From: an uncultured Myxococcales bacterium
Lineage (GTDB): Bacteria > Myxococcota_A > UBA9042
Direction of reading: 5' to 3'
Assembly (NCBI GenBank): GCA_903842345.1
Contig: CAIMLR010000023.1
Location: 124,001 to 188,000 of the forward strand
Length of the DNA: 64,000 bases
Shown here: piece by piece, positions 1 to 64,000 of the stretch
Layout: each line of letters starts with the position of its first letter
How positions within the stretch are numbered: the stretch's first letter is position 1
Program-made: the position numbers and the translations under genes
The notes under the pieces: generated by a model
Database searches by the model: none
What the model was told of the DNA's origin: nothing
The model's input: the letters and a program-made list of their open reading frames with translations, nothing else

Positions 1-284
1 CGGCACAGGCACCCCACGTGTTCGTGTACGCTGGGTCTGATCCACCTCGCCAAACGATCACGGTTCGCCTTGATGCTCAACCGCCCCTGTTGAGCGCAGA
101 TGCAAGGCGACCACACGGTTCGCAGCTACGAGCTGCGCGCCGATGCTGTCTGCGGCCCCCCCGTCGTCGACAACAATCAGTGACTGTTTGCGACTTCACG
201 GTCGCGAACAACAACCAGTGACGAGGTCTGGCGAACAACCGGGCAGTCTGGCGCAAGCTGGATGACCGAGAGTGCGCCGAACCG

Positions 285-348
285 CTCAGTGCGGGCCAGA
301 TTCAGTGCGAGCCGAAATCAGTGCGAGCCAGAACCAGTGCAAACTGGC
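285..348. repeat. Four degenerate 16-bp tandem repeats
   Basis: Four consecutive 16-base units share the core cagtgcgagcca: 285-300, 301-316, 317-332 and 333-348, the last the most diverged. A fifth weaker copy may precede them at 269-284. There are no spacers, so this is not a CRISPR array. The function is unknown. It may be a decayed repeat or a protein-binding site upstream of the giant gene. Confidence 0.6.
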
Positions 349-502
349 CCTGGCGCAAAGCTGGAGGCGGAAAGAAGCTGGAGCGGGTGTGAACTGAGCA
401 GCGTCAAATGGTCCGACTGCTGCGCCAAGGGGCATAGCGGTCAGACCAAATGAACCGTCCCTGTCTGCATGCGAACGTTGCGATCCCCTGCAACTCGTTG
501 CA

Positions 503-546
503 CCGATTAGAAATCGGGCTGTCGTGGAATCGGGCTAACCGACAGC
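503..546 (+). promoter_or_regulatory. Leader hairpins of giant gene
   Basis: Two inverted repeats sit just upstream of the giant coding region. A 6-bp stem (ccgatt 503-508 with aatcgg 512-517) is followed by a perfect 7-bp stem (gctgtcg 518-524 with cgacagc 540-546). The second stem ends about 20 bases before the Shine-Dalgarno sequence, so it could influence translation or mRNA stability of a 12-kb message. Alternatively it is a dyad operator. No experimental inference is possible from sequence alone. Confidence 0.35.
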
Positions 547-579
547 GGTCGTATGCCCATTCGGCCTAGGAGGATTGTA

Positions 580-3500
580 ATGCGAAATCAGCATGTTGGA
601 CGTGCTCCGCGCGTCGCGCTGTTCGCGGTTTTGCTCGTGTCGCTCTCGATGTGGGCTTGCCAGGATCCCCAACAGGAAGCGCCAAAGGACGCGACCGGCG
701 ACTTCGCACTCGGTGTCGACGGCGAATTCGGCGTCGAGACGTTTGCGTTGAGCGGCGGTAATCCGACGGCGACGTTCCTCCTGCCGACGACCACGGGCAA
801 CATCTACTACCTGGGCACGGGTGGCACGAACACGATCCCGGGATCGCCCTGTCAAGCGGGTCTGTGCGCGACGACGGGCACCGCCTGCACGGTTGCGACC
901 GACTGCTCGCCGTTCATCCAGCTCTCGGTCAGCAATTTCCCGCTGGGCGTAGGCCAGGGCGAGATCCACTGCCGCGTGAACGGCGGTGCGACCGTCTACA
1001 ACAGCAATCCGACCGCGCTGCCTGAGGCTTTCGTGCCCGGCAAGCCGGACATGGTGCTGATCTCCAACATCGGCTACACGCAGGGCCTCTACACCCTTGA
1101 GTGTGTCCTGGCCGATTCGACCGGCACCGAGCTGACCAATCCGGAAGCGCGCACGAAGCGTCCGGTTCAGCTGATCAGCGATCCGCTCGATCCGGGCAGC
1201 CCCAAGTGCAAGACGGACGCGGAGTGCGACGACGGCAACCTCTGCTCGGCTGAGATCTGCATCGCCGGCAAGTGCCAGTACCAGGCGATGGCCAACTGCT
1301 GCACGGACGACTGGTTCTGCGCGCCCGGCGAATCCTGCTTGAACCCGAACTCCCCGAATTCCAAGTGCTCGGCTTGCTTGGTCCAGGGCGACTGCGAAGA
1401 CGGCGTGAGCTGCACAGTTGACGCGTGCGATCTGACCGGCGCCAAGGGCAAGTGCACGCACACGCTCCCGACCGACACCTGCTGCGTCGGCTTTGCCAAG
1501 TGCGACGACGGCAAGCCCTGCACGATCGACAGCTGCGATCTCGCCTCCAGCACCTGCATCCACAACCAGCCCGCGGGTGCGTGCTGCCAGGACAGCGAAT
1601 GCCCCAGCACCGATCCGTGCAAGATCGGCGGTTGCATCGGCCTCCAGTGCCGCTTCGCCATCAACGGCGATCGCCAGGACTGCTGCTCGGACACGTACAA
1701 CAACTCCTGCGACGACAAGAACATCTGCACGATTGACTCCTGCGGCAACGCGCAGACGGGCGGTTGGACGCAGTGCAAGCACGACCCGAATCCCGCCTTC
1801 CCGCCGGGAACCTGCTGCCAGATCAACCCGGACTGCGCGGACGCCGATGGCTGCACCCAGGATATCTGCGTCAACAATCAGTGCCAGCACCCGCCGGTCA
1901 TTGAATGCTGCGCGTCGATCGCGGACTGCAACGACGGCAACATCTGCACCGTAGACACTTGCCCGCTCAACGCCGGCGAGACCAGCGGTTCCTGCGTGCA
2001 CAGCAAGACCGCGGAATGCTGCAACGTCAAGAACGACTGCAATGACGGAAAGTTCTGCACGACGGACAACTGCAACGTGGCCCAGCACCAGTGCCTGCAC
2101 ATGCAGACCGATCCGCTCTGCTGCGATCAGGATTCGCAGTGCACGGATGGCAAGCTCTGCACCGCGGACCTCTGCATCAACCACGGCTGCCTCTACCCGG
2201 TCGACGGCAACAAGCCGAACTGCTGCGAGCCCGGCAACACGACCTGTGACGACAAGGACCTGTGCACGATCGACAGCTGCAAGATCCAAACCGCTTGCGG
2301 CGGCGTGGGCGCGGAATCCGGCGATCTCGCGATCACCGGCGCCATGAACTTCATCTCGCCGATCGGCAACACGTACCAGGCGCAGTCCTTCGTCGCGACG
2401 CAGTCTGGCGTCCTCACGCATGTTGACCTGTATCTGAACACGAATACTGCGATCGGCGCGGTGGTTGAAGTGTCGCTTTACGACGCCTCGCCGTCGGCTG
2501 GTGGCAAGCTGCTGGGCGCGATGGCGACGCAGATCCTGCCGCCTTCGACCGGCACTTTCCAGAAGATCTCCGTCACGACCGTCGGCACGCCGATCGTTGC
2601 CGCGGGCACGACCTATTTCCTCATCTTCCATGCGAACAACGCGGCGATTACGGCAGAAGCCTACGACGCGAACGTGACCGACGTGTATCCCGGCGGTTCG
2701 TCGTGGAGCCCGGGCTACGATCCGACGACGACCTGGACGAACACGACCGCCGACTTCCACATCGCGACCTACGTCGCGCCGCAGCAGCCGGCTTGCGACG
2801 CGGACAACAACACCTGCGTCCACGTGCCCAACGGCGTCAACGGCTGCTGCAACACGCCGACCGACTGCGACGATCAGGATTGCCATACGTTGGACGTCTG
2901 CGGCTCGAACGCGCAGTGCATCCACAAGCCCAATCCGTACACGTGCGCGACGGCGCTTGATTGCGACGACGGCAACGGCTGCACGATCGACGCCTGCGAC
3001 CTGACGACCGGTTGCGGCGTCTGCACGCACAGCGCGGCCGAAGGCTGCTGCACGGGCGATGCGCAGTGCGACGACAAGCTCGTCTGCACCGCCAACAAGT
3101 GCGTCAACAACCAGTGCACGTTCCCGGCTGTCCCGAGCTGCTGCACGAGCGACGCCGACGCGCTGACCATCTGCGACGACGGCGATTCCTGCACGATCGA
3201 TTACTGCGCGTCCAACCAGTGCCACCACACGGCGCCGAAGAACGGTTGCTGCAAGAGCAACGCGGACTGCTTTGACGGCAACAAGTGCACCGCCGACATC
3301 TGCGACACGACCCAGCCGGTCGGCGATCACTACACCTGCATCTACACGGTCGCGGATCCGAACTGCACCGAGTGCACGGTGGAATCCGCGGTGGGTGGCA
3401 TCGACTGCCAGGACAACAACCTGTGCACCGCGGACTACTGCGACGCGGCCAACCACTGCCACAACTCCGCGATCAAGGACTGCTGCATCGACAAGTTCGA

Positions 3501-6500
3501 CTGCGACGACCACAACGATTGCACCGCCGACTACTGCACGGAACAGCACAGCTGCATCCACAGCGAGACGCAGGCCGGCATTCTCCTTTGCTGCAAGCCG
3601 GAGAGCCAGGACGTCGACTGCGCGTACCTGAACACGGAATGCCAGAAGGGCGTCTGCGTCGATTCGGGCAAGGGCAACGGCTCGACCGCGTGCGCGCCGC
3701 AGGATCAGGACATCTGCACCGTCAACATTGGCTACTGCCAGTCGTTTGAAACCAACACCACGCTGCACGGCATGGGCTGGAATCCGATGTTCGCGGACAA
3801 CTCGTCCACGACCAACTGGTCGGTCCAGCACACCGGCTCGCTTGGCCCGGATGGCTACGCCAACTTCTCCTGGACGCCGACCAAGACCAACTACGGCACG
3901 TGTCTGCAGTCGCCGATCATTCAGGCGGCCGGCGCGAAAAAGATCACGATGCAGTACGACCGCGCGTTCGAGTGGAATTCCAACTCGACGCAGATCACGA
4001 TTCTCGGCTCGCTTGACGGCGCCAACGCCGATTGGGCGACCGCCCAGGTCATCGACTCGGTCGTCGCGACCAACAACATCGGCCCGGAGACGCTCGACGT
4101 CACGCTGCCGACGACCCTGACTGGCTCCAACGGCCTCCGCCTCGCCTTCTGCATGCAGGGCGCGTCGACCTTTGACGTCACGTCCTTCAGCCTGGACAAC
4201 GTGTGCATCGTCAAGGGCAGCAAGCCGTCGATGGTCAAGTGCCCGGTCAACCAGGTCGTCCCGTTCCAGAACAAGAAGACGATTCCGCTCAAGGCCAAGG
4301 ATCCGGACGCTGACGCGATCCTCTCCTTCCAGATGGTCGAAGGCCCGTCCTTCATCACGCTGTCGAGCGCCCTGTATTTCTGGATCGATAAGTCGTGGAA
4401 CAGCACGATGACGATCAACCCGCTCACGACGGCGGACATCGGCACGCACACCGTCAAGATCAAGGTGACGGACGGCGCGCTGTACAGCATCTGCACGTTC
4501 AACGTGACGGTGACCTACAACGGCGGCTACCTCGTGCTCCGTCCGACGCAGGTGCCGACGGCCATGGGCGACGCGATCGTTGCGGGCCTCCACGCCGCTG
4601 CGCCGACCAAGGTTGTCCAGCACATCGATGACATCGGTCTGTACCCGGATTTCGCGCAGTTCGAGGCGGTGTTCCTCGTCCTCGGCGTCTACCCGGACAA
4701 CTTCCAGTTGGACGACGTGAGCGCCGCCAAGTTCCAGACTTACCTCGCCGGCGGCGGTCGCCTCTACATGGAAGGCGGCGACACGTGGGCCTATGACACG
4801 CCGACCGTCTTGCACGGATCGTTCAAGGTCAACGGCCTCGCGGACAGCGTCAATGAAGGCATCGCGCCCGACCTGCTCGGCCGCAGCATCTACAAGGATC
4901 TGAGCAAGCTGGTGAACGGCGTGCCGTACACCTACAACTTCGGCTTCAGCTTCTCGGACGCGTTCAACAACAACAACGACTCGATCTCGGCGAAGGACGA
5001 AATCCATCGCACGCAGAACATGTTGATGAGCAACGGCACCAACGACAAGCCGTGGGTCCAGGTCGGTCACGATGACGACGCGGGCTTCCGCACCGTCGCC
5101 TCCTCGATCCCGTTCGCCGGCGTCATGCCCGGCGCGCTCAGCAATGACCCGCCGTCCGCGATGATGGCGCGCATCCTCAACTTCTTTAACAACGGCTTCA
5201 TCGACTGCCTCGGCGACGCCGATTGCGACGACACCGACGACTGCACGGTGGACACCTGCTCCAAGGGCGAGTGCCTCTACCAGAACACCTGCACCTGCAA
5301 GAGCAACCAGCTCCTGGCCTGCGGCGACACGATTACGGTCGTGACCGGCGGCACGGGCTCGACCTCGTCGGTCAAGCAGTACGGCTGCGACACCAAGTTG
5401 TTCTACGGCAAAGAAATGGGCTACACGTTCTCGTCCACGACCTCGCGTCCGGCGACGTTGACCGTGAGCGGCGCGACCAATCCGGACGCCCGCGTCTTTG
5501 TGACCCGCACCGCTGTGGACGTTTGCGCGCCGCTGCAGTGCATCGCGGAAACCGGCAACGGCACCAAGAACTTCGCCGCGGCCGCCAATGAGGTCTACTA
5601 CATCATGGTGGACACGCCGACGGTCACCGCCACGCAGCTCACGCTGACCGTGACGTGCGGCGCGCCGGAAATCTGCAACGACGGCGTGGACAACAACGGC
5701 AACGGCCTTGTCGACTGCCAGGACCTCGCGTCCTGCTGCGGCGACGCGGCGTGCGGCGAAGTCTGCGACGGCGTGGACAACAACTGCGACGGCAAGATCG
5801 ACGAAGGGTGCGACGACGACGGCGACGGCTACTGCGACGTGGCGATGACGGTCGTCGGCAATCCGCCGATCTGCTCGGCTGGCATTGGCGACTGCAACGA
5901 CACCGTTGGCACGATTCACCCGGGTCAGCCGGACCTGTGCGGCAACCTGAAGGACGACAACTGCGACGGTCAGACGGACGAGGAGAACTCCACCGGCTGC
6001 ACGAATTATTGGGTCGACAGCGACAAGGACACGTTCGGCGGCGGCAATCCCAAGTGCTTGTGCCTGCCGAGCGCGAACTACCTCGTCACCAAGGGCGGCG
6101 ACTGCGACGACAACAACAAGAAGGTCAATCCGAGCCTCATCGAAATCTGCGGCAACAACATTGACGACAACTGCAACGGCACCCAGAACGACCAGAACGC
6201 CCAGGGCTGCACGGACTTCTACCTCGATCTCGATGGCGACGGCAGCGGCGCGAATTCAATTGGCAACACCGGCAAGCAGTGCCTCTGCGTCGCGGCTGGC
6301 AACTTCTCGGCGTCGGCGCCGGGCGACTGCAATGACGCGGATGCGTTCGTTCACCCGGGCGCGACGGAAATCTGCAACAACGTCGACGACAACTGCAACG
6401 GCCTCCTCGACGAAGGGTGCGACGACGACGTCGACGGCTACTGCGATGCGACGATGGGCTACGTGTCCATCGGCGTGACGAGCAAGCAGTGCGGCCAGGG

Positions 6501-9500
6501 CCCGGAAGGCTCCATTGTCTCCCTGCAATGCGAAGCGGGTCGAACCATCACCGCGGTCGACTTCGCCAGCTTTGGCAATCCGACGGGTATGTGCGGCACG
6601 TACAAGGCCGGCACCTGCTCGGGCGGGTCCGCGCTGCAAGCGATCAAGACGGCGTGCCTCGGCAAGTCCAACTGCTCCCTCACGGTGGCGTCTTCGCTCC
6701 TCGGCGACGGCTGCAGCGGCCAGGCCAAGACGCTCGACGTCCAGGTCACGTGCATGGGTTCTGGCGGCAGCGCGCCGGGCGTCTGCCCGGGCGGCCCCGG
6801 CGACACCAATGACAACGATCCGACCATCAATCCGGCCGGTCAGGAACTCTGCGACAACATCGACAACAACTCCAACGGCCAGGTCGATGAAGGCTGCGAC
6901 GACGACGGTGACCATTTCTGCGACTCCTCGATGATCGTCCTCGGCGCGCCGCTGGTTTGCCCGGCGGGCGGCGGCGACTGCAACGACACGAGCGCCATCA
7001 TCAATCCCGGTGTCCAGGAAGACTGCTTCACGGCGGACGACGACGACTGCGACGGCAACCTGAACAACCAGGACGCCCTCAACTGCACCGTCTTCTTCAG
7101 CGACGCGGACAACGACGGCTACGGCACCAAGTCGTTCAAGTGCTTCTGCAACGCGGTCAGCCTGTTCAAGGCCAAGAAGACGGCGGATTGCGCGGACAAC
7201 AACTCGCTCATCAACCCGGGCGTTGCGGAATCCTGCAACGGCATCGACGACGACTGCGATGGCGTTGTCGACAACGGCTGCGACGGCGACGGCGACGGCT
7301 ACTGCGCGACTGGCAAGACCATCACCGCCGGCACCTCCGCGTGCCCGAACGGCGGCGGCGACTGCGACGACGCGAACTTCAACGTCAACCCGGGCAAGAT
7401 CGAGATCTGCGGTGACGGCATCGACAACAACTGCAACGGGTCGCAAAACGACTCCGGCGCGCTGCTTTGCCAGACCTACTACGCGGACGTCGACCAGGAC
7501 GGCTACGGCACGGCGAGCTCCAAGTGCCAGTGCGCACCGTCGGGCAACTTCACCGCGTCCGTGAACGGCGACTGCAATGACGCCGCCGACACGGTCAATC
7601 CGGCGGCTGCGGAAATCTGCGACGGCATCGACAACAACTGCACGGCCGGCACGGACGAGAGCTGCGACAAGGACCTGGACGGCTACTGCGACGCGTCCAA
7701 GACGCTTGTTGGCACGCCGGCCATTTGCCCGAACGGCGGCGCGGACTGCAACGACAACAACGGCGCGATCCATCCGAACTTGCTGCAAGAAGTGTGCGAC
7801 AACGTCGATGATGACTGTGACGGCGTGGTCGACAACGGCTGCGACAAGGACGGCGACGGCTACTGCGATGCGACCTACGCGATCATCGCGCCGACGCCCG
7901 CGGTTTGCTCGAAGGGCGTCAATGACTGCGACGACTACGACAACACCGTGAATCCGGGCGCTCCGGAAATCTGCGGCAACACGAAGGACGACAACTGCAA
8001 CGGCAGCCAGAACGACATCGGCGCCACCAATTGCACGAACTTCTACCAGGACGCGGACAGCGACGGGTACGGCCTGAACGCGTCGAAGTGCTTGTGCACC
8101 GCGGCGGGCGCTTACAAAGCGACGACCGGCGACGATTGCGACGACACGCAGGCCAGCATCCATCCGAACCAGGCGGAGGACTGCGCGACGCCGGCCGACG
8201 ACAACTGCAACCTCGACACCAACGACGTGAACGCCACGGGTTGCACCGTGTTCGCGCTCGACGCTGACTCCGACGGTTACGGCCTCACCGGCTTGACCAA
8301 GTGCTATTGCGTGGGCGCCAACAAGTACACCGCGCTTCCGAGCGCCGGCGCCGACTGCAATGACAACCTCGCGACCGTTCACCCGGGCCAGGCCGAGAAG
8401 TGCAACGACATCGACGACAACTGCGTGAGCGGCGTCGACGAAGGCTGCAACGACGACGGCGACTTGTTCTGCGATTCGTCGATGACCACCGTCGGCTTCC
8501 CGAACATCTGCGCCGCCGGCGGCAATGACTGCAATGACACCAACGCGGCGATCAACCCCGGCCAGGCCGAGTTGTGCGACGGCGTCGACAACAACTGCAG
8601 CAGCACGACCGACGAAGGGTGCGACGACGACAAGGACTTCTACTGCGACGCCAACATGGTCATGGTCGGCACGCCGCCCATCTGCACCCTCGGCGGCAAC
8701 GACTGCAACGACACCAACAAGAACATCAATCCCGGCCAGCAGGAACAGTGCGCCACGACGTGGGACGACAACTGCGACGGTAGCAACAATGACATCAACG
8801 CCAACGGCTGCACGGCCTACGGCGTGGACATGGACGGCGACACGTACTCGGACAAGAACAAGCCGACCACGTGCTACTGCGTCTCGACCGGCACCAACAC
8901 CGGCACCAACCCCGGCGACTGCGATGACCTGAACAACCTCGTCCACCCGGGCTTGATTGAGATCTGCGACGGCAAGGACAACAACTGCAATGGCACGATC
9001 GACGAAGGCTGCGACGATGACGGCGACCACTGGTGCGACTCGACGATGACGACGATCGGCAAGCCGCCGATCTGCACCTTCGGCGGCGGCGACTGCAACG
9101 ACAGCCTCGCTTCCATCAACCCGGGCGTGAACGAAAACTGCGCGACCGGCGCGGACGACAACTGCAGCGGCGGCATCAACGATAACGGCGCCACCGGCTG
9201 CACGACGTTCTACCTGGACAACGACGGCGACCTGTACGGCGTGAGCGTCTCGCAGTGCACCTGCACGGCGGCCGGCAAGTACGTCATCAACACCGGCACC
9301 GGCGGCCTGCTCGGCGACTGCGACGACACCAACGCCGCCGTCAACCCCGGCAAGACGGAAGTCTGCGGCGACAACGTCGACAACAACTGCAACGGCACGC
9401 AAAACGACGTGAACGCAACGGGATGCGCGCTGTTCTACGTCGACGCGGACAAGGACGGCTACGGCCCGAGCTCCGGCGGCAGCGCTTGCCAGTGCTTCGC

Positions 9501-12500
9501 GCAGGGCACGTACGTGTCCTCGCTCAGCGGCGACTGCAACGATGCCAACGCGAGCGTCAATCCCGGTCAGGTCGAGAAGTGCGACAACCTGGACAACAAC
9601 TGCGCCACCGGCACGGATGAAGGCTGCGACGACGACGGTGACAAGTTCTGCGACGCCAACATGATCGTTGTCGGCGCTACCGGCACCATCACGGCCTGCA
9701 CCTTCGGCGCGGGCGACTGCGACGACACGTTGAACACCGTCTACCCGGGCCGCGCGGAAATCTGCGACAACGTCGACCAGAACTGCAACGGCGTGAAAGA
9801 CGAAGGTTGTGACGACGACAAGGATTCGTACTGCGACAAGACCATGACGGTCATCTACGCTTCCAACACCGTCTGCCCGCTCACCACTGGCGTCGGCACG
9901 TTGGACTGCGATGACACGACCGCGAGCGTCAATCCCGCCAAGGTCGAAATCTGCGACGGTCTCGACAACAACTGCAACGGCCTCACCGACGAGAACTGCG
10001 ACAAGGACGGCGACAAGTACTGCGATTCAGCGATGCAAACGGTCGGCAAGCCGGCGGCGTGCATCTTTGGCGGCGGTGACTGCAACGACACCATCGCGAC
10101 CGGCGCGGCGATCAACCCCGGCGCGGCGGAACTGTGCGACGGCATCGACAACAACTGCGTGGGCGGCATTGACGAGACGTGCAAGGACACCGACGGCGAT
10201 CACTACTGCGTCGGCGTGGTCGTGGGCACCCCGGCGGCTTGTTCGGCCGGCGGCGGCGACTGCGACGACAGCAACGCCAACGTTCACCCGGGCCAGCCGG
10301 AGAACTGCTCCACGCAGTACGACGACAACTGCGACGGGGTGATCAACCCGACGACCAACCTGATCCTCTCGACCCGCTTCTACACGGACGCGGACGCGGA
10401 CGGCTACGGTACGGGCGCGGGCCAGACCAGCTGCTACCAGACCGGCACGTTCACCTCGCTCGTCAACACCGATTGCGACGATACCAAGGCCGCGGTCAAC
10501 CCGTCCGCCCTGGAAGTCTGCGACGGCATCGACAACGACTGCAAGAACGGCGCGGACGGCGGTTGCGACGACGACTTGGACGGCTACTGCGACGCGGCGA
10601 TGCTCATGACGAGCACGGCCCTGTGCACCAACAGCCCCAAGCCGGCCGTCGGCGTCACCAAGGCTGGCGATGACTGCGCGGATGCGGGCACCGTCAACGG
10701 CGTGGTCTCCAACTTGTTGAACCCCGGCAAGCCGGAACTCTGCAACAACGCGGACGACAACTGCAGCGGCAAGATCGATGAAGGTTGCGACGACGACAAG
10801 GACGGCTACTGCGACTCCTCGATGACCGTCAGCCTCGGCTCGCCCGCGGTCTGCCCGGCCACCGTCAGCGCCGGCGCCGGCAATGACTGCAACGACCTCG
10901 ATGCCCTGATCAATCCGGGCGTCAAGGAAAACTGCACGACGGCCTACGACGACAACTGCGACGGCAGCCTCAACGCCGCCAACGCCAACGGTTGCACGAC
11001 GTTCTATCTGGACGCGGATGGCGACGGCTTCGGCATCACCGGCAGCACGGCGTGCCAGTGCGTGGCGTCGGCTTCCACACCGTTCTACCGCGCGACGGTT
11101 GGCGGTGACTGCAATGATGCGAGCAACACCGTGTTCCCGGGCGCGACTGAAATCTGCGACAACAAAGACAACAACTGCGATGCATTCTTGCAGGTGGACG
11201 AAGGTTGCGACGTGGACAAGGACGGCTATTGCGCCCTCGGCAAGACGGTCACGGTCAACACGGTTTGCCCGAACCAGGCGACTGGCATCGGCACGGACTG
11301 CGACGACACCAACAAGTTGATCAACCCGGGTGCCACGGAAATCTGTGACAACCAGGACAACAACTGCGTCAGCGGTACCGATGAAGCGTGCAACGCCGAT
11401 GGCGACGCGTACTGCAGCTCGGCCAAGGTCACGGTCGGCACGCCGACGGTGTGCTCGTCGGGCGGTGGCGACTGCAATGACGCCAACGTCAACATCAACC
11501 CGGGCAAGCCCGAGGTCTGCAACGGCCTGGACGACAACTGCAACGGCTTGACGGACGACAGCCCGACCAACGGCACGCTGTTCTACTTCGATGGCGACCA
11601 GGACGGCGAGCCGATCAACAGCAACAAATCGCTGTGCGCGGCCTCGGGCTTCTGGAGCTACAGCGTTGCCGTCAAGGGCGCGCCGAGCGTGTATGACTGC
11701 GACGACAACGGTTTGGCTTGCGGCGCGAACTGCAACCACACGTTGACGGAGAACCGCTGCGACGGCTACGACAACAACTGCAACGCGACCGTCGATGAAG
11801 GCTGCAATGGGGACGCGGACGGCTACTGCACCTCGGCGCTGACGACCGTGAAGAACGCGACCACGGGTTTGTGGCCGGCGATCTGCACGTCAGGCGGCGG
11901 CGACTGCAACGACGGCAACAGCGGCATCAAGCCCAACGCGACGGAGCTCTGCAACAACGTCGACGACAACTGCAACGGCCAGACGGACGAGCAGGCCAGC
12001 GCCTCGTGCGCCAACCTGTTCCCGAACGCGACGGGCGTGTGCAGCGTGGGCGCGTGTGTCCAGGCGACGTGCAAGACGGGCTACGTCGACACCAACCTGA
12101 GCCTCGCGGGTTGCGACTGCTACGCGGTTGACCAGTACGAGAACGCGCAATCGCCCACGTACTTGAACAATGACTCGTGCGGTGGCGCCAGCACCAACCT
12201 CGGCACGTTGTACGACGGCACGACGGGCAACAACACGTTGAACTCGGGCACGTTGATCAGCATCACGGGCATCGTGGCGGACACCAACGACCACGACTGG
12301 TTCACCTTCTACGGTCAGGACTACGGCGACGGCAACGGCGGCTGCGATCACTACAACGTCCGCGCGGTCTTCTCGCCCGCAGTGTCCGGCGTCGTGTTCG
12401 ACATCTACCGCGGCGGCTGCCCGCCCAGCGCGACTCCGCCCGCTGGCTCCGCGGCCTTCCAGTCCGCGCCCGGTTGGCCCAATGGCGCCGGCGGCGCTTC

Positions 12501-12969
12501 GGGCGGCTCGCAGCCGTCCTCCACGCCGGGTTGGAACCAGGTCTGCTGCGCGCAGCAGGACTTCAACTGGTTCACGTACTTCAAGGACTGGCGCCCGGGC
12601 AATGGCACTGGCCACTACGAGGAATACGGCGAATGCCCGTGCTCCACGGGTGACACGTTCCAGGGCGACCCGGGCTACAGCAACGTCGGCGGCCTCTCGT
12701 ACGCCAGCGAATGGGGTTCGTACGGTTCGCGCCGCGGTCCGTGGAGCGGTTGGAGCCAGTATCTGGACCCGACGAGCAACTGGGGCGCGCCGATTCCCGG
12801 CGGCTGGGACTACACCAAGTGCATCGACGACAGCGCCCAGTACTACGTGCACATCTACCGGACCTCCGGCGTCCTGTGCGCGCAGTACCACTTGGAAATC
12901 TCCAACGGCGTCTACAACGCCACGGGCGGCGGCGGCGGCTGGGGCCAGACAATCGGCAAGAACTGGTAA
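580..12969 (+). CDS. Giant MopE-like Cys/Asp repeat lipoprotein with embedded lectin domain
   Basis: This encodes 4129 residues. The start at 580 is chosen because AGGAGG (568-573) lies six bases upstream; an upstream in-frame ATG at 553 has no such site. A signal peptide ends at a plausible lipid-modified Cys27 (MWAC, an imperfect lipobox). Domains in order: Cys-rich units of CDDGNxCTxDxC type (about residues 205-1040); a beta-sandwich like choice-of-anchor domains inserted at about 580-737; a MAM-like domain (1050-1210); a cadherin/Ig-like domain (1218-1314); a glutamine-amidotransferase-fold-like stretch (1315-1537); then 32 MopE-type units with cores such as CDGVDNNCDG (about 1694-3810), each carrying DxDxDG-like acidic loops. 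A SUEL-type galactose/rhamnose-binding lectin module interrupts the repeats at about 1962-2062. The C-terminus (about 3830-4129) is unique, Gly/Trp-rich and lacks a MYXO-CTERM anchor. Probably a secreted, disulfide- and Ca-stabilised surface adhesin or matrix protein; the role is inferred. Confidence 0.9.
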   Translation: MRNQHVGRAPRVALFAVLLVSLSMWACQDPQQEAPKDATGDFALGVDGEFGVETFALSGGNPTATFLLPTTTGNIYYLGTGGTNTIPGSPCQAGLCATTGTACTVATDCSPFIQLSVSNFPLGVGQGEIHCRVNGGATVYNSNPTALPEAFVPGKPDMVLISNIGYTQGLYTLECVLADSTGTELTNPEARTKRPVQLISDPLDPGSPKCKTDAECDDGNLCSAEICIAGKCQYQAMANCCTDDWFCAPGESCLNPNSPNSKCSACLVQGDCEDGVSCTVDACDLTGAKGKCTHTLPTDTCCVGFAKCDDGKPCTIDSCDLASSTCIHNQPAGACCQDSECPSTDPCKIGGCIGLQCRFAINGDRQDCCSDTYNNSCDDKNICTIDSCGNAQTGGWTQCKHDPNPAFPPGTCCQINPDCADADGCTQDICVNNQCQHPPVIECCASIADCNDGNICTVDTCPLNAGETSGSCVHSKTAECCNVKNDCNDGKFCTTDNCNVAQHQCLHMQTDPLCCDQDSQCTDGKLCTADLCINHGCLYPVDGNKPNCCEPGNTTCDDKDLCTIDSCKIQTACGGVGAESGDLAITGAMNFISPIGNTYQAQSFVATQSGVLTHVDLYLNTNTAIGAVVEVSLYDASPSAGGKLLGAMATQILPPSTGTFQKISVTTVGTPIVAAGTTYFLIFHANNAAITAEAYDANVTDVYPGGSSWSPGYDPTTTWTNTTADFHIATYVAPQQPACDADNNTCVHVPNGVNGCCNTPTDCDDQDCHTLDVCGSNAQCIHKPNPYTCATALDCDDGNGCTIDACDLTTGCGVCTHSAAEGCCTGDAQCDDKLVCTANKCVNNQCTFPAVPSCCTSDADALTICDDGDSCTIDYCASNQCHHTAPKNGCCKSNADCFDGNKCTADICDTTQPVGDHYTCIYTVADPNCTECTVESAVGGIDCQDNNLCTADYCDAANHCHNSAIKDCCIDKFDCDDHNDCTADYCTEQHSCIHSETQAGILLCCKPESQDVDCAYLNTECQKGVCVDSGKGNGSTACAPQDQDICTVNIGYCQSFETNTTLHGMGWNPMFADNSSTTNWSVQHTGSLGPDGYANFSWTPTKTNYGTCLQSPIIQAAGAKKITMQYDRAFEWNSNSTQITILGSLDGANADWATAQVIDSVVATNNIGPETLDVTLPTTLTGSNGLRLAFCMQGASTFDVTSFSLDNVCIVKGSKPSMVKCPVNQVVPFQNKKTIPLKAKDPDADAILSFQMVEGPSFITLSSALYFWIDKSWNSTMTINPLTTADIGTHTVKIKVTDGALYSICTFNVTVTYNGGYLVLRPTQVPTAMGDAIVAGLHAAAPTKVVQHIDDIGLYPDFAQFEAVFLVLGVYPDNFQLDDVSAAKFQTYLAGGGRLYMEGGDTWAYDTPTVLHGSFKVNGLADSVNEGIAPDLLGRSIYKDLSKLVNGVPYTYNFGFSFSDAFNNNNDSISAKDEIHRTQNMLMSNGTNDKPWVQVGHDDDAGFRTVASSIPFAGVMPGALSNDPPSAMMARILNFFNNGFIDCLGDADCDDTDDCTVDTCSKGECLYQNTCTCKSNQLLACGDTITVVTGGTGSTSSVKQYGCDTKLFYGKEMGYTFSSTTSRPATLTVSGATNPDARVFVTRTAVDVCAPLQCIAETGNGTKNFAAAANEVYYIMVDTPTVTATQLTLTVTCGAPEICNDGVDNNGNGLVDCQDLASCCGDAACGEVCDGVDNNCDGKIDEGCDDDGDGYCDVAMTVVGNPPICSAGIGDCNDTVGTIHPGQPDLCGNLKDDNCDGQTDEENSTGCTNYWVDSDKDTFGGGNPKCLCLPSANYLVTKGGDCDDNNKKVNPSLIEICGNNIDDNCNGTQNDQNAQGCTDFYLDLDGDGSGANSIGNTGKQCLCVAAGNFSASAPGDCNDADAFVHPGATEICNNVDDNCNGLLDEGCDDDVDGYCDATMGYVSIGVTSKQCGQGPEGSIVSLQCEAGRTITAVDFASFGNPTGMCGTYKAGTCSGGSALQAIKTACLGKSNCSLTVASSLLGDGCSGQAKTLDVQVTCMGSGGSAPGVCPGGPGDTNDNDPTINPAGQELCDNIDNNSNGQVDEGCDDDGDHFCDSSMIVLGAPLVCPAGGGDCNDTSAIINPGVQEDCFTADDDDCDGNLNNQDALNCTVFFSDADNDGYGTKSFKCFCNAVSLFKAKKTADCADNNSLINPGVAESCNGIDDDCDGVVDNGCDGDGDGYCATGKTITAGTSACPNGGGDCDDANFNVNPGKIEICGDGIDNNCNGSQNDSGALLCQTYYADVDQDGYGTASSKCQCAPSGNFTASVNGDCNDAADTVNPAAAEICDGIDNNCTAGTDESCDKDLDGYCDASKTLVGTPAICPNGGADCNDNNGAIHPNLLQEVCDNVDDDCDGVVDNGCDKDGDGYCDATYAIIAPTPAVCSKGVNDCDDYDNTVNPGAPEICGNTKDDNCNGSQNDIGATNCTNFYQDADSDGYGLNASKCLCTAAGAYKATTGDDCDDTQASIHPNQAEDCATPADDNCNLDTNDVNATGCTVFALDADSDGYGLTGLTKCYCVGANKYTALPSAGADCNDNLATVHPGQAEKCNDIDDNCVSGVDEGCNDDGDLFCDSSMTTVGFPNICAAGGNDCNDTNAAINPGQAELCDGVDNNCSSTTDEGCDDDKDFYCDANMVMVGTPPICTLGGNDCNDTNKNINPGQQEQCATTWDDNCDGSNNDINANGCTAYGVDMDGDTYSDKNKPTTCYCVSTGTNTGTNPGDCDDLNNLVHPGLIEICDGKDNNCNGTIDEGCDDDGDHWCDSTMTTIGKPPICTFGGGDCNDSLASINPGVNENCATGADDNCSGGINDNGATGCTTFYLDNDGDLYGVSVSQCTCTAAGKYVINTGTGGLLGDCDDTNAAVNPGKTEVCGDNVDNNCNGTQNDVNATGCALFYVDADKDGYGPSSGGSACQCFAQGTYVSSLSGDCNDANASVNPGQVEKCDNLDNNCATGTDEGCDDDGDKFCDANMIVVGATGTITACTFGAGDCDDTLNTVYPGRAEICDNVDQNCNGVKDEGCDDDKDSYCDKTMTVIYASNTVCPLTTGVGTLDCDDTTASVNPAKVEICDGLDNNCNGLTDENCDKDGDKYCDSAMQTVGKPAACIFGGGDCNDTIATGAAINPGAAELCDGIDNNCVGGIDETCKDTDGDHYCVGVVVGTPAACSAGGGDCDDSNANVHPGQPENCSTQYDDNCDGVINPTTNLILSTRFYTDADADGYGTGAGQTSCYQTGTFTSLVNTDCDDTKAAVNPSALEVCDGIDNDCKNGADGGCDDDLDGYCDAAMLMTSTALCTNSPKPAVGVTKAGDDCADAGTVNGVVSNLLNPGKPELCNNADDNCSGKIDEGCDDDKDGYCDSSMTVSLGSPAVCPATVSAGAGNDCNDLDALINPGVKENCTTAYDDNCDGSLNAANANGCTTFYLDADGDGFGITGSTACQCVASASTPFYRATVGGDCNDASNTVFPGATEICDNKDNNCDAFLQVDEGCDVDKDGYCALGKTVTVNTVCPNQATGIGTDCDDTNKLINPGATEICDNQDNNCVSGTDEACNADGDAYCSSAKVTVGTPTVCSSGGGDCNDANVNINPGKPEVCNGLDDNCNGLTDDSPTNGTLFYFDGDQDGEPINSNKSLCAASGFWSYSVAVKGAPSVYDCDDNGLACGANCNHTLTENRCDGYDNNCNATVDEGCNGDADGYCTSALTTVKNATTGLWPAICTSGGGDCNDGNSGIKPNATELCNNVDDNCNGQTDEQASASCANLFPNATGVCSVGACVQATCKTGYVDTNLSLAGCDCYAVDQYENAQSPTYLNNDSCGGASTNLGTLYDGTTGNNTLNSGTLISITGIVADTNDHDWFTFYGQDYGDGNGGCDHYNVRAVFSPAVSGVVFDIYRGGCPPSATPPAGSAAFQSAPGWPNGAGGASGGSQPSSTPGWNQVCCAQQDFNWFTYFKDWRPGNGTGHYEEYGECPCSTGDTFQGDPGYSNVGGLSYASEWGSYGSRRGPWSGWSQYLDPTSNWGAPIPGGWDYTKCIDDSAQYYVHIYRTSGVLCAQYHLEISNGVYNATGGGGGWGQTIGKNW

Positions 12970-12996
12970 TTCAGTTCTAGCTTGAGCATGATGCGG

Positions 12997-13037
12997 CGGC
13001 CTGTCAGGACAAACCTGGCAGGCCGTTCGCGCTTTTG
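12997..13037 (+). terminator. Hairpin downstream of giant gene
   Basis: A 12-bp stem with one G-U pair (12997-13008 with 13014-13025, loop acaaa) begins 28 bases after the stop codon. It is followed by ttcgcgctttt, a weak T-tract. It probably ends the giant transcript before the tRNA gene. Confidence 0.6.
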
Positions 13038-13072
13038 GCGCAGCGCGCTGGCGCTGCGTCGAGGGAGCGGTC

Positions 13073-13156
13073 ACCGGGATGGCGGAATCGGTAGACGCAG
13101 GGGACTTAAACTCCCCAGGGCGCAAGCTCGTACGGGTTCAAGTCCCGTTCCCGGTA
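13073..13156 (+). tRNA. tRNA-Leu(UAA)
   Basis: An 84-nt class II tRNA. The acceptor stem accggga/tcccggt (13073-13079 with 13149-13155) is perfect. A long variable arm is present, the T arm is gggttcaagtccc, and the anticodon TAA is at 13107-13109. The discriminator is A and CCA is not encoded. It lies between the giant gene's hairpin and a membrane-protein gene. Confidence 0.95.
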
Positions 13157-13185
13157 CCTGGTTCAAGCATGACGTCCGAGGCCAC

Positions 13186-13641
13186 GTGAACGCCTTCCTC
13201 ACCCCGCAGCAACGCTTTGGCATCGTGTGCGCGCTGGCGTATGTCGCGCTGGCGTGGGCGGTGCGGGTGGACACCCGGTTCGGGCAGTTGAACGCGTCGC
13301 TCGTCTACCCGTTGGACACGTTTTCGATGTACTCGGAGATGCCGCAACCTGGCCAGACGGGGTTGCTGCTGCTGGATGCGGGCGGAGGCGTACACCGGAT
13401 CGGCGATTTTGGCAGTTTCGCCTGCGACGCGCCCGTCCGTGGGCCTTACGACAACTGTCCTCCACTCGGGCTGCGGCACAAGACCGATGAGCTGCTGCGG
13501 CGCATTGAGCTCCACCGCATGCCGGACCGCGCGCAGGGGGAGCCGATGGCGCTCGTCGCCCGCACGTGGCGTCTGCGGCCGGGCGAGGTGCCGGTGCTGA
13601 GCGACGACTGCCGTATCGCCCGTTGCGCGGTCCTGCGATGA
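13186..13641 (+). CDS. Small membrane-anchored protein, HTTM partner
   Basis: A 151-residue protein of unknown function. The start is taken as GTG at 13186 with GAGG about seven bases upstream; the longer open frame would run through the tRNA. One N-terminal membrane helix (about residues 10-28) is followed by the motif PLDTFSMYSEM and a soluble domain with four Cys. Its stop overlaps the start of the next gene (ATGA), so the two are translationally coupled. Small partners with a P-x-D-x-x-x-MYS element beside HTTM-type membrane proteins are familiar to me, but I cannot name a function. Confidence 0.7.
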   Translation: MNAFLTPQQRFGIVCALAYVALAWAVRVDTRFGQLNASLVYPLDTFSMYSEMPQPGQTGLLLLDAGGGVHRIGDFGSFACDAPVRGPYDNCPPLGLRHKTDELLRRIELHRMPDRAQGEPMALVARTWRLRPGEVPVLSDDCRIARCAVLR

Positions 13642-14552
13642 TCGATTCGCACCCGCAGCGTTGGGCCGCGCCTCCGTCGTTACGGCGTCTGCTCGCCGCG
13701 CTTGTCGGGTTGGATCTCCTGTCGCTCTTTTGGTTCATCGGGACTGCGGCCCAACATGCCCGCGGGGCGTCGCCGTTGGCGGTTGCCCTTGCGCACCCTT
13801 GGACGCGCGGTGTCCTCGTTGGCTGTGGCGTGCTCGCCGCCCTTCGCTTCGCCGGCGCGGCTGACCGTTGGCGCGCTGGCAGCGTCGCGCTCCTCCTGCT
13901 TGGGGCGTTGACAACGCTCCACGCCGACCTCGCTGGGGGCCCAGCGCGCAATCTCTATTTCAGCGGCGTGTGCCTGCTCGGCTGGCTGTGTGGCCTCGCG
14001 TGGCGCCGCGGTGATGAGGGCTTCGCGCGCACAGGCACCATTGCCCTCCTCGGCGCCGCGTACTTCAGCGCGGGCTTGAGCAAGCTCGCCTACAGTGGCT
14101 TGCCGTGGCTGTCGGGCGTCCAGATTCAGGCCATCATTCTCTCCCAGGATGGCCTGGCGCCTGGTGACGTCGTCGCGCCCCTCCGCGCGTGGGTCGCCCT
14201 GTCGCCGGCCGTTGTCCGCGGCCTCGCCGTGCTGACCGTCGGCTTTGAACTCGCGGGGCCGCTGATGCTGTTTGGCGCGCGTCTCCGTCAGGCCGTGGCC
14301 TTCGGTCTGATCGCGATGCACGTCTGCATTCTGCTGCTGGGTGGGATCCCCTATCTCGGGTCGATGGTCCTCCTGGCCGCGGTTGCGCTGCAGGCCGACC
14401 CGCCGACGCCGCCTGACCCTGCGCCTACGCCAATTGCCGTCTGGCGTTTTGCCGGGCTTGTCCTCGTGCTGGCGCTGCTCGCGGGCCTCGCGGTGAACCA
14501 CCAGGTTGCAGCGGTTGTCAGCGCGCCGCCCGACTACGGCTCGTTGCGCTGA
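13638..14552 (+). CDS. HTTM-type (gamma-carboxylase-like) multi-pass membrane protein
   Basis: A 304-residue protein with about eight hydrophobic helices. The segment AAYFSAGLSKLAYSGLPWL matches the pattern of HTTM proteins, the membrane family related to vitamin K-dependent gamma-glutamyl carboxylase. The start at 13638 overlaps the upstream stop in ATGA. It may modify or sense a quinone-linked substrate with its small upstream partner. Catalytic residues of true carboxylases cannot be confirmed by eye, so family membership is the safe statement. Confidence 0.75.
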   Translation: MIDSHPQRWAAPPSLRRLLAALVGLDLLSLFWFIGTAAQHARGASPLAVALAHPWTRGVLVGCGVLAALRFAGAADRWRAGSVALLLLGALTTLHADLAGGPARNLYFSGVCLLGWLCGLAWRRGDEGFARTGTIALLGAAYFSAGLSKLAYSGLPWLSGVQIQAIILSQDGLAPGDVVAPLRAWVALSPAVVRGLAVLTVGFELAGPLMLFGARLRQAVAFGLIAMHVCILLLGGIPYLGSMVLLAAVALQADPPTPPDPAPTPIAVWRFAGLVLVLALLAGLAVNHQVAAVVSAPPDYGSLR

Positions 14553-14620
14553 CTCGGCCGTGCGTTGACCGCACCGACTCCGGTCGGCACACTCGGCGGG
14601 TCTTGTGTGCAAGGGGTCCC

Positions 14621-15217
14621 ATGTCGTTTCGCCACCTTCGCGCCGCGCTGCTCGCGCTGCTCCTGACTTGCCCCGCTGCGCCCGTGTGCGCGGAGGAGCC
14701 CGCCGATCGCCTCGCGCGCCTGCGCACGGCGCTGGACGCCGACGAAACCCACGTCCGGATTTGGTGGTATGGCTGGGCCGGCCTCTTTGCCGGCTCGGGC
14801 GGCGTGCAAACCGGCTTGGCGGTATTGGCGAGCGATCCGGGCTTTCGCGGCGATTCGCAAGTGGGCGCTACGACGTCCTGGCTCGCGGTCGCCGGCATGG
14901 CGCTGACGCCGGTCAAGCCACTGCAGCGCTGGGAGTCGCTGCTCGATGCGCCCGTGGAGATCCAGCTGCGCATGGCGGAAGCCGAGTTGCGCGCCCGCGC
15001 CAGCCGCGAACGTCAGGTGGGCGGCTGGTTGGATCACACGCTGTCCGCGGTTGTCGCACTGGGCGCGGGCAGCTACTTGTGGCTGCACGAAAAGCGTCCG
15101 AGCTCGGCCATCCTGATGGGGATTACCGATCTGGTCATCGGCGAACTGCAGCTGTGGACCGTGCCGCATACCGCGGTGCACGCCGTGGAAGCGTTGGACG
15201 CCGAAACGCGGCCTTGA
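14621..15217 (+). CDS. Secreted/periplasmic protein of unknown function
   Basis: A 198-residue protein starting at 14621, where AAGGGG lies about five bases upstream; an upstream in-frame ATG at 14603 lacks this. A signal peptide is evident, with a hydrophobic core LLALLLTC and likely cleavage near VCA-EE. The mature part is helical, with two moderately hydrophobic stretches (about 55-70 and 140-175) that could be membrane helices. I recognise no family. The stop lies three bases from the convergent end of acetyl-CoA synthetase. Confidence 0.7.
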   Translation: MSFRHLRAALLALLLTCPAAPVCAEEPADRLARLRTALDADETHVRIWWYGWAGLFAGSGGVQTGLAVLASDPGFRGDSQVGATTSWLAVAGMALTPVKPLQRWESLLDAPVEIQLRMAEAELRARASRERQVGGWLDHTLSAVVALGAGSYLWLHEKRPSSAILMGITDLVIGELQLWTVPHTAVHAVEALDAETRP

Positions 15218-15220
15218 CCT

Positions 15221-17200
<1,980 letters not shown>

Positions 17201-17222
17201 GTGGCCCTCCCCCGAAGGCGTT

Positions 17223-18605
17223 CTACTGCCGGTGTTTCTTCATCGCCTTCCCGTACTTGGCGTTCACTTCCGGCTTCGCAAAGTCCGTCGCGATGGCCAT
17301 CAGGTACAGGTTCTGGCACTTCACCCAATCCTTGGCGAGGCACGCTGCATCGCCGTCCATTTCCAGCAAACCGGCGATGGCTTCCAGCGCTGTGTTGGCA
17401 TCGCGGCGGTAGACAGAATCCTGGGAGATCGACTTGTTGGCCTGAATCGCCGCCTCGTAGTCGTGCTTGGCAAACGCCGCTTCTGCCTGCGTGAACTTGG
17501 CGCCGTTGCGTTTTTCGCGGTTGATGAGGTTCAGCGCTTCCGTCGGCCGCGGATGGATCGTGTCGATTTTCTTGGCTTTCTCAAACAGGTCCTGCGCCTC
17601 ATCCCACTGTCGCCGCGCCACGGCGTCCTGGCCGCGCGTCAGGTACGCGTCAAACTGGCCGCGGTCCAGCGTCGCCGCCTGTGCCGTGTCAGGCGCCATC
17701 GGCGTGGGCTTGTCCTGCGTCTGCTGCGTCGCCGCGCCCGGCCGGGACGCCATCCATTTGTCGTAGGCAATGCCCACGAGCACGATCAGGCACACGGCGG
17801 CCACGGCAATCACCGCGACGAGCGCAATCTGCGGCAGGACGGAGCGCGGTGGGGCCAGCAGCGCCGAGGGCGCACCAGAATCCGCCGCAGTCAGCGGATG
17901 CGCGGCAAGCGTGTTTCTCCGCGGTGTCGTCGGCGGCGGAATCAGCCGGCCACCGCGATCGCCACCGTCCAAATCATCGCTCGTCACGGCCGGCAAGCCC
18001 TCAATCTGGAAAGTGAAGGCCACCGTGCCAAACCGCAGGCGGTCGCCGTGCGCCAGTTCCTGGTTCTCCACGCGGCGATCATTGACGAAGGTGCCGTTGG
18101 AGCTGCGCAAGTCCTCAACCGTGATGCGGCCATCGGGCAACCGGGAGACCTTGGCGTGGATGCGGGACACCGAGACGTCGTGCAGCACGATGCCGCAGTC
18201 CTTGCCGCGGCCGACGAGCACGGTGGCCTGCGCCAAGTCCGTGGGCACGCCGATGCTGCCGGGTACGGGCAAGAGCCGCGCGTAGACGACCGAGCTGGCG
18301 GAGCGCGGCTGCGACGCGCCTTCCAAATGCAGAAAGAAGTCGCCGATGCGGAGCTGCGCCGACTTGGGCAGTTCGGACGTGTTGTAGATCCGTTTGCCGT
18401 TCAGCCAGATGCCGTTGGCGGCTTTCAGATCTTCCACGAAGCATTTGCCGTCGCGGGTGAAGAGCCGCGCGTGGCGCCGTGAGACGTTGTCCGACTGCAG
18501 GACGATGTCCGCCTGATGGCTGCGGCCAACGATGAATTCGCCGTCCTCAAACGAGTATTCGTCGACGACGACGCCCTGCTTGTCTTCAATGATGAGCGTG
18601 AACAC
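17223..18605 (-). CDS. Double FHA-domain membrane protein with C-terminal helical repeats
   Basis: 460 residues. Two N-terminal forkhead-associated domains are visible: FHA1 at about 20-90 ([14 protein letters not shown]) and FHA2 at about 130-210 ([19 protein letters not shown]). FHA domains bind phosphothreonine peptides, and both carry the conserved Gly-Arg, Ser-Arg-x-His and Asn-Gly elements. A Pro-rich linker leads to one membrane helix (about 257-279), then a TPR-like helical tail (about 300-455). The expected topology is a cytoplasmic phosphopeptide-reading head and an exported tail. It is 41 bases downstream of the FHA/ATPase-like gene and probably forms a unit with it. No Ser/Thr kinase is encoded in the window. 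Confidence 0.85.
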
Positions 18606-18646
18606 GTCTCACCTCATCCGTGACGGTTCGCGGCGCGGTCGGTGGT

Positions 18647-20674
18647 TCAAGATTGCGCCGGACGCAGGTCTTCAGGCAGGTCTTCCCAGGCGATCTGCGT
18701 CAGATCAAGCTGATCCGTGCCGTAACCGACGAGCTCCACACGGTCCAGGACGGGCTTGCCCTCCAGCCACGAGAAGGAGGCGACGCCTTCAAAGGCTCCG
18801 GCGATGCGCGCCGCACCCACGTCCGACGACACGCCCGGATGGCGCACGCACAACGCGTTGACCGCGTGGCGCAGGAAACCGGACGAGCGCGGGCCAATGT
18901 AGAACGTCGCGATCCACGGCGGCAGGCCTTCGTCGGTGGCGGCGCTGACGAGCGCGGCGAAATCGACGCCCGCGCCTTCGCCAATCAGCAGCCAATCCGG
19001 CACCAGCTTGCGCGCGATGTCGAGGATCGGCGTCTGGCTCTCGTGCGCGGCGGCGTCCAGGCGGATCACGTGCTCGTGCGGCAGGCGCAGGCGACGGCCG
19101 TCTTCACAGACCACGAGCCGGGCTTCCTTGCCGATCAGCAACGCCAGCGCGTTCATCACCGTGCGGCGACCTGCGTGCGGCCAACCGCAAATGGCGATCG
19201 AGCGCTGCGAACGCACGAGGTACTTGAGGCAAGCGGCGGCGTGCGGGGTGATGTTGCCGCGCTCGACCAGCTCGTCAATCGTCGGCGAATGCACGCGCGG
19301 TTTGCGCAGCAGCACCGTGGGACCGGTCGGGCACAGCGGCGGCCACACGATGCGCACCGTCGTGCCGTCCACCAGCGTGCCTTCCACGTGCTGGTCGCCC
19401 GGCGCGCGCACAAGCCCGGTCGCCCGCACGAGGCGATCGACCGCCGCGGCCAGAGCCGGCTGGCAGGAAAAACGCTCCGCAACCGCCTCACGCTGGCCAT
19501 TGCGGAACACAAAGAGCTGCGACGCGTGATTGACCTCAATCGACTGGACGCTCGGATCGTCGAGGATCGGCTCCAGCGGGCCCAGGCCTGCGAGTTCGTA
19601 GATCAGGTCGCGCTTCATCTGCGCGATGTCCATGTCGCCCGCCAACTCGCCGCGCCGTTCGGCGGCATCGACGAACGCCACGACGCGATCTTCCATCTCA
19701 GCCCATTCCGTGTCCGACATCGCCGACGCGTCCTGCGGAATCGCGGGGCGCAGGTCGCGCAGCGCGGCGCGGTAAAGCGCGGCCAGGTCGTCGAAATACT
19801 GCGGATCACTCTGTGCGGGCGCCATGGGCGTCGCGGGCGACGTGGGGCTGCGCGAGCCCAGCTCAAACGCCGGCAGCGGCACAACGGAACCGGTCATGCG
19901 CGGCAGCGGACCCAGCGGTGGGATGACGGTGCGACGCGCCACTTCCGCGATGGTCGGCATCGGCGAGGCTTGCTTCTGCGCGGTCGCCTTGCGGGCGGAT
20001 TCCTTCGGCTGCGGCGCCGGGACGATCGGCGCGAGCGCCTCCATCATCCAATCGTCGGGAATCGGCGGCGCGTCCTGGGCGTCGCCTGTGCCGGTGGCAT
20101 CCAGGCTGTTGAGAATCGCCGCCATTTCCGGCGAGCCCACCAGCGTCGCATTCGCCATCGGCTCGTGGCTGGCATCGGCAAGCGCCGCAGCCAGCAGATC
20201 GCTGTCGCCCAGGTCAAAACGCGTGGCACCCACTTCTTCTGACTCTGCGCCACCCGAGCGCGCACGGCGGCCGCGCGCTTCTTCCGGCGCACCGCCTTCT
20301 TCGCCGATGGCGGCGGGCTCCATGGACGTGTTGGTAATCGGCTGGTCCTGCGGCAGTTCTGGCGCGGATGACAAATCGGCGTTCGAAAGGTCGACGAAAT
20401 TCATGACGAAATCGCCCAAGTAGACTTTGTCGTCGGCGCCAATTTCCACGGCGCCCGTGATGCGATGGCCGTTGACGTAGGTGCCGTTGGTGGAGCCGAA
20501 GTCTTCAATCACAAAACGCGGACCGTTGACCCGCACCAAAGCGTGGCGCTTTGAGATGTTTTGCTTGGGCAAAATGACGTCATTGCCCTTGACGCGGCCG
20601 ATCAGAACTTCCGGTTTGTCGAAGTGGAAGGTGTACACCTGACCGCTTCGTTCTCGAATCGTAATGGCGAACAT
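18647..20674 (-). CDS. FHA domain fused to degenerate CpaF/VirB11-type secretion ATPase
   Basis: 675 residues. An N-terminal FHA domain (about 5-92; IGRVKGND, SKRHALV, GSTNGTYVNG) is followed by a low-complexity linker to about 290 and a C-terminal CpaF/VirB11-type domain (about 340-620). The N-terminal ATPase subdomain is well kept: a segment like IYELAGLGPLEPIL, then EGTLVDGTTVRIVWPPL and LLRKP. The Walker A loop reads GWPHAGRRT (497-505), so the P-loop Gly, Lys and Thr expected by alignment with GxxGxGKT are His500, Arg503 and Arg504. The usual TTIHA element is replaced by ATFYI. It therefore looks like a non-hydrolysing pseudo-ATPase. No other Tad or type IV secretion genes are nearby. 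The start is the first ATG of the FHA domain. Confidence 0.85.
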   Translation of the reverse strand: MFAITIRERSGQVYTFHFDKPEVLIGRVKGNDVILPKQNISKRHALVRVNGPRFVIEDFGSTNGTYVNGHRITGAVEIGADDKVYLGDFVMNFVDLSNADLSSAPELPQDQPITNTSMEPAAIGEEGGAPEEARGRRARSGGAESEEVGATRFDLGDSDLLAAALADASHEPMANATLVGSPEMAAILNSLDATGTGDAQDAPPIPDDWMMEALAPIVPAPQPKESARKATAQKQASPMPTIAEVARRTVIPPLGPLPRMTGSVVPLPAFELGSRSPTSPATPMAPAQSDPQYFDDLAALYRAALRDLRPAIPQDASAMSDTEWAEMEDRVVAFVDAAERRGELAGDMDIAQMKRDLIYELAGLGPLEPILDDPSVQSIEVNHASQLFVFRNGQREAVAERFSCQPALAAAVDRLVRATGLVRAPGDQHVEGTLVDGTTVRIVWPPLCPTGPTVLLRKPRVHSPTIDELVERGNITPHAAACLKYLVRSQRSIAICGWPHAGRRTVMNALALLIGKEARLVVCEDGRRLRLPHEHVIRLDAAAHESQTPILDIARKLVPDWLLIGEGAGVDFAALVSAATDEGLPPWIATFYIGPRSSGFLRHAVNALCVRHPGVSSDVGAARIAGAFEGVASFSWLEGKPVLDRVELVGYGTDQLDLTQIAWEDLPEDLRPAQS

Positions 20675-20874
20675 GCCGGCTCCATTTCGTCTGTGTCGTA
20701 CCGTCTGGAAGTACTGTCTGCGTCGTCTCGGTCGCGGCTACTGGGCTGCACTGCCGCACTTCATCACAACCTGCCGCCGCGTGCGCCCATTGCGGCATCA
20801 CACGAGGCTCGCCGCCCGCAGAGCGGCTGCGCGCGGTTTCGGCGTGGCTATCGTCGTCAAGCGGCGGGGTTCCG
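20675..20874. other. Intergenic spacer
   Basis: Two hundred bases separate the thiazole/glycan operon from the FHA genes, both on the minus strand. It presumably holds the promoter for the FHA/ATPase-like gene reading left. I see no clear -35/-10, sigma-54 or terminator pattern. Confidence 0.4.
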
Positions 20875-21498
20875 TCAAGCATTGGCCAGCGATGTCGTGA
20901 GCATTGCCGCATTTGACCATGCCTCGCGTTGCACGGCGACGCCAACCGCGCCACAGGCAAGGCATTCTGCGGCATTTTCGGCGGTGATCCCGCCAAGCGC
21001 CACAACGCGTCCGGGTACGCTTTGGGTCGCCCGCTGCAGGCCTTCGGCGGCCAAGGGTTCAGCGCCGGGCTTGGAGGGCGTGGCGAAAACCGGCGACACG
21101 AGGAGCCAATCCGCGCCGAGCAGCCAGCGGCGGCGCGCCATGGCCGGATCGTGACAAACGCGGCTGATCTGCAAAGGCGGCCAGGCGGTCATGGGCCGAT
21201 CCGCATCGCGCTCGGTCAGGTGGACAAAGTCGACGCCGAGTTCGCTGAGCGCTTCACTTTCCTCCGGCAAGTCCGCGTCGACGGGCAGGGTGATGCCCAG
21301 TCGCAAGTCCGGCGGACGGCGCAGCATCGCCAGCTGCGCGCGCCACTCCGCGAGGGTCCACCCGTGCGCACGCAGGTACACGGCCGCGCCTGAACCGAGA
21401 GGCTGCGTCGCCGCCCGAAAGCCAGCCAATTGTCCCGCAAACCCGCGATCGGCGTACCAGCCGTCCGGGGCGACCGCGAGCAGGCGCGGAGGCGCCAT
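20875..21498 (-). CDS. ThiE/TenI family protein, TenI-like
   Basis: 207 residues, TIM-barrel fold of the thiamine phosphate synthase/thiazole tautomerase family. Recognisable elements are GADWLLVSPVFATPSKPG (phosphate-binding loop region) and VVALGGITAENA near the C-terminus. The ThiE substrate motif QLRxK appears as YLRAH and the conserved Asn-Asp pair is replaced by Thr-Leu, whereas a His is kept in VCHDPAMA. That favours TenI-type thiazole tautomerase or a diverged protein over a true ThiE. The start is ATG at 21498, overlapping the thiG stop (ATGA). It is the last gene of the run. Confidence 0.8.
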   Translation of the reverse strand: MAPPRLLAVAPDGWYADRGFAGQLAGFRAATQPLGSGAAVYLRAHGWTLAEWRAQLAMLRRPPDLRLGITLPVDADLPEESEALSELGVDFVHLTERDADRPMTAWPPLQISRVCHDPAMARRRWLLGADWLLVSPVFATPSKPGAEPLAAEGLQRATQSVPGRVVALGGITAENAAECLACGAVGVAVQREAWSNAAMLTTSLANA

Positions 21499-22295
21499 CA
21501 GCCGATGAGTCCGGTGATGGGGCTCGACGCGTTGGCGTACAGGCGTTTTTCCATGCGACCGGCGCGAAACGCCAGCCGGCCGGCTTCCACCGCTTGGCGC
21601 ATCGCGATCGCCATGGCGACCGGCTGCTGCGCGCTGGCAATCGCCGTGTTCATCAGCACCGCGGTGCAGCCCAACTCCAGGGCAATCGCCGCGTCGGAAG
21701 CCGTGCCCACGCCCGCGTCGACCAGCACGGGCACTTTGGCCTGCTCCAGGATGATGCGCAGGTTGTACGGGTTGCGGATGCCCAAGCCGGAGCCGATCGG
21801 CGCGCCGAGCGGCATGACCGCGACGCAGCCCGCTTCCGCGAGCTTGAGGCAAATGATCGGGTCGTCGCTGCAGTACGGCAGCACAGAAAAGCCTTCAGCA
21901 ACGAGGATCTTCGCCGCGGCGAGCGTCGCTTGGTTGTCCGGGAACAGGGTCTGCGGGTCGCCGATCACTTCCAGCTTGATGAGGTCGCCCATGCCGACTT
22001 CCCGCGCCAGACGCGCCGTCCGCACGGCTTCATCCACGGAGTAGCAGCCCGCGGTATTGGGCAGCAGCGTGTGCCGCGTCCGATCGAGCGCGTCGAGCAC
22101 CGTGGCACCGGTCTTGCCGGACAGATCCACGCGCCGCACCGCGACGGTCACGATCTCCGCGTGGGATTCCAGGATGGCTTCCCGCTGCACTTCCAGCGAC
22201 GGGTACTTGCCCGTGCCCACCAGGAGCCGCGACGCAAACGTCCGTCCGGCCAGCGTCCAGGTATCGCCCTGCGGCGTCCAATCTTGCGTCGTCAT
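21498..22295 (-). CDS. thiG: Thiazole synthase ThiG
   Basis: 265 residues, the usual ThiG length. It condenses deoxyxylulose 5-phosphate, dehydroglycine and ThiS thiocarboxylate into the thiamine thiazole. It shows the characteristic N-terminal [10 protein letters not shown] and the central PLGAPIGSG and [12 protein letters not shown] phosphate-loop segments. AAGGAG lies seven bases before the ATG. It follows thiS after 18 bases and overlaps the ThiE/TenI-family gene. No thiamine-pyrophosphate riboswitch is seen near it; the genes ride at the end of a glycan operon. ThiF and a glycine/tyrosine dehydrogenase partner (ThiO/ThiH) must be encoded elsewhere. Confidence 0.96.
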
Positions 22296-22313
22296 TCTGG
22301 CTCCTTGGGCGGG

Positions 22314-22544
22314 CTAGGCGCCGCCACCGACAAATTGCACGAGTTCAATCACGTCCCCGTCCTGCAGTGCGGTCGTCGCGTGATCGGCGCGCCGCACGAT
22401 GGCGAGGTTGCGCTCCACCGCCACGGTCTCGCGCGGCAACTTCAGCGCCGCGAGCAGGTCCGCCACGGTGTCGCCCACGTCCGCCGTCCGCGGTTCACCG
22501 TTGACAAGAAGCTTCAGGGTTTGCGGCTGTGTCGTCGCGGCCAT
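22314..22544 (-). CDS. thiS: Sulfur carrier protein ThiS with one extra C-terminal residue
   Basis: 76 residues with the ubiquitin-like beta-grasp fold ([11 protein letters not shown] start, [14 protein letters not shown] near the end). ThiS carries sulfur as a C-terminal thiocarboxylate on a terminal Gly-Gly. Here the sequence ends Gly-Gly-Gly-Ala, one residue past the expected end, which is odd unless trimmed or tolerated. The first 50 bases overlap the 3' end of the O-antigen ligase-type gene, implying translational coupling. thiG follows. Confidence 0.9.
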
Positions 22545-24315
22545 CGGGTGTTCCTGTGGCGCCTGCGGCTGTCAGCGGCGCGCCACACGCGAGGCCCAGA
22601 AGCGGCCAGACAAAGACCGCGACCTGCGTGTAGGCGAGAAAATAGTCGACCTGACTGTGCACGGCAAGCCCGCCAAGCGCCGCCATCGCCGCCAGCGCCG
22701 GGCCATCCGCCGGCAGCCGACCGCTGCGCAGAATGCGCCACAGCCGCCGACCGCTGATCCCGACGAGCGCGAGAAGCACCCCGAGCCCCAGCAGGCCAAA
22801 ATCCACAGCGGTCTCGGCCGCCACCGAGTGCGCGCGCGCGCGATCGTCGTAGCTGGGGTCCGGCACCCACCCGCGGTGCACAAGGTGAAAGCGATCCGCG
22901 CCGTAGCCCAGCAGCGGCCGCCGGGCAAACAGCAGGAGCGCCGCCCGCCAATAGTGCCGCCGCTCCAAATCCGCGGCGCGGGACACCGTCACGCCGGACG
23001 TGTCGGTCGGCCGCCCCAACATCACGCCGCGCGCCCGCATCGTCGCGCCATCTTCGCCCGGCGCCAGCACGGTGCAGTGCAGCCACGCCATCGGATTGCC
23101 CAGCGCGCTGATGCGCAGCACCTGATCGCGGATGACGTCGGCGGCCAGCACGTACTCGCCAGGCTTGGACGGCAACTGCGGGTGCAACGCCAGCCGGACG
23201 CGGTCGCCGTGGTTCACGGTCGGCAGCGGCACCGTCTCCCACCACGGCATGACCATGTGGCCCGTGGGCGTCAGCAGCGTGTACATGACGGAGCCCGGCG
23301 CCTGCGCGTTGGACAGCGGCCACTCGCCCGAGTTCTTGACCGTGACCGGCACCGTCAGCCGCTCGCCCGGCTTGCCCACGCACGCTTGCTCAAACGTGTA
23401 GCGCGCCTGATAGCTGCGTTCGGTCAGGCCGATGCGCGCCCGCATGTCCGGATTGGCGGCGTAGGCAATCACGACCGTGACCGCGTAGCCGATGGCGAGG
23501 ATCCGCAGCCACACGCGGTGTTGGGGCGCATTCTGCCGCGCCGCGACCGCCAGCAGCAGCGCGCCCACGACCGCCGCGCCAAAGCCCGCACGCGAATACG
23601 TCAGGGACAGCAGCACCGCGACGGTCCCCAGCCACAGGAGCAGCGGCAGCCGCAGCCAGCGCCGGTGCCATTGCGTGACCGCGAAGACGAGCAGCGTTGG
23701 CGCCGTCAGCTCAAAGTACGCCGCGGCCGTGTTGGCGTGGTAGAAAACCATCGCCAGGCGTTGTTCGCCGAGCATCCACGTCGGTTCGTCGCGGAACAGC
23801 CGCAAGAACGGCTCCAGGTCGCGGCCCAGCCGGCGTTCCGCCAGCCCGAGGCTGGTCAGCAGCGCCAGCCCCAGCAGGAGCCCCGCAAGCAGCGTGCGCT
23901 GGAATCGTGGGTAAAACGACAGCAGGCACGCGACGCCCGCGAGCACCGTCATGCCCGTCGTGCGCAGGCTGACCTTGAGGATGAGTCCCAGCGGCGCCGG
24001 CTGGCCGTGATCGGGGGGCGCCCACAGCGCGCTGGCAAAATGCAACGCCGCCCATGCCGCCAGGACTGCGAGCACCGGTCGCGACTGCCGGATGTGCGCC
24101 TGAAAGTGCGGATCGCCGCGGTTCAGCCACACGGCCGCCACCCCGAGCAGCGCCGCGACCGCCGCCAGCATTTCCGGCAGCGAGACGTTCAGGCCGCCCA
24201 GCGCGAGGCCGTCGCGGAATTCCCAGGGGCCAAAAGCCAGGAGCGCGGCCATCGCCAGCGCCGCGCCATTGCGTGCGACCTCGCCCGCCGGTTGCCCGGA
24301 AGTCAGCCACTTCAC
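22495..24315 (-). CDS. O-antigen ligase/Wzy-type membrane protein with extracytoplasmic domain
   Basis: 606 residues from a GTG at 24315 whose GTGA overlaps the flippase stop. It has about ten N-terminal helices with LTYSRAGF near residue 260, then an unusual hydrophilic segment (about 305-425) resembling an Ig-like/NEW3 fold ([17 protein letters not shown] ... [12 protein letters not shown]), then [10 protein letters not shown], characteristic of the Wzy_C family, and more helices. Proteins of this family either polymerise glycan repeat units or ligate undecaprenyl-linked glycan to an acceptor at the periplasmic face. It is the only polymerase/ligase candidate in this operon, so which reaction it performs is open. 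It sits between the flippase and thiS. Confidence 0.85.
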
Positions 24316-25643
24316 GCCGTCACCGCGCGCATCCGCCGGTGCATCTCCCGCCACACCAGCGGTCCGCAGAAGCCAAGCAGGACCAACTCCGTCAGGGCCG
24401 TCGCCACGCCCGCGCCGACGCCGCCATAGCGCGGCACCAGCAGCCAATTGGCGCCCACGTTCACGACGACAAGCACCAGCGTGAACGCCATCTGCTCGCC
24501 GACCAAGCCGAGCGCGACAAGCATGTGCGTCTCCAGATAGTTCACAAGCGTCAGGATTACCGACGGCGCGAGCACTTGCAGCATGCGAATCGACGGCTCA
24601 AAACCGTCGCCGTACAGCAGGTGGATGACCAGCGCTGGGGCACCCGCGAGGATCGCAGCGCCCACGCAGCCGACGACAAACAGCGCCGCCAACGTCCGCT
24701 TGTGCAGCCGCCACGCGCGCGCGGGGTCGTTGACAACCGTTTGGCTCAGCGCAGGAAAGGTCGCGGCCATCAGGATCGCCGGCACGATGCTCGCGTATTC
24801 CAGCTGCTTGTACGCCGCGCTGTACCAGCCGGTCTCTTCATCGCCGCGGAGCGCACGCAGCATCAGCACGTCGATCTTGAAGTAAACGAGGCTCGCGACA
24901 ATCGCGACCCCCAGCGGCAGCACTTCGCCGACAAAGCGGCCCATCGCATCGCGCGACCAGCCGTACTCCGGCGTCACGACCTTTTTCATCAGCCACAGCG
25001 CGTGCGCCGCACCGCCCAGCCCGGCAACCGCCATCGCACAGCCGATCGCCACCATCGTCAGGCTCAAATCGCTGCCGTTGGGCCACTGCAGCGCGGAGAG
25101 CGAGACGGCGGCAAACACCGCGATGAGCTGCAACCCGGCGAAAAGGCTGCTTGAGCGCGCCTCCAGCTCCAGCCGCTGCACGCCGCGGAAGACCTGCCAA
25201 ATCGCTTCAACCGCGGAAGTCGCCAGCCCGGCCAGGCCGACAAGCGCGATCGTGAACGCCAGCGCTCCCGCGTGCGGCCGCGGCAGCGCGCCCTTGCCCG
25301 CCAGCGGATCCGCGAGGTGCCACCACGTCAGTCCGGCCATCACCACCAGATAGCCCAGCGCGAGCACGCCCTTGAGCGTCAAGATTTGGCCGATCAGCTT
25401 GGCTGGCGGCGCATCGTGCCGGGCGATCTCGCGGGCCATGAACAGGCCGAGGCCGAGGTCCGTCATTTGCACGGCCAGCGCCGCGACAGTCACCGCATAG
25501 CTGTACTGGCCGTAGACCCGCGCGCCGAGCGTCCGGGCAATCAACGGCACGATCAGGAGCTTCAGCCCCTTCTCGACCACTGTGCCCAGGGTCTTGTAGG
25601 CGATGTTGCGCGTGACGCTGTTGCGGGCGAGGAATTCTGCCAC
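24312..25643 (-). CDS. Wzx/MVF-type oligosaccharide flippase
   Basis: About 443 residues with 12-14 predicted helices, a polysaccharide biosynthesis (MATE/MVF-like) flippase that would turn undecaprenyl-linked oligosaccharide across the inner membrane. The family-typical opening SVTRNIAYKTLGTVVEKG is clear. The start is uncertain: GTG at 25643 begins eight residues before that motif, whereas the open frame extends to 25808 with low-complexity sequence overlapping the preceding gene. No strong ribosome-binding site favours either. It overlaps the ligase-type gene by four bases. Confidence 0.85.
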   Translation of the reverse strand: MAEFLARNSVTRNIAYKTLGTVVEKGLKLLIVPLIARTLGARVYGQYSYAVTVAALAVQMTDLGLGLFMAREIARHDAPPAKLIGQILTLKGVLALGYLVVMAGLTWWHLADPLAGKGALPRPHAGALAFTIALVGLAGLATSAVEAIWQVFRGVQRLELEARSSSLFAGLQLIAVFAAVSLSALQWPNGSDLSLTMVAIGCAMAVAGLGGAAHALWLMKKVVTPEYGWSRDAMGRFVGEVLPLGVAIVASLVYFKIDVLMLRALRGDEETGWYSAAYKQLEYASIVPAILMAATFPALSQTVVNDPARAWRLHKRTLAALFVVGCVGAAILAGAPALVIHLLYGDGFEPSIRMLQVLAPSVILTLVNYLETHMLVALGLVGEQMAFTLVLVVVNVGANWLLVPRYGGVGAGVATALTELVLLGFCGPLVWREMHRRMRAVTA

Positions 25644-25737
25644 GGTCTGCCAGAGGATCCGGAAGTGGATCGCGAAGCGCGGGAGTTTACCTGCCGCACG
25701 CGATCCGGGCAAACCGGCGGGAAATGCCCGCTCCGCG

Positions 25738-26586
25738 CTACTTCTTCTTGGGGTGCGCCCGCTTCGCCTTGCGCGGTTTGGCAAACGCCGGCGGGCCGTG
25801 ACCGGCAAACGTCATGAGCTGCTGCAACTGCTGCCAATCGGCGTAACCTTTGGGATCTTCCAGCATCAGGCCGTGCAGATGCGCCAGAATCTCCGCGTGC
25901 GTCGTCTCCGGGAGCTGCGCCATCAGCGCCGGCACCAGCTTTTGCAGGTCACCCGCGAGCCGGTCACGCCACTCCGGGCGAAACGCGCGCCGGGCCGCAT
26001 GGATGAACAACGCGCCGCGAATCGTGAGCGCGGCGCCATACACGACTTGCCCGGCTTCCCGCTGCAGCCACTGGGGCGCCGCGGTGTTCTCTCGCAAGCC
26101 GCGCGCCCGGTTGATCAGCTGCAGCAACTGCAGATTCACGTCCAGCGCCACGCGCGTCGCCTCCACAAGTTCGGCGTCAAAAAAGAAGTCGCCGGCCAGC
26201 GGCTTCGCGTACAGCAGCGCCAGCGCGCCCCGCGGCTGCGCGTATCCGCTCAAGTCGGCGATCCGCGCGCGCAAATCGTCGGTCGTCGTGGCGTCCTTGG
26301 CCAACGGCAGCGGCGCGACAAGCCGGGCGAAAACCGCGCCTGAAGCGGCGCTCTCCCGTCGCGGCAACTTGAGTGGATCCTCGGCGGCCAGTTTTTGCAG
26401 GATTCCCACCGCGTGCCGCAAATCGTCGTCGTCCCACGGACGGTTCGGCAGCGGCAGGCCCTTTTCTGCATACTGCGCCGCGGTCAGCGAATGATCCGCC
26501 GCGACCATCAACGGCTCCGCCAGCGCGGGCGGCGCCAGCAACAACAGCAGCATCGTCGCGAGCCAAAGTCGGAGGGAGGCCGTCAT
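25738..26586 (-). CDS. Secreted helical protein of unknown function in glycan operon
   Basis: 282 residues. A clear signal peptide (LATMLLLLLAPPALA, cleavage before EP) precedes a mostly helical, Leu/Ala-rich domain and a strongly basic C-terminal tail (KPRKAKRAHPKKK). I do not recognise a family. It starts three bases after the sugar-phosphate transferase stop and is followed by the flippase, so it probably acts in the periplasm on the same glycan. The basic tail could bind an anionic polymer; that is speculation. Confidence 0.75.
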   Translation of the reverse strand: MTASLRLWLATMLLLLLAPPALAEPLMVAADHSLTAAQYAEKGLPLPNRPWDDDDLRHAVGILQKLAAEDPLKLPRRESAASGAVFARLVAPLPLAKDATTTDDLRARIADLSGYAQPRGALALLYAKPLAGDFFFDAELVEATRVALDVNLQLLQLINRARGLRENTAAPQWLQREAGQVVYGAALTIRGALFIHAARRAFRPEWRDRLAGDLQKLVPALMAQLPETTHAEILAHLHGLMLEDPKGYADWQQLQQLMTFAGHGPPAFAKPRKAKRAHPKKK

Positions 26587-26589
26587 GGG

Positions 26590-27366
26590 CTACTCGCCCG
26601 CAACGACTGCGGCGAACGTGCGCAGGAAAATCTTGGCGTCCAGCAACAGCGAAAGGTGGCGGACGTAGTAGAGGTCAAACGCGGTGCGATCGGCGATCGA
26701 GACGTTGCCGCGCAGACCATTGACCTGCGCCCAACCGGACAGGCCGGGCTGGACGGTGTGCCGCAGGTCATAGCCCTCAAATTGCTTGCGGAAACGGGCG
26801 ACGAACACCGGCCGCTCGGGACGCGGGCCAATCCAGCTCATGTCGCCGACGAGGATGTTCCACACCTGCGGCAGTTCGTCCAGGCTGGTCCGCCGCAGCA
26901 CGCCGCCGACCTTGGTGACGCGCGTGTCAAAGTTGCGCGCCCATTGCGGACCGGCTTTCTCGGCGTCCACGACCATCGAGCGGAATTTCAGGCAGTCAAA
27001 AAGCTTGCCGTCCTTGCCCACGCGGACCTGGCGATACAGGACGGGACCGCGCGAATCGAGCTTCACCGCCACGGCGATGCCGGCCAGCAACGGCGCGCCT
27101 GCGGTCAAAGCCGCCAGCGAGAAGCCGATGTCAAACGCCCGCTTCGCCGCCAGTTGCAGCGGCCGGTTGGGCACTTTCTCCGCGACGGGGGCGAACACGG
27201 GCTCGTCAAACGTCTCGCTCTCCGCGCGCTGCTTGGACGGACCGGCTTTGTCGTACAAATCCTGCGCCGGATCGCGCTCAACGGGCGTCTCAGCGTCCTC
27301 CACTGCCGCGGGCGCTGGAACGACCTTGAGCTCGGGCTGGGCAGGGTGGCGGCGGGGGCGAGTCAT
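26590..27366 (-). CDS. Undecaprenyl-phosphate sugar-phosphate transferase (WcaJ/PglC type)
   Basis: 258 residues, a small monotopic phosphoglycosyl transferase that starts lipid-linked oligosaccharide synthesis by moving sugar-1-phosphate to undecaprenyl phosphate. A disordered N-terminus (about 1-65) precedes the KRAFDIGFSLAAL re-entrant helix, then LYRQVRVGKDGKLFDCLKFRSM, the Asp-Glu pair in TSLDELPQVWNIL and GPRPE, all hallmarks of the catalytic core. It overlaps the GT4 gene by ATGA and precedes the secreted protein by three bases. The sugar is not predictable. Confidence 0.93.
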   Translation of the reverse strand: MTRPRRHPAQPELKVVPAPAAVEDAETPVERDPAQDLYDKAGPSKQRAESETFDEPVFAPVAEKVPNRPLQLAAKRAFDIGFSLAALTAGAPLLAGIAVAVKLDSRGPVLYRQVRVGKDGKLFDCLKFRSMVVDAEKAGPQWARNFDTRVTKVGGVLRRTSLDELPQVWNILVGDMSWIGPRPERPVFVARFRKQFEGYDLRHTVQPGLSGWAQVNGLRGNVSIADRTAFDLYYVRHLSLLLDAKIFLRTFAAVVAGE

Positions 27367-28550
27367 GCAACCTCATGCGTGGGCCGTGTGCCGCGACGCG
27401 GCTTGTGCAGCGCGTCGGCGACGATGGCGGCCATCCGGTCCAGAAACGCCTCGCGGTCAAACAACCGGGCGTGCTGCCTACAAGTGTCGGGATCGACCGC
27501 CAAGCGGTCAAGTTGCTGCACCGCGGCGACGAGCGCTTCTGGCGTCGATTGATGGAAAAACACGCCGGTCTGGCCGTCCACAACCGTTTCCAGCGCGCCG
27601 CCCTTGCCCAGCGCCACAACGGGGACGCCCGCCGCCTGCGCTTCCAGCGGCACGATGCCAAAATCTTCTTCGCCCGGAAACGCGAACAGCCGCGCGCCCG
27701 CGTACCAGCCCGCGAGGTCCTCTTCTGGCACGCGGCCGATGAATTTCACGTTGGCCGGTGCGGAACGCTCCAACCGCGCGCGCTCCGGGCCGTCGCCGAC
27801 AATCATCAACTGGCGATGCGGCATGAGGCGCCACGCTTCCACGGCGAGATCCGCGCGCTTGTAGGGCACCAGACCGCCCAGCAACAGGTCGTAGCGCTCG
27901 CTCTCCGCCACCACCGGCAGATGGGCAAAGCGGTCGCATTCCACCGGCGGCGGCACAACGTCGGCGTCGCGGTGATAGAACTGCTTGATCTTGTGCGCGG
28001 TATTCTCGCTGTTGGCGACGAACCGATCCACGCGGTCCAGCGTCGCGACGTCAAATTCGCGCAGGAGCTTGGCCGCCGTGTGCAGGGCCGGCCGCGCGAG
28101 GCGCAGCAACGGGGAACTGCCGCTCACGTAGTCGTCCGTGCGATCCCACGCGTACCGCACCGGCGTGTGGCAATAGCACACGTGCACCGCGCCCGGGCCC
28201 GCGAGCGCGGCCTTGGCGACGCAGTGGCTGGACGACAGCACCAGGTCGAATTCCGAGAGATCAAACGACTCGATCGCCTTGGGATACAGCGGCAGCAGCC
28301 AGCGGTGCTTTTTCTGCGCCATCGGCAGCCGATCGGCAAAACTCGTCACGTGCCGCATCGCCTCAATCCGCGGCGTCGCGACGCCCGGTTGGCGCACCAG
28401 CGTGTGCACCACGGCTTGCGGAAACAGCTCGCACAGCGCGTCCAGCACGCGCTCGCCGCCACGGAGCGTGACGAGCCAATCGTGGATGATGGCGACGCGC
28501 AGGTTGGGCGGCAACGCGGCGCGCGCCGATCGGTGGGACGGATGGGCCAT
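27363..28550 (-). CDS. GT4-family glycosyltransferase
   Basis: 395 residues, GT-B fold. The N-terminal RVAIIHDWLVTLRGGERVL loop and the C-terminal E-x7-E element in EEDFGIVPLEAQAAG are typical of GT4 mannosyl/galactosyl-type transferases. The start codon directly abuts the TAA stop of the DprE1-like gene and the stop overlaps the sugar-phosphate transferase start, so the genes are tightly coupled. It probably adds the second sugar to the lipid-linked intermediate. Donor and acceptor are unknown. Confidence 0.92.
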   Translation of the reverse strand: MAHPSHRSARAALPPNLRVAIIHDWLVTLRGGERVLDALCELFPQAVVHTLVRQPGVATPRIEAMRHVTSFADRLPMAQKKHRWLLPLYPKAIESFDLSEFDLVLSSSHCVAKAALAGPGAVHVCYCHTPVRYAWDRTDDYVSGSSPLLRLARPALHTAAKLLREFDVATLDRVDRFVANSENTAHKIKQFYHRDADVVPPPVECDRFAHLPVVAESERYDLLLGGLVPYKRADLAVEAWRLMPHRQLMIVGDGPERARLERSAPANVKFIGRVPEEDLAGWYAGARLFAFPGEEDFGIVPLEAQAAGVPVVALGKGGALETVVDGQTGVFFHQSTPEALVAAVQQLDRLAVDPDTCRQHARLFDREAFLDRMAAIVADALHKPRRGTRPTHEVA

Positions 28551-29993
28551 TTAGCTGAGCTTCTCGAGCGCCGGCGCAACGGCGCGTTCATAGAGATCCG
28601 TGGCCAGCAGACCTTGAGGGTCCAGTTCACGGCGCAGCGCGGCAAACTGCTGCAAGTTGGCCTTGGGCCACGCCGCCAGAACGGATTCCGGCCGAAGCGT
28701 CGCGTCCTTGGCAAAGTAGAAGCGCCCGCCCGCTGCGGTCACGATGGCGTCGACCTCGTGGCACATCTGCCAGAGCCGGTCGCGGTTGCCCGCCGTCACG
28801 GCAAAATCCTGGGCCATCGAATAGCCGTCCAGACCATGGGTCAGCAGAAAGCGATCCGGTCGATGGCGCTTCATCACCGCGAGCCACGTCGGCAGGCCAT
28901 AGCGGTGCTGAAGGGCAAACACTTCGCCAAACACGCGCTGCGCTTCCGCTTTGGGCAGAAAAATCTGGTGCTGAATCAGCCCGCCCGGCTTGTACGCCCA
29001 CTTCCAGTTCGGCACGTAATCCAGCAGGAAGTGGAACGCCGCATGGCCCTGACGGTACCGTTTGCCGTGTTCCAGCAGGCGCGCCGACCCGTACTTGACG
29101 AGGTTCACGAACCGCATCCCCAAATTGTTGGAGAACGGCCACAGCAGCGCCCACATCCAGGACTTGGGAATGACGCCAAACAGCCGCGAGGGCAGCGTTT
29201 GCGAGGCGACCGTCATGCGCTTGTCCGGGTGCGGATCGGCGCCCGGCGGCAGTTGATGCGCCATGTGCACGAGGCCGCGGCCAAGCGACTTCCCGGCGGC
29301 AAACGCGTCGATCCACGCGACAAGGTAGTCGGAGCGATCCTGCCAGTCGTCAAAAATCTTGAAGATCTCTGCGAGGTTGCTGCCGCACAGCGCGTCCACG
29401 TCCAGCTGCCCGGAGTAGATGTGCTTGAGCTGCAATTCCACTTCCGTGATGATGGCCAGCTCGCCAAAACCGCCAATGACCGCCGCGAACAGCGGATCGT
29501 CGGGCGTCAGCGCGCGCTCCGTGCCATCCATCAGCAGCACGCGCAGGCGCAGCACGTGTTCGCCAATCGGCCCGACGCGGTAGGCGTTCTTGCCGTGGAT
29601 GTTCATCGCGACCGCGCCGCCAAGCGTGGGCGCCATCGTGCCGGAGACGACCGGCGGCCACCAGCCGTGCGGGAGGACGTGCTGCCAGATGTCGCCGATT
29701 GTCGCGCCGGCTTCGACGCGAATGACGCCGGTGTCAGCGTGGAAATCCAGGATGCGGTTGAAGCGCGTGAAGTCGAGGACCAGCTTGCCCGTGCCGCACG
29801 AGGCGTCGCCGTACGAGCAACCGGCGCCACGGAGGGCGATTTTTTGGCCGGACGCGCGCGCGAGGTCGACCGCGGCGCGGATGGCGGCGACGGAAGTGGG
29901 TTGCACGACCTGCGCGATGCCGCCAACGACCATGCCCCAGCCCTCGACACGGGCGGCGACGGGGGCGATCGCGCTTGCCGGTGTGCTGCTCAT
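28551..29993 (-). CDS. DprE1-like FAD-linked oxidase
   Basis: 480 residues. It resembles mycobacterial DprE1, the FAD subunit that oxidises decaprenyl-phosphoryl ribose at C2. It shares ALRGAGCSYGD, GGAVAMNIHGKN (with the His that binds FAD), GGFGELAIITEVEL, GGLIQHQIFLPK and a C-terminal GGRFYFAKD (the catalytic Lys region) followed by a LDPQGLLATDL stretch. In the DprE1 segment that holds the benzothiazinone-reactive Cys, this protein reads SMAQDFAV, without Cys. The start at 29993 is chosen because its ATG overlaps the DprE2-like stop (ATGA). Together the pair would epimerise a polyprenyl-phosphate sugar by oxidation then reduction; the exact sugar is inferred. Confidence 0.88.
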   Translation of the reverse strand: MSSTPASAIAPVAARVEGWGMVVGGIAQVVQPTSVAAIRAAVDLARASGQKIALRGAGCSYGDASCGTGKLVLDFTRFNRILDFHADTGVIRVEAGATIGDIWQHVLPHGWWPPVVSGTMAPTLGGAVAMNIHGKNAYRVGPIGEHVLRLRVLLMDGTERALTPDDPLFAAVIGGFGELAIITEVELQLKHIYSGQLDVDALCGSNLAEIFKIFDDWQDRSDYLVAWIDAFAAGKSLGRGLVHMAHQLPPGADPHPDKRMTVASQTLPSRLFGVIPKSWMWALLWPFSNNLGMRFVNLVKYGSARLLEHGKRYRQGHAAFHFLLDYVPNWKWAYKPGGLIQHQIFLPKAEAQRVFGEVFALQHRYGLPTWLAVMKRHRPDRFLLTHGLDGYSMAQDFAVTAGNRDRLWQMCHEVDAIVTAAGGRFYFAKDATLRPESVLAAWPKANLQQFAALRRELDPQGLLATDLYERAVAPALEKLS

Positions 29994-30727
29994 TTGCTGA
30001 ACCGCCGAAAGATCGCCGAGGGAATGTGCTTCAGGATCAGCATGATGTACCGCCACTGCCACGCGACATACACAACCTCTGGACCGCCTTCAAGCGCGTC
30101 GGCAATCCGCCGTGCCGCCACGGTCGCGGCGACCATCAGCGGCATCGCGCCGCGACCCTGCGTCATCGGCGTGTCCACCGGACCGGGCTTGACCGTCACC
30201 ACGCGAACACCATGCAGCCACAGTCGATTCCGCAGCGACTCCAGGTACGTGTGCAGCGCCGCCTTGGACGCGCCGTACGCCGGGCTGGGACGCCGCCCGC
30301 GATCGCCCGCAACGGAGCCAATGCCGCAAATGACGCCGCGACCGGCCTGCTGGAAATCGCGCGCCGCGCTGTTGAGCCACGCCATGGCGCCGATCACATT
30401 CACGGCGATCATTTCCTGATCCTTCACCGTGCTGAACTCGTCGGCGTCCACGTGGTGCATCACGCCCGCCGCGTAGACGATCGCGTCGATGCCACCCAAA
30501 CGCGCGCGCAGTGCCAGCCACGCTGCCTCAGCGGCAGCTACATCCGCGGCATCACAGACTTCCACTTCAGCATGGCCGCCTTTACGCCGCACTTCTGCCG
30601 CCACCGCATCCAGTTCCGCGGCGCGCCGGGCAACGAGGCCCAACGTGCGGCCCGGTCCAGCCAACTCCAGCGCCAACGCCCGGCCAATGCCTGAAGACGC
30701 ACCCACAATCACGATTTTCTGCAACAT
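29990..30727 (-). CDS. DprE2-like short-chain dehydrogenase/reductase
   Basis: 245 residues. Rossmann motif VGASSGIGRAL at the N-terminus, catalytic YGASK (Tyr-x3-Lys), and a C-terminal membrane-associated segment RYIMLILKHIPSAIFRRF that closely matches the C-terminus of mycobacterial DprE2. DprE2 reduces the keto intermediate made by DprE1. The start at 30727 has GGAGG nearby; longer frames add low-complexity sequence. It is the first gene of the glycan operon and lies divergently from the pyrophosphatase gene, 132 bases away. Confidence 0.88.
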   Translation of the reverse strand: MLQKIVIVGASSGIGRALALELAGPGRTLGLVARRAAELDAVAAEVRRKGGHAEVEVCDAADVAAAEAAWLALRARLGGIDAIVYAAGVMHHVDADEFSTVKDQEMIAVNVIGAMAWLNSAARDFQQAGRGVICGIGSVAGDRGRRPSPAYGASKAALHTYLESLRNRLWLHGVRVVTVKPGPVDTPMTQGRGAMPLMVAATVAARRIADALEGGPEVVYVAWQWRYIMLILKHIPSAIFRRFSK

Positions 30728-30859
30728 AGCGTCCTCCAGCGGGGCCAGCATGCTAAACCCGCCGTCACGCGGGCGCAACTTGCATGGCGTTGGTAATCAT
30801 GGCAATCTCCCGCCCCGCCTTGACGGCCCGTCTCTATCTCGTTCTTGTTTGGGAGTGCC

Positions 30860-32980
<2,121 letters not shown>

Positions 32981-32985
32981 GCCAC

Positions 32986-34653
32986 ATGCACCCCAGTCCG
33001 CTCGGCGTCGCTTCGACCCGCTGGCTCCTGGGGCTGTGCATTTTCGGCTACCTGTGGCTGTTCCCGTGGTCTGAACCGCTCAACAATCCCAATGAGATGG
33101 TCCGCGTCTACGCGGTGCGTGCCATCGTTGAAGACGGCACGTACGCCATCGGCACGCGCGATCCCACGGGCGATCACGGCTTGGTGACCGATCAGTGGGG
33201 CTACGTCAACGACAAGGCGATGAAGTGCACCGACGGCGGCACTCCGCCCAACTGCACGGGCAAGCTCTACCAGGCCAAAGCGCCGGGCGTCACGTTCCTC
33301 GGCCTCCTGCCGCACACCGCGCTCCGCGGGATCTTCAAGCTGCTGCGCCTCGGCCAGCCGTCCAAGGCGATGATCGTGTGGTGGCTGCGCTTCTGGGTCG
33401 TCATCCTGCCGACCCTGCTGGCGTGGTGGTGGCTGGCGCGCTGGCTCCCGACGCGGTTGACCCGCCCCGGCCTCGGTCACGCCGTGCTGGCCGCCGCCGC
33501 GCTCGGTTCCCTCTCGCTCACCTACGGCCAGATGTTCGCGGGCCATCAGGCAGGCGGCGTCGCGCTTTTGGCGATGTTCGCGTGCATCGCCGTCGCTGGC
33601 GCAATCGGCAACGGCGGCATCCTCATCCTCGCTGGCCTCGCTGGCGGCTGGGCCGTCTGCATTGAATTCCCCATGGCGCCAGCGGTCTTCCTCATGTGCG
33701 CCTGGATCTGGCTGCGCCGCCGCGATCCCAACGACATCTGGCGCGTCGGCCTCGGCGCCCTCCTGCCGGCGCTGCTCCTCGCCCACAACAACTGGTGCAG
33801 CTTTGGCGCGCCGTGGAGCTTGCCCTACGCCAACCTGGAGAATCCCGGCTTTGTCCGCGACCTGTCGCCCGGCATCTTCGGCATCCACTTGCCCAACAAA
33901 GAAAAAGTGATGGGCTCGCTGTTCTCGACCTTCACCGGCCTCTATTTCTTTGCCCCGTGGACGGCGTTGGCGTGGCTCGGCTGGCTCGGCGTTCGCAAGA
34001 ATCGTCCGACGCTGGGCGGCGATTGGCTACACGGCGCGCGCGGTGAAGCGCTGATGGCGTCGGTGCTCTGCAGCTATTTCCTGCTCTTCCAGTGTTCGCA
34101 CAGCCTGTGGCACGCCGGCTGGGTCGTTGGCCCGCGCTATTTGACCGCGATGGTGCCGTTCGCCGCCATCGCCGCCGCCCATGGTCTGGATAGCCTCCGC
34201 GGCTGGCGTGCGCCCATCGGCGCGGGCGCGTTGGCCGTGACCGGCGTCGCCAGCATCGCGATCACGGGCCTTTGCACCGCAGTCTCCCAAGGCTTTCCCG
34301 GGGAGGTCGTCAACCCGCTGCCGGAGACCGTCGGTCCGCTGCTGCGCAACGGCTGGGTGTTCCCGAACGCGCTGATGGCGCTGGGCGTGAAAGGCCCGTG
34401 GAGCGCGCTGCCGTACTTCCTGGCGCTCGCGTTTGGCGCGCTGACGCTGGTCTGGCTGGCGTGGCGCGACCTTGTGCCGCGGCTCGGCATGCGGGCGCTC
34501 GCGACGGTCGTGGCGCTCGCGCTGGCGTTCCTGCTGACCCGCGCGGAATGGCACCACCATGACACGCGCAATCCGGACGAGAAGCGCGCGACCCTGCAGT
34601 TCATGACGATGATGTGGACGCCTGCCCATCCGCCGGGCGCAAAGCCGCTGTAA
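32986..34653 (+). CDS. Multi-pass membrane protein, GT39/PMT-like
   Basis: 555 residues with about twelve hydrophobic segments separated by short loops, the layout of polyprenyl-phosphate-sugar-dependent glycosyltransferases (GT39/GT83 type). The first loop contains acidic residues (NPNEMVRVYA) in the place of the family's catalytic acidic motif. A later loop has WVVGPRYLTAMVPF, a segment common in such proteins. Substrate unknown. It follows hppA after five bases and may be co-transcribed. Its last 53 bases overlap the convergent esterase gene. Confidence 0.75.
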   Translation: MHPSPLGVASTRWLLGLCIFGYLWLFPWSEPLNNPNEMVRVYAVRAIVEDGTYAIGTRDPTGDHGLVTDQWGYVNDKAMKCTDGGTPPNCTGKLYQAKAPGVTFLGLLPHTALRGIFKLLRLGQPSKAMIVWWLRFWVVILPTLLAWWWLARWLPTRLTRPGLGHAVLAAAALGSLSLTYGQMFAGHQAGGVALLAMFACIAVAGAIGNGGILILAGLAGGWAVCIEFPMAPAVFLMCAWIWLRRRDPNDIWRVGLGALLPALLLAHNNWCSFGAPWSLPYANLENPGFVRDLSPGIFGIHLPNKEKVMGSLFSTFTGLYFFAPWTALAWLGWLGVRKNRPTLGGDWLHGARGEALMASVLCSYFLLFQCSHSLWHAGWVVGPRYLTAMVPFAAIAAAHGLDSLRGWRAPIGAGALAVTGVASIAITGLCTAVSQGFPGEVVNPLPETVGPLLRNGWVFPNALMALGVKGPWSALPYFLALAFGALTLVWLAWRDLVPRLGMRALATVVALALAFLLTRAEWHHHDTRNPDEKRATLQFMTMMWTPAHPPGAKPL

Positions 34654-35650
34654 TCCGCAGCAGGCTCGCGTCGATCCGGTGGTCAATGCCCATGTGGCCG
34701 CCGTCAAACTCCTCAAACTGGTGCGGCACGTTGAGCTTGCGCAGCCGATCCGCCAGCACGCGATGGCCAAAATTCAGGGCAAATTCGTCGCTCTTGCCGG
34801 CATCCAGGAACAGCAGCTTCAGGCTTCGCAGCGCGTCCACATGGTGCTCGCACGCGCGCACGGGATCGCACGCAAGCCACCGATTCCAGACGTCCGGCAG
34901 CAGTTCGCCGGTTTGCAGGTCAAACGGCAGGTCCGCGAACGTGCCGGGCACGTCCAGATTCGGCGTATAGGCCTGGGCGTAGGCCAAGGTCGACATGGCG
35001 TTGTGCCAGTGCCGGTGCCGCGGCTTGCCGGCGAAGAAGCCCTCGATGAACGCCGTCACGCCGCCCGCCGCGTGGTAGGCCTGAAGCGCCTTGGCAAAAT
35101 CGCCGACGTAGCTCATTTCAAAGTAGCTGTCCGCTGCCGTCGCGCAGCACAGGCCAAAGACGTCCGGTCGCGTCATCGCCAGGTGCAGCGCGCCGTAGCC
35201 GCCGGAGCTCTTGCCCATCACCCCGCGGTGATCGCGATCGCGCAGCGTGCGGAATTGCCCGTCCACGCGCGGCACGACTTCCTCTGCCAAATAGCGCGCA
35301 TACGGTCCGGTGACGACAGAATCGCGGTACTGCGCGCCGCCAAACCGGGTGAAGCAGTCGGGAAACACGACGATCATCGGCTCGATTTCGCCCGCGCGCA
35401 TTTGCCGGTCAAGACGCGCCCACAGCGGCTCCTCCCAGGCTTTTTCCTCGAGCAGCTTCATCGCGCCCCAGCCGCCATAGCCGGCCAGATAGTAGACGAC
35501 GGGAAAATGCCGCGTTGGCTCGTCCGCGTACTGCGGCGGGAGGTAGACGGGAAAGCGGCGCAGGGTGCGATCGTTGAGCTGGTTGTCGGCGAGCAGCGCG
35601 CTGTCGAATTCCAGCCAGCTCCAAGCGTTGCGGTACGGTGTGCGATTCAT
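34601..35650 (-). CDS. Alpha/beta-hydrolase esterase (esterase D-like)
   Basis: 349 residues. The fold resembles tributyrin/S-formylglutathione/enterochelin esterases: RFPVYLPPQY opening, an oxyanion-region VYYLAGYGG, nucleophile Ser148 in GKSSGG, and likely Asp (LFLDAGKSDE) and His (GGHMGIDHR). No signal peptide is seen, so it is probably cytoplasmic. The start at 35650 is preceded by a GAGG; the longer upstream frame is low-complexity. It ends inside the convergent GT39-like gene. Confidence 0.88.
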   Translation of the reverse strand: MNRTPYRNAWSWLEFDSALLADNQLNDRTLRRFPVYLPPQYADEPTRHFPVVYYLAGYGGWGAMKLLEEKAWEEPLWARLDRQMRAGEIEPMIVVFPDCFTRFGGAQYRDSVVTGPYARYLAEEVVPRVDGQFRTLRDRDHRGVMGKSSGGYGALHLAMTRPDVFGLCCATAADSYFEMSYVGDFAKALQAYHAAGGVTAFIEGFFAGKPRHRHWHNAMSTLAYAQAYTPNLDVPGTFADLPFDLQTGELLPDVWNRWLACDPVRACEHHVDALRSLKLLFLDAGKSDEFALNFGHRVLADRLRKLNVPHQFEEFDGGHMGIDHRIDASLLRITAALRPADGQASTSSS

Positions 35651-35668
35651 GGCGACCTCGCGGCGATC

Positions 35669-35684
35669 TTGGCACGCAGGTGGC
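35669..35684 (+). promoter_or_regulatory. Candidate sigma-54 promoter
   Basis: The sequence ttggcacgcaggtggc has a perfect -24 box (TTGGCACG), and the -24 G and -12 C are correctly 12 bases apart, though the -12 box is TGGC rather than TTGC. It points toward the GT4 gene starting at 35826, giving a leader of about 130 bases. This is a motif match only. Confidence 0.35.
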
Positions 35685-35825
35685 CGTTCACGCAAACGAA
35701 GCTGCAGAAAGTTGACAGAGAATCTTGCCAATCCCGCCAAGCCTGTTAGAAGCCGGTCCGCGCGGCGCCGCTTGGCGGAAGGCCGCGAGAAAAATCGGGC
35801 AAACCCCTGCCCAGGCAACTGTCCG

Positions 35826-37169
35826 ATGGCCAAAATCCGCGTCTGCGACATCAATGACTTCTTCACGATGACCGGCGGCGGCGTCCGTCGCTACCATCTG
35901 GAGAAGCTGCGCTACATGGCGCGGCAGGACGACGTTGAGTACCACCTGCTGGTGCCGTCGTCCCACGCTGGCGTGGAAATTCACGGTACGGCGCGCATCC
36001 ACCACGTGCCGGCGATGGCGCTCGGCAGCTCCGGATACCGGCTGGTCATCAATCCGCTGGCGTTTCGCCGCATCCTGCAGCAGATCCGCCCGGACGTGAT
36101 TGAGATCGGCAGTCCGTACACGACGCCCGATTTTGTCCGGCTCGCGTGCCTTGGCCTGCGGTCGCACACGGGCAAGAAGCCGCGCTTCGTCGGTTTTTGG
36201 CACGCGAATTTCCCGGTGACGGACGTCGGTCGCGCGTTTGGCGGGCCCAAGCGCTGGCTGGGTCGTCTGGCGGAGCGCCTCGCGTGGGCGTGGGCGCGGC
36301 GGACCTTTGGCCGCTTTGACATGACGATGGCGGCGACGCACGTGATGGTCGACCAGCTGACCTCGCACGGCGTGCAGCACGTGGCCTACACGCCGCTGGG
36401 CGTGGATACGGCGATGTTCCAGCCGCGGCGGCGCGACCCGGAGTTGCGCGCGACGTGGCACGCGGGTCCGGAAGACGTGGTGCTGTGTTATCCGAATCGG
36501 CTGAGCGAAGAGAAAAACTACAAGCCGCTGCTCGCGGCGTATGAGCTGTTGCGCGGCGCCGGTCACAAGCCGATCCTCGTGGTGGCGGGCCATGGACCGG
36601 GCGTCGCGGAAGTGAAGGCGCTGGCGGCCAAGTATCCGGAAGTGCACTACATGGGCTATCTGGAGCGGCCGATCGACATGGCCCGGCTGATGGCGTCCGT
36701 GGACGTTGTCGCGACGCTGTGTCCGTACGAGACCTTTGGCCTCGCGGCGGTGGAGGCGATGGCGTGCGGCGTGGCGCTGCTGGGCTCCGCGAAGATGAGC
36801 ATTGGCGAGCTGCTGGAGACGTGCCGCGCGGGCATCGCCCTGGAAGAAACGACGCCGGAAGCGGTCGCGGATGCGTGGCTGGAGCTGTGCAAGCCCGGGC
36901 GCGCGGAGCTGCTGGGCAAACGCGGGCTGGCGGAGAGTCAGGCGCGGTACAGCTGGAAGGCGACTTTCTCGCGGGTCGTGGATGTGTACAATGAAGTCCT
37001 GACGCCACGTCTGGATGTGGACGTGACGCGGCTGCTGGAGAGCGAGCTGGAGCCGGAAGCACCGCCGGCGCCGGAATCGCAAGCCAGTCGCGCGACGACG
37101 CGGATCCCTCGCGTTGCTGAGGGTGGAATTGACAAAATCGCGGATAACTCTAAACTTCCGCGCACCTGA
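35826..37169 (+). CDS. GT4-family glycosyltransferase
   Basis: 447 residues, GT-B fold. The N-terminus AKIRVCDINDFFTMTGGGVRRYH carries the Gly-rich loop of GT4 enzymes. The C-terminal domain has RLSEEKNYKPLLAAYELL and the E-x7-E element in YETFGLAAVEAMACG. A charged tail of about 40 residues is extra. The start at 35826 is set by homology-like N-terminal sequence; the ribosome-binding site is weak and the upstream frame is low-complexity. It is transcribed away from the esterase. The acceptor is unknown; it is separate from the main glycan operon. Confidence 0.9.
   Translation: MAKIRVCDINDFFTMTGGGVRRYHLEKLRYMARQDDVEYHLLVPSSHAGVEIHGTARIHHVPAMALGSSGYRLVINPLAFRRILQQIRPDVIEIGSPYTTPDFVRLACLGLRSHTGKKPRFVGFWHANFPVTDVGRAFGGPKRWLGRLAERLAWAWARRTFGRFDMTMAATHVMVDQLTSHGVQHVAYTPLGVDTAMFQPRRRDPELRATWHAGPEDVVLCYPNRLSEEKNYKPLLAAYELLRGAGHKPILVVAGHGPGVAEVKALAAKYPEVHYMGYLERPIDMARLMASVDVVATLCPYETFGLAAVEAMACGVALLGSAKMSIGELLETCRAGIALEETTPEAVADAWLELCKPGRAELLGKRGLAESQARYSWKATFSRVVDVYNEVLTPRLDVDVTRLLESELEPEAPPAPESQASRATTRIPRVAEGGIDKIADNSKLPRT
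37129..37156 (+). promoter_or_regulatory. Housekeeping-type promoter
   Basis: TTGACA (37129-37134), a 16-base spacer and TAAACT (37151-37156) form a good sigma-70-type promoter inside the 3' end of the glycosyltransferase gene. It would drive the Cys-rich lipoprotein gene that starts at 37247. Confidence 0.55.
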
Positions 37170-37246
37170 ACGACCGGCGAGCAGTTTGCCGGAAGTGTGT
37201 GATCCCCCAATGCCCAGGTCGACGCCTGGGCGCGAGGACTAGAAAC

Positions 37247-37819
37247 ATGAAGAAGTCTACGACCTTCAAGATGCTCGCGCTCGTGACCGCCACTGTGGCG
37301 TTCGCGGCGTGTGGTACCAAAGCCAGCACCGACGGCGGCGGCACCACCGACACGACGAGCGACGTGACGCTCCCCGGCGACTCGACCGCCACCACCGACA
37401 CCGGCGCAGTCAGCTGCCCGGCGTACGTGACCCCGACCACCGACAAGGGTTGCACCGGCGCGACCGACAAGGCGCTCGTCGCCGCGATGGACGGCGACAA
37501 GACCAAGTCCAGCGACTTTGCGGATCAGGTTCGCACGTGCACCCTGACCCACGGCTGCATGGCCAAGGGCACGGATTGCCCGAATGAAGAAGGCAAGGTC
37601 GCGATCCAGGGCCAGTGCATCGGCCAGTGCGTCGTCGACAACATGCCCGCGGCGTTTGGCAAAATCTCCGCCAACTGCGCGTGGTGCTACGGCGCGTACT
37701 CCGGTGCGTGCGGCTTCAACCACTGCCTCGCGGAATGCGCCACGGACACGCCCGAGTGCAGCCCGTGCCTCGCGAAGAACTGCGATCCGGTCCGCGATGC
37801 CTGCAAAGACGGCAAGTAA
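37247..37819 (+). CDS. Cys-rich putative lipoprotein
   Basis: 190 residues. Signal peptide with Cys22 in AFAAC as probable lipid-attachment site, then a Thr/Asp-rich linker (about 25-50) and a compact domain with 16 Cys (CTLTHGCMAKGTDC, CIGQCVVDN, CAWCYGAYSGACGFNHC, CSPCLAKNCD), probably disulfide-bonded outside the cytoplasm. ATG at 37247 has GAGGA upstream; the GTG frame at 37199 would add a pre-signal extension. It is flanked by its own promoter and terminator, so monocistronic. Function unknown; small proteins of this layout are common in myxobacteria. Confidence 0.85.
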   Translation: MKKSTTFKMLALVTATVAFAACGTKASTDGGGTTDTTSDVTLPGDSTATTDTGAVSCPAYVTPTTDKGCTGATDKALVAAMDGDKTKSSDFADQVRTCTLTHGCMAKGTDCPNEEGKVAIQGQCIGQCVVDNMPAAFGKISANCAWCYGAYSGACGFNHCLAECATDTPECSPCLAKNCDPVRDACKDGK

Positions 37820-37842
37820 GCGTCCGGTTTGAGTGAGAATTG

Positions 37843-37882
37843 CTGAGGGGTCGGGTGCAAGCTCGGCCCCTCAGTGCTTTTT
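37843..37882 (+). terminator. Rho-independent terminator
   Basis: A stem ctgagggg/cccctcag (37843-37850 with 37867-37874), extended inward by three further pairs, is followed by tgc and five T residues. It closes the lipoprotein transcript 23 bases after its stop codon. Confidence 0.85.
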
Positions 37883-37953
37883 GGCCCGCCCCTTGGCGAT
37901 CGCGGCCATCCGTGGCATTGTCCTACCCGCAACATCGCCTTGGGAGGGGAAAG

Positions 37954-39285
37954 ATGAAGTGGCTCGCGCGTTTGGTGTCCGTCCTCACGGTCGTTTCCGC
38001 AACCTCAGCTTTTGCCGCCGGCTATGACACGCCGATGCTCTATTCCGCCAGCCACATGGGCATGGGCGGCACGGCGATCGGCTCGGTTGACGACCCCAGC
38101 GCGATCTTCCACAACCCCGCCGGCTTGTCGCGTTCCGGCGTCGGCGCCTTGCACCTGGACGTCTCGCCGCTCGGTGGTGTCATCCAGGGCAGCCCGGACA
38201 AGGATGCGCTGAGCATCAAGTCCAACACCGCCATCTCGCCGTTCTTCATGGCCGCCGGTTCGTACCGCGTCGTGGATCGCGTGCACGTCGGCTTCGCCGC
38301 GTACCTGCTCGGCGGTGCCGCGGGCTCGTACAACTACAACATCGACAAGACCAAGGCCAACGGCGACTTGAATCGCACGTCCGTCGTCGACAGCGCGAGC
38401 CTCGGCTTCATCGAATTCGCGCCCGCCGTGTCCGTCCGCATCATCGACGGCTTGAGCCTCGGCGTCGCGTGGCGGCCGCTGTTCACCACGTTTGACCGCA
38501 ACCGCGTCAACACGCTCAGCGCCAATACGACGCCCGATCCGCAGACGTTCATCGACATGAAGATGAAGGGCTGGAACTTCACGGGCTTCCGCATCGGCCT
38601 GCAATACGCGATCGGCAAGTTCCTCTTTGGCGCCGTGTACCGCAACAAGGTCACGACGACGGTCGCTGCTGACAAGATCGTCTATGCCGGCGTCGATTTT
38701 CCCAACGCGACGTATCAGTTCATCCTTCCCTCCAAGCTCGGCTTTGGCGTGCAGTGGAGCGGCGTCGAGAACCTGCGCTTGGCCGCGGACTTTGAGTACA
38801 TCTTCAACTCGGAAAACACGACGGTGAACTTGATCGGCGAGCAGGGCGGCGTCGCCAAGCCGATCATGAACACGTCCAACTGGACCGACAGCTACACGAT
38901 CCGCGTCGGCGGCGGCTACAAGATCGCCAAGCCGCTGGAGCTCCGCGCGGGCTACATCTTTGACGCGGCGGCTGCCAACCCGATGTACCCGACCGCGTTC
39001 GGCTCGCCTCCGGGTCCGACGAACATCGTCACGGCGGGCGCGGGCTACGAGTTCACGCCGTCGTTCGACATGTCCTTCGCCATGGCGTATCGCCACGGCA
39101 CGGGCAGCACGAGCGAAGTCGACGACAAGTGCCCCTTCTGCGGCAAGACCGGCGACTACGCGATCACGCTCATCGGCGCGTACCTGGATGCCCGCTTTCG
39201 CTTTGGCGTTGTGGACAAAGCCAAGGTCCTGCACGACGAGGCGCCCGTCGCCGCGCCGGAAGCCGCTTCACCGGCTGCCGAGTAA
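37954..39285 (+). CDS. OmpP1/FadL-family outer-membrane protein
   Basis: 443 residues. Signal peptide (ends SAFA-AG) and the family hallmark near the mature N-terminus, GMGGTAIG ... DDPSAIFHNPAGL, indicate the FadL/TodX-type 14-strand barrel that admits hydrophobic compounds. Alternating beta-strand sequence runs to a tail rich in Ala, Pro and Glu (residues about 425-443). A loop near residue 395 has a CPFC motif. ATG at 37954 follows GGGAGGGG. It stands alone between a terminator and the tRNA region. Confidence 0.92.
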   Translation: MKWLARLVSVLTVVSATSAFAAGYDTPMLYSASHMGMGGTAIGSVDDPSAIFHNPAGLSRSGVGALHLDVSPLGGVIQGSPDKDALSIKSNTAISPFFMAAGSYRVVDRVHVGFAAYLLGGAAGSYNYNIDKTKANGDLNRTSVVDSASLGFIEFAPAVSVRIIDGLSLGVAWRPLFTTFDRNRVNTLSANTTPDPQTFIDMKMKGWNFTGFRIGLQYAIGKFLFGAVYRNKVTTTVAADKIVYAGVDFPNATYQFILPSKLGFGVQWSGVENLRLAADFEYIFNSENTTVNLIGEQGGVAKPIMNTSNWTDSYTIRVGGGYKIAKPLELRAGYIFDAAAANPMYPTAFGSPPGPTNIVTAGAGYEFTPSFDMSFAMAYRHGTGSTSEVDDKCPFCGKTGDYAITLIGAYLDARFRFGVVDKAKVLHDEAPVAAPEAASPAAE

Positions 39286-39291
39286 GGCGCA

Positions 39292-39407
39292 GTCCAGCAG
39301 TAACCGGTCGTATGGGCCGCTTGTCGCTGGGTCGCCAAGTGTGCCCGCTGCGCGCTACGCCCGGCGACACACGGCTGGGACCTGATCGCGTTGTGCTTGC
39401 ACGAGCC
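39292..39407 (+). repeat. Dispersed intergenic repeat, copy A
   Basis: This 116-base stretch aligns without gaps to 53913-54028. The 3' 86 bases (39322-39407) differ at about nine positions and include the identical 20-mer tgtcgctgggtcgccaagtg; the first 30 bases are more diverged. Both copies lie between genes on the same strand, with about 110 bases between the repeat and a tRNA gene. No open frame is shared convincingly. It could be a mobile-element remnant, a small RNA or a regulatory site. Confidence 0.75.
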
Positions 39408-39432
39408 CTGGCAATCGTCCGGGCGGAGACGC

Positions 39433-39461
39433 TTGACAGCCGCCGCGGATTGTCCCAAACT
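39433..39461 (+). promoter_or_regulatory. Probable tRNA promoter
   Basis: TTGACA (39433-39438), a 17-base spacer and CAAACT (39456-39461) lie 55 bases before tRNA-Phe. The -35 is perfect and the -10 is weak. It would transcribe tRNA-Phe and tRNA-Ala together. Confidence 0.5.
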
Positions 39462-39516
39462 GGCGGCCCCGTTAGCGCTGCGCGCGTTGACGAACCGACA
39501 CACTGACAGCCCATTC

Positions 39517-39589
39517 GCCCAGATAGCTCAGTTGGTAGAGCAGGGGATTGAAAATCCCCGTGTCGGCGGTTCAAATCCGTCTCTGGGCA
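39517..39589 (+). tRNA. tRNA-Phe(GAA)
   Basis: 73 nt with acceptor gcccaga/tctgggc, D arm agctcagttggtagagc, anticodon stem-loop with GAA in ttgaaaa, and T arm ggttcaaatcc. Discriminator A; CCA is not encoded. It is 50 bases upstream of tRNA-Ala and likely shares its transcript. Confidence 0.97.
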
Positions 39590-39639
39590 CCCGGACTTCC
39601 GGTTCGCCAGGAGTCCCGTTCGTGCCCCGTCTAAACCAC

Positions 39640-39715
39640 GGGCCGGTAGCTCAGCTGGGAGAGCGCTGCGTTCGCAATGCAGAGGTCATGGGTTCGATCC
39701 CCATCCGGTCCACCA
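39640..39715 (+). tRNA. tRNA-Ala(CGC)
   Basis: 76 nt including an encoded CCA. Acceptor gggccgg/ccggtcc contains the G3-U70 wobble pair that defines alanine identity. The anticodon loop ttcgcaa gives CGC, reading GCG codons, which are frequent in this GC-rich window. It is followed directly by a strong terminator. Confidence 0.96.
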
Positions 39716-39716
39716 G

Positions 39717-39752
39717 AAAGGCCATCCAGGAGTTTCCCGGATGGCCTTTTTT
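39717..39752 (+). terminator. Strong rho-independent terminator after tRNAs
   Basis: A 10-bp stem aaggccatcc/ggatggcctt (39718-39727 with 39739-39748) with an 11-base loop is followed by a run of T residues. It ends the tRNA-Phe/tRNA-Ala transcript just two bases after the encoded CCA. Confidence 0.92.
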
Positions 39753-39841
39753 CGTTCTAGCCCGCCTTTGATTCCGGGCTGCCTACGCTGCTTTCGCCTT
39801 CCCATCGCGCGCCTTCTCTCGCGCGCACACGGAGCCCCCCC

Positions 39842-41305
39842 ATGGCGCATATCGACTGGACGTTGGACGACAATGATTTGCTGACCGACGCGCACACGCT
39901 CGTCGTGATCGCGCGCAAGGCTGATTTGACCGACGGCTGGCCGATGGCCAACTTGCCGCAGCAGATTCGCCAGGTTGTGACCCGCCTTGCGGCCGATTTG
40001 AAGCCCGGTCCCGGCGTGCTGGGCACGACCTTGCTGCCCGAGGGCGCGGGTCCCAAGACGCTGGTTGTCATTCCGCTGTACGACAAGGTGTCGCGTCATC
40101 TCTCCGACACGCGCTCCTATGAAATTTACCAGGCGCTGCGCAATGTTGCGCGTCCGGAAGGCGGCAAGGTCGCGATCCTCGCGGGCCTCGCCGACGCCAA
40201 ATACGCCCTCGGCGTCAACCTCGGCATCGCGCGCAGCTACTCGATCTACTCGCGCAAGTCGGGCAACAAGAACGGTCAGGGCAGCCTGAAGATCGAGCTG
40301 CGCACGCAAGCCGGATTGGTGCCGCTGGATCTGACCTGGGCGCTGGCGGTTGGTGCGGTGCGCAACGCCGCGCGGCTGGTCGACATGCCGCCGATGGAGC
40401 TCGACTGTGCGGTGTTTGAGGCGGAAGCGCGTCACGCGGTTGAAGGCGTCGCCAACGTGTCGGTGGATTCGATCGTCGGCGATGAGCTGTTGAAGCTGGG
40501 TCTGCGCGGCCTGCATGCCGTCGGTCGCACCGCGATGGTGCCGCCGCGCGTCGTGATCCTCGACTACAACCCACCGGGCGTGACGGAAGCGCCGATCGCG
40601 CTCATCGGCAAGGGCCTGGTCTACGACACGGGCGGCCTGAGCTTGAAGATCGTCGGCGATCGCATGCTGACGATGAAATGCGACATGGGTGGCGCTGCGG
40701 CGGTGCTTGGCGCGTTCACTTTGCTGGCCAAGTCGGGTGTGCAGAAGCGGGTGATCGCGGCGTTGGCGATCGCGGAGAACGCGATTGGCCCGGATTCCTA
40801 TCGCCCGGACGACATCATCGAGATGCACAGCGGCAAGACGATGGAAGTGAACAACACGGACGCGGAAGGTCGGATCGCGCTGGCGGACGCGGCGAGCTAC
40901 GTGGCGCGCAAGTACCACCCGAAGATCCTGATTGATGCGGCGACGTTGACGGGCGCCCAGCTCATCGCGACGGGCAAATGGCATGCGGCGATCGTCAGCA
41001 ACGACGGCGATCTGGAAGGCAAGGTCATCGCGGCGGGCCACGCCTCAGGCGACCACTGCATGCCGATCCTGTTCAGCCCGGAGCTGCACACCGGCGACTA
41101 CAAGAGCAACGTCGCGGACATGCGCAACAGCGTCGCGGATCGCGCCAACGCGCCTTCGTCGGCTTCCGGCCTGTGGGTCTGGATGCACATTGACGACCTG
41201 GACATCCGCTGGGCGCACATCGATCTCGCCGGCCCGGCGTTCCTCGACAACCGCGGCAGCGGCTATGGCGTGGGCTTGATGTACAGCCTGGTCCGCTCGC
41301 TGTAG
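39842..41305 (+). CDS. M17 family leucyl aminopeptidase
   Basis: 487 residues. The C-terminal catalytic domain has the M17 signature NTDAEGR (about 338-344), metal ligands in GLVYDTGGLSLK and DMGGAAAVLGAF, and DAATLTGAQ. The enzyme would remove N-terminal residues from peptides in the cytoplasm using two metal ions. The N-terminal domain is shorter and diverged from E. coli PepA. It lies alone between the tRNA terminator and the MYXO-CTERM gene, so housekeeping peptide turnover is the likely role. Confidence 0.93.
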   Translation: MAHIDWTLDDNDLLTDAHTLVVIARKADLTDGWPMANLPQQIRQVVTRLAADLKPGPGVLGTTLLPEGAGPKTLVVIPLYDKVSRHLSDTRSYEIYQALRNVARPEGGKVAILAGLADAKYALGVNLGIARSYSIYSRKSGNKNGQGSLKIELRTQAGLVPLDLTWALAVGAVRNAARLVDMPPMELDCAVFEAEARHAVEGVANVSVDSIVGDELLKLGLRGLHAVGRTAMVPPRVVILDYNPPGVTEAPIALIGKGLVYDTGGLSLKIVGDRMLTMKCDMGGAAAVLGAFTLLAKSGVQKRVIAALAIAENAIGPDSYRPDDIIEMHSGKTMEVNNTDAEGRIALADAASYVARKYHPKILIDAATLTGAQLIATGKWHAAIVSNDGDLEGKVIAAGHASGDHCMPILFSPELHTGDYKSNVADMRNSVADRANAPSSASGLWVWMHIDDLDIRWAHIDLAGPAFLDNRGSGYGVGLMYSLVRSL

Positions 41306-41469
41306 TTCGGTTGCGTGTTGGAATTATCCGCATGTTGGAAATTCCTACATAGCTGAAGGCGCGTGCGGAAGGTGACCCGTTCGCGACGGCGCGGCTTGTG
41401 GCGCTGAAATCCATTGAAACGATTGCGAAAACTCTGATGCGAACGCGGCTCGCGCTCGGGTGCTGCTTC

Positions 41470-41485
41470 TGGCACACTTCCTGCA
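41470..41485 (+). promoter_or_regulatory. Candidate sigma-54 (-24/-12) promoter
   Basis: The sequence tggcacacttcctgca has GG and GC exactly twelve bases apart and matches the TGGCAC and TGC halves of the -24/-12 consensus. It sits about 65 bases before the start of the MYXO-CTERM protein gene, in a 245-base spacer with little else. A sigma-54 activator is encoded at 44079-45677. Confidence 0.5.
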
Positions 41486-41550
41486 TCATCTTGGTGTGAC
41501 GCTGCGGCCAAACGGTCGCGGGCAGTCCCCAACGATCGACGGAGGATGAG

Positions 41551-42759
41551 ATGCGCAAGCAGTGGCAAAAGATGGTGGTGATTGGCGTGGCGCTTTCCGC
41601 GTGGGCGGTGCCCGCGTGGGCGGGCGGCTACTGCTCAACCCAAAGCCCGTGCAAGAGCGCCAATGAGACCTGCAACGGCAACTTCTGCGTGCCCACGGCC
41701 AAGCTGTGCACGGGCGACAGCGCGTGCCAGACGTGGGAAAAATGCGACTTCACCTGCCCGGGCGGCACCAGCAGCACCGGCGGCACGACGGTGAGCGTCG
41801 ATGCGGGCTCGACCGGTTCTGGCTCTGCCGATGCGAGCACGTCGGTGGCGACAGACGGGATCATGTGGACCGATGGCGGCAAGTCCGACCCGAGCGCGCC
41901 CGATGCCGCGAATGTGCTGCCTTCCGAGGACGCCGGGCCGAACCAGCCGCCCGACGACGCCTTTTACCCGACGATGGACATCGAACAGCCCAAGAACAAT
42001 TGCCCGGCGAGCCCCGGCGTCTGCGTCGCCGTGCTGACCAAGGTGCCCGCACAGGCCGGCTGCGACGCGTTCTGCGGCGCGCTGGTGCCCTGCGGCTTTG
42101 GCTTTGGCAGCGGCACGACGAGTTCCAGCAGTGGTGGCAGCAGCAGCGGCGGTGGTGGGACGCCGACGCCGTCGACCGACGACGCTTCCTCGTCGCCGAG
42201 TTACCCGGACGCGGCCCCCGGCACGGATCAGGCGATGGACGCGGGCGCGTATGACACCAACATGCCGCAGCTCGACGGCGGTCCGGTTGACACGACGCCC
42301 GGCCCGGAGGCGCAGGCGCAGTGCGTCGCGATTTGCAGCTTGTGGGTGCTCGATCACACGGCTGACACCGAGCTTGCGGCGCTGGAACAGTGCGTCGCCG
42401 GCGCCACGACCTGCGACGGAATCAGCAAGGGCTGCGACGCGCAGGGCAAGGCCTTCATGACCGCGGCGGAAGCCAACGACGCGTGGTCGCTCGGGCTTGG
42501 CGGCTTTGGTGGCACCTCGACGGCCAGCGGTGGCACGACGGGCAACACCAAGGACAGCGACGCGACGACTGCAGTCTTTGGCAATGCCGACGCCGGCGCC
42601 ACCGCGCCGCAAAGTGACTCGGCGACGACGGCCGGGGCAGCGTCCCCGGCGAGCTCGGGTTGCACGGCCGGTTCCGCGCCGCAGTCCGCGCCGATGGGCC
42701 TCGGCCTGCTCGGTCTTCTCACTGGCGCGCTGATCCTGCGCCGCCGTCACGCGCGCTAG
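41551..42759 (+). CDS. Secreted Cys-rich protein with MYXO-CTERM-like anchor
   Basis: 402 residues. Signal peptide (VPAWA-GG), a Cys-rich N-terminal module (about 25-75, CSTQSPCKSANETCNGNFC), Ser/Thr/Gly/Asp-rich linkers, a second Cys-containing domain (about 150-190 and 250-315), another low-complexity linker, and a C-terminal tripartite signal: Ser-Ser-Gly-Cys, then a hydrophobic helix GLGLLGLLTGALIL and RRRHAR. That layout is the MYXO-CTERM sorting signal processed by myxosortase in Myxococcota. GGAGG precedes the ATG. The stop shares the palindrome CTAG with the convergent rlmN stop. Likely sigma-54 controlled. Confidence 0.88.
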   Translation: MRKQWQKMVVIGVALSAWAVPAWAGGYCSTQSPCKSANETCNGNFCVPTAKLCTGDSACQTWEKCDFTCPGGTSSTGGTTVSVDAGSTGSGSADASTSVATDGIMWTDGGKSDPSAPDAANVLPSEDAGPNQPPDDAFYPTMDIEQPKNNCPASPGVCVAVLTKVPAQAGCDAFCGALVPCGFGFGSGTTSSSSGGSSSGGGGTPTPSTDDASSSPSYPDAAPGTDQAMDAGAYDTNMPQLDGGPVDTTPGPEAQAQCVAICSLWVLDHTADTELAALEQCVAGATTCDGISKGCDAQGKAFMTAAEANDAWSLGLGGFGGTSTASGGTTGNTKDSDATTAVFGNADAGATAPQSDSATTAGAASPASSGCTAGSAPQSAPMGLGLLGLLTGALILRRRHAR

Positions 42760-43871
42760 GCCGCCTCGGCTTTCTCGCCCGCCAACTGCCCGCACGCCGC
42801 GCCGATGTCCTGGCCCTTGGACTCCCGCAGCGTGATGCTGGCGCCCGCGCGCCGCGCGACATCGACAAACCGCTGGATCACCATGCGCTCCGGTCGCTGA
42901 TAGTCGGCGCCCGGCCAGGCGTTGAACGGAATGGCGTTCACGTGCGCGTTCAACTCGCGCGCCATCGCCGCCAACCGCCGCGCGTCGTCGTCGCTGTCGT
43001 TGACGCCCTTGAGCAACGCGTATTCAAACGTGATCTTGCGATTGGCGCTCGCCGGCAGTTCCAGTAGCACGTCCACCATCTTGCGGATCGGCACGCCCTT
43101 GTTCACCGGCATCAGCCGGTCGCGCACGTCGTCGGTCGTCGCCGTCAGGCTCCACGCGAGGTTGAGGTTGGGGTGCGCCGCGATCAGCTTGGACACGTTC
43201 TTGGCCACGCCCGCCGTGGAGATCGTGATGCGCCGCGGCGAGAAGTCGAAGCCTTTGGGATCGCACAGGATGTCGAGCGCGTCGATGACTGCGGCGAGGT
43301 TGTCCAACGGTTCGCCCATGCCCATGAACACGAGGTTGTGCGGCCGCGCCGAGAGCGGCCCCTCCTCGCCGCCCGCCACGCCGCCGCGCCGCAGCCCCAG
43401 GGCAAAGCCCAGCCGGCACGCGTAGGCCACCTGCTCGACAATCTGGCCCGCTGTCAGGTTCTGGCGCACGGGCAGCCGCGCCGTCGCGCAGAAGTCGCAG
43501 CCCATCTTGCAGCCAACCTGGCTCGACAGGCACTGCGTCACATGGCCCGACTCCATCGGCATGATGACCGTCTCGATCGCGTGCCCATCGTCCGTGTTCA
43601 ACACGATCTTCTGGCTGGCGTCCAGCGCGGAGATCCGTTCAAGCGTCGGCACCAGCACCGCCAGCGTCTTTGCGTCCGCGAGCTTGGCGCGCAGGCCCGC
43701 CGGCAGGTCCGTCATCCGCGCCCAGTCGCGTTCCAGCCGCACGTGCAGCCAGCGAAACAGTTGTTCCGCGCGAAAGGCCGGCTCGCCCGCCGCCTTAAAA
43801 AGCGCCTTGAGCGCCGGCCGTGGCAGGGACAGCAGGTCGACGTCATGGAATGGATTCAAGTTGTCAGTCAT
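42756..43871 (-). CDS. rlmN: Dual-specificity 23S rRNA/tRNA (adenine-C2) methyltransferase RlmN
   Basis: 371 residues, radical SAM enzyme that methylates A2503 of 23S rRNA and A37 of some tRNAs. The Fe-S cysteines are Cys121, Cys125 and Cys128 (CKMGCDFC). The two mechanistic cysteines are in TQCLSSQ (Cys114) and near the C-terminus in AACGQ (Cys360). MGMGEPLDN is the SAM-binding GGE-like motif. The start at 43871 begins a normal RlmN N-terminus; the open frame extends further with unrelated sequence. Divergent from the response-regulator gene. Confidence 0.96.
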   Translation of the reverse strand: MTDNLNPFHDVDLLSLPRPALKALFKAAGEPAFRAEQLFRWLHVRLERDWARMTDLPAGLRAKLADAKTLAVLVPTLERISALDASQKIVLNTDDGHAIETVIMPMESGHVTQCLSSQVGCKMGCDFCATARLPVRQNLTAGQIVEQVAYACRLGFALGLRRGGVAGGEEGPLSARPHNLVFMGMGEPLDNLAAVIDALDILCDPKGFDFSPRRITISTAGVAKNVSKLIAAHPNLNLAWSLTATTDDVRDRLMPVNKGVPIRKMVDVLLELPASANRKITFEYALLKGVNDSDDDARRLAAMARELNAHVNAIPFNAWPGADYQRPERMVIQRFVDVARRAGASITLRESKGQDIGAACGQLAGEKAEAA

Positions 43872-43957
43872 TGTCGTGGCGGAGGCCCAAACGTGAGCGC
43901 GCTGCAGTGTACCGGGCCATTGGGTGGGCGTCACCGCAAAAAGTGGTCGGGAGGCGC

Positions 43958-43985
43958 TTGACGACGGGATCGGTTCGCGTATCAT
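43958..43985 (+). promoter_or_regulatory. Promoter of sigma-54 activator gene
   Basis: TTGACG (43958-43963), a 16-base spacer and TATCAT (43980-43985) lie about 95 bases upstream of the regulator start and read toward it. A good sigma-70-type match. Confidence 0.55.
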
Positions 43986-44078
43986 CTGTCTCAAGTTGAA
44001 ACACATCGGCGCGCTCGGGAATGGTTATCGGCACTTTGCCGCCTCCGCCTCGTTGCGCGCGCCCACCTGGAGTCTGCC

Positions 44079-45677
44079 ATGACGTTGGACGCCCATCCGC
44101 AATCGCATCCGTTGGACACGCCGGCGTCCGCCGCGATGGGCCTCGCGCCGCCGTCCGGTGGCGATGTGCTGATCGTCGAGGACGACCGGGACGTATCCTC
44201 GCTGATTGAGAAGCTGCTGACGCGTGAAGGCCATCGCTGCGTCAAGGTGCAGAGCGCCTACGAGGCGCAAATCGCCGTCCGCACGATGCCGCCCGGCGTC
44301 GTCCTGTTGGACCTGAGCCTGCCCGACAGCCAGGACCTGGAGTTGCTGCGCAAGCTGCAGCAGATTGAGCCGCGCCATCGCATCATCATCATGACGGCGT
44401 ACGACAACCTCGACATCGTGATCGGCGCAACGCGCGCGGGTGCCTTTGACTTCATCACCAAGGGTCCCGACCTGACGGAGCGCGTCAAGGTCACCGTGCG
44501 CAACGCGTTTGCGGCGATCGCTCAGGAGCTGCACGTCAGTCATTTGGCGACCTCGCTGGCGCGGCGGGATCGCTACTCGGCGCTGATTTCCCATTCCTCG
44601 GCGATGGAGCCGGTGCGCGCGGCGATTGACCGGCTGAGCCATAGCCGCGTGAACGTGCTGATTTCCGGCCAGAGCGGCACCGGCAAGGAAGTCGTGGCGC
44701 GGACGATTCACGACAGCGGTCCGCGCGCCCAGGGGCCGTTCGTCGCGATCAACTGCGCGGGCATTCCGGACACGCTGCTGGAAAGTGAGCTGTTCGGCTA
44801 CGAGCGCGGGGCGTTCACCGGCGCGCAGAACCGCAAGATCGGCAAGTTTGAAGCGGCGTCCGGCGGCACGCTGTTCCTGGACGAGATTGGCGAGATGTCC
44901 CTGCCGCTCCAAGCCAAGCTGTTGCGCGTGCTGCAGGATGGCCGTTTTGAGCGGCTGGGCGGCAATACGCTGGTGCAGACGGATTCGCGCATCATCGCCG
45001 CGACCAACCGCGAGTTGCTCGGCATGGTGCGCGCCGGCACGTTCCGCGAGGACCTGTTCTACCGCCTCGCGGTCTTCACGCTGACGCTGCCGCCGCTGAC
45101 CGAGCGCAAGGGCGACGTGCCGCTGCTTGTCGAGCACTTTGTCAAACAGTCCGCGCGCGAGGAGAGCAAGGCCATCAAGGGCGTGACGCCGGAGGTCATG
45201 CGCCTGTTTGAACTGCATCCGTGGCCGGGCAACGTGCGGCAACTGCAGAACATCATTGCGCGGTCGGCGCTGCAGTGCGACACCGACACGATCGCGCTGC
45301 GCGACCTGCCGACGAGCTTTGTCCAGGAGCTCATGCCGCCCGGCACGCACGCCGACGAAGGCATGGGGTTGATGCCGCGGACGCTGGAGACGGTGCCGTC
45401 CCCGACGGCGGCGGCGCTGCAGGAGCATGACGTGGGCGCGCAGCTGCGCCAAGGTTCCGTTGCGGATCGCCTGAATGCGGCGCTCGAGTTCGCGTTTCCG
45501 TCCAAGGACATGCTGCCGACCGTTGAGGAGTTGGAGCGCGCGGGCATTCGCTTGGCGATGCGTCGGCTCGACCACAACATGCAGCTGACGGCGCTGCGGC
45601 TCAACATCAGCCGCGCCACGCTATACCGGCGCCTGGACCAGAATGAAGGCGCGATGCCGCGCCGGCCGCACCTATAG
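44079..45677 (+). CDS. NtrC-family sigma-54-dependent response regulator
   Basis: 532 residues. Receiver domain (about 28-145) with acidic pocket EDD (34-36), phospho-acceptor Asp78 in LLDLSLPD and Lys in FITKG. The AAA+ domain (about 165-400) has Walker A GQSGTGKE, the sigma-54-contacting GAFTGA loop, GGTLFLDEIGEM (Walker B) and WPGNVRQLQN. A variable linker leads to a C-terminal Fis-type helix-turn-helix (about 485-522). No sensor kinase is adjacent, so it is an orphan. GGAG lies upstream of the ATG. Candidate sigma-54 promoters at 41470 and 35669 are possible but unproven targets. Its stop abuts the convergent DUF2520 gene at CTATAG. Confidence 0.95.
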   Translation: MTLDAHPQSHPLDTPASAAMGLAPPSGGDVLIVEDDRDVSSLIEKLLTREGHRCVKVQSAYEAQIAVRTMPPGVVLLDLSLPDSQDLELLRKLQQIEPRHRIIIMTAYDNLDIVIGATRAGAFDFITKGPDLTERVKVTVRNAFAAIAQELHVSHLATSLARRDRYSALISHSSAMEPVRAAIDRLSHSRVNVLISGQSGTGKEVVARTIHDSGPRAQGPFVAINCAGIPDTLLESELFGYERGAFTGAQNRKIGKFEAASGGTLFLDEIGEMSLPLQAKLLRVLQDGRFERLGGNTLVQTDSRIIAATNRELLGMVRAGTFREDLFYRLAVFTLTLPPLTERKGDVPLLVEHFVKQSAREESKAIKGVTPEVMRLFELHPWPGNVRQLQNIIARSALQCDTDTIALRDLPTSFVQELMPPGTHADEGMGLMPRTLETVPSPTAAALQEHDVGAQLRQGSVADRLNAALEFAFPSKDMLPTVEELERAGIRLAMRRLDHNMQLTALRLNISRATLYRRLDQNEGAMPRRPHL

Positions 45678-46592
45678 CGCGTCGTCCGGTCGCGGGGTTT
45701 GCGCCAGGACCGTATCGAGCGCCGCCAGCGCCGCCGGCCCCAGCCCCCCGTCCCGCACCAGATCGACGAGCACGGTCGACAATTCGCAGTGGATCAGCGC
45801 CGCCGACGGGTCGTGGACGCCCAGCGCCTGCATATGCCGCGCCAGCGTCGCCGCATCGCCGCGCGCCACTGCGCCCGTGAGGCCGTTGCGCAGCGGGGCG
45901 TCCGCCGGCAGCCGACGGATCGCGTCGAGCGACGTTTGCATCAGGTGGCCCAGACCCGCGCGCGCCTCCACCGGCGTCAGCCCCGCAGCAATTCCCGCCT
46001 GTTCCGCCACATGCAGGAGCGCCACAAGATCATTGGCGGCCAGCGCGGCCGCGGCGTGGTAGAGCGTGCGCGCCGCGTCCACCACGGCGACAACATGTCC
46101 GTGCAACTGCGCCACGAGCGCGCGCGCCACCGCGTGTGCCGCATCGGTCCCAGCCAGCGCATACGTCGCGCCATCCAGCGGCCGCACGGCCAGGCGCGCG
46201 TCGTCGAGATCGAGGGGATCGGGCAGCGCCGCCAGCGGATGCATTGCCGCAAGCTCCAGCGCGCCGCCCGGCACCTGCAGCACTTGCCAAGGAGCGGCGC
46301 CCGACAGGTGGAGCCAAACGGCGCCGTCGTGCGCCCCCGGGACGCTCGCCAGCGCCTGTGCCGCACCCGCGAGGGCGCGGTCTGGCACCGCAAGCACAGT
46401 CACCCGCGCCGGCACCGGAGCCGCCAGAACGGCGATCGGCAACGCCTGACGCGTCAACCACGCTTGCACCGCCGCCCGCCGCTCCGCCCGCCGCGCCACC
46501 AGCTGAACGCGATGTCCGGCGCGCGTCAGCGCCACCGCCAGGGACACGCCCGCGCGACCTGCACCGACAATCAAGAGCGGGTCAGTCGGCAT
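45672..46592 (-). CDS. Rossmann-like/DUF2520 family protein
   Basis: 306 residues. N-terminal NAD(P)-binding fold with LLIVGAGRAGVSLAVAL and LAVPDRAL, then LSGAAPWQVL and AAMHPLAALP, followed by the helical DUF2520 domain (about 140-300; LYHAAAALAANDLVALLH). The architecture resembles ketopantoate/pyrroline-carboxylate reductase-like proteins, but the substrate is unknown. The start at 46592 gives an 11-base overlap with the end of nadD, so it is translationally coupled; the longer frame adds unrelated sequence. Confidence 0.87.
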   Translation of the reverse strand: MPTDPLLIVGAGRAGVSLAVALTRAGHRVQLVARRAERRAAVQAWLTRQALPIAVLAAPVPARVTVLAVPDRALAGAAQALASVPGAHDGAVWLHLSGAAPWQVLQVPGGALELAAMHPLAALPDPLDLDDARLAVRPLDGATYALAGTDAAHAVARALVAQLHGHVVAVVDAARTLYHAAAALAANDLVALLHVAEQAGIAAGLTPVEARAGLGHLMQTSLDAIRRLPADAPLRNGLTGAVARGDAATLARHMQALGVHDPSAALIHCELSTVLVDLVRDGGLGPAALAALDTVLAQTPRPDDAL

Positions 46593-47142
46593 ACGGCCCC
46601 ATCGCGGCAAGGACGGTTGCGGGCACGCGGCCGGCGAGCGAACGCCCGGCGGCCCAATCGGCGCGGAGTTCGGTGGAACTGACGTCGGGCAACTCCACCG
46701 GCGCAACAAGCGCGGCGAGGTCAGGCGGAATCGCAAAGCCCGGCCGCGGCAGCACCACCAGCGGCGCCAACGCCGTCAGGCCAGGAAAATCCTGCCAGCG
46801 GTCCCGCTGCGCGAGGATGTCGCTGCCAATCGCCAGCCGGAACACGCGGTCCGGATGCTGCGCCTGCAGATGCCGCACCAGATCGATCGTGGCGCCAGAA
46901 GCGCCCGGCCGCCGCTCGTCGTCCCGCACCGTCACGCGCTCGCCAAAGATGCCAAAAGCCAGCCGACTCCACTGCAGCCGCGTGGCAAAAGGCAGCGGCG
47001 TCTTGCCCAGCACGTGGCGATCGACCGGCTCAATCCAGACGTCCGCGTCCAGCGCGGACAGCAGCCACGCCACGCCCAGCACGTGCCCGACGTGCGGCGG
47101 ATCAAAGGTGCCGCCAAAAAGCACGGTCAGCCGCTTGTTCAC
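46582..47142 (-). CDS. nadD: Nicotinate-nucleotide adenylyltransferase
   Basis: 186 residues. It converts nicotinate mononucleotide and ATP to deamido-NAD. Signatures are GGTFDPPHVGH (10-20) and SSTELR near 153-158, typical of NadD. The length is slightly short. It overlaps namZ-like (ATGA) upstream and the DUF2520 gene downstream, forming a three-gene coupled operon linking peptidoglycan fragment turnover and NAD synthesis. Confidence 0.94.
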   Translation of the reverse strand: MNKRLTVLFGGTFDPPHVGHVLGVAWLLSALDADVWIEPVDRHVLGKTPLPFATRLQWSRLAFGIFGERVTVRDDERRPGASGATIDLVRHLQAQHPDRVFRLAIGSDILAQRDRWQDFPGLTALAPLVVLPRPGFAIPPDLAALVAPVELPDVSSTELRADWAAGRSLAGRVPATVLAAMGPYAD

Positions 47143-48398
47143 AGCGCGACGCGGCCCGTGCGGCGGATGCCGTCGGCAAAAAGGCCGTAGCGCCGCGTGT
47201 AGAGCAGGTGGCCGCGCGCGCGTTCGGCGAAGATCCGGCTGTCGCGGTCAAAGTCGCTTGTCGCTTCTTCCAGCGTGCCGCCCGCTTCCAGCACCATCCG
47301 CGCCTGCGTGTTGCCCATCAGCAGGTCGATCGCGAGGCGGTCGCTGACGAACTCGTACGTCTCCGTGCGCCAGGCAAAATGCTGGGGTCCGAGCTTGCGC
47401 GCCGCGGCGATCAGCGCCAGACCGGCCTTGACCGCGGGGAACGCGCGCCGGTCGACGACTTCAACCGCGACGCCACCGCAGACTTTGCCCTCAAACTTCT
47501 GGAACGTCGGCTCAAACTGCATCGGCCGCACGTGCAGCCCGGGAATCGCGAAGCTCTCAATCGCCTGCGCGTACTGCCGCGCGTTGAGCCAGCTCGCGCC
47601 GATCAGCTCAAACGGCCGCGTGGTCCCGCGCCCCTCGGAAAGCCGCGTCCCTTCCATCAGGCACGTTCCCGGGTAGGTCACCGCGGTCGCCACCGTCGGC
47701 ATGTTCGGGCTCGGCGCGTACCACGTGCTGCCAGCGGCGCCAAAGTCCTGTTCGTCCAGATACTTGGCGGGATCCCAATGCGCGCACGGCACCACGGTCA
47801 ACTGGCTGTGAAGCCCCTGCTCGGCGGCGTACAGCTTGGCAATCTCGCCGATCGTCAGGCCATGGCGCTGCGGCACGTCGATCCAGCCGACGAAGCTCTT
47901 GTACTTGCGCTGGACGGCGTTGCCCTCCACGACTTCCCCGCCCAACGGATTGGGCCGGTCAAAAACAACAACGTCCACGCCAACTTGCGCGCACGTTTCG
48001 AGCGCCATGCACAGCGTTGCGGCGTAGGTGTAGTAGCGCGCGCCGACGTCCTGGATGTCAAAAACCAGCACGTCGATGCCCGCAAGCGCCTCGGGTTCCA
48101 GCGTCAGCGTGTCAACGGTCCGGCCGTACAGCGTGCCCACTTCCACGCCAAAGACCGGATCCACGCCGGCGTCCACGGCGATCAGATCCTGCGCAGTTGA
48201 CCACAGGCCGTGCTCGGGCCCAAACAGCCGGACGATCTGGATGTCCGCTTGGCGCATCGCATCGACAAGATGATGCCGGCGATACGGCGGCCGCTCCGCG
48301 CGCACGAGCGACGACGGATTGCAGCACACCGCCACACGGCGCCCGCGCAGCTGCGCAAAACCCTGACTCGCCGCGACTTCTGCACCCGTTTGCAACAT
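47139..48398 (-). CDS. DUF1343/NamZ-type exo-beta-N-acetylmuramidase
   Basis: 419 residues. Family motifs: RLFGPEHG, DVLVFDIQDVGARYYTY, FDRPNPLGG, SPNMPTVATAVTYPGTC and EGRGTTRPFE. NamZ enzymes cut N-acetylmuramic acid from non-reducing ends of peptidoglycan fragments for recycling. No signal peptide is visible, so this copy may act in the cytoplasm on imported fragments, unlike secreted relatives. Start ATG at 48398; it overlaps nadD in ATGA. Confidence 0.9.
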   Translation of the reverse strand: MLQTGAEVAASQGFAQLRGRRVAVCCNPSSLVRAERPPYRRHHLVDAMRQADIQIVRLFGPEHGLWSTAQDLIAVDAGVDPVFGVEVGTLYGRTVDTLTLEPEALAGIDVLVFDIQDVGARYYTYAATLCMALETCAQVGVDVVVFDRPNPLGGEVVEGNAVQRKYKSFVGWIDVPQRHGLTIGEIAKLYAAEQGLHSQLTVVPCAHWDPAKYLDEQDFGAAGSTWYAPSPNMPTVATAVTYPGTCLMEGTRLSEGRGTTRPFELIGASWLNARQYAQAIESFAIPGLHVRPMQFEPTFQKFEGKVCGGVAVEVVDRRAFPAVKAGLALIAAARKLGPQHFAWRTETYEFVSDRLAIDLLMGNTQARMVLEAGGTLEEATSDFDRDSRIFAERARGHLLYTRRYGLFADGIRRTGRVAL

Positions 48399-48425
48399 GG
48401 TCGTCTCCCGATTTGCTGGCGCCGT

Positions 48426-48662
48426 TCAGCCCGGCTTGTCGTTTTCCGGAAAGCGCAGCAGGCGCAGTTCGCCTTCGCCTTCATTGCGAAACACTTCGAT
48501 TTCCTTGACGTTCGTCAGGTTCACGTAGAGTGACGCGGACGCCTCGCGCTCATTGCGCAGGGCGATGAAGCCGGTCTCGATCGCTTCCACGATGCCGATG
48601 ACCGACGTGTCCTCATCATCAAACTGGATGACCCAAACTTTCTGACCAATCAGCGTTTGCAT
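48426..48662 (-). CDS. Small beta-rich protein of unknown function
   Basis: 78 residues, beginning IGQKVWVIQFDDED and containing ETGFIALRN and an acidic segment EVFRNEGEGE. The pattern of short beta strands suggests an Sm/SH3-like barrel, but I recognise no named family. The start at 48662 is chosen because the upstream frame is low-complexity. It lies 27 bases upstream of the namZ-like gene and could be first in that operon, divergent from the reductase gene. Confidence 0.65.
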   Translation of the reverse strand: MQTLIGQKVWVIQFDDEDTSVIGIVEAIETGFIALRNEREASASLYVNLTNVKEIEVFRNEGEGELRLLRFPENDKPG

Positions 48663-48830
48663 ATGACCTCTGGCCCGGGGGATGGGCGGCGCGGAACGCA
48701 CGAGTTTAGCCCACAGCGTCAGCGTTGGGAACTGCAACCGTTTGACACGCCGCGCGGGCTCCCGCATCCTTTTGGCCGTTGTGGGACTCGAATGGTCCGA
48801 ATTGACGAGTGGCCAATTGTGAGGGACGAA

Positions 48831-50561
48831 ATGGGTGGTCAGGAACAGCCAGCTTTTGACAATCGCTACGCGGATTTGGCCGACGTGGACGAGTTCATCC
48901 AGCGCACGCAAGACTACGCCGCCGGACTGCTCGGGTCCGACGAGTACCGCGCCTATCGCCTGACGCGCGGCGTCTACGGCCAGCGCCAGGACGACGTCTT
49001 CATGTTGCGGATCAAGATGCCAGGCGGGATCGTCCTGCCGGATCAGCTCCGTCGCGTGGCGGACGTGATCGATCTCGCACCCGATCGGATGGCCCACGTC
49101 ACGACGCGCGAGAACATCCAGATCCACCATTTTCCGCTCGATCAGGTGGCGGACCAGATGCGCACCCTCGCGGAAGCGGGTCTGACGATGACGGAAGCGT
49201 GCGGCTCAGCGGTGCGGAACGTGACGCAGGACCCGTATGCCGGGCTGGCGACGGACGAAGTGTTTGACACGACACCGTACTTGCAGGCGATCGTGCGGTT
49301 TTTCCTGCGCAATGCCCGCGCCCAGAAGCTGCCGCGCAAGTTCAAGATCGCGCTGTCGACGTCGCCGGCGGACCGCGCCTACGCGGCGATCCACGATGTC
49401 GGCCTCGTCGCCGTCAAGGGGCCAGATGGCCAGCCGGCGTTCAAGATGCTGGTGGCGGGCGGCCTGGCATCCATGCCGCGCTCCGGCCTGTGCGTGCATG
49501 AAGCGTATCCGGCCAAGGACATCCTGACGCCGATGCTCGCGGTGATCGATTTCTTTCAGGAGCACGGCAACCGCAAAGTGCGCTCCAAGGCGCGCATCAA
49601 GCACGTGCTGCGCAAGATGGGCGAGGCGCAGTTCCAGGCGACCTACGAGGGTTACCTGGCCAACGTGCTGAAGGATCCGCCGCCGCGGCTGGACCACATT
49701 GACACGGTGTATCCGGGCGTGGACACGTGGCAGTACGCGCGGCAGAGCGACAGCGAGACGGGCCTGCTGGGCTTTCACGCGTGGGCGTCCACGTGCGTGC
49801 GCGAGACGCGGCTGGCTGGGCTGGTCTTTGTGACGGTGCGGCTGGATCGCGGCGGTGAAGTGACGGCCAAGAACATCCGCGATCTGGCGGTAGTCACGGA
49901 GACGTTTGGCGAAGGCAAGCTGCATTTCACGCCCCAGCAAAATGCCGTGCTGCGCGCCGTGCCGGTGGACCAGTTGCCCGATCTGTACAAGCAGCTGCTG
50001 GCGATGGGGCTTGGCAAGGCGGGCGCGGACACGATCGCGGACATCACGTCCTGCCCCGGCGTTACGACCTGCAACCTCGGCATCACCTATTCGCGCAGCT
50101 TGGCAGACGAGCTGGTCGCGATGCTGGAGTCCGTCGGGGACATCGACACGACGATCAAGATCAGCGGCTGCCACAATTCCTGCGGGCAGCACCACATTGG
50201 CACCATCGGCCTGTATGGCGCGCTGCGGCGCATCGGCGGTCGTCCCGCGCCGCACTACCGGTTGATGATCGGCGGCGACGTGAACGCGGGCGGCGCGGTG
50301 TTTGGCGATGACATTGGCCTCGTGCCGGCGCGGCGTGTCCCCACGGCGGTCCAGCGTTTGCTCGATCATGCACGGACCGAGAAGTCCGCGACGGAGACCA
50401 TCGGCGGCTTTTTGCGGCGCGTCGACAAGGAATCGCTGCGGCCGGTGGTTGCAGATTTGCTGGACATTGCCGACGATGCCGCGCAGGAACTGGATTTCTG
50501 GGACATCAAGGCGTCCGCTCCGTTCCTCGGTGAGACACGCGACGGCGAATGCGCCGTCTGA
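48831..50561 (+). CDS. Siroheme [4Fe-4S] sulfite/nitrite reductase
   Basis: 576 residues, assimilatory siroheme reductase (six-electron reduction of sulfite to sulfide or nitrite to ammonia), ferredoxin-type size. Duplicated ferrodoxin-like halves are evident. The cluster/siroheme ligands are Cys408, Cys414, Cys447 and Cys451 (CPGVTTC and CHNSC). RLTRGVYGQRQDDVFMLR and HVTTRENIQIHH belong to the N-terminal parachute region. The start at 48831 is set by GAGGG six bases upstream. Substrate choice between sulfite and nitrite cannot be made by eye. A lipoprotein gene follows after 12 bases. Confidence 0.93.
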   Translation: MGGQEQPAFDNRYADLADVDEFIQRTQDYAAGLLGSDEYRAYRLTRGVYGQRQDDVFMLRIKMPGGIVLPDQLRRVADVIDLAPDRMAHVTTRENIQIHHFPLDQVADQMRTLAEAGLTMTEACGSAVRNVTQDPYAGLATDEVFDTTPYLQAIVRFFLRNARAQKLPRKFKIALSTSPADRAYAAIHDVGLVAVKGPDGQPAFKMLVAGGLASMPRSGLCVHEAYPAKDILTPMLAVIDFFQEHGNRKVRSKARIKHVLRKMGEAQFQATYEGYLANVLKDPPPRLDHIDTVYPGVDTWQYARQSDSETGLLGFHAWASTCVRETRLAGLVFVTVRLDRGGEVTAKNIRDLAVVTETFGEGKLHFTPQQNAVLRAVPVDQLPDLYKQLLAMGLGKAGADTIADITSCPGVTTCNLGITYSRSLADELVAMLESVGDIDTTIKISGCHNSCGQHHIGTIGLYGALRRIGGRPAPHYRLMIGGDVNAGGAVFGDDIGLVPARRVPTAVQRLLDHARTEKSATETIGGFLRRVDKESLRPVVADLLDIADDAAQELDFWDIKASAPFLGETRDGECAV

Positions 50562-50573
50562 AGTGAGCGTCCG

Positions 50574-51176
50574 GTGCCCGTAGCGCGTCGAATCCTGCAG
50601 TTGCTGATGGCGCTCGCGCTCGTGCTGCCCGCGTGCAGCGGCGCAGAGACCACGCCCGATATGCCCAAGACCGACGGTCTGCGCCATTCGCTGCTGGGCG
50701 CGCCGCACGCTTCCGTGATCGTGCCCAAGGGCCTGGAGACGGCCGCGCCGCTGACGTGGCTGTGGCCGACCAACGACGGACCGATCCTGCTGACCGTCCG
50801 CCGTCAGCAGGAGCCGCCGGAAGGCATGAATGCGCAGCTGGATCACGTGATCCGGGAGATGCAGCAGGGCGGCGACGCGGACCTGATGGGCGATCGCGTC
50901 GTGCAGCTGGGCGATCTGGAAGGGCGGCTGGTTGAGGCGACGACGCTGCGCAAGCAGGATCCGCCGACCTCGCTGTGGCTGATGCTGTGCGTCGTGGAAG
51001 ACGGGATGTACGCGCTGACCGTGGCTGGGCCGACGGGCGCCATCAAGGATCGGCGCAAGGAGTTGCTGACGTTTGTCGAGTCCCTGCGCGTGGCGATGCC
51101 GTCCGAGCGGGGGCCGCAGGGCGAGAAGCCGGTGCCGGATCTGGTCGAGCCGCCGATCGCGTTGACGCCACAGTAG
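50574..51176 (+). CDS. Putative lipoprotein of unknown function
   Basis: 200 residues starting at GTG 50574. Lipobox LPAC near residue 21 after a hydrophobic core. The mature part has beta-rich sequence (SVIVPKGLETAAPLTWLW ... MYALTVAGPTGAI) and a Pro-rich tail. Possibly co-transcribed with the upstream reductase gene. The stop lies three bases from the convergent lnt stop. Function not recognised. Confidence 0.75.
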   Translation: MPVARRILQLLMALALVLPACSGAETTPDMPKTDGLRHSLLGAPHASVIVPKGLETAAPLTWLWPTNDGPILLTVRRQQEPPEGMNAQLDHVIREMQQGGDADLMGDRVVQLGDLEGRLVEATTLRKQDPPTSLWLMLCVVEDGMYALTVAGPTGAIKDRRKELLTFVESLRVAMPSERGPQGEKPVPDLVEPPIALTPQ

Positions 51177-51179
51177 GGA

Positions 51180-53819
51180 CTACGCCTTCGCGCGCTTCCT
51201 GGGCTTCTTGCCGGTCTTGCCGCCGCCCAGCGTGCGCGCCCACAGCCACACCAGCCCGAACGCCAGCGCCGCCAGCGGCCAATCCCCGAGCATCGCGTAG
51301 ACCGTGCGGCCTTCCAGCAGCGGCACGTCGCGCATCAGCGTCTCTTCGCCCGTGAGCTTGGTCTCCGCCACGCGCCGCCCGGCGGCATCGATGAACACGG
51401 AAATGCCGGTGTTGGTCGAGCGCAGCAGCCAGCGCCGGTATTCCACCGCGCGGATCAACGCGAGGTTGAGGTGGTGCTCCGGCTCCGCGCTCTGGCCAAA
51501 CCACGCGTCATTGGTCACGTTGATGAAGACGTTGGGATCGTGCGCCGCGACCCGCTTGGCGTAGCGCGGCACCAAATCTTCGTAGCAGATCAACATGCCA
51601 ATGCGCGCGGTGCGATCCTTGTCGAGCTTGAGTTCGATCGGCGCGGTGCGCGTGCCGGACTGGAAGCGCGACGTCTCAGGCGACAGTTCGTACAGCTTGG
51701 GAAATTCCTCGCCAAACGGGATGTACTCGCCAAACATCAGCAGGAACGCCTTGTCGTAGACCGCCTCGATTTCCCCGTTTGGCCCTTGCAGCAGCGCGGA
51801 GTTGAAGCAGTCCTTGCAGCCCGCGTGGTGTGACGGCAGCTCGCTGGCGTGGGTCATCGCGCCGTAGAGGAGCGGAACCTTGAACCCGCGGCGCGCGCTG
51901 GAGCGATCGGCTTCCGGCGTCATTTCGTCGTTCAGCACGTCGTTGGGATACTGCAGATCCGCGGGCGGCAGCGGCGTCTGGCTGGCGACGATGCGCTTGG
52001 CCGAGCGCGGCGTGAGGTAGCTGGGCTGCGGCAGTTGCCCCAGAACCGCGGTGATTTCCGCCGCTGAGCCCGTGTTGATCTCCGCGAGCTTGCCCGGCTT
52101 GCCAAACCAGATGCGGCCACCACGCCCTACAACCAGGACGTTGCCGTCGGCATCGCAGCCGCCCGCGACCAGATCGACGGAAGCCAGCGGCGGCAGGAGC
52201 TGCCATTGGCCCAGCGGCAGCTTGTGGGCGAGCGCGCCGTCCTTGCCGGCCAGCCACGCGCCGCCGTCCGCGCCGAACCATGCCGCGTACCAGTCTTTGT
52301 CGCCAAGCGTGTCGACGAGCCAGCGCAATCCATCGCTGCGCAGCACCGTGCCGCCTTGACCCGCGGCGATGATGCCGTCGCCCTGCGGATCCGCCGCGAC
52401 CGTCCACAGATCCACGCGCGTCGGCGATTCCAGCTTGCGCACCTGATTGCCAACCGCCTGTACGAGCGTACCGCCCAGACCAACTGCGATCGTCAGCCCC
52501 ATGCCCGACCGCGCCGCCGCCGTCAGCGTCAGCGGGCCAAGCGCCTGTTCGGTGAGCGGCACGAGCTTGGTGCCGTCGCCCGGATCCGGCACCGGATGCA
52601 CGTCTGGCTCATGTTCCGCCACGTAGTCGACAACCGGCAGCAGCCACATCCGTCCGCTGCTGGCGATCACGAGACCGGGCGGCATGCGACCAAACGGGTC
52701 AACTGGCGGAAAAACGGTCGCTATCGCCGTTTCGCCTGACGGCATTTCCACGACTGAAGTGCCTTTGGGTGTCACGGTCAGGATGCGCTTGCCCTGATCG
52801 ATCGCCCGCCAAATGTCGCCCCGCGGCGAGGAGAGCCCGCTCAGCATCTTCACGTCGCGCGGCAAGCCGAGGCGCTGGCCGTTCTCCGCGTGCAGCGTCG
52901 TGCCATCGTGCCGCCAGATCGCGCCGCCATCGCCGACCACGAGAAAGTGGTCAAGCGTGTGCAGGATCGGCGAAAAACCATAGGGCTGATAAGCGCTTTC
53001 TGGCCAGACGATGAGCTCCGCGCCGGCCTTCTCCAGCTGCGCGGACATCTGCTGGTGCTTGAGCAGGTTGTGGCGAAGCGTGCGTGACCGCGCTTCACCT
53101 TGCAGGTATTTTGCCTCTTTTTCCCAGATGCCGACGTTGCCCTCGACCATGCCGATGCGCATCTTCTTGGCCGCGGCCTGCTGGGCGTCCACCTGGCTGA
53201 TCCGCAGCGTGCCGTACGCCCACGTCCCGCCGACGAGCGCCAGCGCGGCGAGGAGGAACAGCCAAGCCGGTTTGCGGCGGTTGAGCAGCGCGGCCGGAAT
53301 TTCTGCGATCGCCGCGTTGGCGGCGAAGATCACGGCGGAGACGAGGTAGACGCCGCCGAGATCCGCAACCTGGATCATCGGCAGTTCCCTCGACACCGCG
53401 TTGCCCATGAACCACGGGAAGATCATCGGCACCAGCGCCTCGCCGGCCCACAGGGACAGCCAGCACGCCAGCGCGCTCGGCGCTCCGCGACCCACGAGCC
53501 AGCGCCACAGCGCGAAGCCGATCGCCATCGTCAGGCCCTGGGTCAGCGCCTGCACACCCAGAATCGCGTAAGCGGGCGGCGCCGGCATGTGGCCGAACTC
53601 TTCCAGCATGACGGTCATCCAGTGGAAACCGCCCGCGTTGGTCACGGTGCCCGCGAGCAGGCCAAACCAGAAGCCCTGGCGCGGTGTGGCGGCACCCAGG
53701 GCGATGATCAGCGGTACAAAGGCGAACCACGCGAGGAAGTGGATGTTCCAGCCGGGAAACGCCAGGAAGACCAGCGTGCCCGTGACGATTGCGGCGAGGA
53801 TGGCAACGGCGCGGTTCAT
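51180..53819 (-). CDS. lnt: Apolipoprotein N-acyltransferase with inserted propeller-like domain
   Basis: 879 residues against about 510 for typical Lnt, which adds the third acyl chain to lipoproteins at the periplasmic face. N-terminal membrane helices (about 5-205) and a C-terminal helix (about 843-862) are normal. The nitrilase domain holds the catalytic Glu274 (VWPES), Lys690 (VYDKAFL) and Cys745 (ICYED). In E. coli the Glu-Lys spacing is 68 residues; here it is 416. The extra segment (about 285-645) consists of repeated blade-like units (VVGDGGAIWRHDG, AAGQGGTVLRSDGLRW, WLAGKDGALAHKLP, VVGRGGRIWFGKPG) like Ycf48-type propellers. All three catalytic residues are kept, so activity is plausible. 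The frame is continuous with no sign of an assembly join. Confidence 0.93.
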   Translation of the reverse strand: MNRAVAILAAIVTGTLVFLAFPGWNIHFLAWFAFVPLIIALGAATPRQGFWFGLLAGTVTNAGGFHWMTVMLEEFGHMPAPPAYAILGVQALTQGLTMAIGFALWRWLVGRGAPSALACWLSLWAGEALVPMIFPWFMGNAVSRELPMIQVADLGGVYLVSAVIFAANAAIAEIPAALLNRRKPAWLFLLAALALVGGTWAYGTLRISQVDAQQAAAKKMRIGMVEGNVGIWEKEAKYLQGEARSRTLRHNLLKHQQMSAQLEKAGAELIVWPESAYQPYGFSPILHTLDHFLVVGDGGAIWRHDGTTLHAENGQRLGLPRDVKMLSGLSSPRGDIWRAIDQGKRILTVTPKGTSVVEMPSGETAIATVFPPVDPFGRMPPGLVIASSGRMWLLPVVDYVAEHEPDVHPVPDPGDGTKLVPLTEQALGPLTLTAAARSGMGLTIAVGLGGTLVQAVGNQVRKLESPTRVDLWTVAADPQGDGIIAAGQGGTVLRSDGLRWLVDTLGDKDWYAAWFGADGGAWLAGKDGALAHKLPLGQWQLLPPLASVDLVAGGCDADGNVLVVGRGGRIWFGKPGKLAEINTGSAAEITAVLGQLPQPSYLTPRSAKRIVASQTPLPPADLQYPNDVLNDEMTPEADRSSARRGFKVPLLYGAMTHASELPSHHAGCKDCFNSALLQGPNGEIEAVYDKAFLLMFGEYIPFGEEFPKLYELSPETSRFQSGTRTAPIELKLDKDRTARIGMLICYEDLVPRYAKRVAAHDPNVFINVTNDAWFGQSAEPEHHLNLALIRAVEYRRWLLRSTNTGISVFIDAAGRRVAETKLTGEETLMRDVPLLEGRTVYAMLGDWPLAALAFGLVWLWARTLGGGKTGKKPRKRAKA

Positions 53820-53912
53820 CGGCTGGTCCCTGTTGGCAACGGCGCCTCAGTGTCCGCCGCAGCGTCGCATGCCGCGCGCGTCAGTGCCAGCACTGGCTGG
53901 GGCTTAGGTGTG

Positions 53913-54028
53913 GTGCAGCAACACCCCGTCGTGAGGGATGCCTGTCGCTGGGTCGCCAAGTGCACCCGCTGCGCGATACGCCCGGCGACACACGGCTGGG
54001 ACTTGATCGACTTGCTCTTGCTCGAGCC
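53913..54028 (+). repeat. Dispersed intergenic repeat, copy B
   Basis: Gapless match to 39292-39407; the last 86 bases (53943-54028) differ at about nine positions. It lies between lnt and the terminator of tRNA-Leu(CAG). The spacer 53820-54135 holds this repeat and that terminator and otherwise nothing I can identify. Confidence 0.75.
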
Positions 54029-54034
54029 TTTAGC

Positions 54035-54080
54035 CAAAAAGACAAACGCCACGCGATCGGGAGATCGGCGTGGCGCTTGT
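54035..54080 (-). terminator. Terminator downstream of tRNA-Leu(CAG)
   Basis: A long stem (cgccacgcgatc at 54047-54058 with gatcggcgtggcg at 54063-54075, one bulged G, loop ggga) is followed on the minus strand by tttgtcttttt. It ends the tRNA-Leu transcript about 56 bases past the tRNA. Confidence 0.8.
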
Positions 54081-54135
54081 TTCGTGCGTGCCTGGGTGTT
54101 CACGATGGCGGCTGTGTTCACCTGGAGGCTGTCAG

Positions 54136-54219
54136 TGCGAAAGGCGGGACTCGAACCCGCATGCCCGTGAAGGCGCTAGAACCTGAATCTAGTGCGTCTA
54201 CCAATTTCGCCACTTTCGC
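54136..54219 (-). tRNA. tRNA-Leu(CAG)
   Basis: 84-nt class II tRNA. The acceptor gcgaaag/ctttcgc is perfect; the anticodon arm ctagattcaggttctag gives CAG, reading CTG codons. Long variable arm and T arm cgggttcgagtcccg are present. Discriminator A; CCA is not encoded. Confidence 0.96.
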
Positions 54220-54325
54220 AGGGGCAGGCAAAGCGCCGCACAGGAGCTTGCCGGGGCGCGGATCATGCGGAAGTTGTCGGCCCGTGTCAAGCGGCCCATC
54301 GCCGCAGAATGCAACTGCCGGGCGT

Positions 54326-54355
54326 TTGGACAGCGCGGGCGGCGTCGTCTATAAC
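54326..54355 (+). promoter_or_regulatory. Candidate promoter of TPR/lipoprotein pair
   Basis: TTGGAC (54326-54331), an 18-base spacer and TATAAC (54350-54355) read toward the TPR gene. A ribosome-binding-like AAAGAGG follows at 54357-54363. Confidence 0.45.
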
Positions 54356-54414
54356 CAAAGAGGTCAACTTTGCCGATTGCAGTCCGAGTGTTTGGAATCC
54401 AAGGCGATGGTGCG

Positions 54415-55452
54415 ATGACAATGCCGATCCAAGAGCAACAACTGCGCGTGATGAGCCGATGGCGTTGGCTGTTGATCAGCTACCTGTGCCTGCATGCGTT
54501 GGGCGCGTACGCCGTCGAGCCGGAGAAGGCGGCGGCATCGCTGGCGCGGCAGGCTGGGCAGGTTGAGGAAAGCGGTGATGCGGCGCGGGCGGCGGAGCTG
54601 TATCTTGAGGCGTTTCAGACCGATCCGACCCAGCCGAACTACCTGTACGCCGCGGCGCGATCGGAGATGACGGCCGGCAAGACCGCGAGCGCGGAAGAGC
54701 ACTTTGAGCAGTTTCTGGGTCTGGCAGATGCCGGCTCGGATCGCGCGGACAAGGCGCGGGCGTATCTGGCGGATCTGCGCGGGAGTCGCGCGGAGTCCAA
54801 GGAAAGTGGCGCCGATCGCGCGGCGGCGGCGGGCAAGTGGCGGGACGCGTCCAAACTGTACGAAGAGCTGTGGGTGCAAATGCCGACGCGCTGGTCGGCG
54901 CTGTTCAAGGCGGGGCAGGCGGCGCAGCAGGCGGGCGACACAGAGCGCGCGACGGAGTTGCTGCGGCAGTACCTGCGCGACGCGCCGAAATCGGCGGCGG
55001 ATCGGCCGGAGGCGGAGGAGCGGCTCAAGCAGATGGCCAGCCACGGCGGCGAGGGTCAGGCGGAAGCTGGCGTGACAAAAGGCGGTGACACCGAGGGCGG
55101 CAACGGCGCGCGCATCCTGGGATGGACGCTGCTGGGCACGGGCATCGCGATGCTGGGCGGCGGCGCGGGCTTGCTGCTCTATGGCGTCAGCGAGGAACGG
55201 ACGCTGAATCAGGACATGAAGCTCGTCGACGGCAACGTGACCGCGGACATGACGCATGCCCAGGCGCAGGCGCGGGCGGACAGCATCGGGCTGCACCAGA
55301 CGCTGGGCTTGGGCCTGACGGCGGCTGGCGTCGCGGCGGCGGGCATTGGCACGTGGCTTGTGCTGCGCGAGCCGGAGAAGCCGACGACCTCGCGGTTGAG
55401 CGTCGCGCCTGGACCCGGCTGGACCGGCATTTCGCTCGGATGGCGGTTCTGA
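54415..55452 (+). CDS. TPR-containing exported membrane protein
   Basis: 345 residues from ATG 54415. A TTG at 54370 has a good GAGG six bases upstream and would give 360 residues, so the start is ambiguous. A signal peptide or anchor (LLISYLCLHALGAYA) is followed by TPR-like helical repeats (about 40-200; AAELYLEAFQTDPTQPNYLYAAA, ATELLRQYLRDAP), a Gly-rich linker and two membrane helices near the C-terminus (about 225-250 and 285-305) before a short tail. Its stop and the next start overlap as TGATG, so it is coupled to the large Cys-rich lipoprotein gene. Possibly an assembly or anchoring partner of that lipoprotein. Confidence 0.8.
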   Translation: MTMPIQEQQLRVMSRWRWLLISYLCLHALGAYAVEPEKAAASLARQAGQVEESGDAARAAELYLEAFQTDPTQPNYLYAAARSEMTAGKTASAEEHFEQFLGLADAGSDRADKARAYLADLRGSRAESKESGADRAAAAGKWRDASKLYEELWVQMPTRWSALFKAGQAAQQAGDTERATELLRQYLRDAPKSAADRPEAEERLKQMASHGGEGQAEAGVTKGGDTEGGNGARILGWTLLGTGIAMLGGGAGLLLYGVSEERTLNQDMKLVDGNVTADMTHAQAQARADSIGLHQTLGLGLTAAGVAAAGIGTWLVLREPEKPTTSRLSVAPGPGWTGISLGWRF

Positions 55453-58400
55453 TGCGGCAACTTGGCAAAATCGCAGCGATGGGATGGGCGGCGTTCGCGT
55501 TCGCCGGCTGCACCGTCGCCATTCCGGACGCCGCGCATTTTCCGGAAGGGCGGGACATCCACGTCGAGGACGCCGCACCGGACACGGCGGACAGCGGTGG
55601 CAAGGACGCCAAGGCCGATGCCCTGGACGCCAAGGAAGTTGCGGGTACGGACGCGATCGACGTCGCACCCGATGCGGCCGACGCAGACGGCGATGCGGCC
55701 TTGCCGGATGCGGCGACGGCTGATGCGCCTGCAGATGTCGCGGACGCAGCCACGGCGGACGCTGCCGATGGCGATGCGATCGACGACGCCGCGCCCGACG
55801 CCAGCGACGACGTGGCGATGGACGCGGTCGACGTGGGCCCAAGCTGCACCCCCAGCCAATGCGACGACGGCAACCCGTGCACTTTTGACGATTGCGACGC
55901 GGGCAACCAGTGCGTGCACGCCAACCTCGGTTCGACGCCGTGCCCCGACGATGGCCTCCCCTGCACCGGCGACGCGTGCCTCGCTGGCGTCTGCACGCAC
56001 ACGACGCTCCTGCCCGGTTGGTGCATCATCGACGGCGTCTGCTACGCCAGCGGCGCCATGACCGCTGACAACTGCGCGACGTGCGCGCCTGCGACAACGC
56101 CCATCGCGTTCACGCCCTTGCCCGATACCGCGACTTGCACCGATGGCACCGCATGCACGGTCGCCGATCACTGCCAAGGCGGCGTTTGCCTCCCGGGCAG
56201 CGCGACAACCTGCGACGACGGCAACGCATGCACCGCCGACCTCTGCGACCCCACCAACGGCTGCAGCAATCCAAACCTGGACGATGGCTCCGGCTGCCCA
56301 GCCAGCGGCGTATGCCAATTGCCCGGCCAGTGCGTCAGCGGCGCGTGCACGAGTTCGCCCAAGCTGTGGTCGACCTCCTTTGACGGCGGCACAGGCGGCG
56401 CCGATCGCTTCAACGCCGTCGTGACGACCGCGAGCGGCCAGATCATCGCGGTTGGCGCGCGGGCGGCCAGCGATGGCTTTCAGGTGGGCTGGGCGATGCA
56501 CTTGGACGCCGCCGCGGACGTGATCGACTATCTGCCGGCGCTCGTGGACGCCGCTGGTGATGCCCACTACAGCAGCGTGGCGGTCGCCAGCGACGGCGGC
56601 CTGGCCTTGGGCGGCGCGACGTCGACGGACGCGATCGTGCGGGTGATCCACGCCAGCGGCGTGATGCAACAGGTCCAGCCGTTCAGCGCGTATGGCGCCG
56701 GCGACGTGACGACGATTGTCGCGCAGGGTACGGGGTGGCTGGCGCTGGACGGCAAGGGCCATGTCGTCCGCTTGTTGGACACCGGCGCGACGGCGTGGGC
56801 AGCGACGGTCGATGGCCTGGGCGCGAGCGTCCTCCACGGGATCATCGGCATGGCCGATGGCGGCGCGATCGCCGTCGGTTCCTGCGCAGGTCTGAGCGTT
56901 GATTCCGCCACCGCGTTGGCCGTGCGGTTCTCGGCCAGCGGCGCCATCGTTTGGGAGCGCGCTTTTGGCAACGCCGGCAGCGCGTTTGCCGCCGTGACGC
57001 TCGGCGCGGATGGCACCGTCTTCGTCACCGGTGCGCGGCCCAACGCCACGGCGACGCAGCAATGGTTCGGCCACCTGAGCGCCGATGGCCGCTGGCTGGG
57101 CGACGCGACGTGGTCCTTGGGCGCGCTGACGTCGATCTTTGGTGGCACGGTCGCAGCCGACGGCACCTGGCGTCTGCTCGGCAGCGACGGCACGCACGTT
57201 TGGCAGGGCGCGTTTGATACCGCCGGCAACTTGTTGTGGCAGAAGCCCCACGACGCCGGTGTTGCGCACGGCATGGCGCTCCTCGCGGGCGGCGGCGCGG
57301 TCATCGTCGGCGAGACGCCCGCACCCGCCGACGGCCTGGTGCTGCGCGTCGATCCCTGGGGTGAAGGCAAGTGTGCGGTCTCGCAGCTTTGCAGCAACCT
57401 CACGTTGGCCGCGTGCGACGACGGCCTCGCATGCACCGCTGACCTCTGCGCCGCCGGCGGCACCTGCAGCCACCCTCCGCTCGGTGCGGCCACGTGCGAC
57501 GACGGCAACCTCTGCACGGTTGTCGACGCTTGCGCGGGCAGCCAATGCACCGCCGGCGTCGACGGCCTCTTTGACGGCACCGACGCCAGCGTCAGCCAAT
57601 GGTCGCTCATCGCCGCCCGCAGCGACGGCGGCGCGGTGGTCGCCGGTACCGCAGGCCTCGTCGCGCGCCTCGACGCCGCCGGAGCGACCCTCTGGAGCCA
57701 CTACATCATCGGCGGCGCGGTCAGCGACGTCGCCGCCCTGGCCAACGGCTGGGTCCTCGCGCTGCAGGGCGACGTCGGCGGCACACTCCTTCGTCTTACG
57801 GACACCGGCGTCGCGGTCGGCGCGGGCATCAACGTCGACGGCGCGAGCGGCGGCAAATCCCGGGCGATGGCCGTCCTCAGCGATGACACGGTCGTCGTCG
57901 TGGGAACCGCCTCCGTAGGCACGCCTGGCCAGACCGCATTCGTCGCGCACTTTGACGCCGCGTGGACGGGCTCGGCGACGACGCTCCCCGGCTCGTTCGG
58001 TCTGTCACAAGGCCTTGCTGTCGCCGCGTCGGCCAAAGGCGGCTGCGGCGTGCTCACCGTGGAAGGCGCGGTCGCCAAGATCCACCGCTTGAACGCCGCG
58101 ATGGCCGAGAAGTGGAGCACGCCGCTCAGCGTGACCGCGGAAAGCGCGTTGGCGGCGATGCCCGACGACGGCTGGTTGGTCGCGGGCTTGGGCCCCAAGG
58201 GCCTCGCCGTGGAGCGGTACGGCCCCGACGGCGCGTTTGAATTCGCCGTCCAATGGCCGATGCCGGGCCTGACCGACGTCCGCGCAGTGACCGTCCTCCC
58301 CGACGGCACCAGCGCCGTGGCCCTGGTCCGCCTTTCCGGCGGGTTCAGCCAAGGGGGCGTGGCGCGCCTTGGCCCGCTTGGCGGCTTGCTCTCCATCCAC

Positions 58401-59171
58401 TGGGGCAGTGACGGCTCGCAGCTTTTTGACATCGCGACGGCGGAGCGACCCAGCGGCGTTTGGGCAGTCGGCAGTCGATCCGGCGGCGGCTGGTTGCGGC
58501 GCACCGACAGCCACGGCGGCCAGACCTGCGCGGCGAGCGGCGGCTGCGTCAGCGAGAGCCTGATTTGCGACGACGGCAATCCGTGCACCAACGACGGCTG
58601 CGCTGCGGGTCAATGCACGATCACCGCGCCCGCCGCGCCGGGCACCTGCCTGGACGGTGGCGTCTGCTCCGCGGAGGGCGCTTGCCCGCTGCTTGGCACC
58701 TGCGGCGACGGCAAATGCAACGTCAAGGAGACGAGCACCTCCTGCGCCAGCGACTGTCAGGCCAACTGCGACGCCATGAACTGCGACGACGGCGACCCGT
58801 GCACCGTGGATTTCTGCCTGGCGGGCAACTGCGCCATCGGCGGCGCCCCCGACGGCACGCCGTGCGCGCTCGGCAAGGCATGCGGACTCGGCCAGTGCGT
58901 CGTGCCGGGCTGCGGGGATGGCACGTGCCAATCCGGCGAGACGGCGACAAACTGCCCGGGCGACTGTCCGCTCTGCGGCGACGGCATCTGCGGCGCGGGC
59001 GAGAACAACCACGTCTGCCCCGCCGACTGCGCCAAACCGGCCAGCGGCTGCCAGAACCTGTGCGGCTGGAAGAGCCAGAAGCCCGGCGGTGGCGTTTGCT
59101 GGTGCGATCCCAACTGCACGCCCGGGCCTTTTGGCGACTGCTGCGACGACAAGACCACCTTTTGCCCCTGA
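55452..59171 (+). CDS. Large Cys-rich lipoprotein with propeller-like domains and somatomedin-B-like C-terminus
   Basis: 1239 residues. Signal peptide with lipobox FAGC (Cys at about 19), an Ala/Asp-rich stalk (about 25-135), CDDGNPCTxDxC-type Cys units like those in the giant protein (about 135-300), a Trp-poor beta-repeat region resembling delta/kelch-type propellers (about 305-635), more Cys units (about 645-705), a second beta-repeat region (about 710-1025), Cys units, two or three CGDGxCxxxE repeats (about 1080-1195), and a C-terminal eight-Cys module (CQNLC, CWCDPNC, DCC) with somatomedin-B spacing. A surface lipoprotein built from adhesive modules is the likely type. The start ATG overlaps the TPR stop. 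Confidence 0.9.
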   Translation: MRQLGKIAAMGWAAFAFAGCTVAIPDAAHFPEGRDIHVEDAAPDTADSGGKDAKADALDAKEVAGTDAIDVAPDAADADGDAALPDAATADAPADVADAATADAADGDAIDDAAPDASDDVAMDAVDVGPSCTPSQCDDGNPCTFDDCDAGNQCVHANLGSTPCPDDGLPCTGDACLAGVCTHTTLLPGWCIIDGVCYASGAMTADNCATCAPATTPIAFTPLPDTATCTDGTACTVADHCQGGVCLPGSATTCDDGNACTADLCDPTNGCSNPNLDDGSGCPASGVCQLPGQCVSGACTSSPKLWSTSFDGGTGGADRFNAVVTTASGQIIAVGARAASDGFQVGWAMHLDAAADVIDYLPALVDAAGDAHYSSVAVASDGGLALGGATSTDAIVRVIHASGVMQQVQPFSAYGAGDVTTIVAQGTGWLALDGKGHVVRLLDTGATAWAATVDGLGASVLHGIIGMADGGAIAVGSCAGLSVDSATALAVRFSASGAIVWERAFGNAGSAFAAVTLGADGTVFVTGARPNATATQQWFGHLSADGRWLGDATWSLGALTSIFGGTVAADGTWRLLGSDGTHVWQGAFDTAGNLLWQKPHDAGVAHGMALLAGGGAVIVGETPAPADGLVLRVDPWGEGKCAVSQLCSNLTLAACDDGLACTADLCAAGGTCSHPPLGAATCDDGNLCTVVDACAGSQCTAGVDGLFDGTDASVSQWSLIAARSDGGAVVAGTAGLVARLDAAGATLWSHYIIGGAVSDVAALANGWVLALQGDVGGTLLRLTDTGVAVGAGINVDGASGGKSRAMAVLSDDTVVVVGTASVGTPGQTAFVAHFDAAWTGSATTLPGSFGLSQGLAVAASAKGGCGVLTVEGAVAKIHRLNAAMAEKWSTPLSVTAESALAAMPDDGWLVAGLGPKGLAVERYGPDGAFEFAVQWPMPGLTDVRAVTVLPDGTSAVALVRLSGGFSQGGVARLGPLGGLLSIHWGSDGSQLFDIATAERPSGVWAVGSRSGGGWLRRTDSHGGQTCAASGGCVSESLICDDGNPCTNDGCAAGQCTITAPAAPGTCLDGGVCSAEGACPLLGTCGDGKCNVKETSTSCASDCQANCDAMNCDDGDPCTVDFCLAGNCAIGGAPDGTPCALGKACGLGQCVVPGCGDGTCQSGETATNCPGDCPLCGDGICGAGENNHVCPADCAKPASGCQNLCGWKSQKPGGGVCWCDPNCTPGPFGDCCDDKTTFCP

Positions 59172-59188
59172 AGCGAACGAGGCGCCCG

Positions 59189-60400
59189 ATGGACTTGGAC
59201 CTGATTGCCTGGGGCTACCCGTTCTTTGTCCTGCTCATCGCGCTCGAACTCGTCTATGCGTGGCGCAAGGGCATTCGCCTCTACCGTTTCCCGGACGCGC
59301 TGACCGACCTCGCGTGCGGCGTTGGCAGCCAAACGATGGGCGCCGTCCTCGGCTTTGTCGCCATCGCGGTCTACGCGTGGGCCTACCAGTTCCGCTTCTT
59401 CACGTTGCCCAGCCGCAGTCCCTGGGTCTGGATCAGCGCGTTCCTGTACGTCGATTTCGCCTTCTACTGGTGGCACCGCTGGAGCCACGAAGTGCATTTC
59501 CTGTGGGCCGGCCACGTCGTGCACCACCAGTCCGAGGACTACAACCTGGCCGTGGCGCTGCGGCAGGAGTGGCTGACGCACCTCACGCACATCCCGTTTT
59601 ACCTGCCGATGGCGCTCCTGGGCTTCTCGTGGCAGCTCCTGGCGACGCACGTGGCGATTTCCCTGCTGTACCAGTTCTGGATCCACACGGAGGTCATCCG
59701 CCGCATGGGTCCCTACGAGTGGCTTTTCAACGCGCCGATGCACCACCGCGTCCACCACGCCGTCAATCCGCAGTACCTCGACAAGAACTACGGCGGCATT
59801 CTCATCGTCTGGGACCGGCTTTTTGGCACGTACAAGGAGGAGCGCGAGCCCTGCGTGTATGGCACCACGACGCCGATCGCCAGTTGGAACACGTTCTGGG
59901 CCAACGCGATCGTGTGGAAGACGATGCTGGACGCCTCGCGGCGCACGGCGCGCTGGATCGACAAGATCGGCGTGTGGCTGAAATCGCCCGCGTGGAGTCC
60001 GCCGGATCTGCCGGCGCATCCGCCGCATGAAGTCGACCGCGCGACGATCGTCAAGTACGACACGCCGACGACGCTGCCGCTGCGCGTGTGGCTGGGCGCG
60101 CAGTTCCTGCTGACGATGGGCGTGCAGTCCGTGCTGCGCAACGCCAGCGCGCTGGAGATCGCGCTCGCGGTGCCGCTCATTTTGTGGTCGCTGTTCAACG
60201 TGGGTGGGCTGCTGGAGCGCAAGCCGTGGGCGCAATCGAGCGAGTTGGCGCGGTTGGTCGCGACGGTGGCCACGTGCGGCATGCTGGCGGCGCGCGGCAC
60301 GTCCTTGCCGCTCGCGGTGACCCTCGCCGTGCTCAGCGCGCTGTTGGCGTTGACCTTGCCGCGGGCGAACCGCGATGCCGCGTCACTTCTTGAGGTGTAG
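59189..60400 (+). CDS. Sterol desaturase/fatty acid hydroxylase-family membrane protein
   Basis: 403 residues. The di-iron histidine clusters are intact: HRWSH (WWHRWSHE), HVVHH and HHRVHH, typical of the family that includes sterol desaturases and alkylglycerol monooxygenase. Several helices surround the clusters, and an extra C-terminal block (about 300-400) adds four more. Substrate unknown; a membrane lipid is likely. ATG at 59189 has GAGG upstream, 17 bases after the lipoprotein stop. The end overlaps convergent maeA by 18 bases. Confidence 0.92.
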   Translation: MDLDLIAWGYPFFVLLIALELVYAWRKGIRLYRFPDALTDLACGVGSQTMGAVLGFVAIAVYAWAYQFRFFTLPSRSPWVWISAFLYVDFAFYWWHRWSHEVHFLWAGHVVHHQSEDYNLAVALRQEWLTHLTHIPFYLPMALLGFSWQLLATHVAISLLYQFWIHTEVIRRMGPYEWLFNAPMHHRVHHAVNPQYLDKNYGGILIVWDRLFGTYKEEREPCVYGTTTPIASWNTFWANAIVWKTMLDASRRTARWIDKIGVWLKSPAWSPPDLPAHPPHEVDRATIVKYDTPTTLPLRVWLGAQFLLTMGVQSVLRNASALEIALAVPLILWSLFNVGGLLERKPWAQSSELARLVATVATCGMLAARGTSLPLAVTLAVLSALLALTLPRANRDAASLLEV

Positions 60401-62056
60401 CGGCGTGTAGGCCGGCTCCCAGTGCCACGCTTTGGCCCTCTCAGCCAGCGTCGCGTCGTCGATCCGCGGCGCCACGCCCGCTTCAGCCGCGGCCTTGGCC
60501 ACGCACAGCGCCACGTGCCGGCTCACATGGCGCAGCTCCGCGATCCGCGGATACAGCGTTTCTTCGCCGGGATGGTGCCGCTGCGTGAACTCGGCGACAG
60601 CGTGCGCGGCCGCGAGAAACAGGCTGTCCGGCACCCGCTCCGCTTCGCTCAGCAGGAGCCCAAGACCCAGGCCCGGGAAGATGAACACGTTGTTGCACTG
60701 GCCGATGACGAATTTGCGCTCACCCAGCGCCACTGGCGCAAAGGGCGAACCCGTCGCCACGAGCGCGCGCCCGTCCGAATGCGTCAGCGCGGCTTGCGGC
60801 GTGCACTCGGCCTTGCTCGTCGGATTGCTGAGCGGCAAGATGATGGGCCGCGGGCAATTCTCCGCCATCTGCGCGAGGATCTCCGCGTCAAAGACGCCCG
60901 GCTGCCCCGACGTGCCGACGAGGACCGTCGGCTTGAACGCCCGCACCAGCTGCGCCAGCGTCATCTCCGGCGTGATGCCCAACAGCGCTGCGTCATCGCT
61001 GCGGAGCACGAACGGCGTCTTGTACGGGTCCTTGATCGGCCGCGCCTCGGTCAGCACGCCGTCCGAATCAAAGAACAGCAGCTTGCGCCGCGACTCGTCG
61101 TCCGGCACGCCTTGCGCCGCCAGTTCCGCGCGGATCAGCCCGCCAATGCCCACACCCGCGCCGCCCGCGCCGACAAACAGGATGCGCTGCTGCGCCAGCG
61201 TCTCGCCGGTGATGCGCATGCCGGAGAGGATGCCCGCGAGCGTGATCGCCGCCGTGCCCTGGATGTCGTCGTTGAAGCTGCGGATCTGTCCGCGGTATTG
61301 CTCCAACAGGCGAAAGGCGTTGCCTTTCTTGAAATCCTCCCACTGCAGCACGGCGCGCGGGAACACCTTGCGCACGGCGCGCACAAACTCCTCGATCAGT
61401 GCGTCGTACGCGGCACCGCGCAAACGCGGCGCGCGATGCCCGAGGTAGAACGGATCGTCCAGCAGCGCGGCGTTGTCCGTGCCGACGTCCAGGCTCACCG
61501 GCAGGCAGTGCTGCGGATGGATGCCAGCGCCCGCGGCGTACAGAATCAGCTTGCCGACCGGAATCGCCATGCCGCCCACGCCCTGGTCGCCCAGGCCGAG
61601 GATCCGCTCGTTGTCCGTCACGACGATCAGCCGGACTTCCGCCTCGGCCACGTTGCACAGGCGTTCGACCATCGCACCGGCATCGTCCGGCGTGAGGTAG
61701 AGGCCGTGGGGCCGACGGAAGATGTGGCTGTACTGCTGGCAGGCCAAGCCCACCGTCGGCGTGTAGATGATCGGCGCCAGCGCTTCCAGATTGCTCGCCA
61801 GCACGCGGTAGAACAGCGTCTCATTGCGTTCCAGGAGCGCGATCAGCCCGACGTACTTCTCCAGCGGATCGGTCTTTGCGGCGAGGTGCTCCGTCTCCAG
61901 CGCCTCCTGCTGCTCGATGGTAAAGACCGCTGGCGGCAGGAGGCCGGCGAGGCCAAGCGCGTCGCGCTCCGTCAGCGTAAACGCGGCGTCGCGGTTGAGG
62001 CGGGGCTGTGCGAGGAGCGCCGTGCCTTTGGGATGGTGGGGATCGTGGGTTGCCAT
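60383..62056 (-). CDS. NAD-type malic enzyme
   Basis: 557 residues. It decarboxylates malate to pyruvate with reduction of NAD(P)+. The large ME family signatures are present: YTPTVGLACQQY, TDNERILGLGDQGVGGM, the catalytic-region QWEDFKKGNAF, FNDDIQGTAA and the Rossmann VGAGGAGVGIGGL. The length and layout are those of the SfcA/MaeA-type enzyme without a fused phosphotransacetylase domain. Cofactor preference is inferred. Monocistronic, facing away from nrdJ across a terminator. Confidence 0.95.
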   Translation of the reverse strand: MATHDPHHPKGTALLAQPRLNRDAAFTLTERDALGLAGLLPPAVFTIEQQEALETEHLAAKTDPLEKYVGLIALLERNETLFYRVLASNLEALAPIIYTPTVGLACQQYSHIFRRPHGLYLTPDDAGAMVERLCNVAEAEVRLIVVTDNERILGLGDQGVGGMAIPVGKLILYAAGAGIHPQHCLPVSLDVGTDNAALLDDPFYLGHRAPRLRGAAYDALIEEFVRAVRKVFPRAVLQWEDFKKGNAFRLLEQYRGQIRSFNDDIQGTAAITLAGILSGMRITGETLAQQRILFVGAGGAGVGIGGLIRAELAAQGVPDDESRRKLLFFDSDGVLTEARPIKDPYKTPFVLRSDDAALLGITPEMTLAQLVRAFKPTVLVGTSGQPGVFDAEILAQMAENCPRPIILPLSNPTSKAECTPQAALTHSDGRALVATGSPFAPVALGERKFVIGQCNNVFIFPGLGLGLLLSEAERVPDSLFLAAAHAVAEFTQRHHPGEETLYPRIAELRHVSRHVALCVAKAAAEAGVAPRIDDATLAERAKAWHWEPAYTPLHLKK

Positions 62057-62177
62057 GTCGGTTGTCCAGTTCGTGTCGGCTACAGTGCGGCGCGGCGATT
62101 GTCGCAGCCGGCGGGGCGCACGCCAAGGTGCGCGATGATGGACGCGTGACAGTTGGTGGCGCGCGGTGGCGGCTGGG

Positions 62178-62215
62178 CAAAAATGCCGCGGGGGCGATCA
62201 GGTGACCGCCCCCGC
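62178..62215 (-). terminator. Terminator of ribonucleotide reductase gene
   Basis: A perfect 9-bp GC stem (gcgggggcg 62188-62196 with cgcccccgc 62207-62215) is followed on the minus strand by ggcattttt. It lies 25 bases after the reductase stop. Confidence 0.88.
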
Positions 62216-62240
62216 AGGGTTCACTTTCGCGTGCGGAGAC

Positions 62241-64000
<1,760 letters not shown>

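Follow-up and report, generated by a model that had tools for sequence, protein, structure and literature searches.

Within a 64,000-nucleotide stretch of DNA from an uncultured Myxococcales bacterium (hereafter the window), a single gene encodes an Lnt-family protein whose nitrilase domain is split between the catalytic glutamate and lysine by a seven-bladed beta-propeller. This propeller-split Lnt is a real and conserved architecture, apparently undescribed: in the literature searched, which gave partial coverage, no paper was found on a propeller inserted in Lnt or in a nitrilase. The nitrilase fold thus tolerates a whole propeller adjoining its catalytic Glu. The protein is referred to as Lnt2, a name coined here for the subfamily to which it belongs, and its layout is given in Table 1.

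Table 1. Layout of the lnt2 gene and its product in the window (AF2, AlphaFold2)
Feature	Residues	Window positions	Strand	Basis
lnt2, Lnt-family protein with intradomain propeller	879 in total	51180..53819	-	single ORF; Pfam/NCBIfam; AF2; Foldseek to Lnt 8aq2/5n6h, TM (target) 0.72-0.79
Membrane domain, LNT_N match	14-170	53310..53780	-	Pfam PF20154, E 2.4e-22
Nitrilase domain part 1, stops just past catalytic Glu274	~216-281	52977..53174	-	AF2 strands/helices 219-271; CN_hydrolase
Arm-7 motif VEGNVGIWEKE, Lnt2-specific, replaces the E. coli stretch with W237	225-235	53115..53147	-	alignment
Catalytic Glu274 (E. coli E267)	274	52998..53000	-	alignment
Predicted seven-bladed beta-propeller insert	~283-600 (strands 292-594)	52020..52973	-	AF2; Foldseek; profile matches; repeat test; homologue model
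Lnt2 linker loop, also present in insert-free relatives	601-648	51876..52019	-	alignment
Nitrilase domain part 2	649-835	51315..51875	-	AF2; CN_hydrolase
Catalytic Lys690 (E. coli K335)	690	51750..51752	-	alignment
Catalytic Cys745 (E. coli C387)	745	51585..51587	-	alignment
Predicted C-terminal transmembrane helix	847-864	51228..51281	-	AF2

The AF2 model of the window protein, built with 20 related sequences, has a mean pLDDT of 86.8 and a pTM of 0.85, and shows the Lnt fold intact around a propeller inserted directly after the catalytic Glu, in the loop between nitrilase strand beta2 and helix alpha2. The N-terminus of the insert supplies strands B-C-D of blade 1 (292-311), blades 2-7 follow (325-581), and strand A, which completes blade 1 in a velcro closure, comes from the C-terminus (589-594). 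Because both ends of the insert contribute strands to the ring closure, the linkers emerge next to each other, and the domain is suited to insertion into a loop. A homologue with 33% identity (L007), modelled separately, likewise has seven blades (pLDDT 88.2, pTM 0.85). Against the PDB, Foldseek returned Lnt structures over the whole chain and then seven-bladed propellers, including the designed 7bid (TM by target 0.79) and Ycf48 (0.65-0.68; 5oj3, 0.65). A profile of 27 inserts matches Ycf48 structures with an E-value of ~1e-6 (5e-7), with WD40 designs scoring better, and the Pfam family PSII_BNR is matched by four of the 27 inserts (best E 1e-7), the window insert not being among them. Blade-versus-blade similarity lies about 5 SD above shuffles in the window protein and about 18 SD above them in a distant homologue (L105/L121). 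As modelled, the insert is a Ycf48/WD40-type seven-bladed propeller within an intact Lnt fold. The initial annotation had described repeated blade-like units similar to Ycf48/propeller repeats, and this description was borne out by the repeat test and the insert-alone profile search. In both predicted models, the nitrilase core closes around an insert that folds as a domain, here a closed ring, which is the point it had suggested checking by structure prediction. Its limits for the insert (about residues 285-645, some 350 residues) did not hold, since a loop at ~601-648 is common to insert-free relatives; the foreign part is therefore about 320 residues rather than 360.

The catalytic residues of Lnt are retained. 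LNT_N and CN_hydrolase matches are above the curated cut-offs, and CN_hydrolase and the lnt model TIGR00546 (217 bits versus a cut-off of 132.9) each match the protein in two stretches. The motifs WPES (272-275), YDK (688-690) and CYE (745-747) are present, and aligning the protein with Lnt of E. coli K-12 (L181) confirms that Glu274, Lys690 and Cys745 had been correctly identified and numbered, with a Glu-Lys spacing of 416 residues versus 68 in E. coli. Equivalents of E267, N314, K335, E343, C387, Y388 and E389 are all found in the window protein, and these seven residues are kept across insert-bearing members with one exception, leaving aside an N-D difference at another site. The position of W237 is occupied by Glu in the window protein and is also variable in other Lnts. 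The insert is not an independent gene or a read-through product, as the frame is single and open in homologues, nor is it an ordinary loop of the family, as Glu-Lys spacings in insert-free Lnt2 proteins are 56-199.

A propeller-bearing Lnt frame occurs in about 45 of the 52 genomes examined from this uncultured Myxococcota class. The Lnt survey across Myxococcota suggested at the outset thus showed the propeller to be class-wide. Within the genus every one of the five genomes has it, as do 20 of the 22 genomes of the family, the remaining two (67% and 81% complete) yielding no convincing Lnt2, and most other families of the class also carry it. Outside the class, no insert was seen among the genomes inspected in a phylum sample of 189 genomes (class members included), in which spacings were computed for selected loci (60-199) and other matches were judged only by frame length and by the gaps listed for them. 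As the genomes are draft MAGs, an assembly or gene-calling artefact could be suspected. However, independent genomes from many families show this architecture at 33-91% identity, each time in a single open frame. Misassembly is rejected on account of these independent homologues, and any artefactual origin is extremely improbable; the prospect, raised initially, that close relatives would lack the insert and that the contig is misassembled here is likewise excluded by them. One shorter form was observed at L009:5930-8155 (a record shared with L136), where the insert has only about four blades and the Glu-Lys spacing is 280, reflecting either a deletion or an assembly fault.

Most members of the class also have an ordinary Lnt, with frames of ~510-700 residues (~540 being typical) and spacings of 68-83. 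In the tree, the proteins with the insert fall together with Myxococcota Lnts that lack it, jointly forming Lnt2, apart from the ordinary Lnts of the class. Lnt2 proteins share the arm-7 consensus VE-x-[ND]-[VI]-G-[IV]-[WF]-E-K-E at the stretch containing W237 in E. coli; almost every Lnt2 carries the motif, and it is absent from each of 17 Lnt1 proteins. Loop 234-236 of arm 7 in E. coli Lnt responds to the lipoprotein peptide (PMC10313180), and W237 (PMC3850990), Y388 and E389 were reported to be essential in that enzyme. The genome of the window encodes two Lnt proteins, two full-length Lgt copies with a weak third match, and one LspA. The full-length Lgt copies lie at C20:104913-105704 and C39:162555-163457, and one of them adjoins LspA.

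Not every Lnt2 has a propeller. Two genomes (G024 and G047) have Lnt2 without it, one (G044) combines a propeller-bearing copy and a propeller-free one (L140, L143), and another (G043) has two copies with it (G043:C830, G043:C897). Three insert-free genes (L141, L142 and L143) nest among insert-bearing ones in the tree, which implies that the propeller is dispensable in some lineages. It may have arisen once or several times: the best tree splits the insert-bearing rows, requiring five changes, but the AU test does not reject a single clade in which the three insert-free members are nested (p 0.47). With regard to a source, L214:445-6721 in the genome of the window (C39) encodes, in succession, a 1429-residue protein bearing six TIG domains and a 649-residue Ycf48-like propeller protein, and open frames of comparable size recur among the propeller matches of the class. 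TIG/Ycf48-like propeller proteins of this type are possibly the kind of source from which the Lnt insert came.

The propeller is a constrained domain under purifying selection, less constrained than the catalytic core. Across five congeneric genes, dN/dS is 0.13 for the propeller, 0.10 for the membrane domain and 0.04-0.05 for the nitrilase parts. Conservation is 2.23 bits at propeller positions versus ~3.4 for the catalytic domain. A conserved ligand face was sought by loop conservation and none was singled out (top loops 2.18 bits, bottom loops 1.97). The most strongly conserved loop of the insert, SPRGDIWR (330-338), is on the enzyme-facing side by topology.

Based on these observations, Lnt2 may be a working second lipoprotein N-acyltransferase that carries a predicted periplasmic docking propeller and is more selective than the ordinary Lnt, a reading to which we give a probability of about 50%. 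By analogy with Lnt biochemistry, Lnt2 would carry out ping-pong acyl transfer at the periplasmic face. The propeller is expected to project into the periplasm above the nitrilase domain with the A-B/C-D side facing the enzyme and the D-A/B-C side outward, so that by topology it would sit near the portal where the lipoprotein tether leaves. There, it could dock either a partner protein or some of the diacylated lipoproteins and, together with the remodelled arm 7, would make Lnt2 choosier than the ordinary Lnt of the same cell. Docking of a substrate or partner is a common role of such propellers, and this usual role makes a binding platform the preferred interpretation; that the propeller confers selectivity for acceptors is our hypothesis. 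The initial annotation had likewise proposed an extracytoplasmic platform that could gate which lipoproteins are acylated. Its split enzyme with a propeller and a full catalytic set was corroborated by structure prediction, profiles and conservation, the extracytoplasmic side follows from Lnt topology, and any gating is hypothetical. In favour of this docking acyltransferase are the catalytic set, the predicted Lnt fold with its seven-bladed propeller, the match of the insert to Ycf48, purifying selection, class-wide presence, the separate ordinary Lnt and the arm-7 motif. Against it count the lack of a single conserved face, the replacement of W237 and the nested insert-free genes, as well as the finding that the second Lnt of Streptomyces scabies was unable to replace the first (PMC3850990).

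The greater variability of propeller positions relative to the catalytic domain, the location of SPRGDIWR on the side facing the enzyme and the loss of the insert in some relatives would also suit a structural module with no role in substrate choice, such as a tether to envelope machinery (e.g., Lol) or a stabiliser of a nitrilase domain that has lost its alpha2 helix. However, insert-free Lnt2 proteins retain the same core, meaning that the propeller is unnecessary for folding, and purifying selection at a dN/dS of 0.13 suggests more than a spacer. We regard such a scaffold as rather unlikely, with perhaps one chance in four.

The neighbouring genes raise another possibility. A gene for a YegS-type lipid kinase lies directly before lnt2 in at least nine loci with the insert (L121, L123, L125, L127, L128, L131, L135, L137 and L139) and in seven without it, many loci having AGPS-like and Fe-S genes upstream. 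Specifically, in families other than that of the window, genes for an FAD enzyme of AGPS-like type and for a GlcF-like Fe-S protein are often found further upstream of the YegS-lnt2 pair, and two loci (L014 and L007) have an extra open frame between, resembling a GlcE-type FAD half; the GlcE-like and GlcF-like identities of these small partners are our own reading of the sequences. An HHHG-type motif is found in the FAD enzyme, whose best match of solved structure is Dictyostelium ADPS (E 4.5e-49). The order AGPS-like/GlcF-like/YegS/lnt2, with lnt2 as the last gene, was observed as a conserved operon in several Myxococcota families (L014:993-7959; L007:2120-8562; L137, L131, L123, L139, L147, L148 and L150). 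Since the YegS/AGPS linkage occurs with and without the propeller, it concerns Lnt2 itself. Lnt2 could thus be chiefly an acyltransferase of a lipid pathway, acting with the alkyl-DHAP synthase-type FAD enzyme, its GlcE-/GlcF-like partners and the kinase, with the propeller holding the acceptor or a pathway partner; the altered peptide-contact arm would fit this role. However, the tested members of the window's family mostly lack true AGPS and YegS, yet keep lnt2 with its propeller, and lnt2 is unlinked to these genes in families f5 and f12. In the genome of the window no YegS match was found and the AGPS-like enzyme is represented only by distant relatives, so that Lnt2 is independent of them there. 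The TIGR00546 score well over the cut-off and the retention of the complete Lnt catalytic set also weigh against a chiefly lipid-directed enzyme, which we consider improbable, at about one in five.

A more far-reaching reading would accommodate either type of acceptor. Lnt2 and its propeller may form a dedicated acyltransferase channel in which the propeller would capture one acceptor class, either certain lipoproteins or a lipid connected with the operon of the AGPS-like enzyme and the lipid kinase, and pass it to the active site, giving these bacteria two separate, differently targeted acylation routes in one envelope. This is a speculative proposal that we would expect to fail in about three cases out of four.

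In the window itself, lnt2 is near a sulfite reductase gene and NamZ. Upstream of lnt2 and divergent from it lies a 1349-residue protein (55122-59171, plus strand) that contains Dicty_CTDC repeats and whose start region is lipobox-like. A run of 4152 codons without a stop (511-12969, plus strand), coding-like in its base composition, indicates a very large protein. The window had initially been described as rich in large lipoproteins, a description that a crude lipobox scan did not support, flagging one large ORF (55089-59171) and one small (37154-37819). A third match, inside Lnt2, is no lipobox, since it falls within the membrane domain.

Compared with known Lnt proteins (E. coli 5n6h, P. 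aeruginosa 5n6m/8aq2, TIGR00546), Lnt2 has the same membrane and nitrilase domains, the E-K-C triad, and the N314, E343, Y388 and E389 equivalents. It differs in having a propeller of ~320 residues that separates the catalytic Glu from the Lys, with replacement of the helix alpha2 region, in the arm-7 GIWEKE in place of the W237 stretch, and in the presence of an ordinary Lnt alongside. The beta2-alpha2 region that forms the insertion site was already noted to be shortened in Lnt versus soluble nitrilases (PMC5500890). High promiscuity towards lipoprotein acceptors has been ascribed to E. coli Lnt (PMC10313180). One lipoprotein acyltransferase may here have acquired a built-in docking platform, and a class-wide, selected domain within the catalytic fold, beside an ordinary Lnt, would provide a natural case for studying acceptor choice by removing one domain. 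With Ycf48/HCF136 (PSII_BNR) and WD40-like propellers, the insert shares seven blades of ~40 residues and G-x-G-G/T-[IVL] turns; unlike Ycf48, it is located inside an integral membrane enzyme, is permuted with the enzyme in the A-B loop of blade 1, and has no link to photosystem II. Mycobacterial BCG_2070c/Rv2051c and Lnt1/Lnt2 of S. scabies offer precedents for multidomain Lnt and for paired paralogues of which one is subsidiary (PMC3850990). However, those are end-to-end fusions or plain paralogues, whereas in Lnt2 the additional domain lies inside the nitrilase fold.
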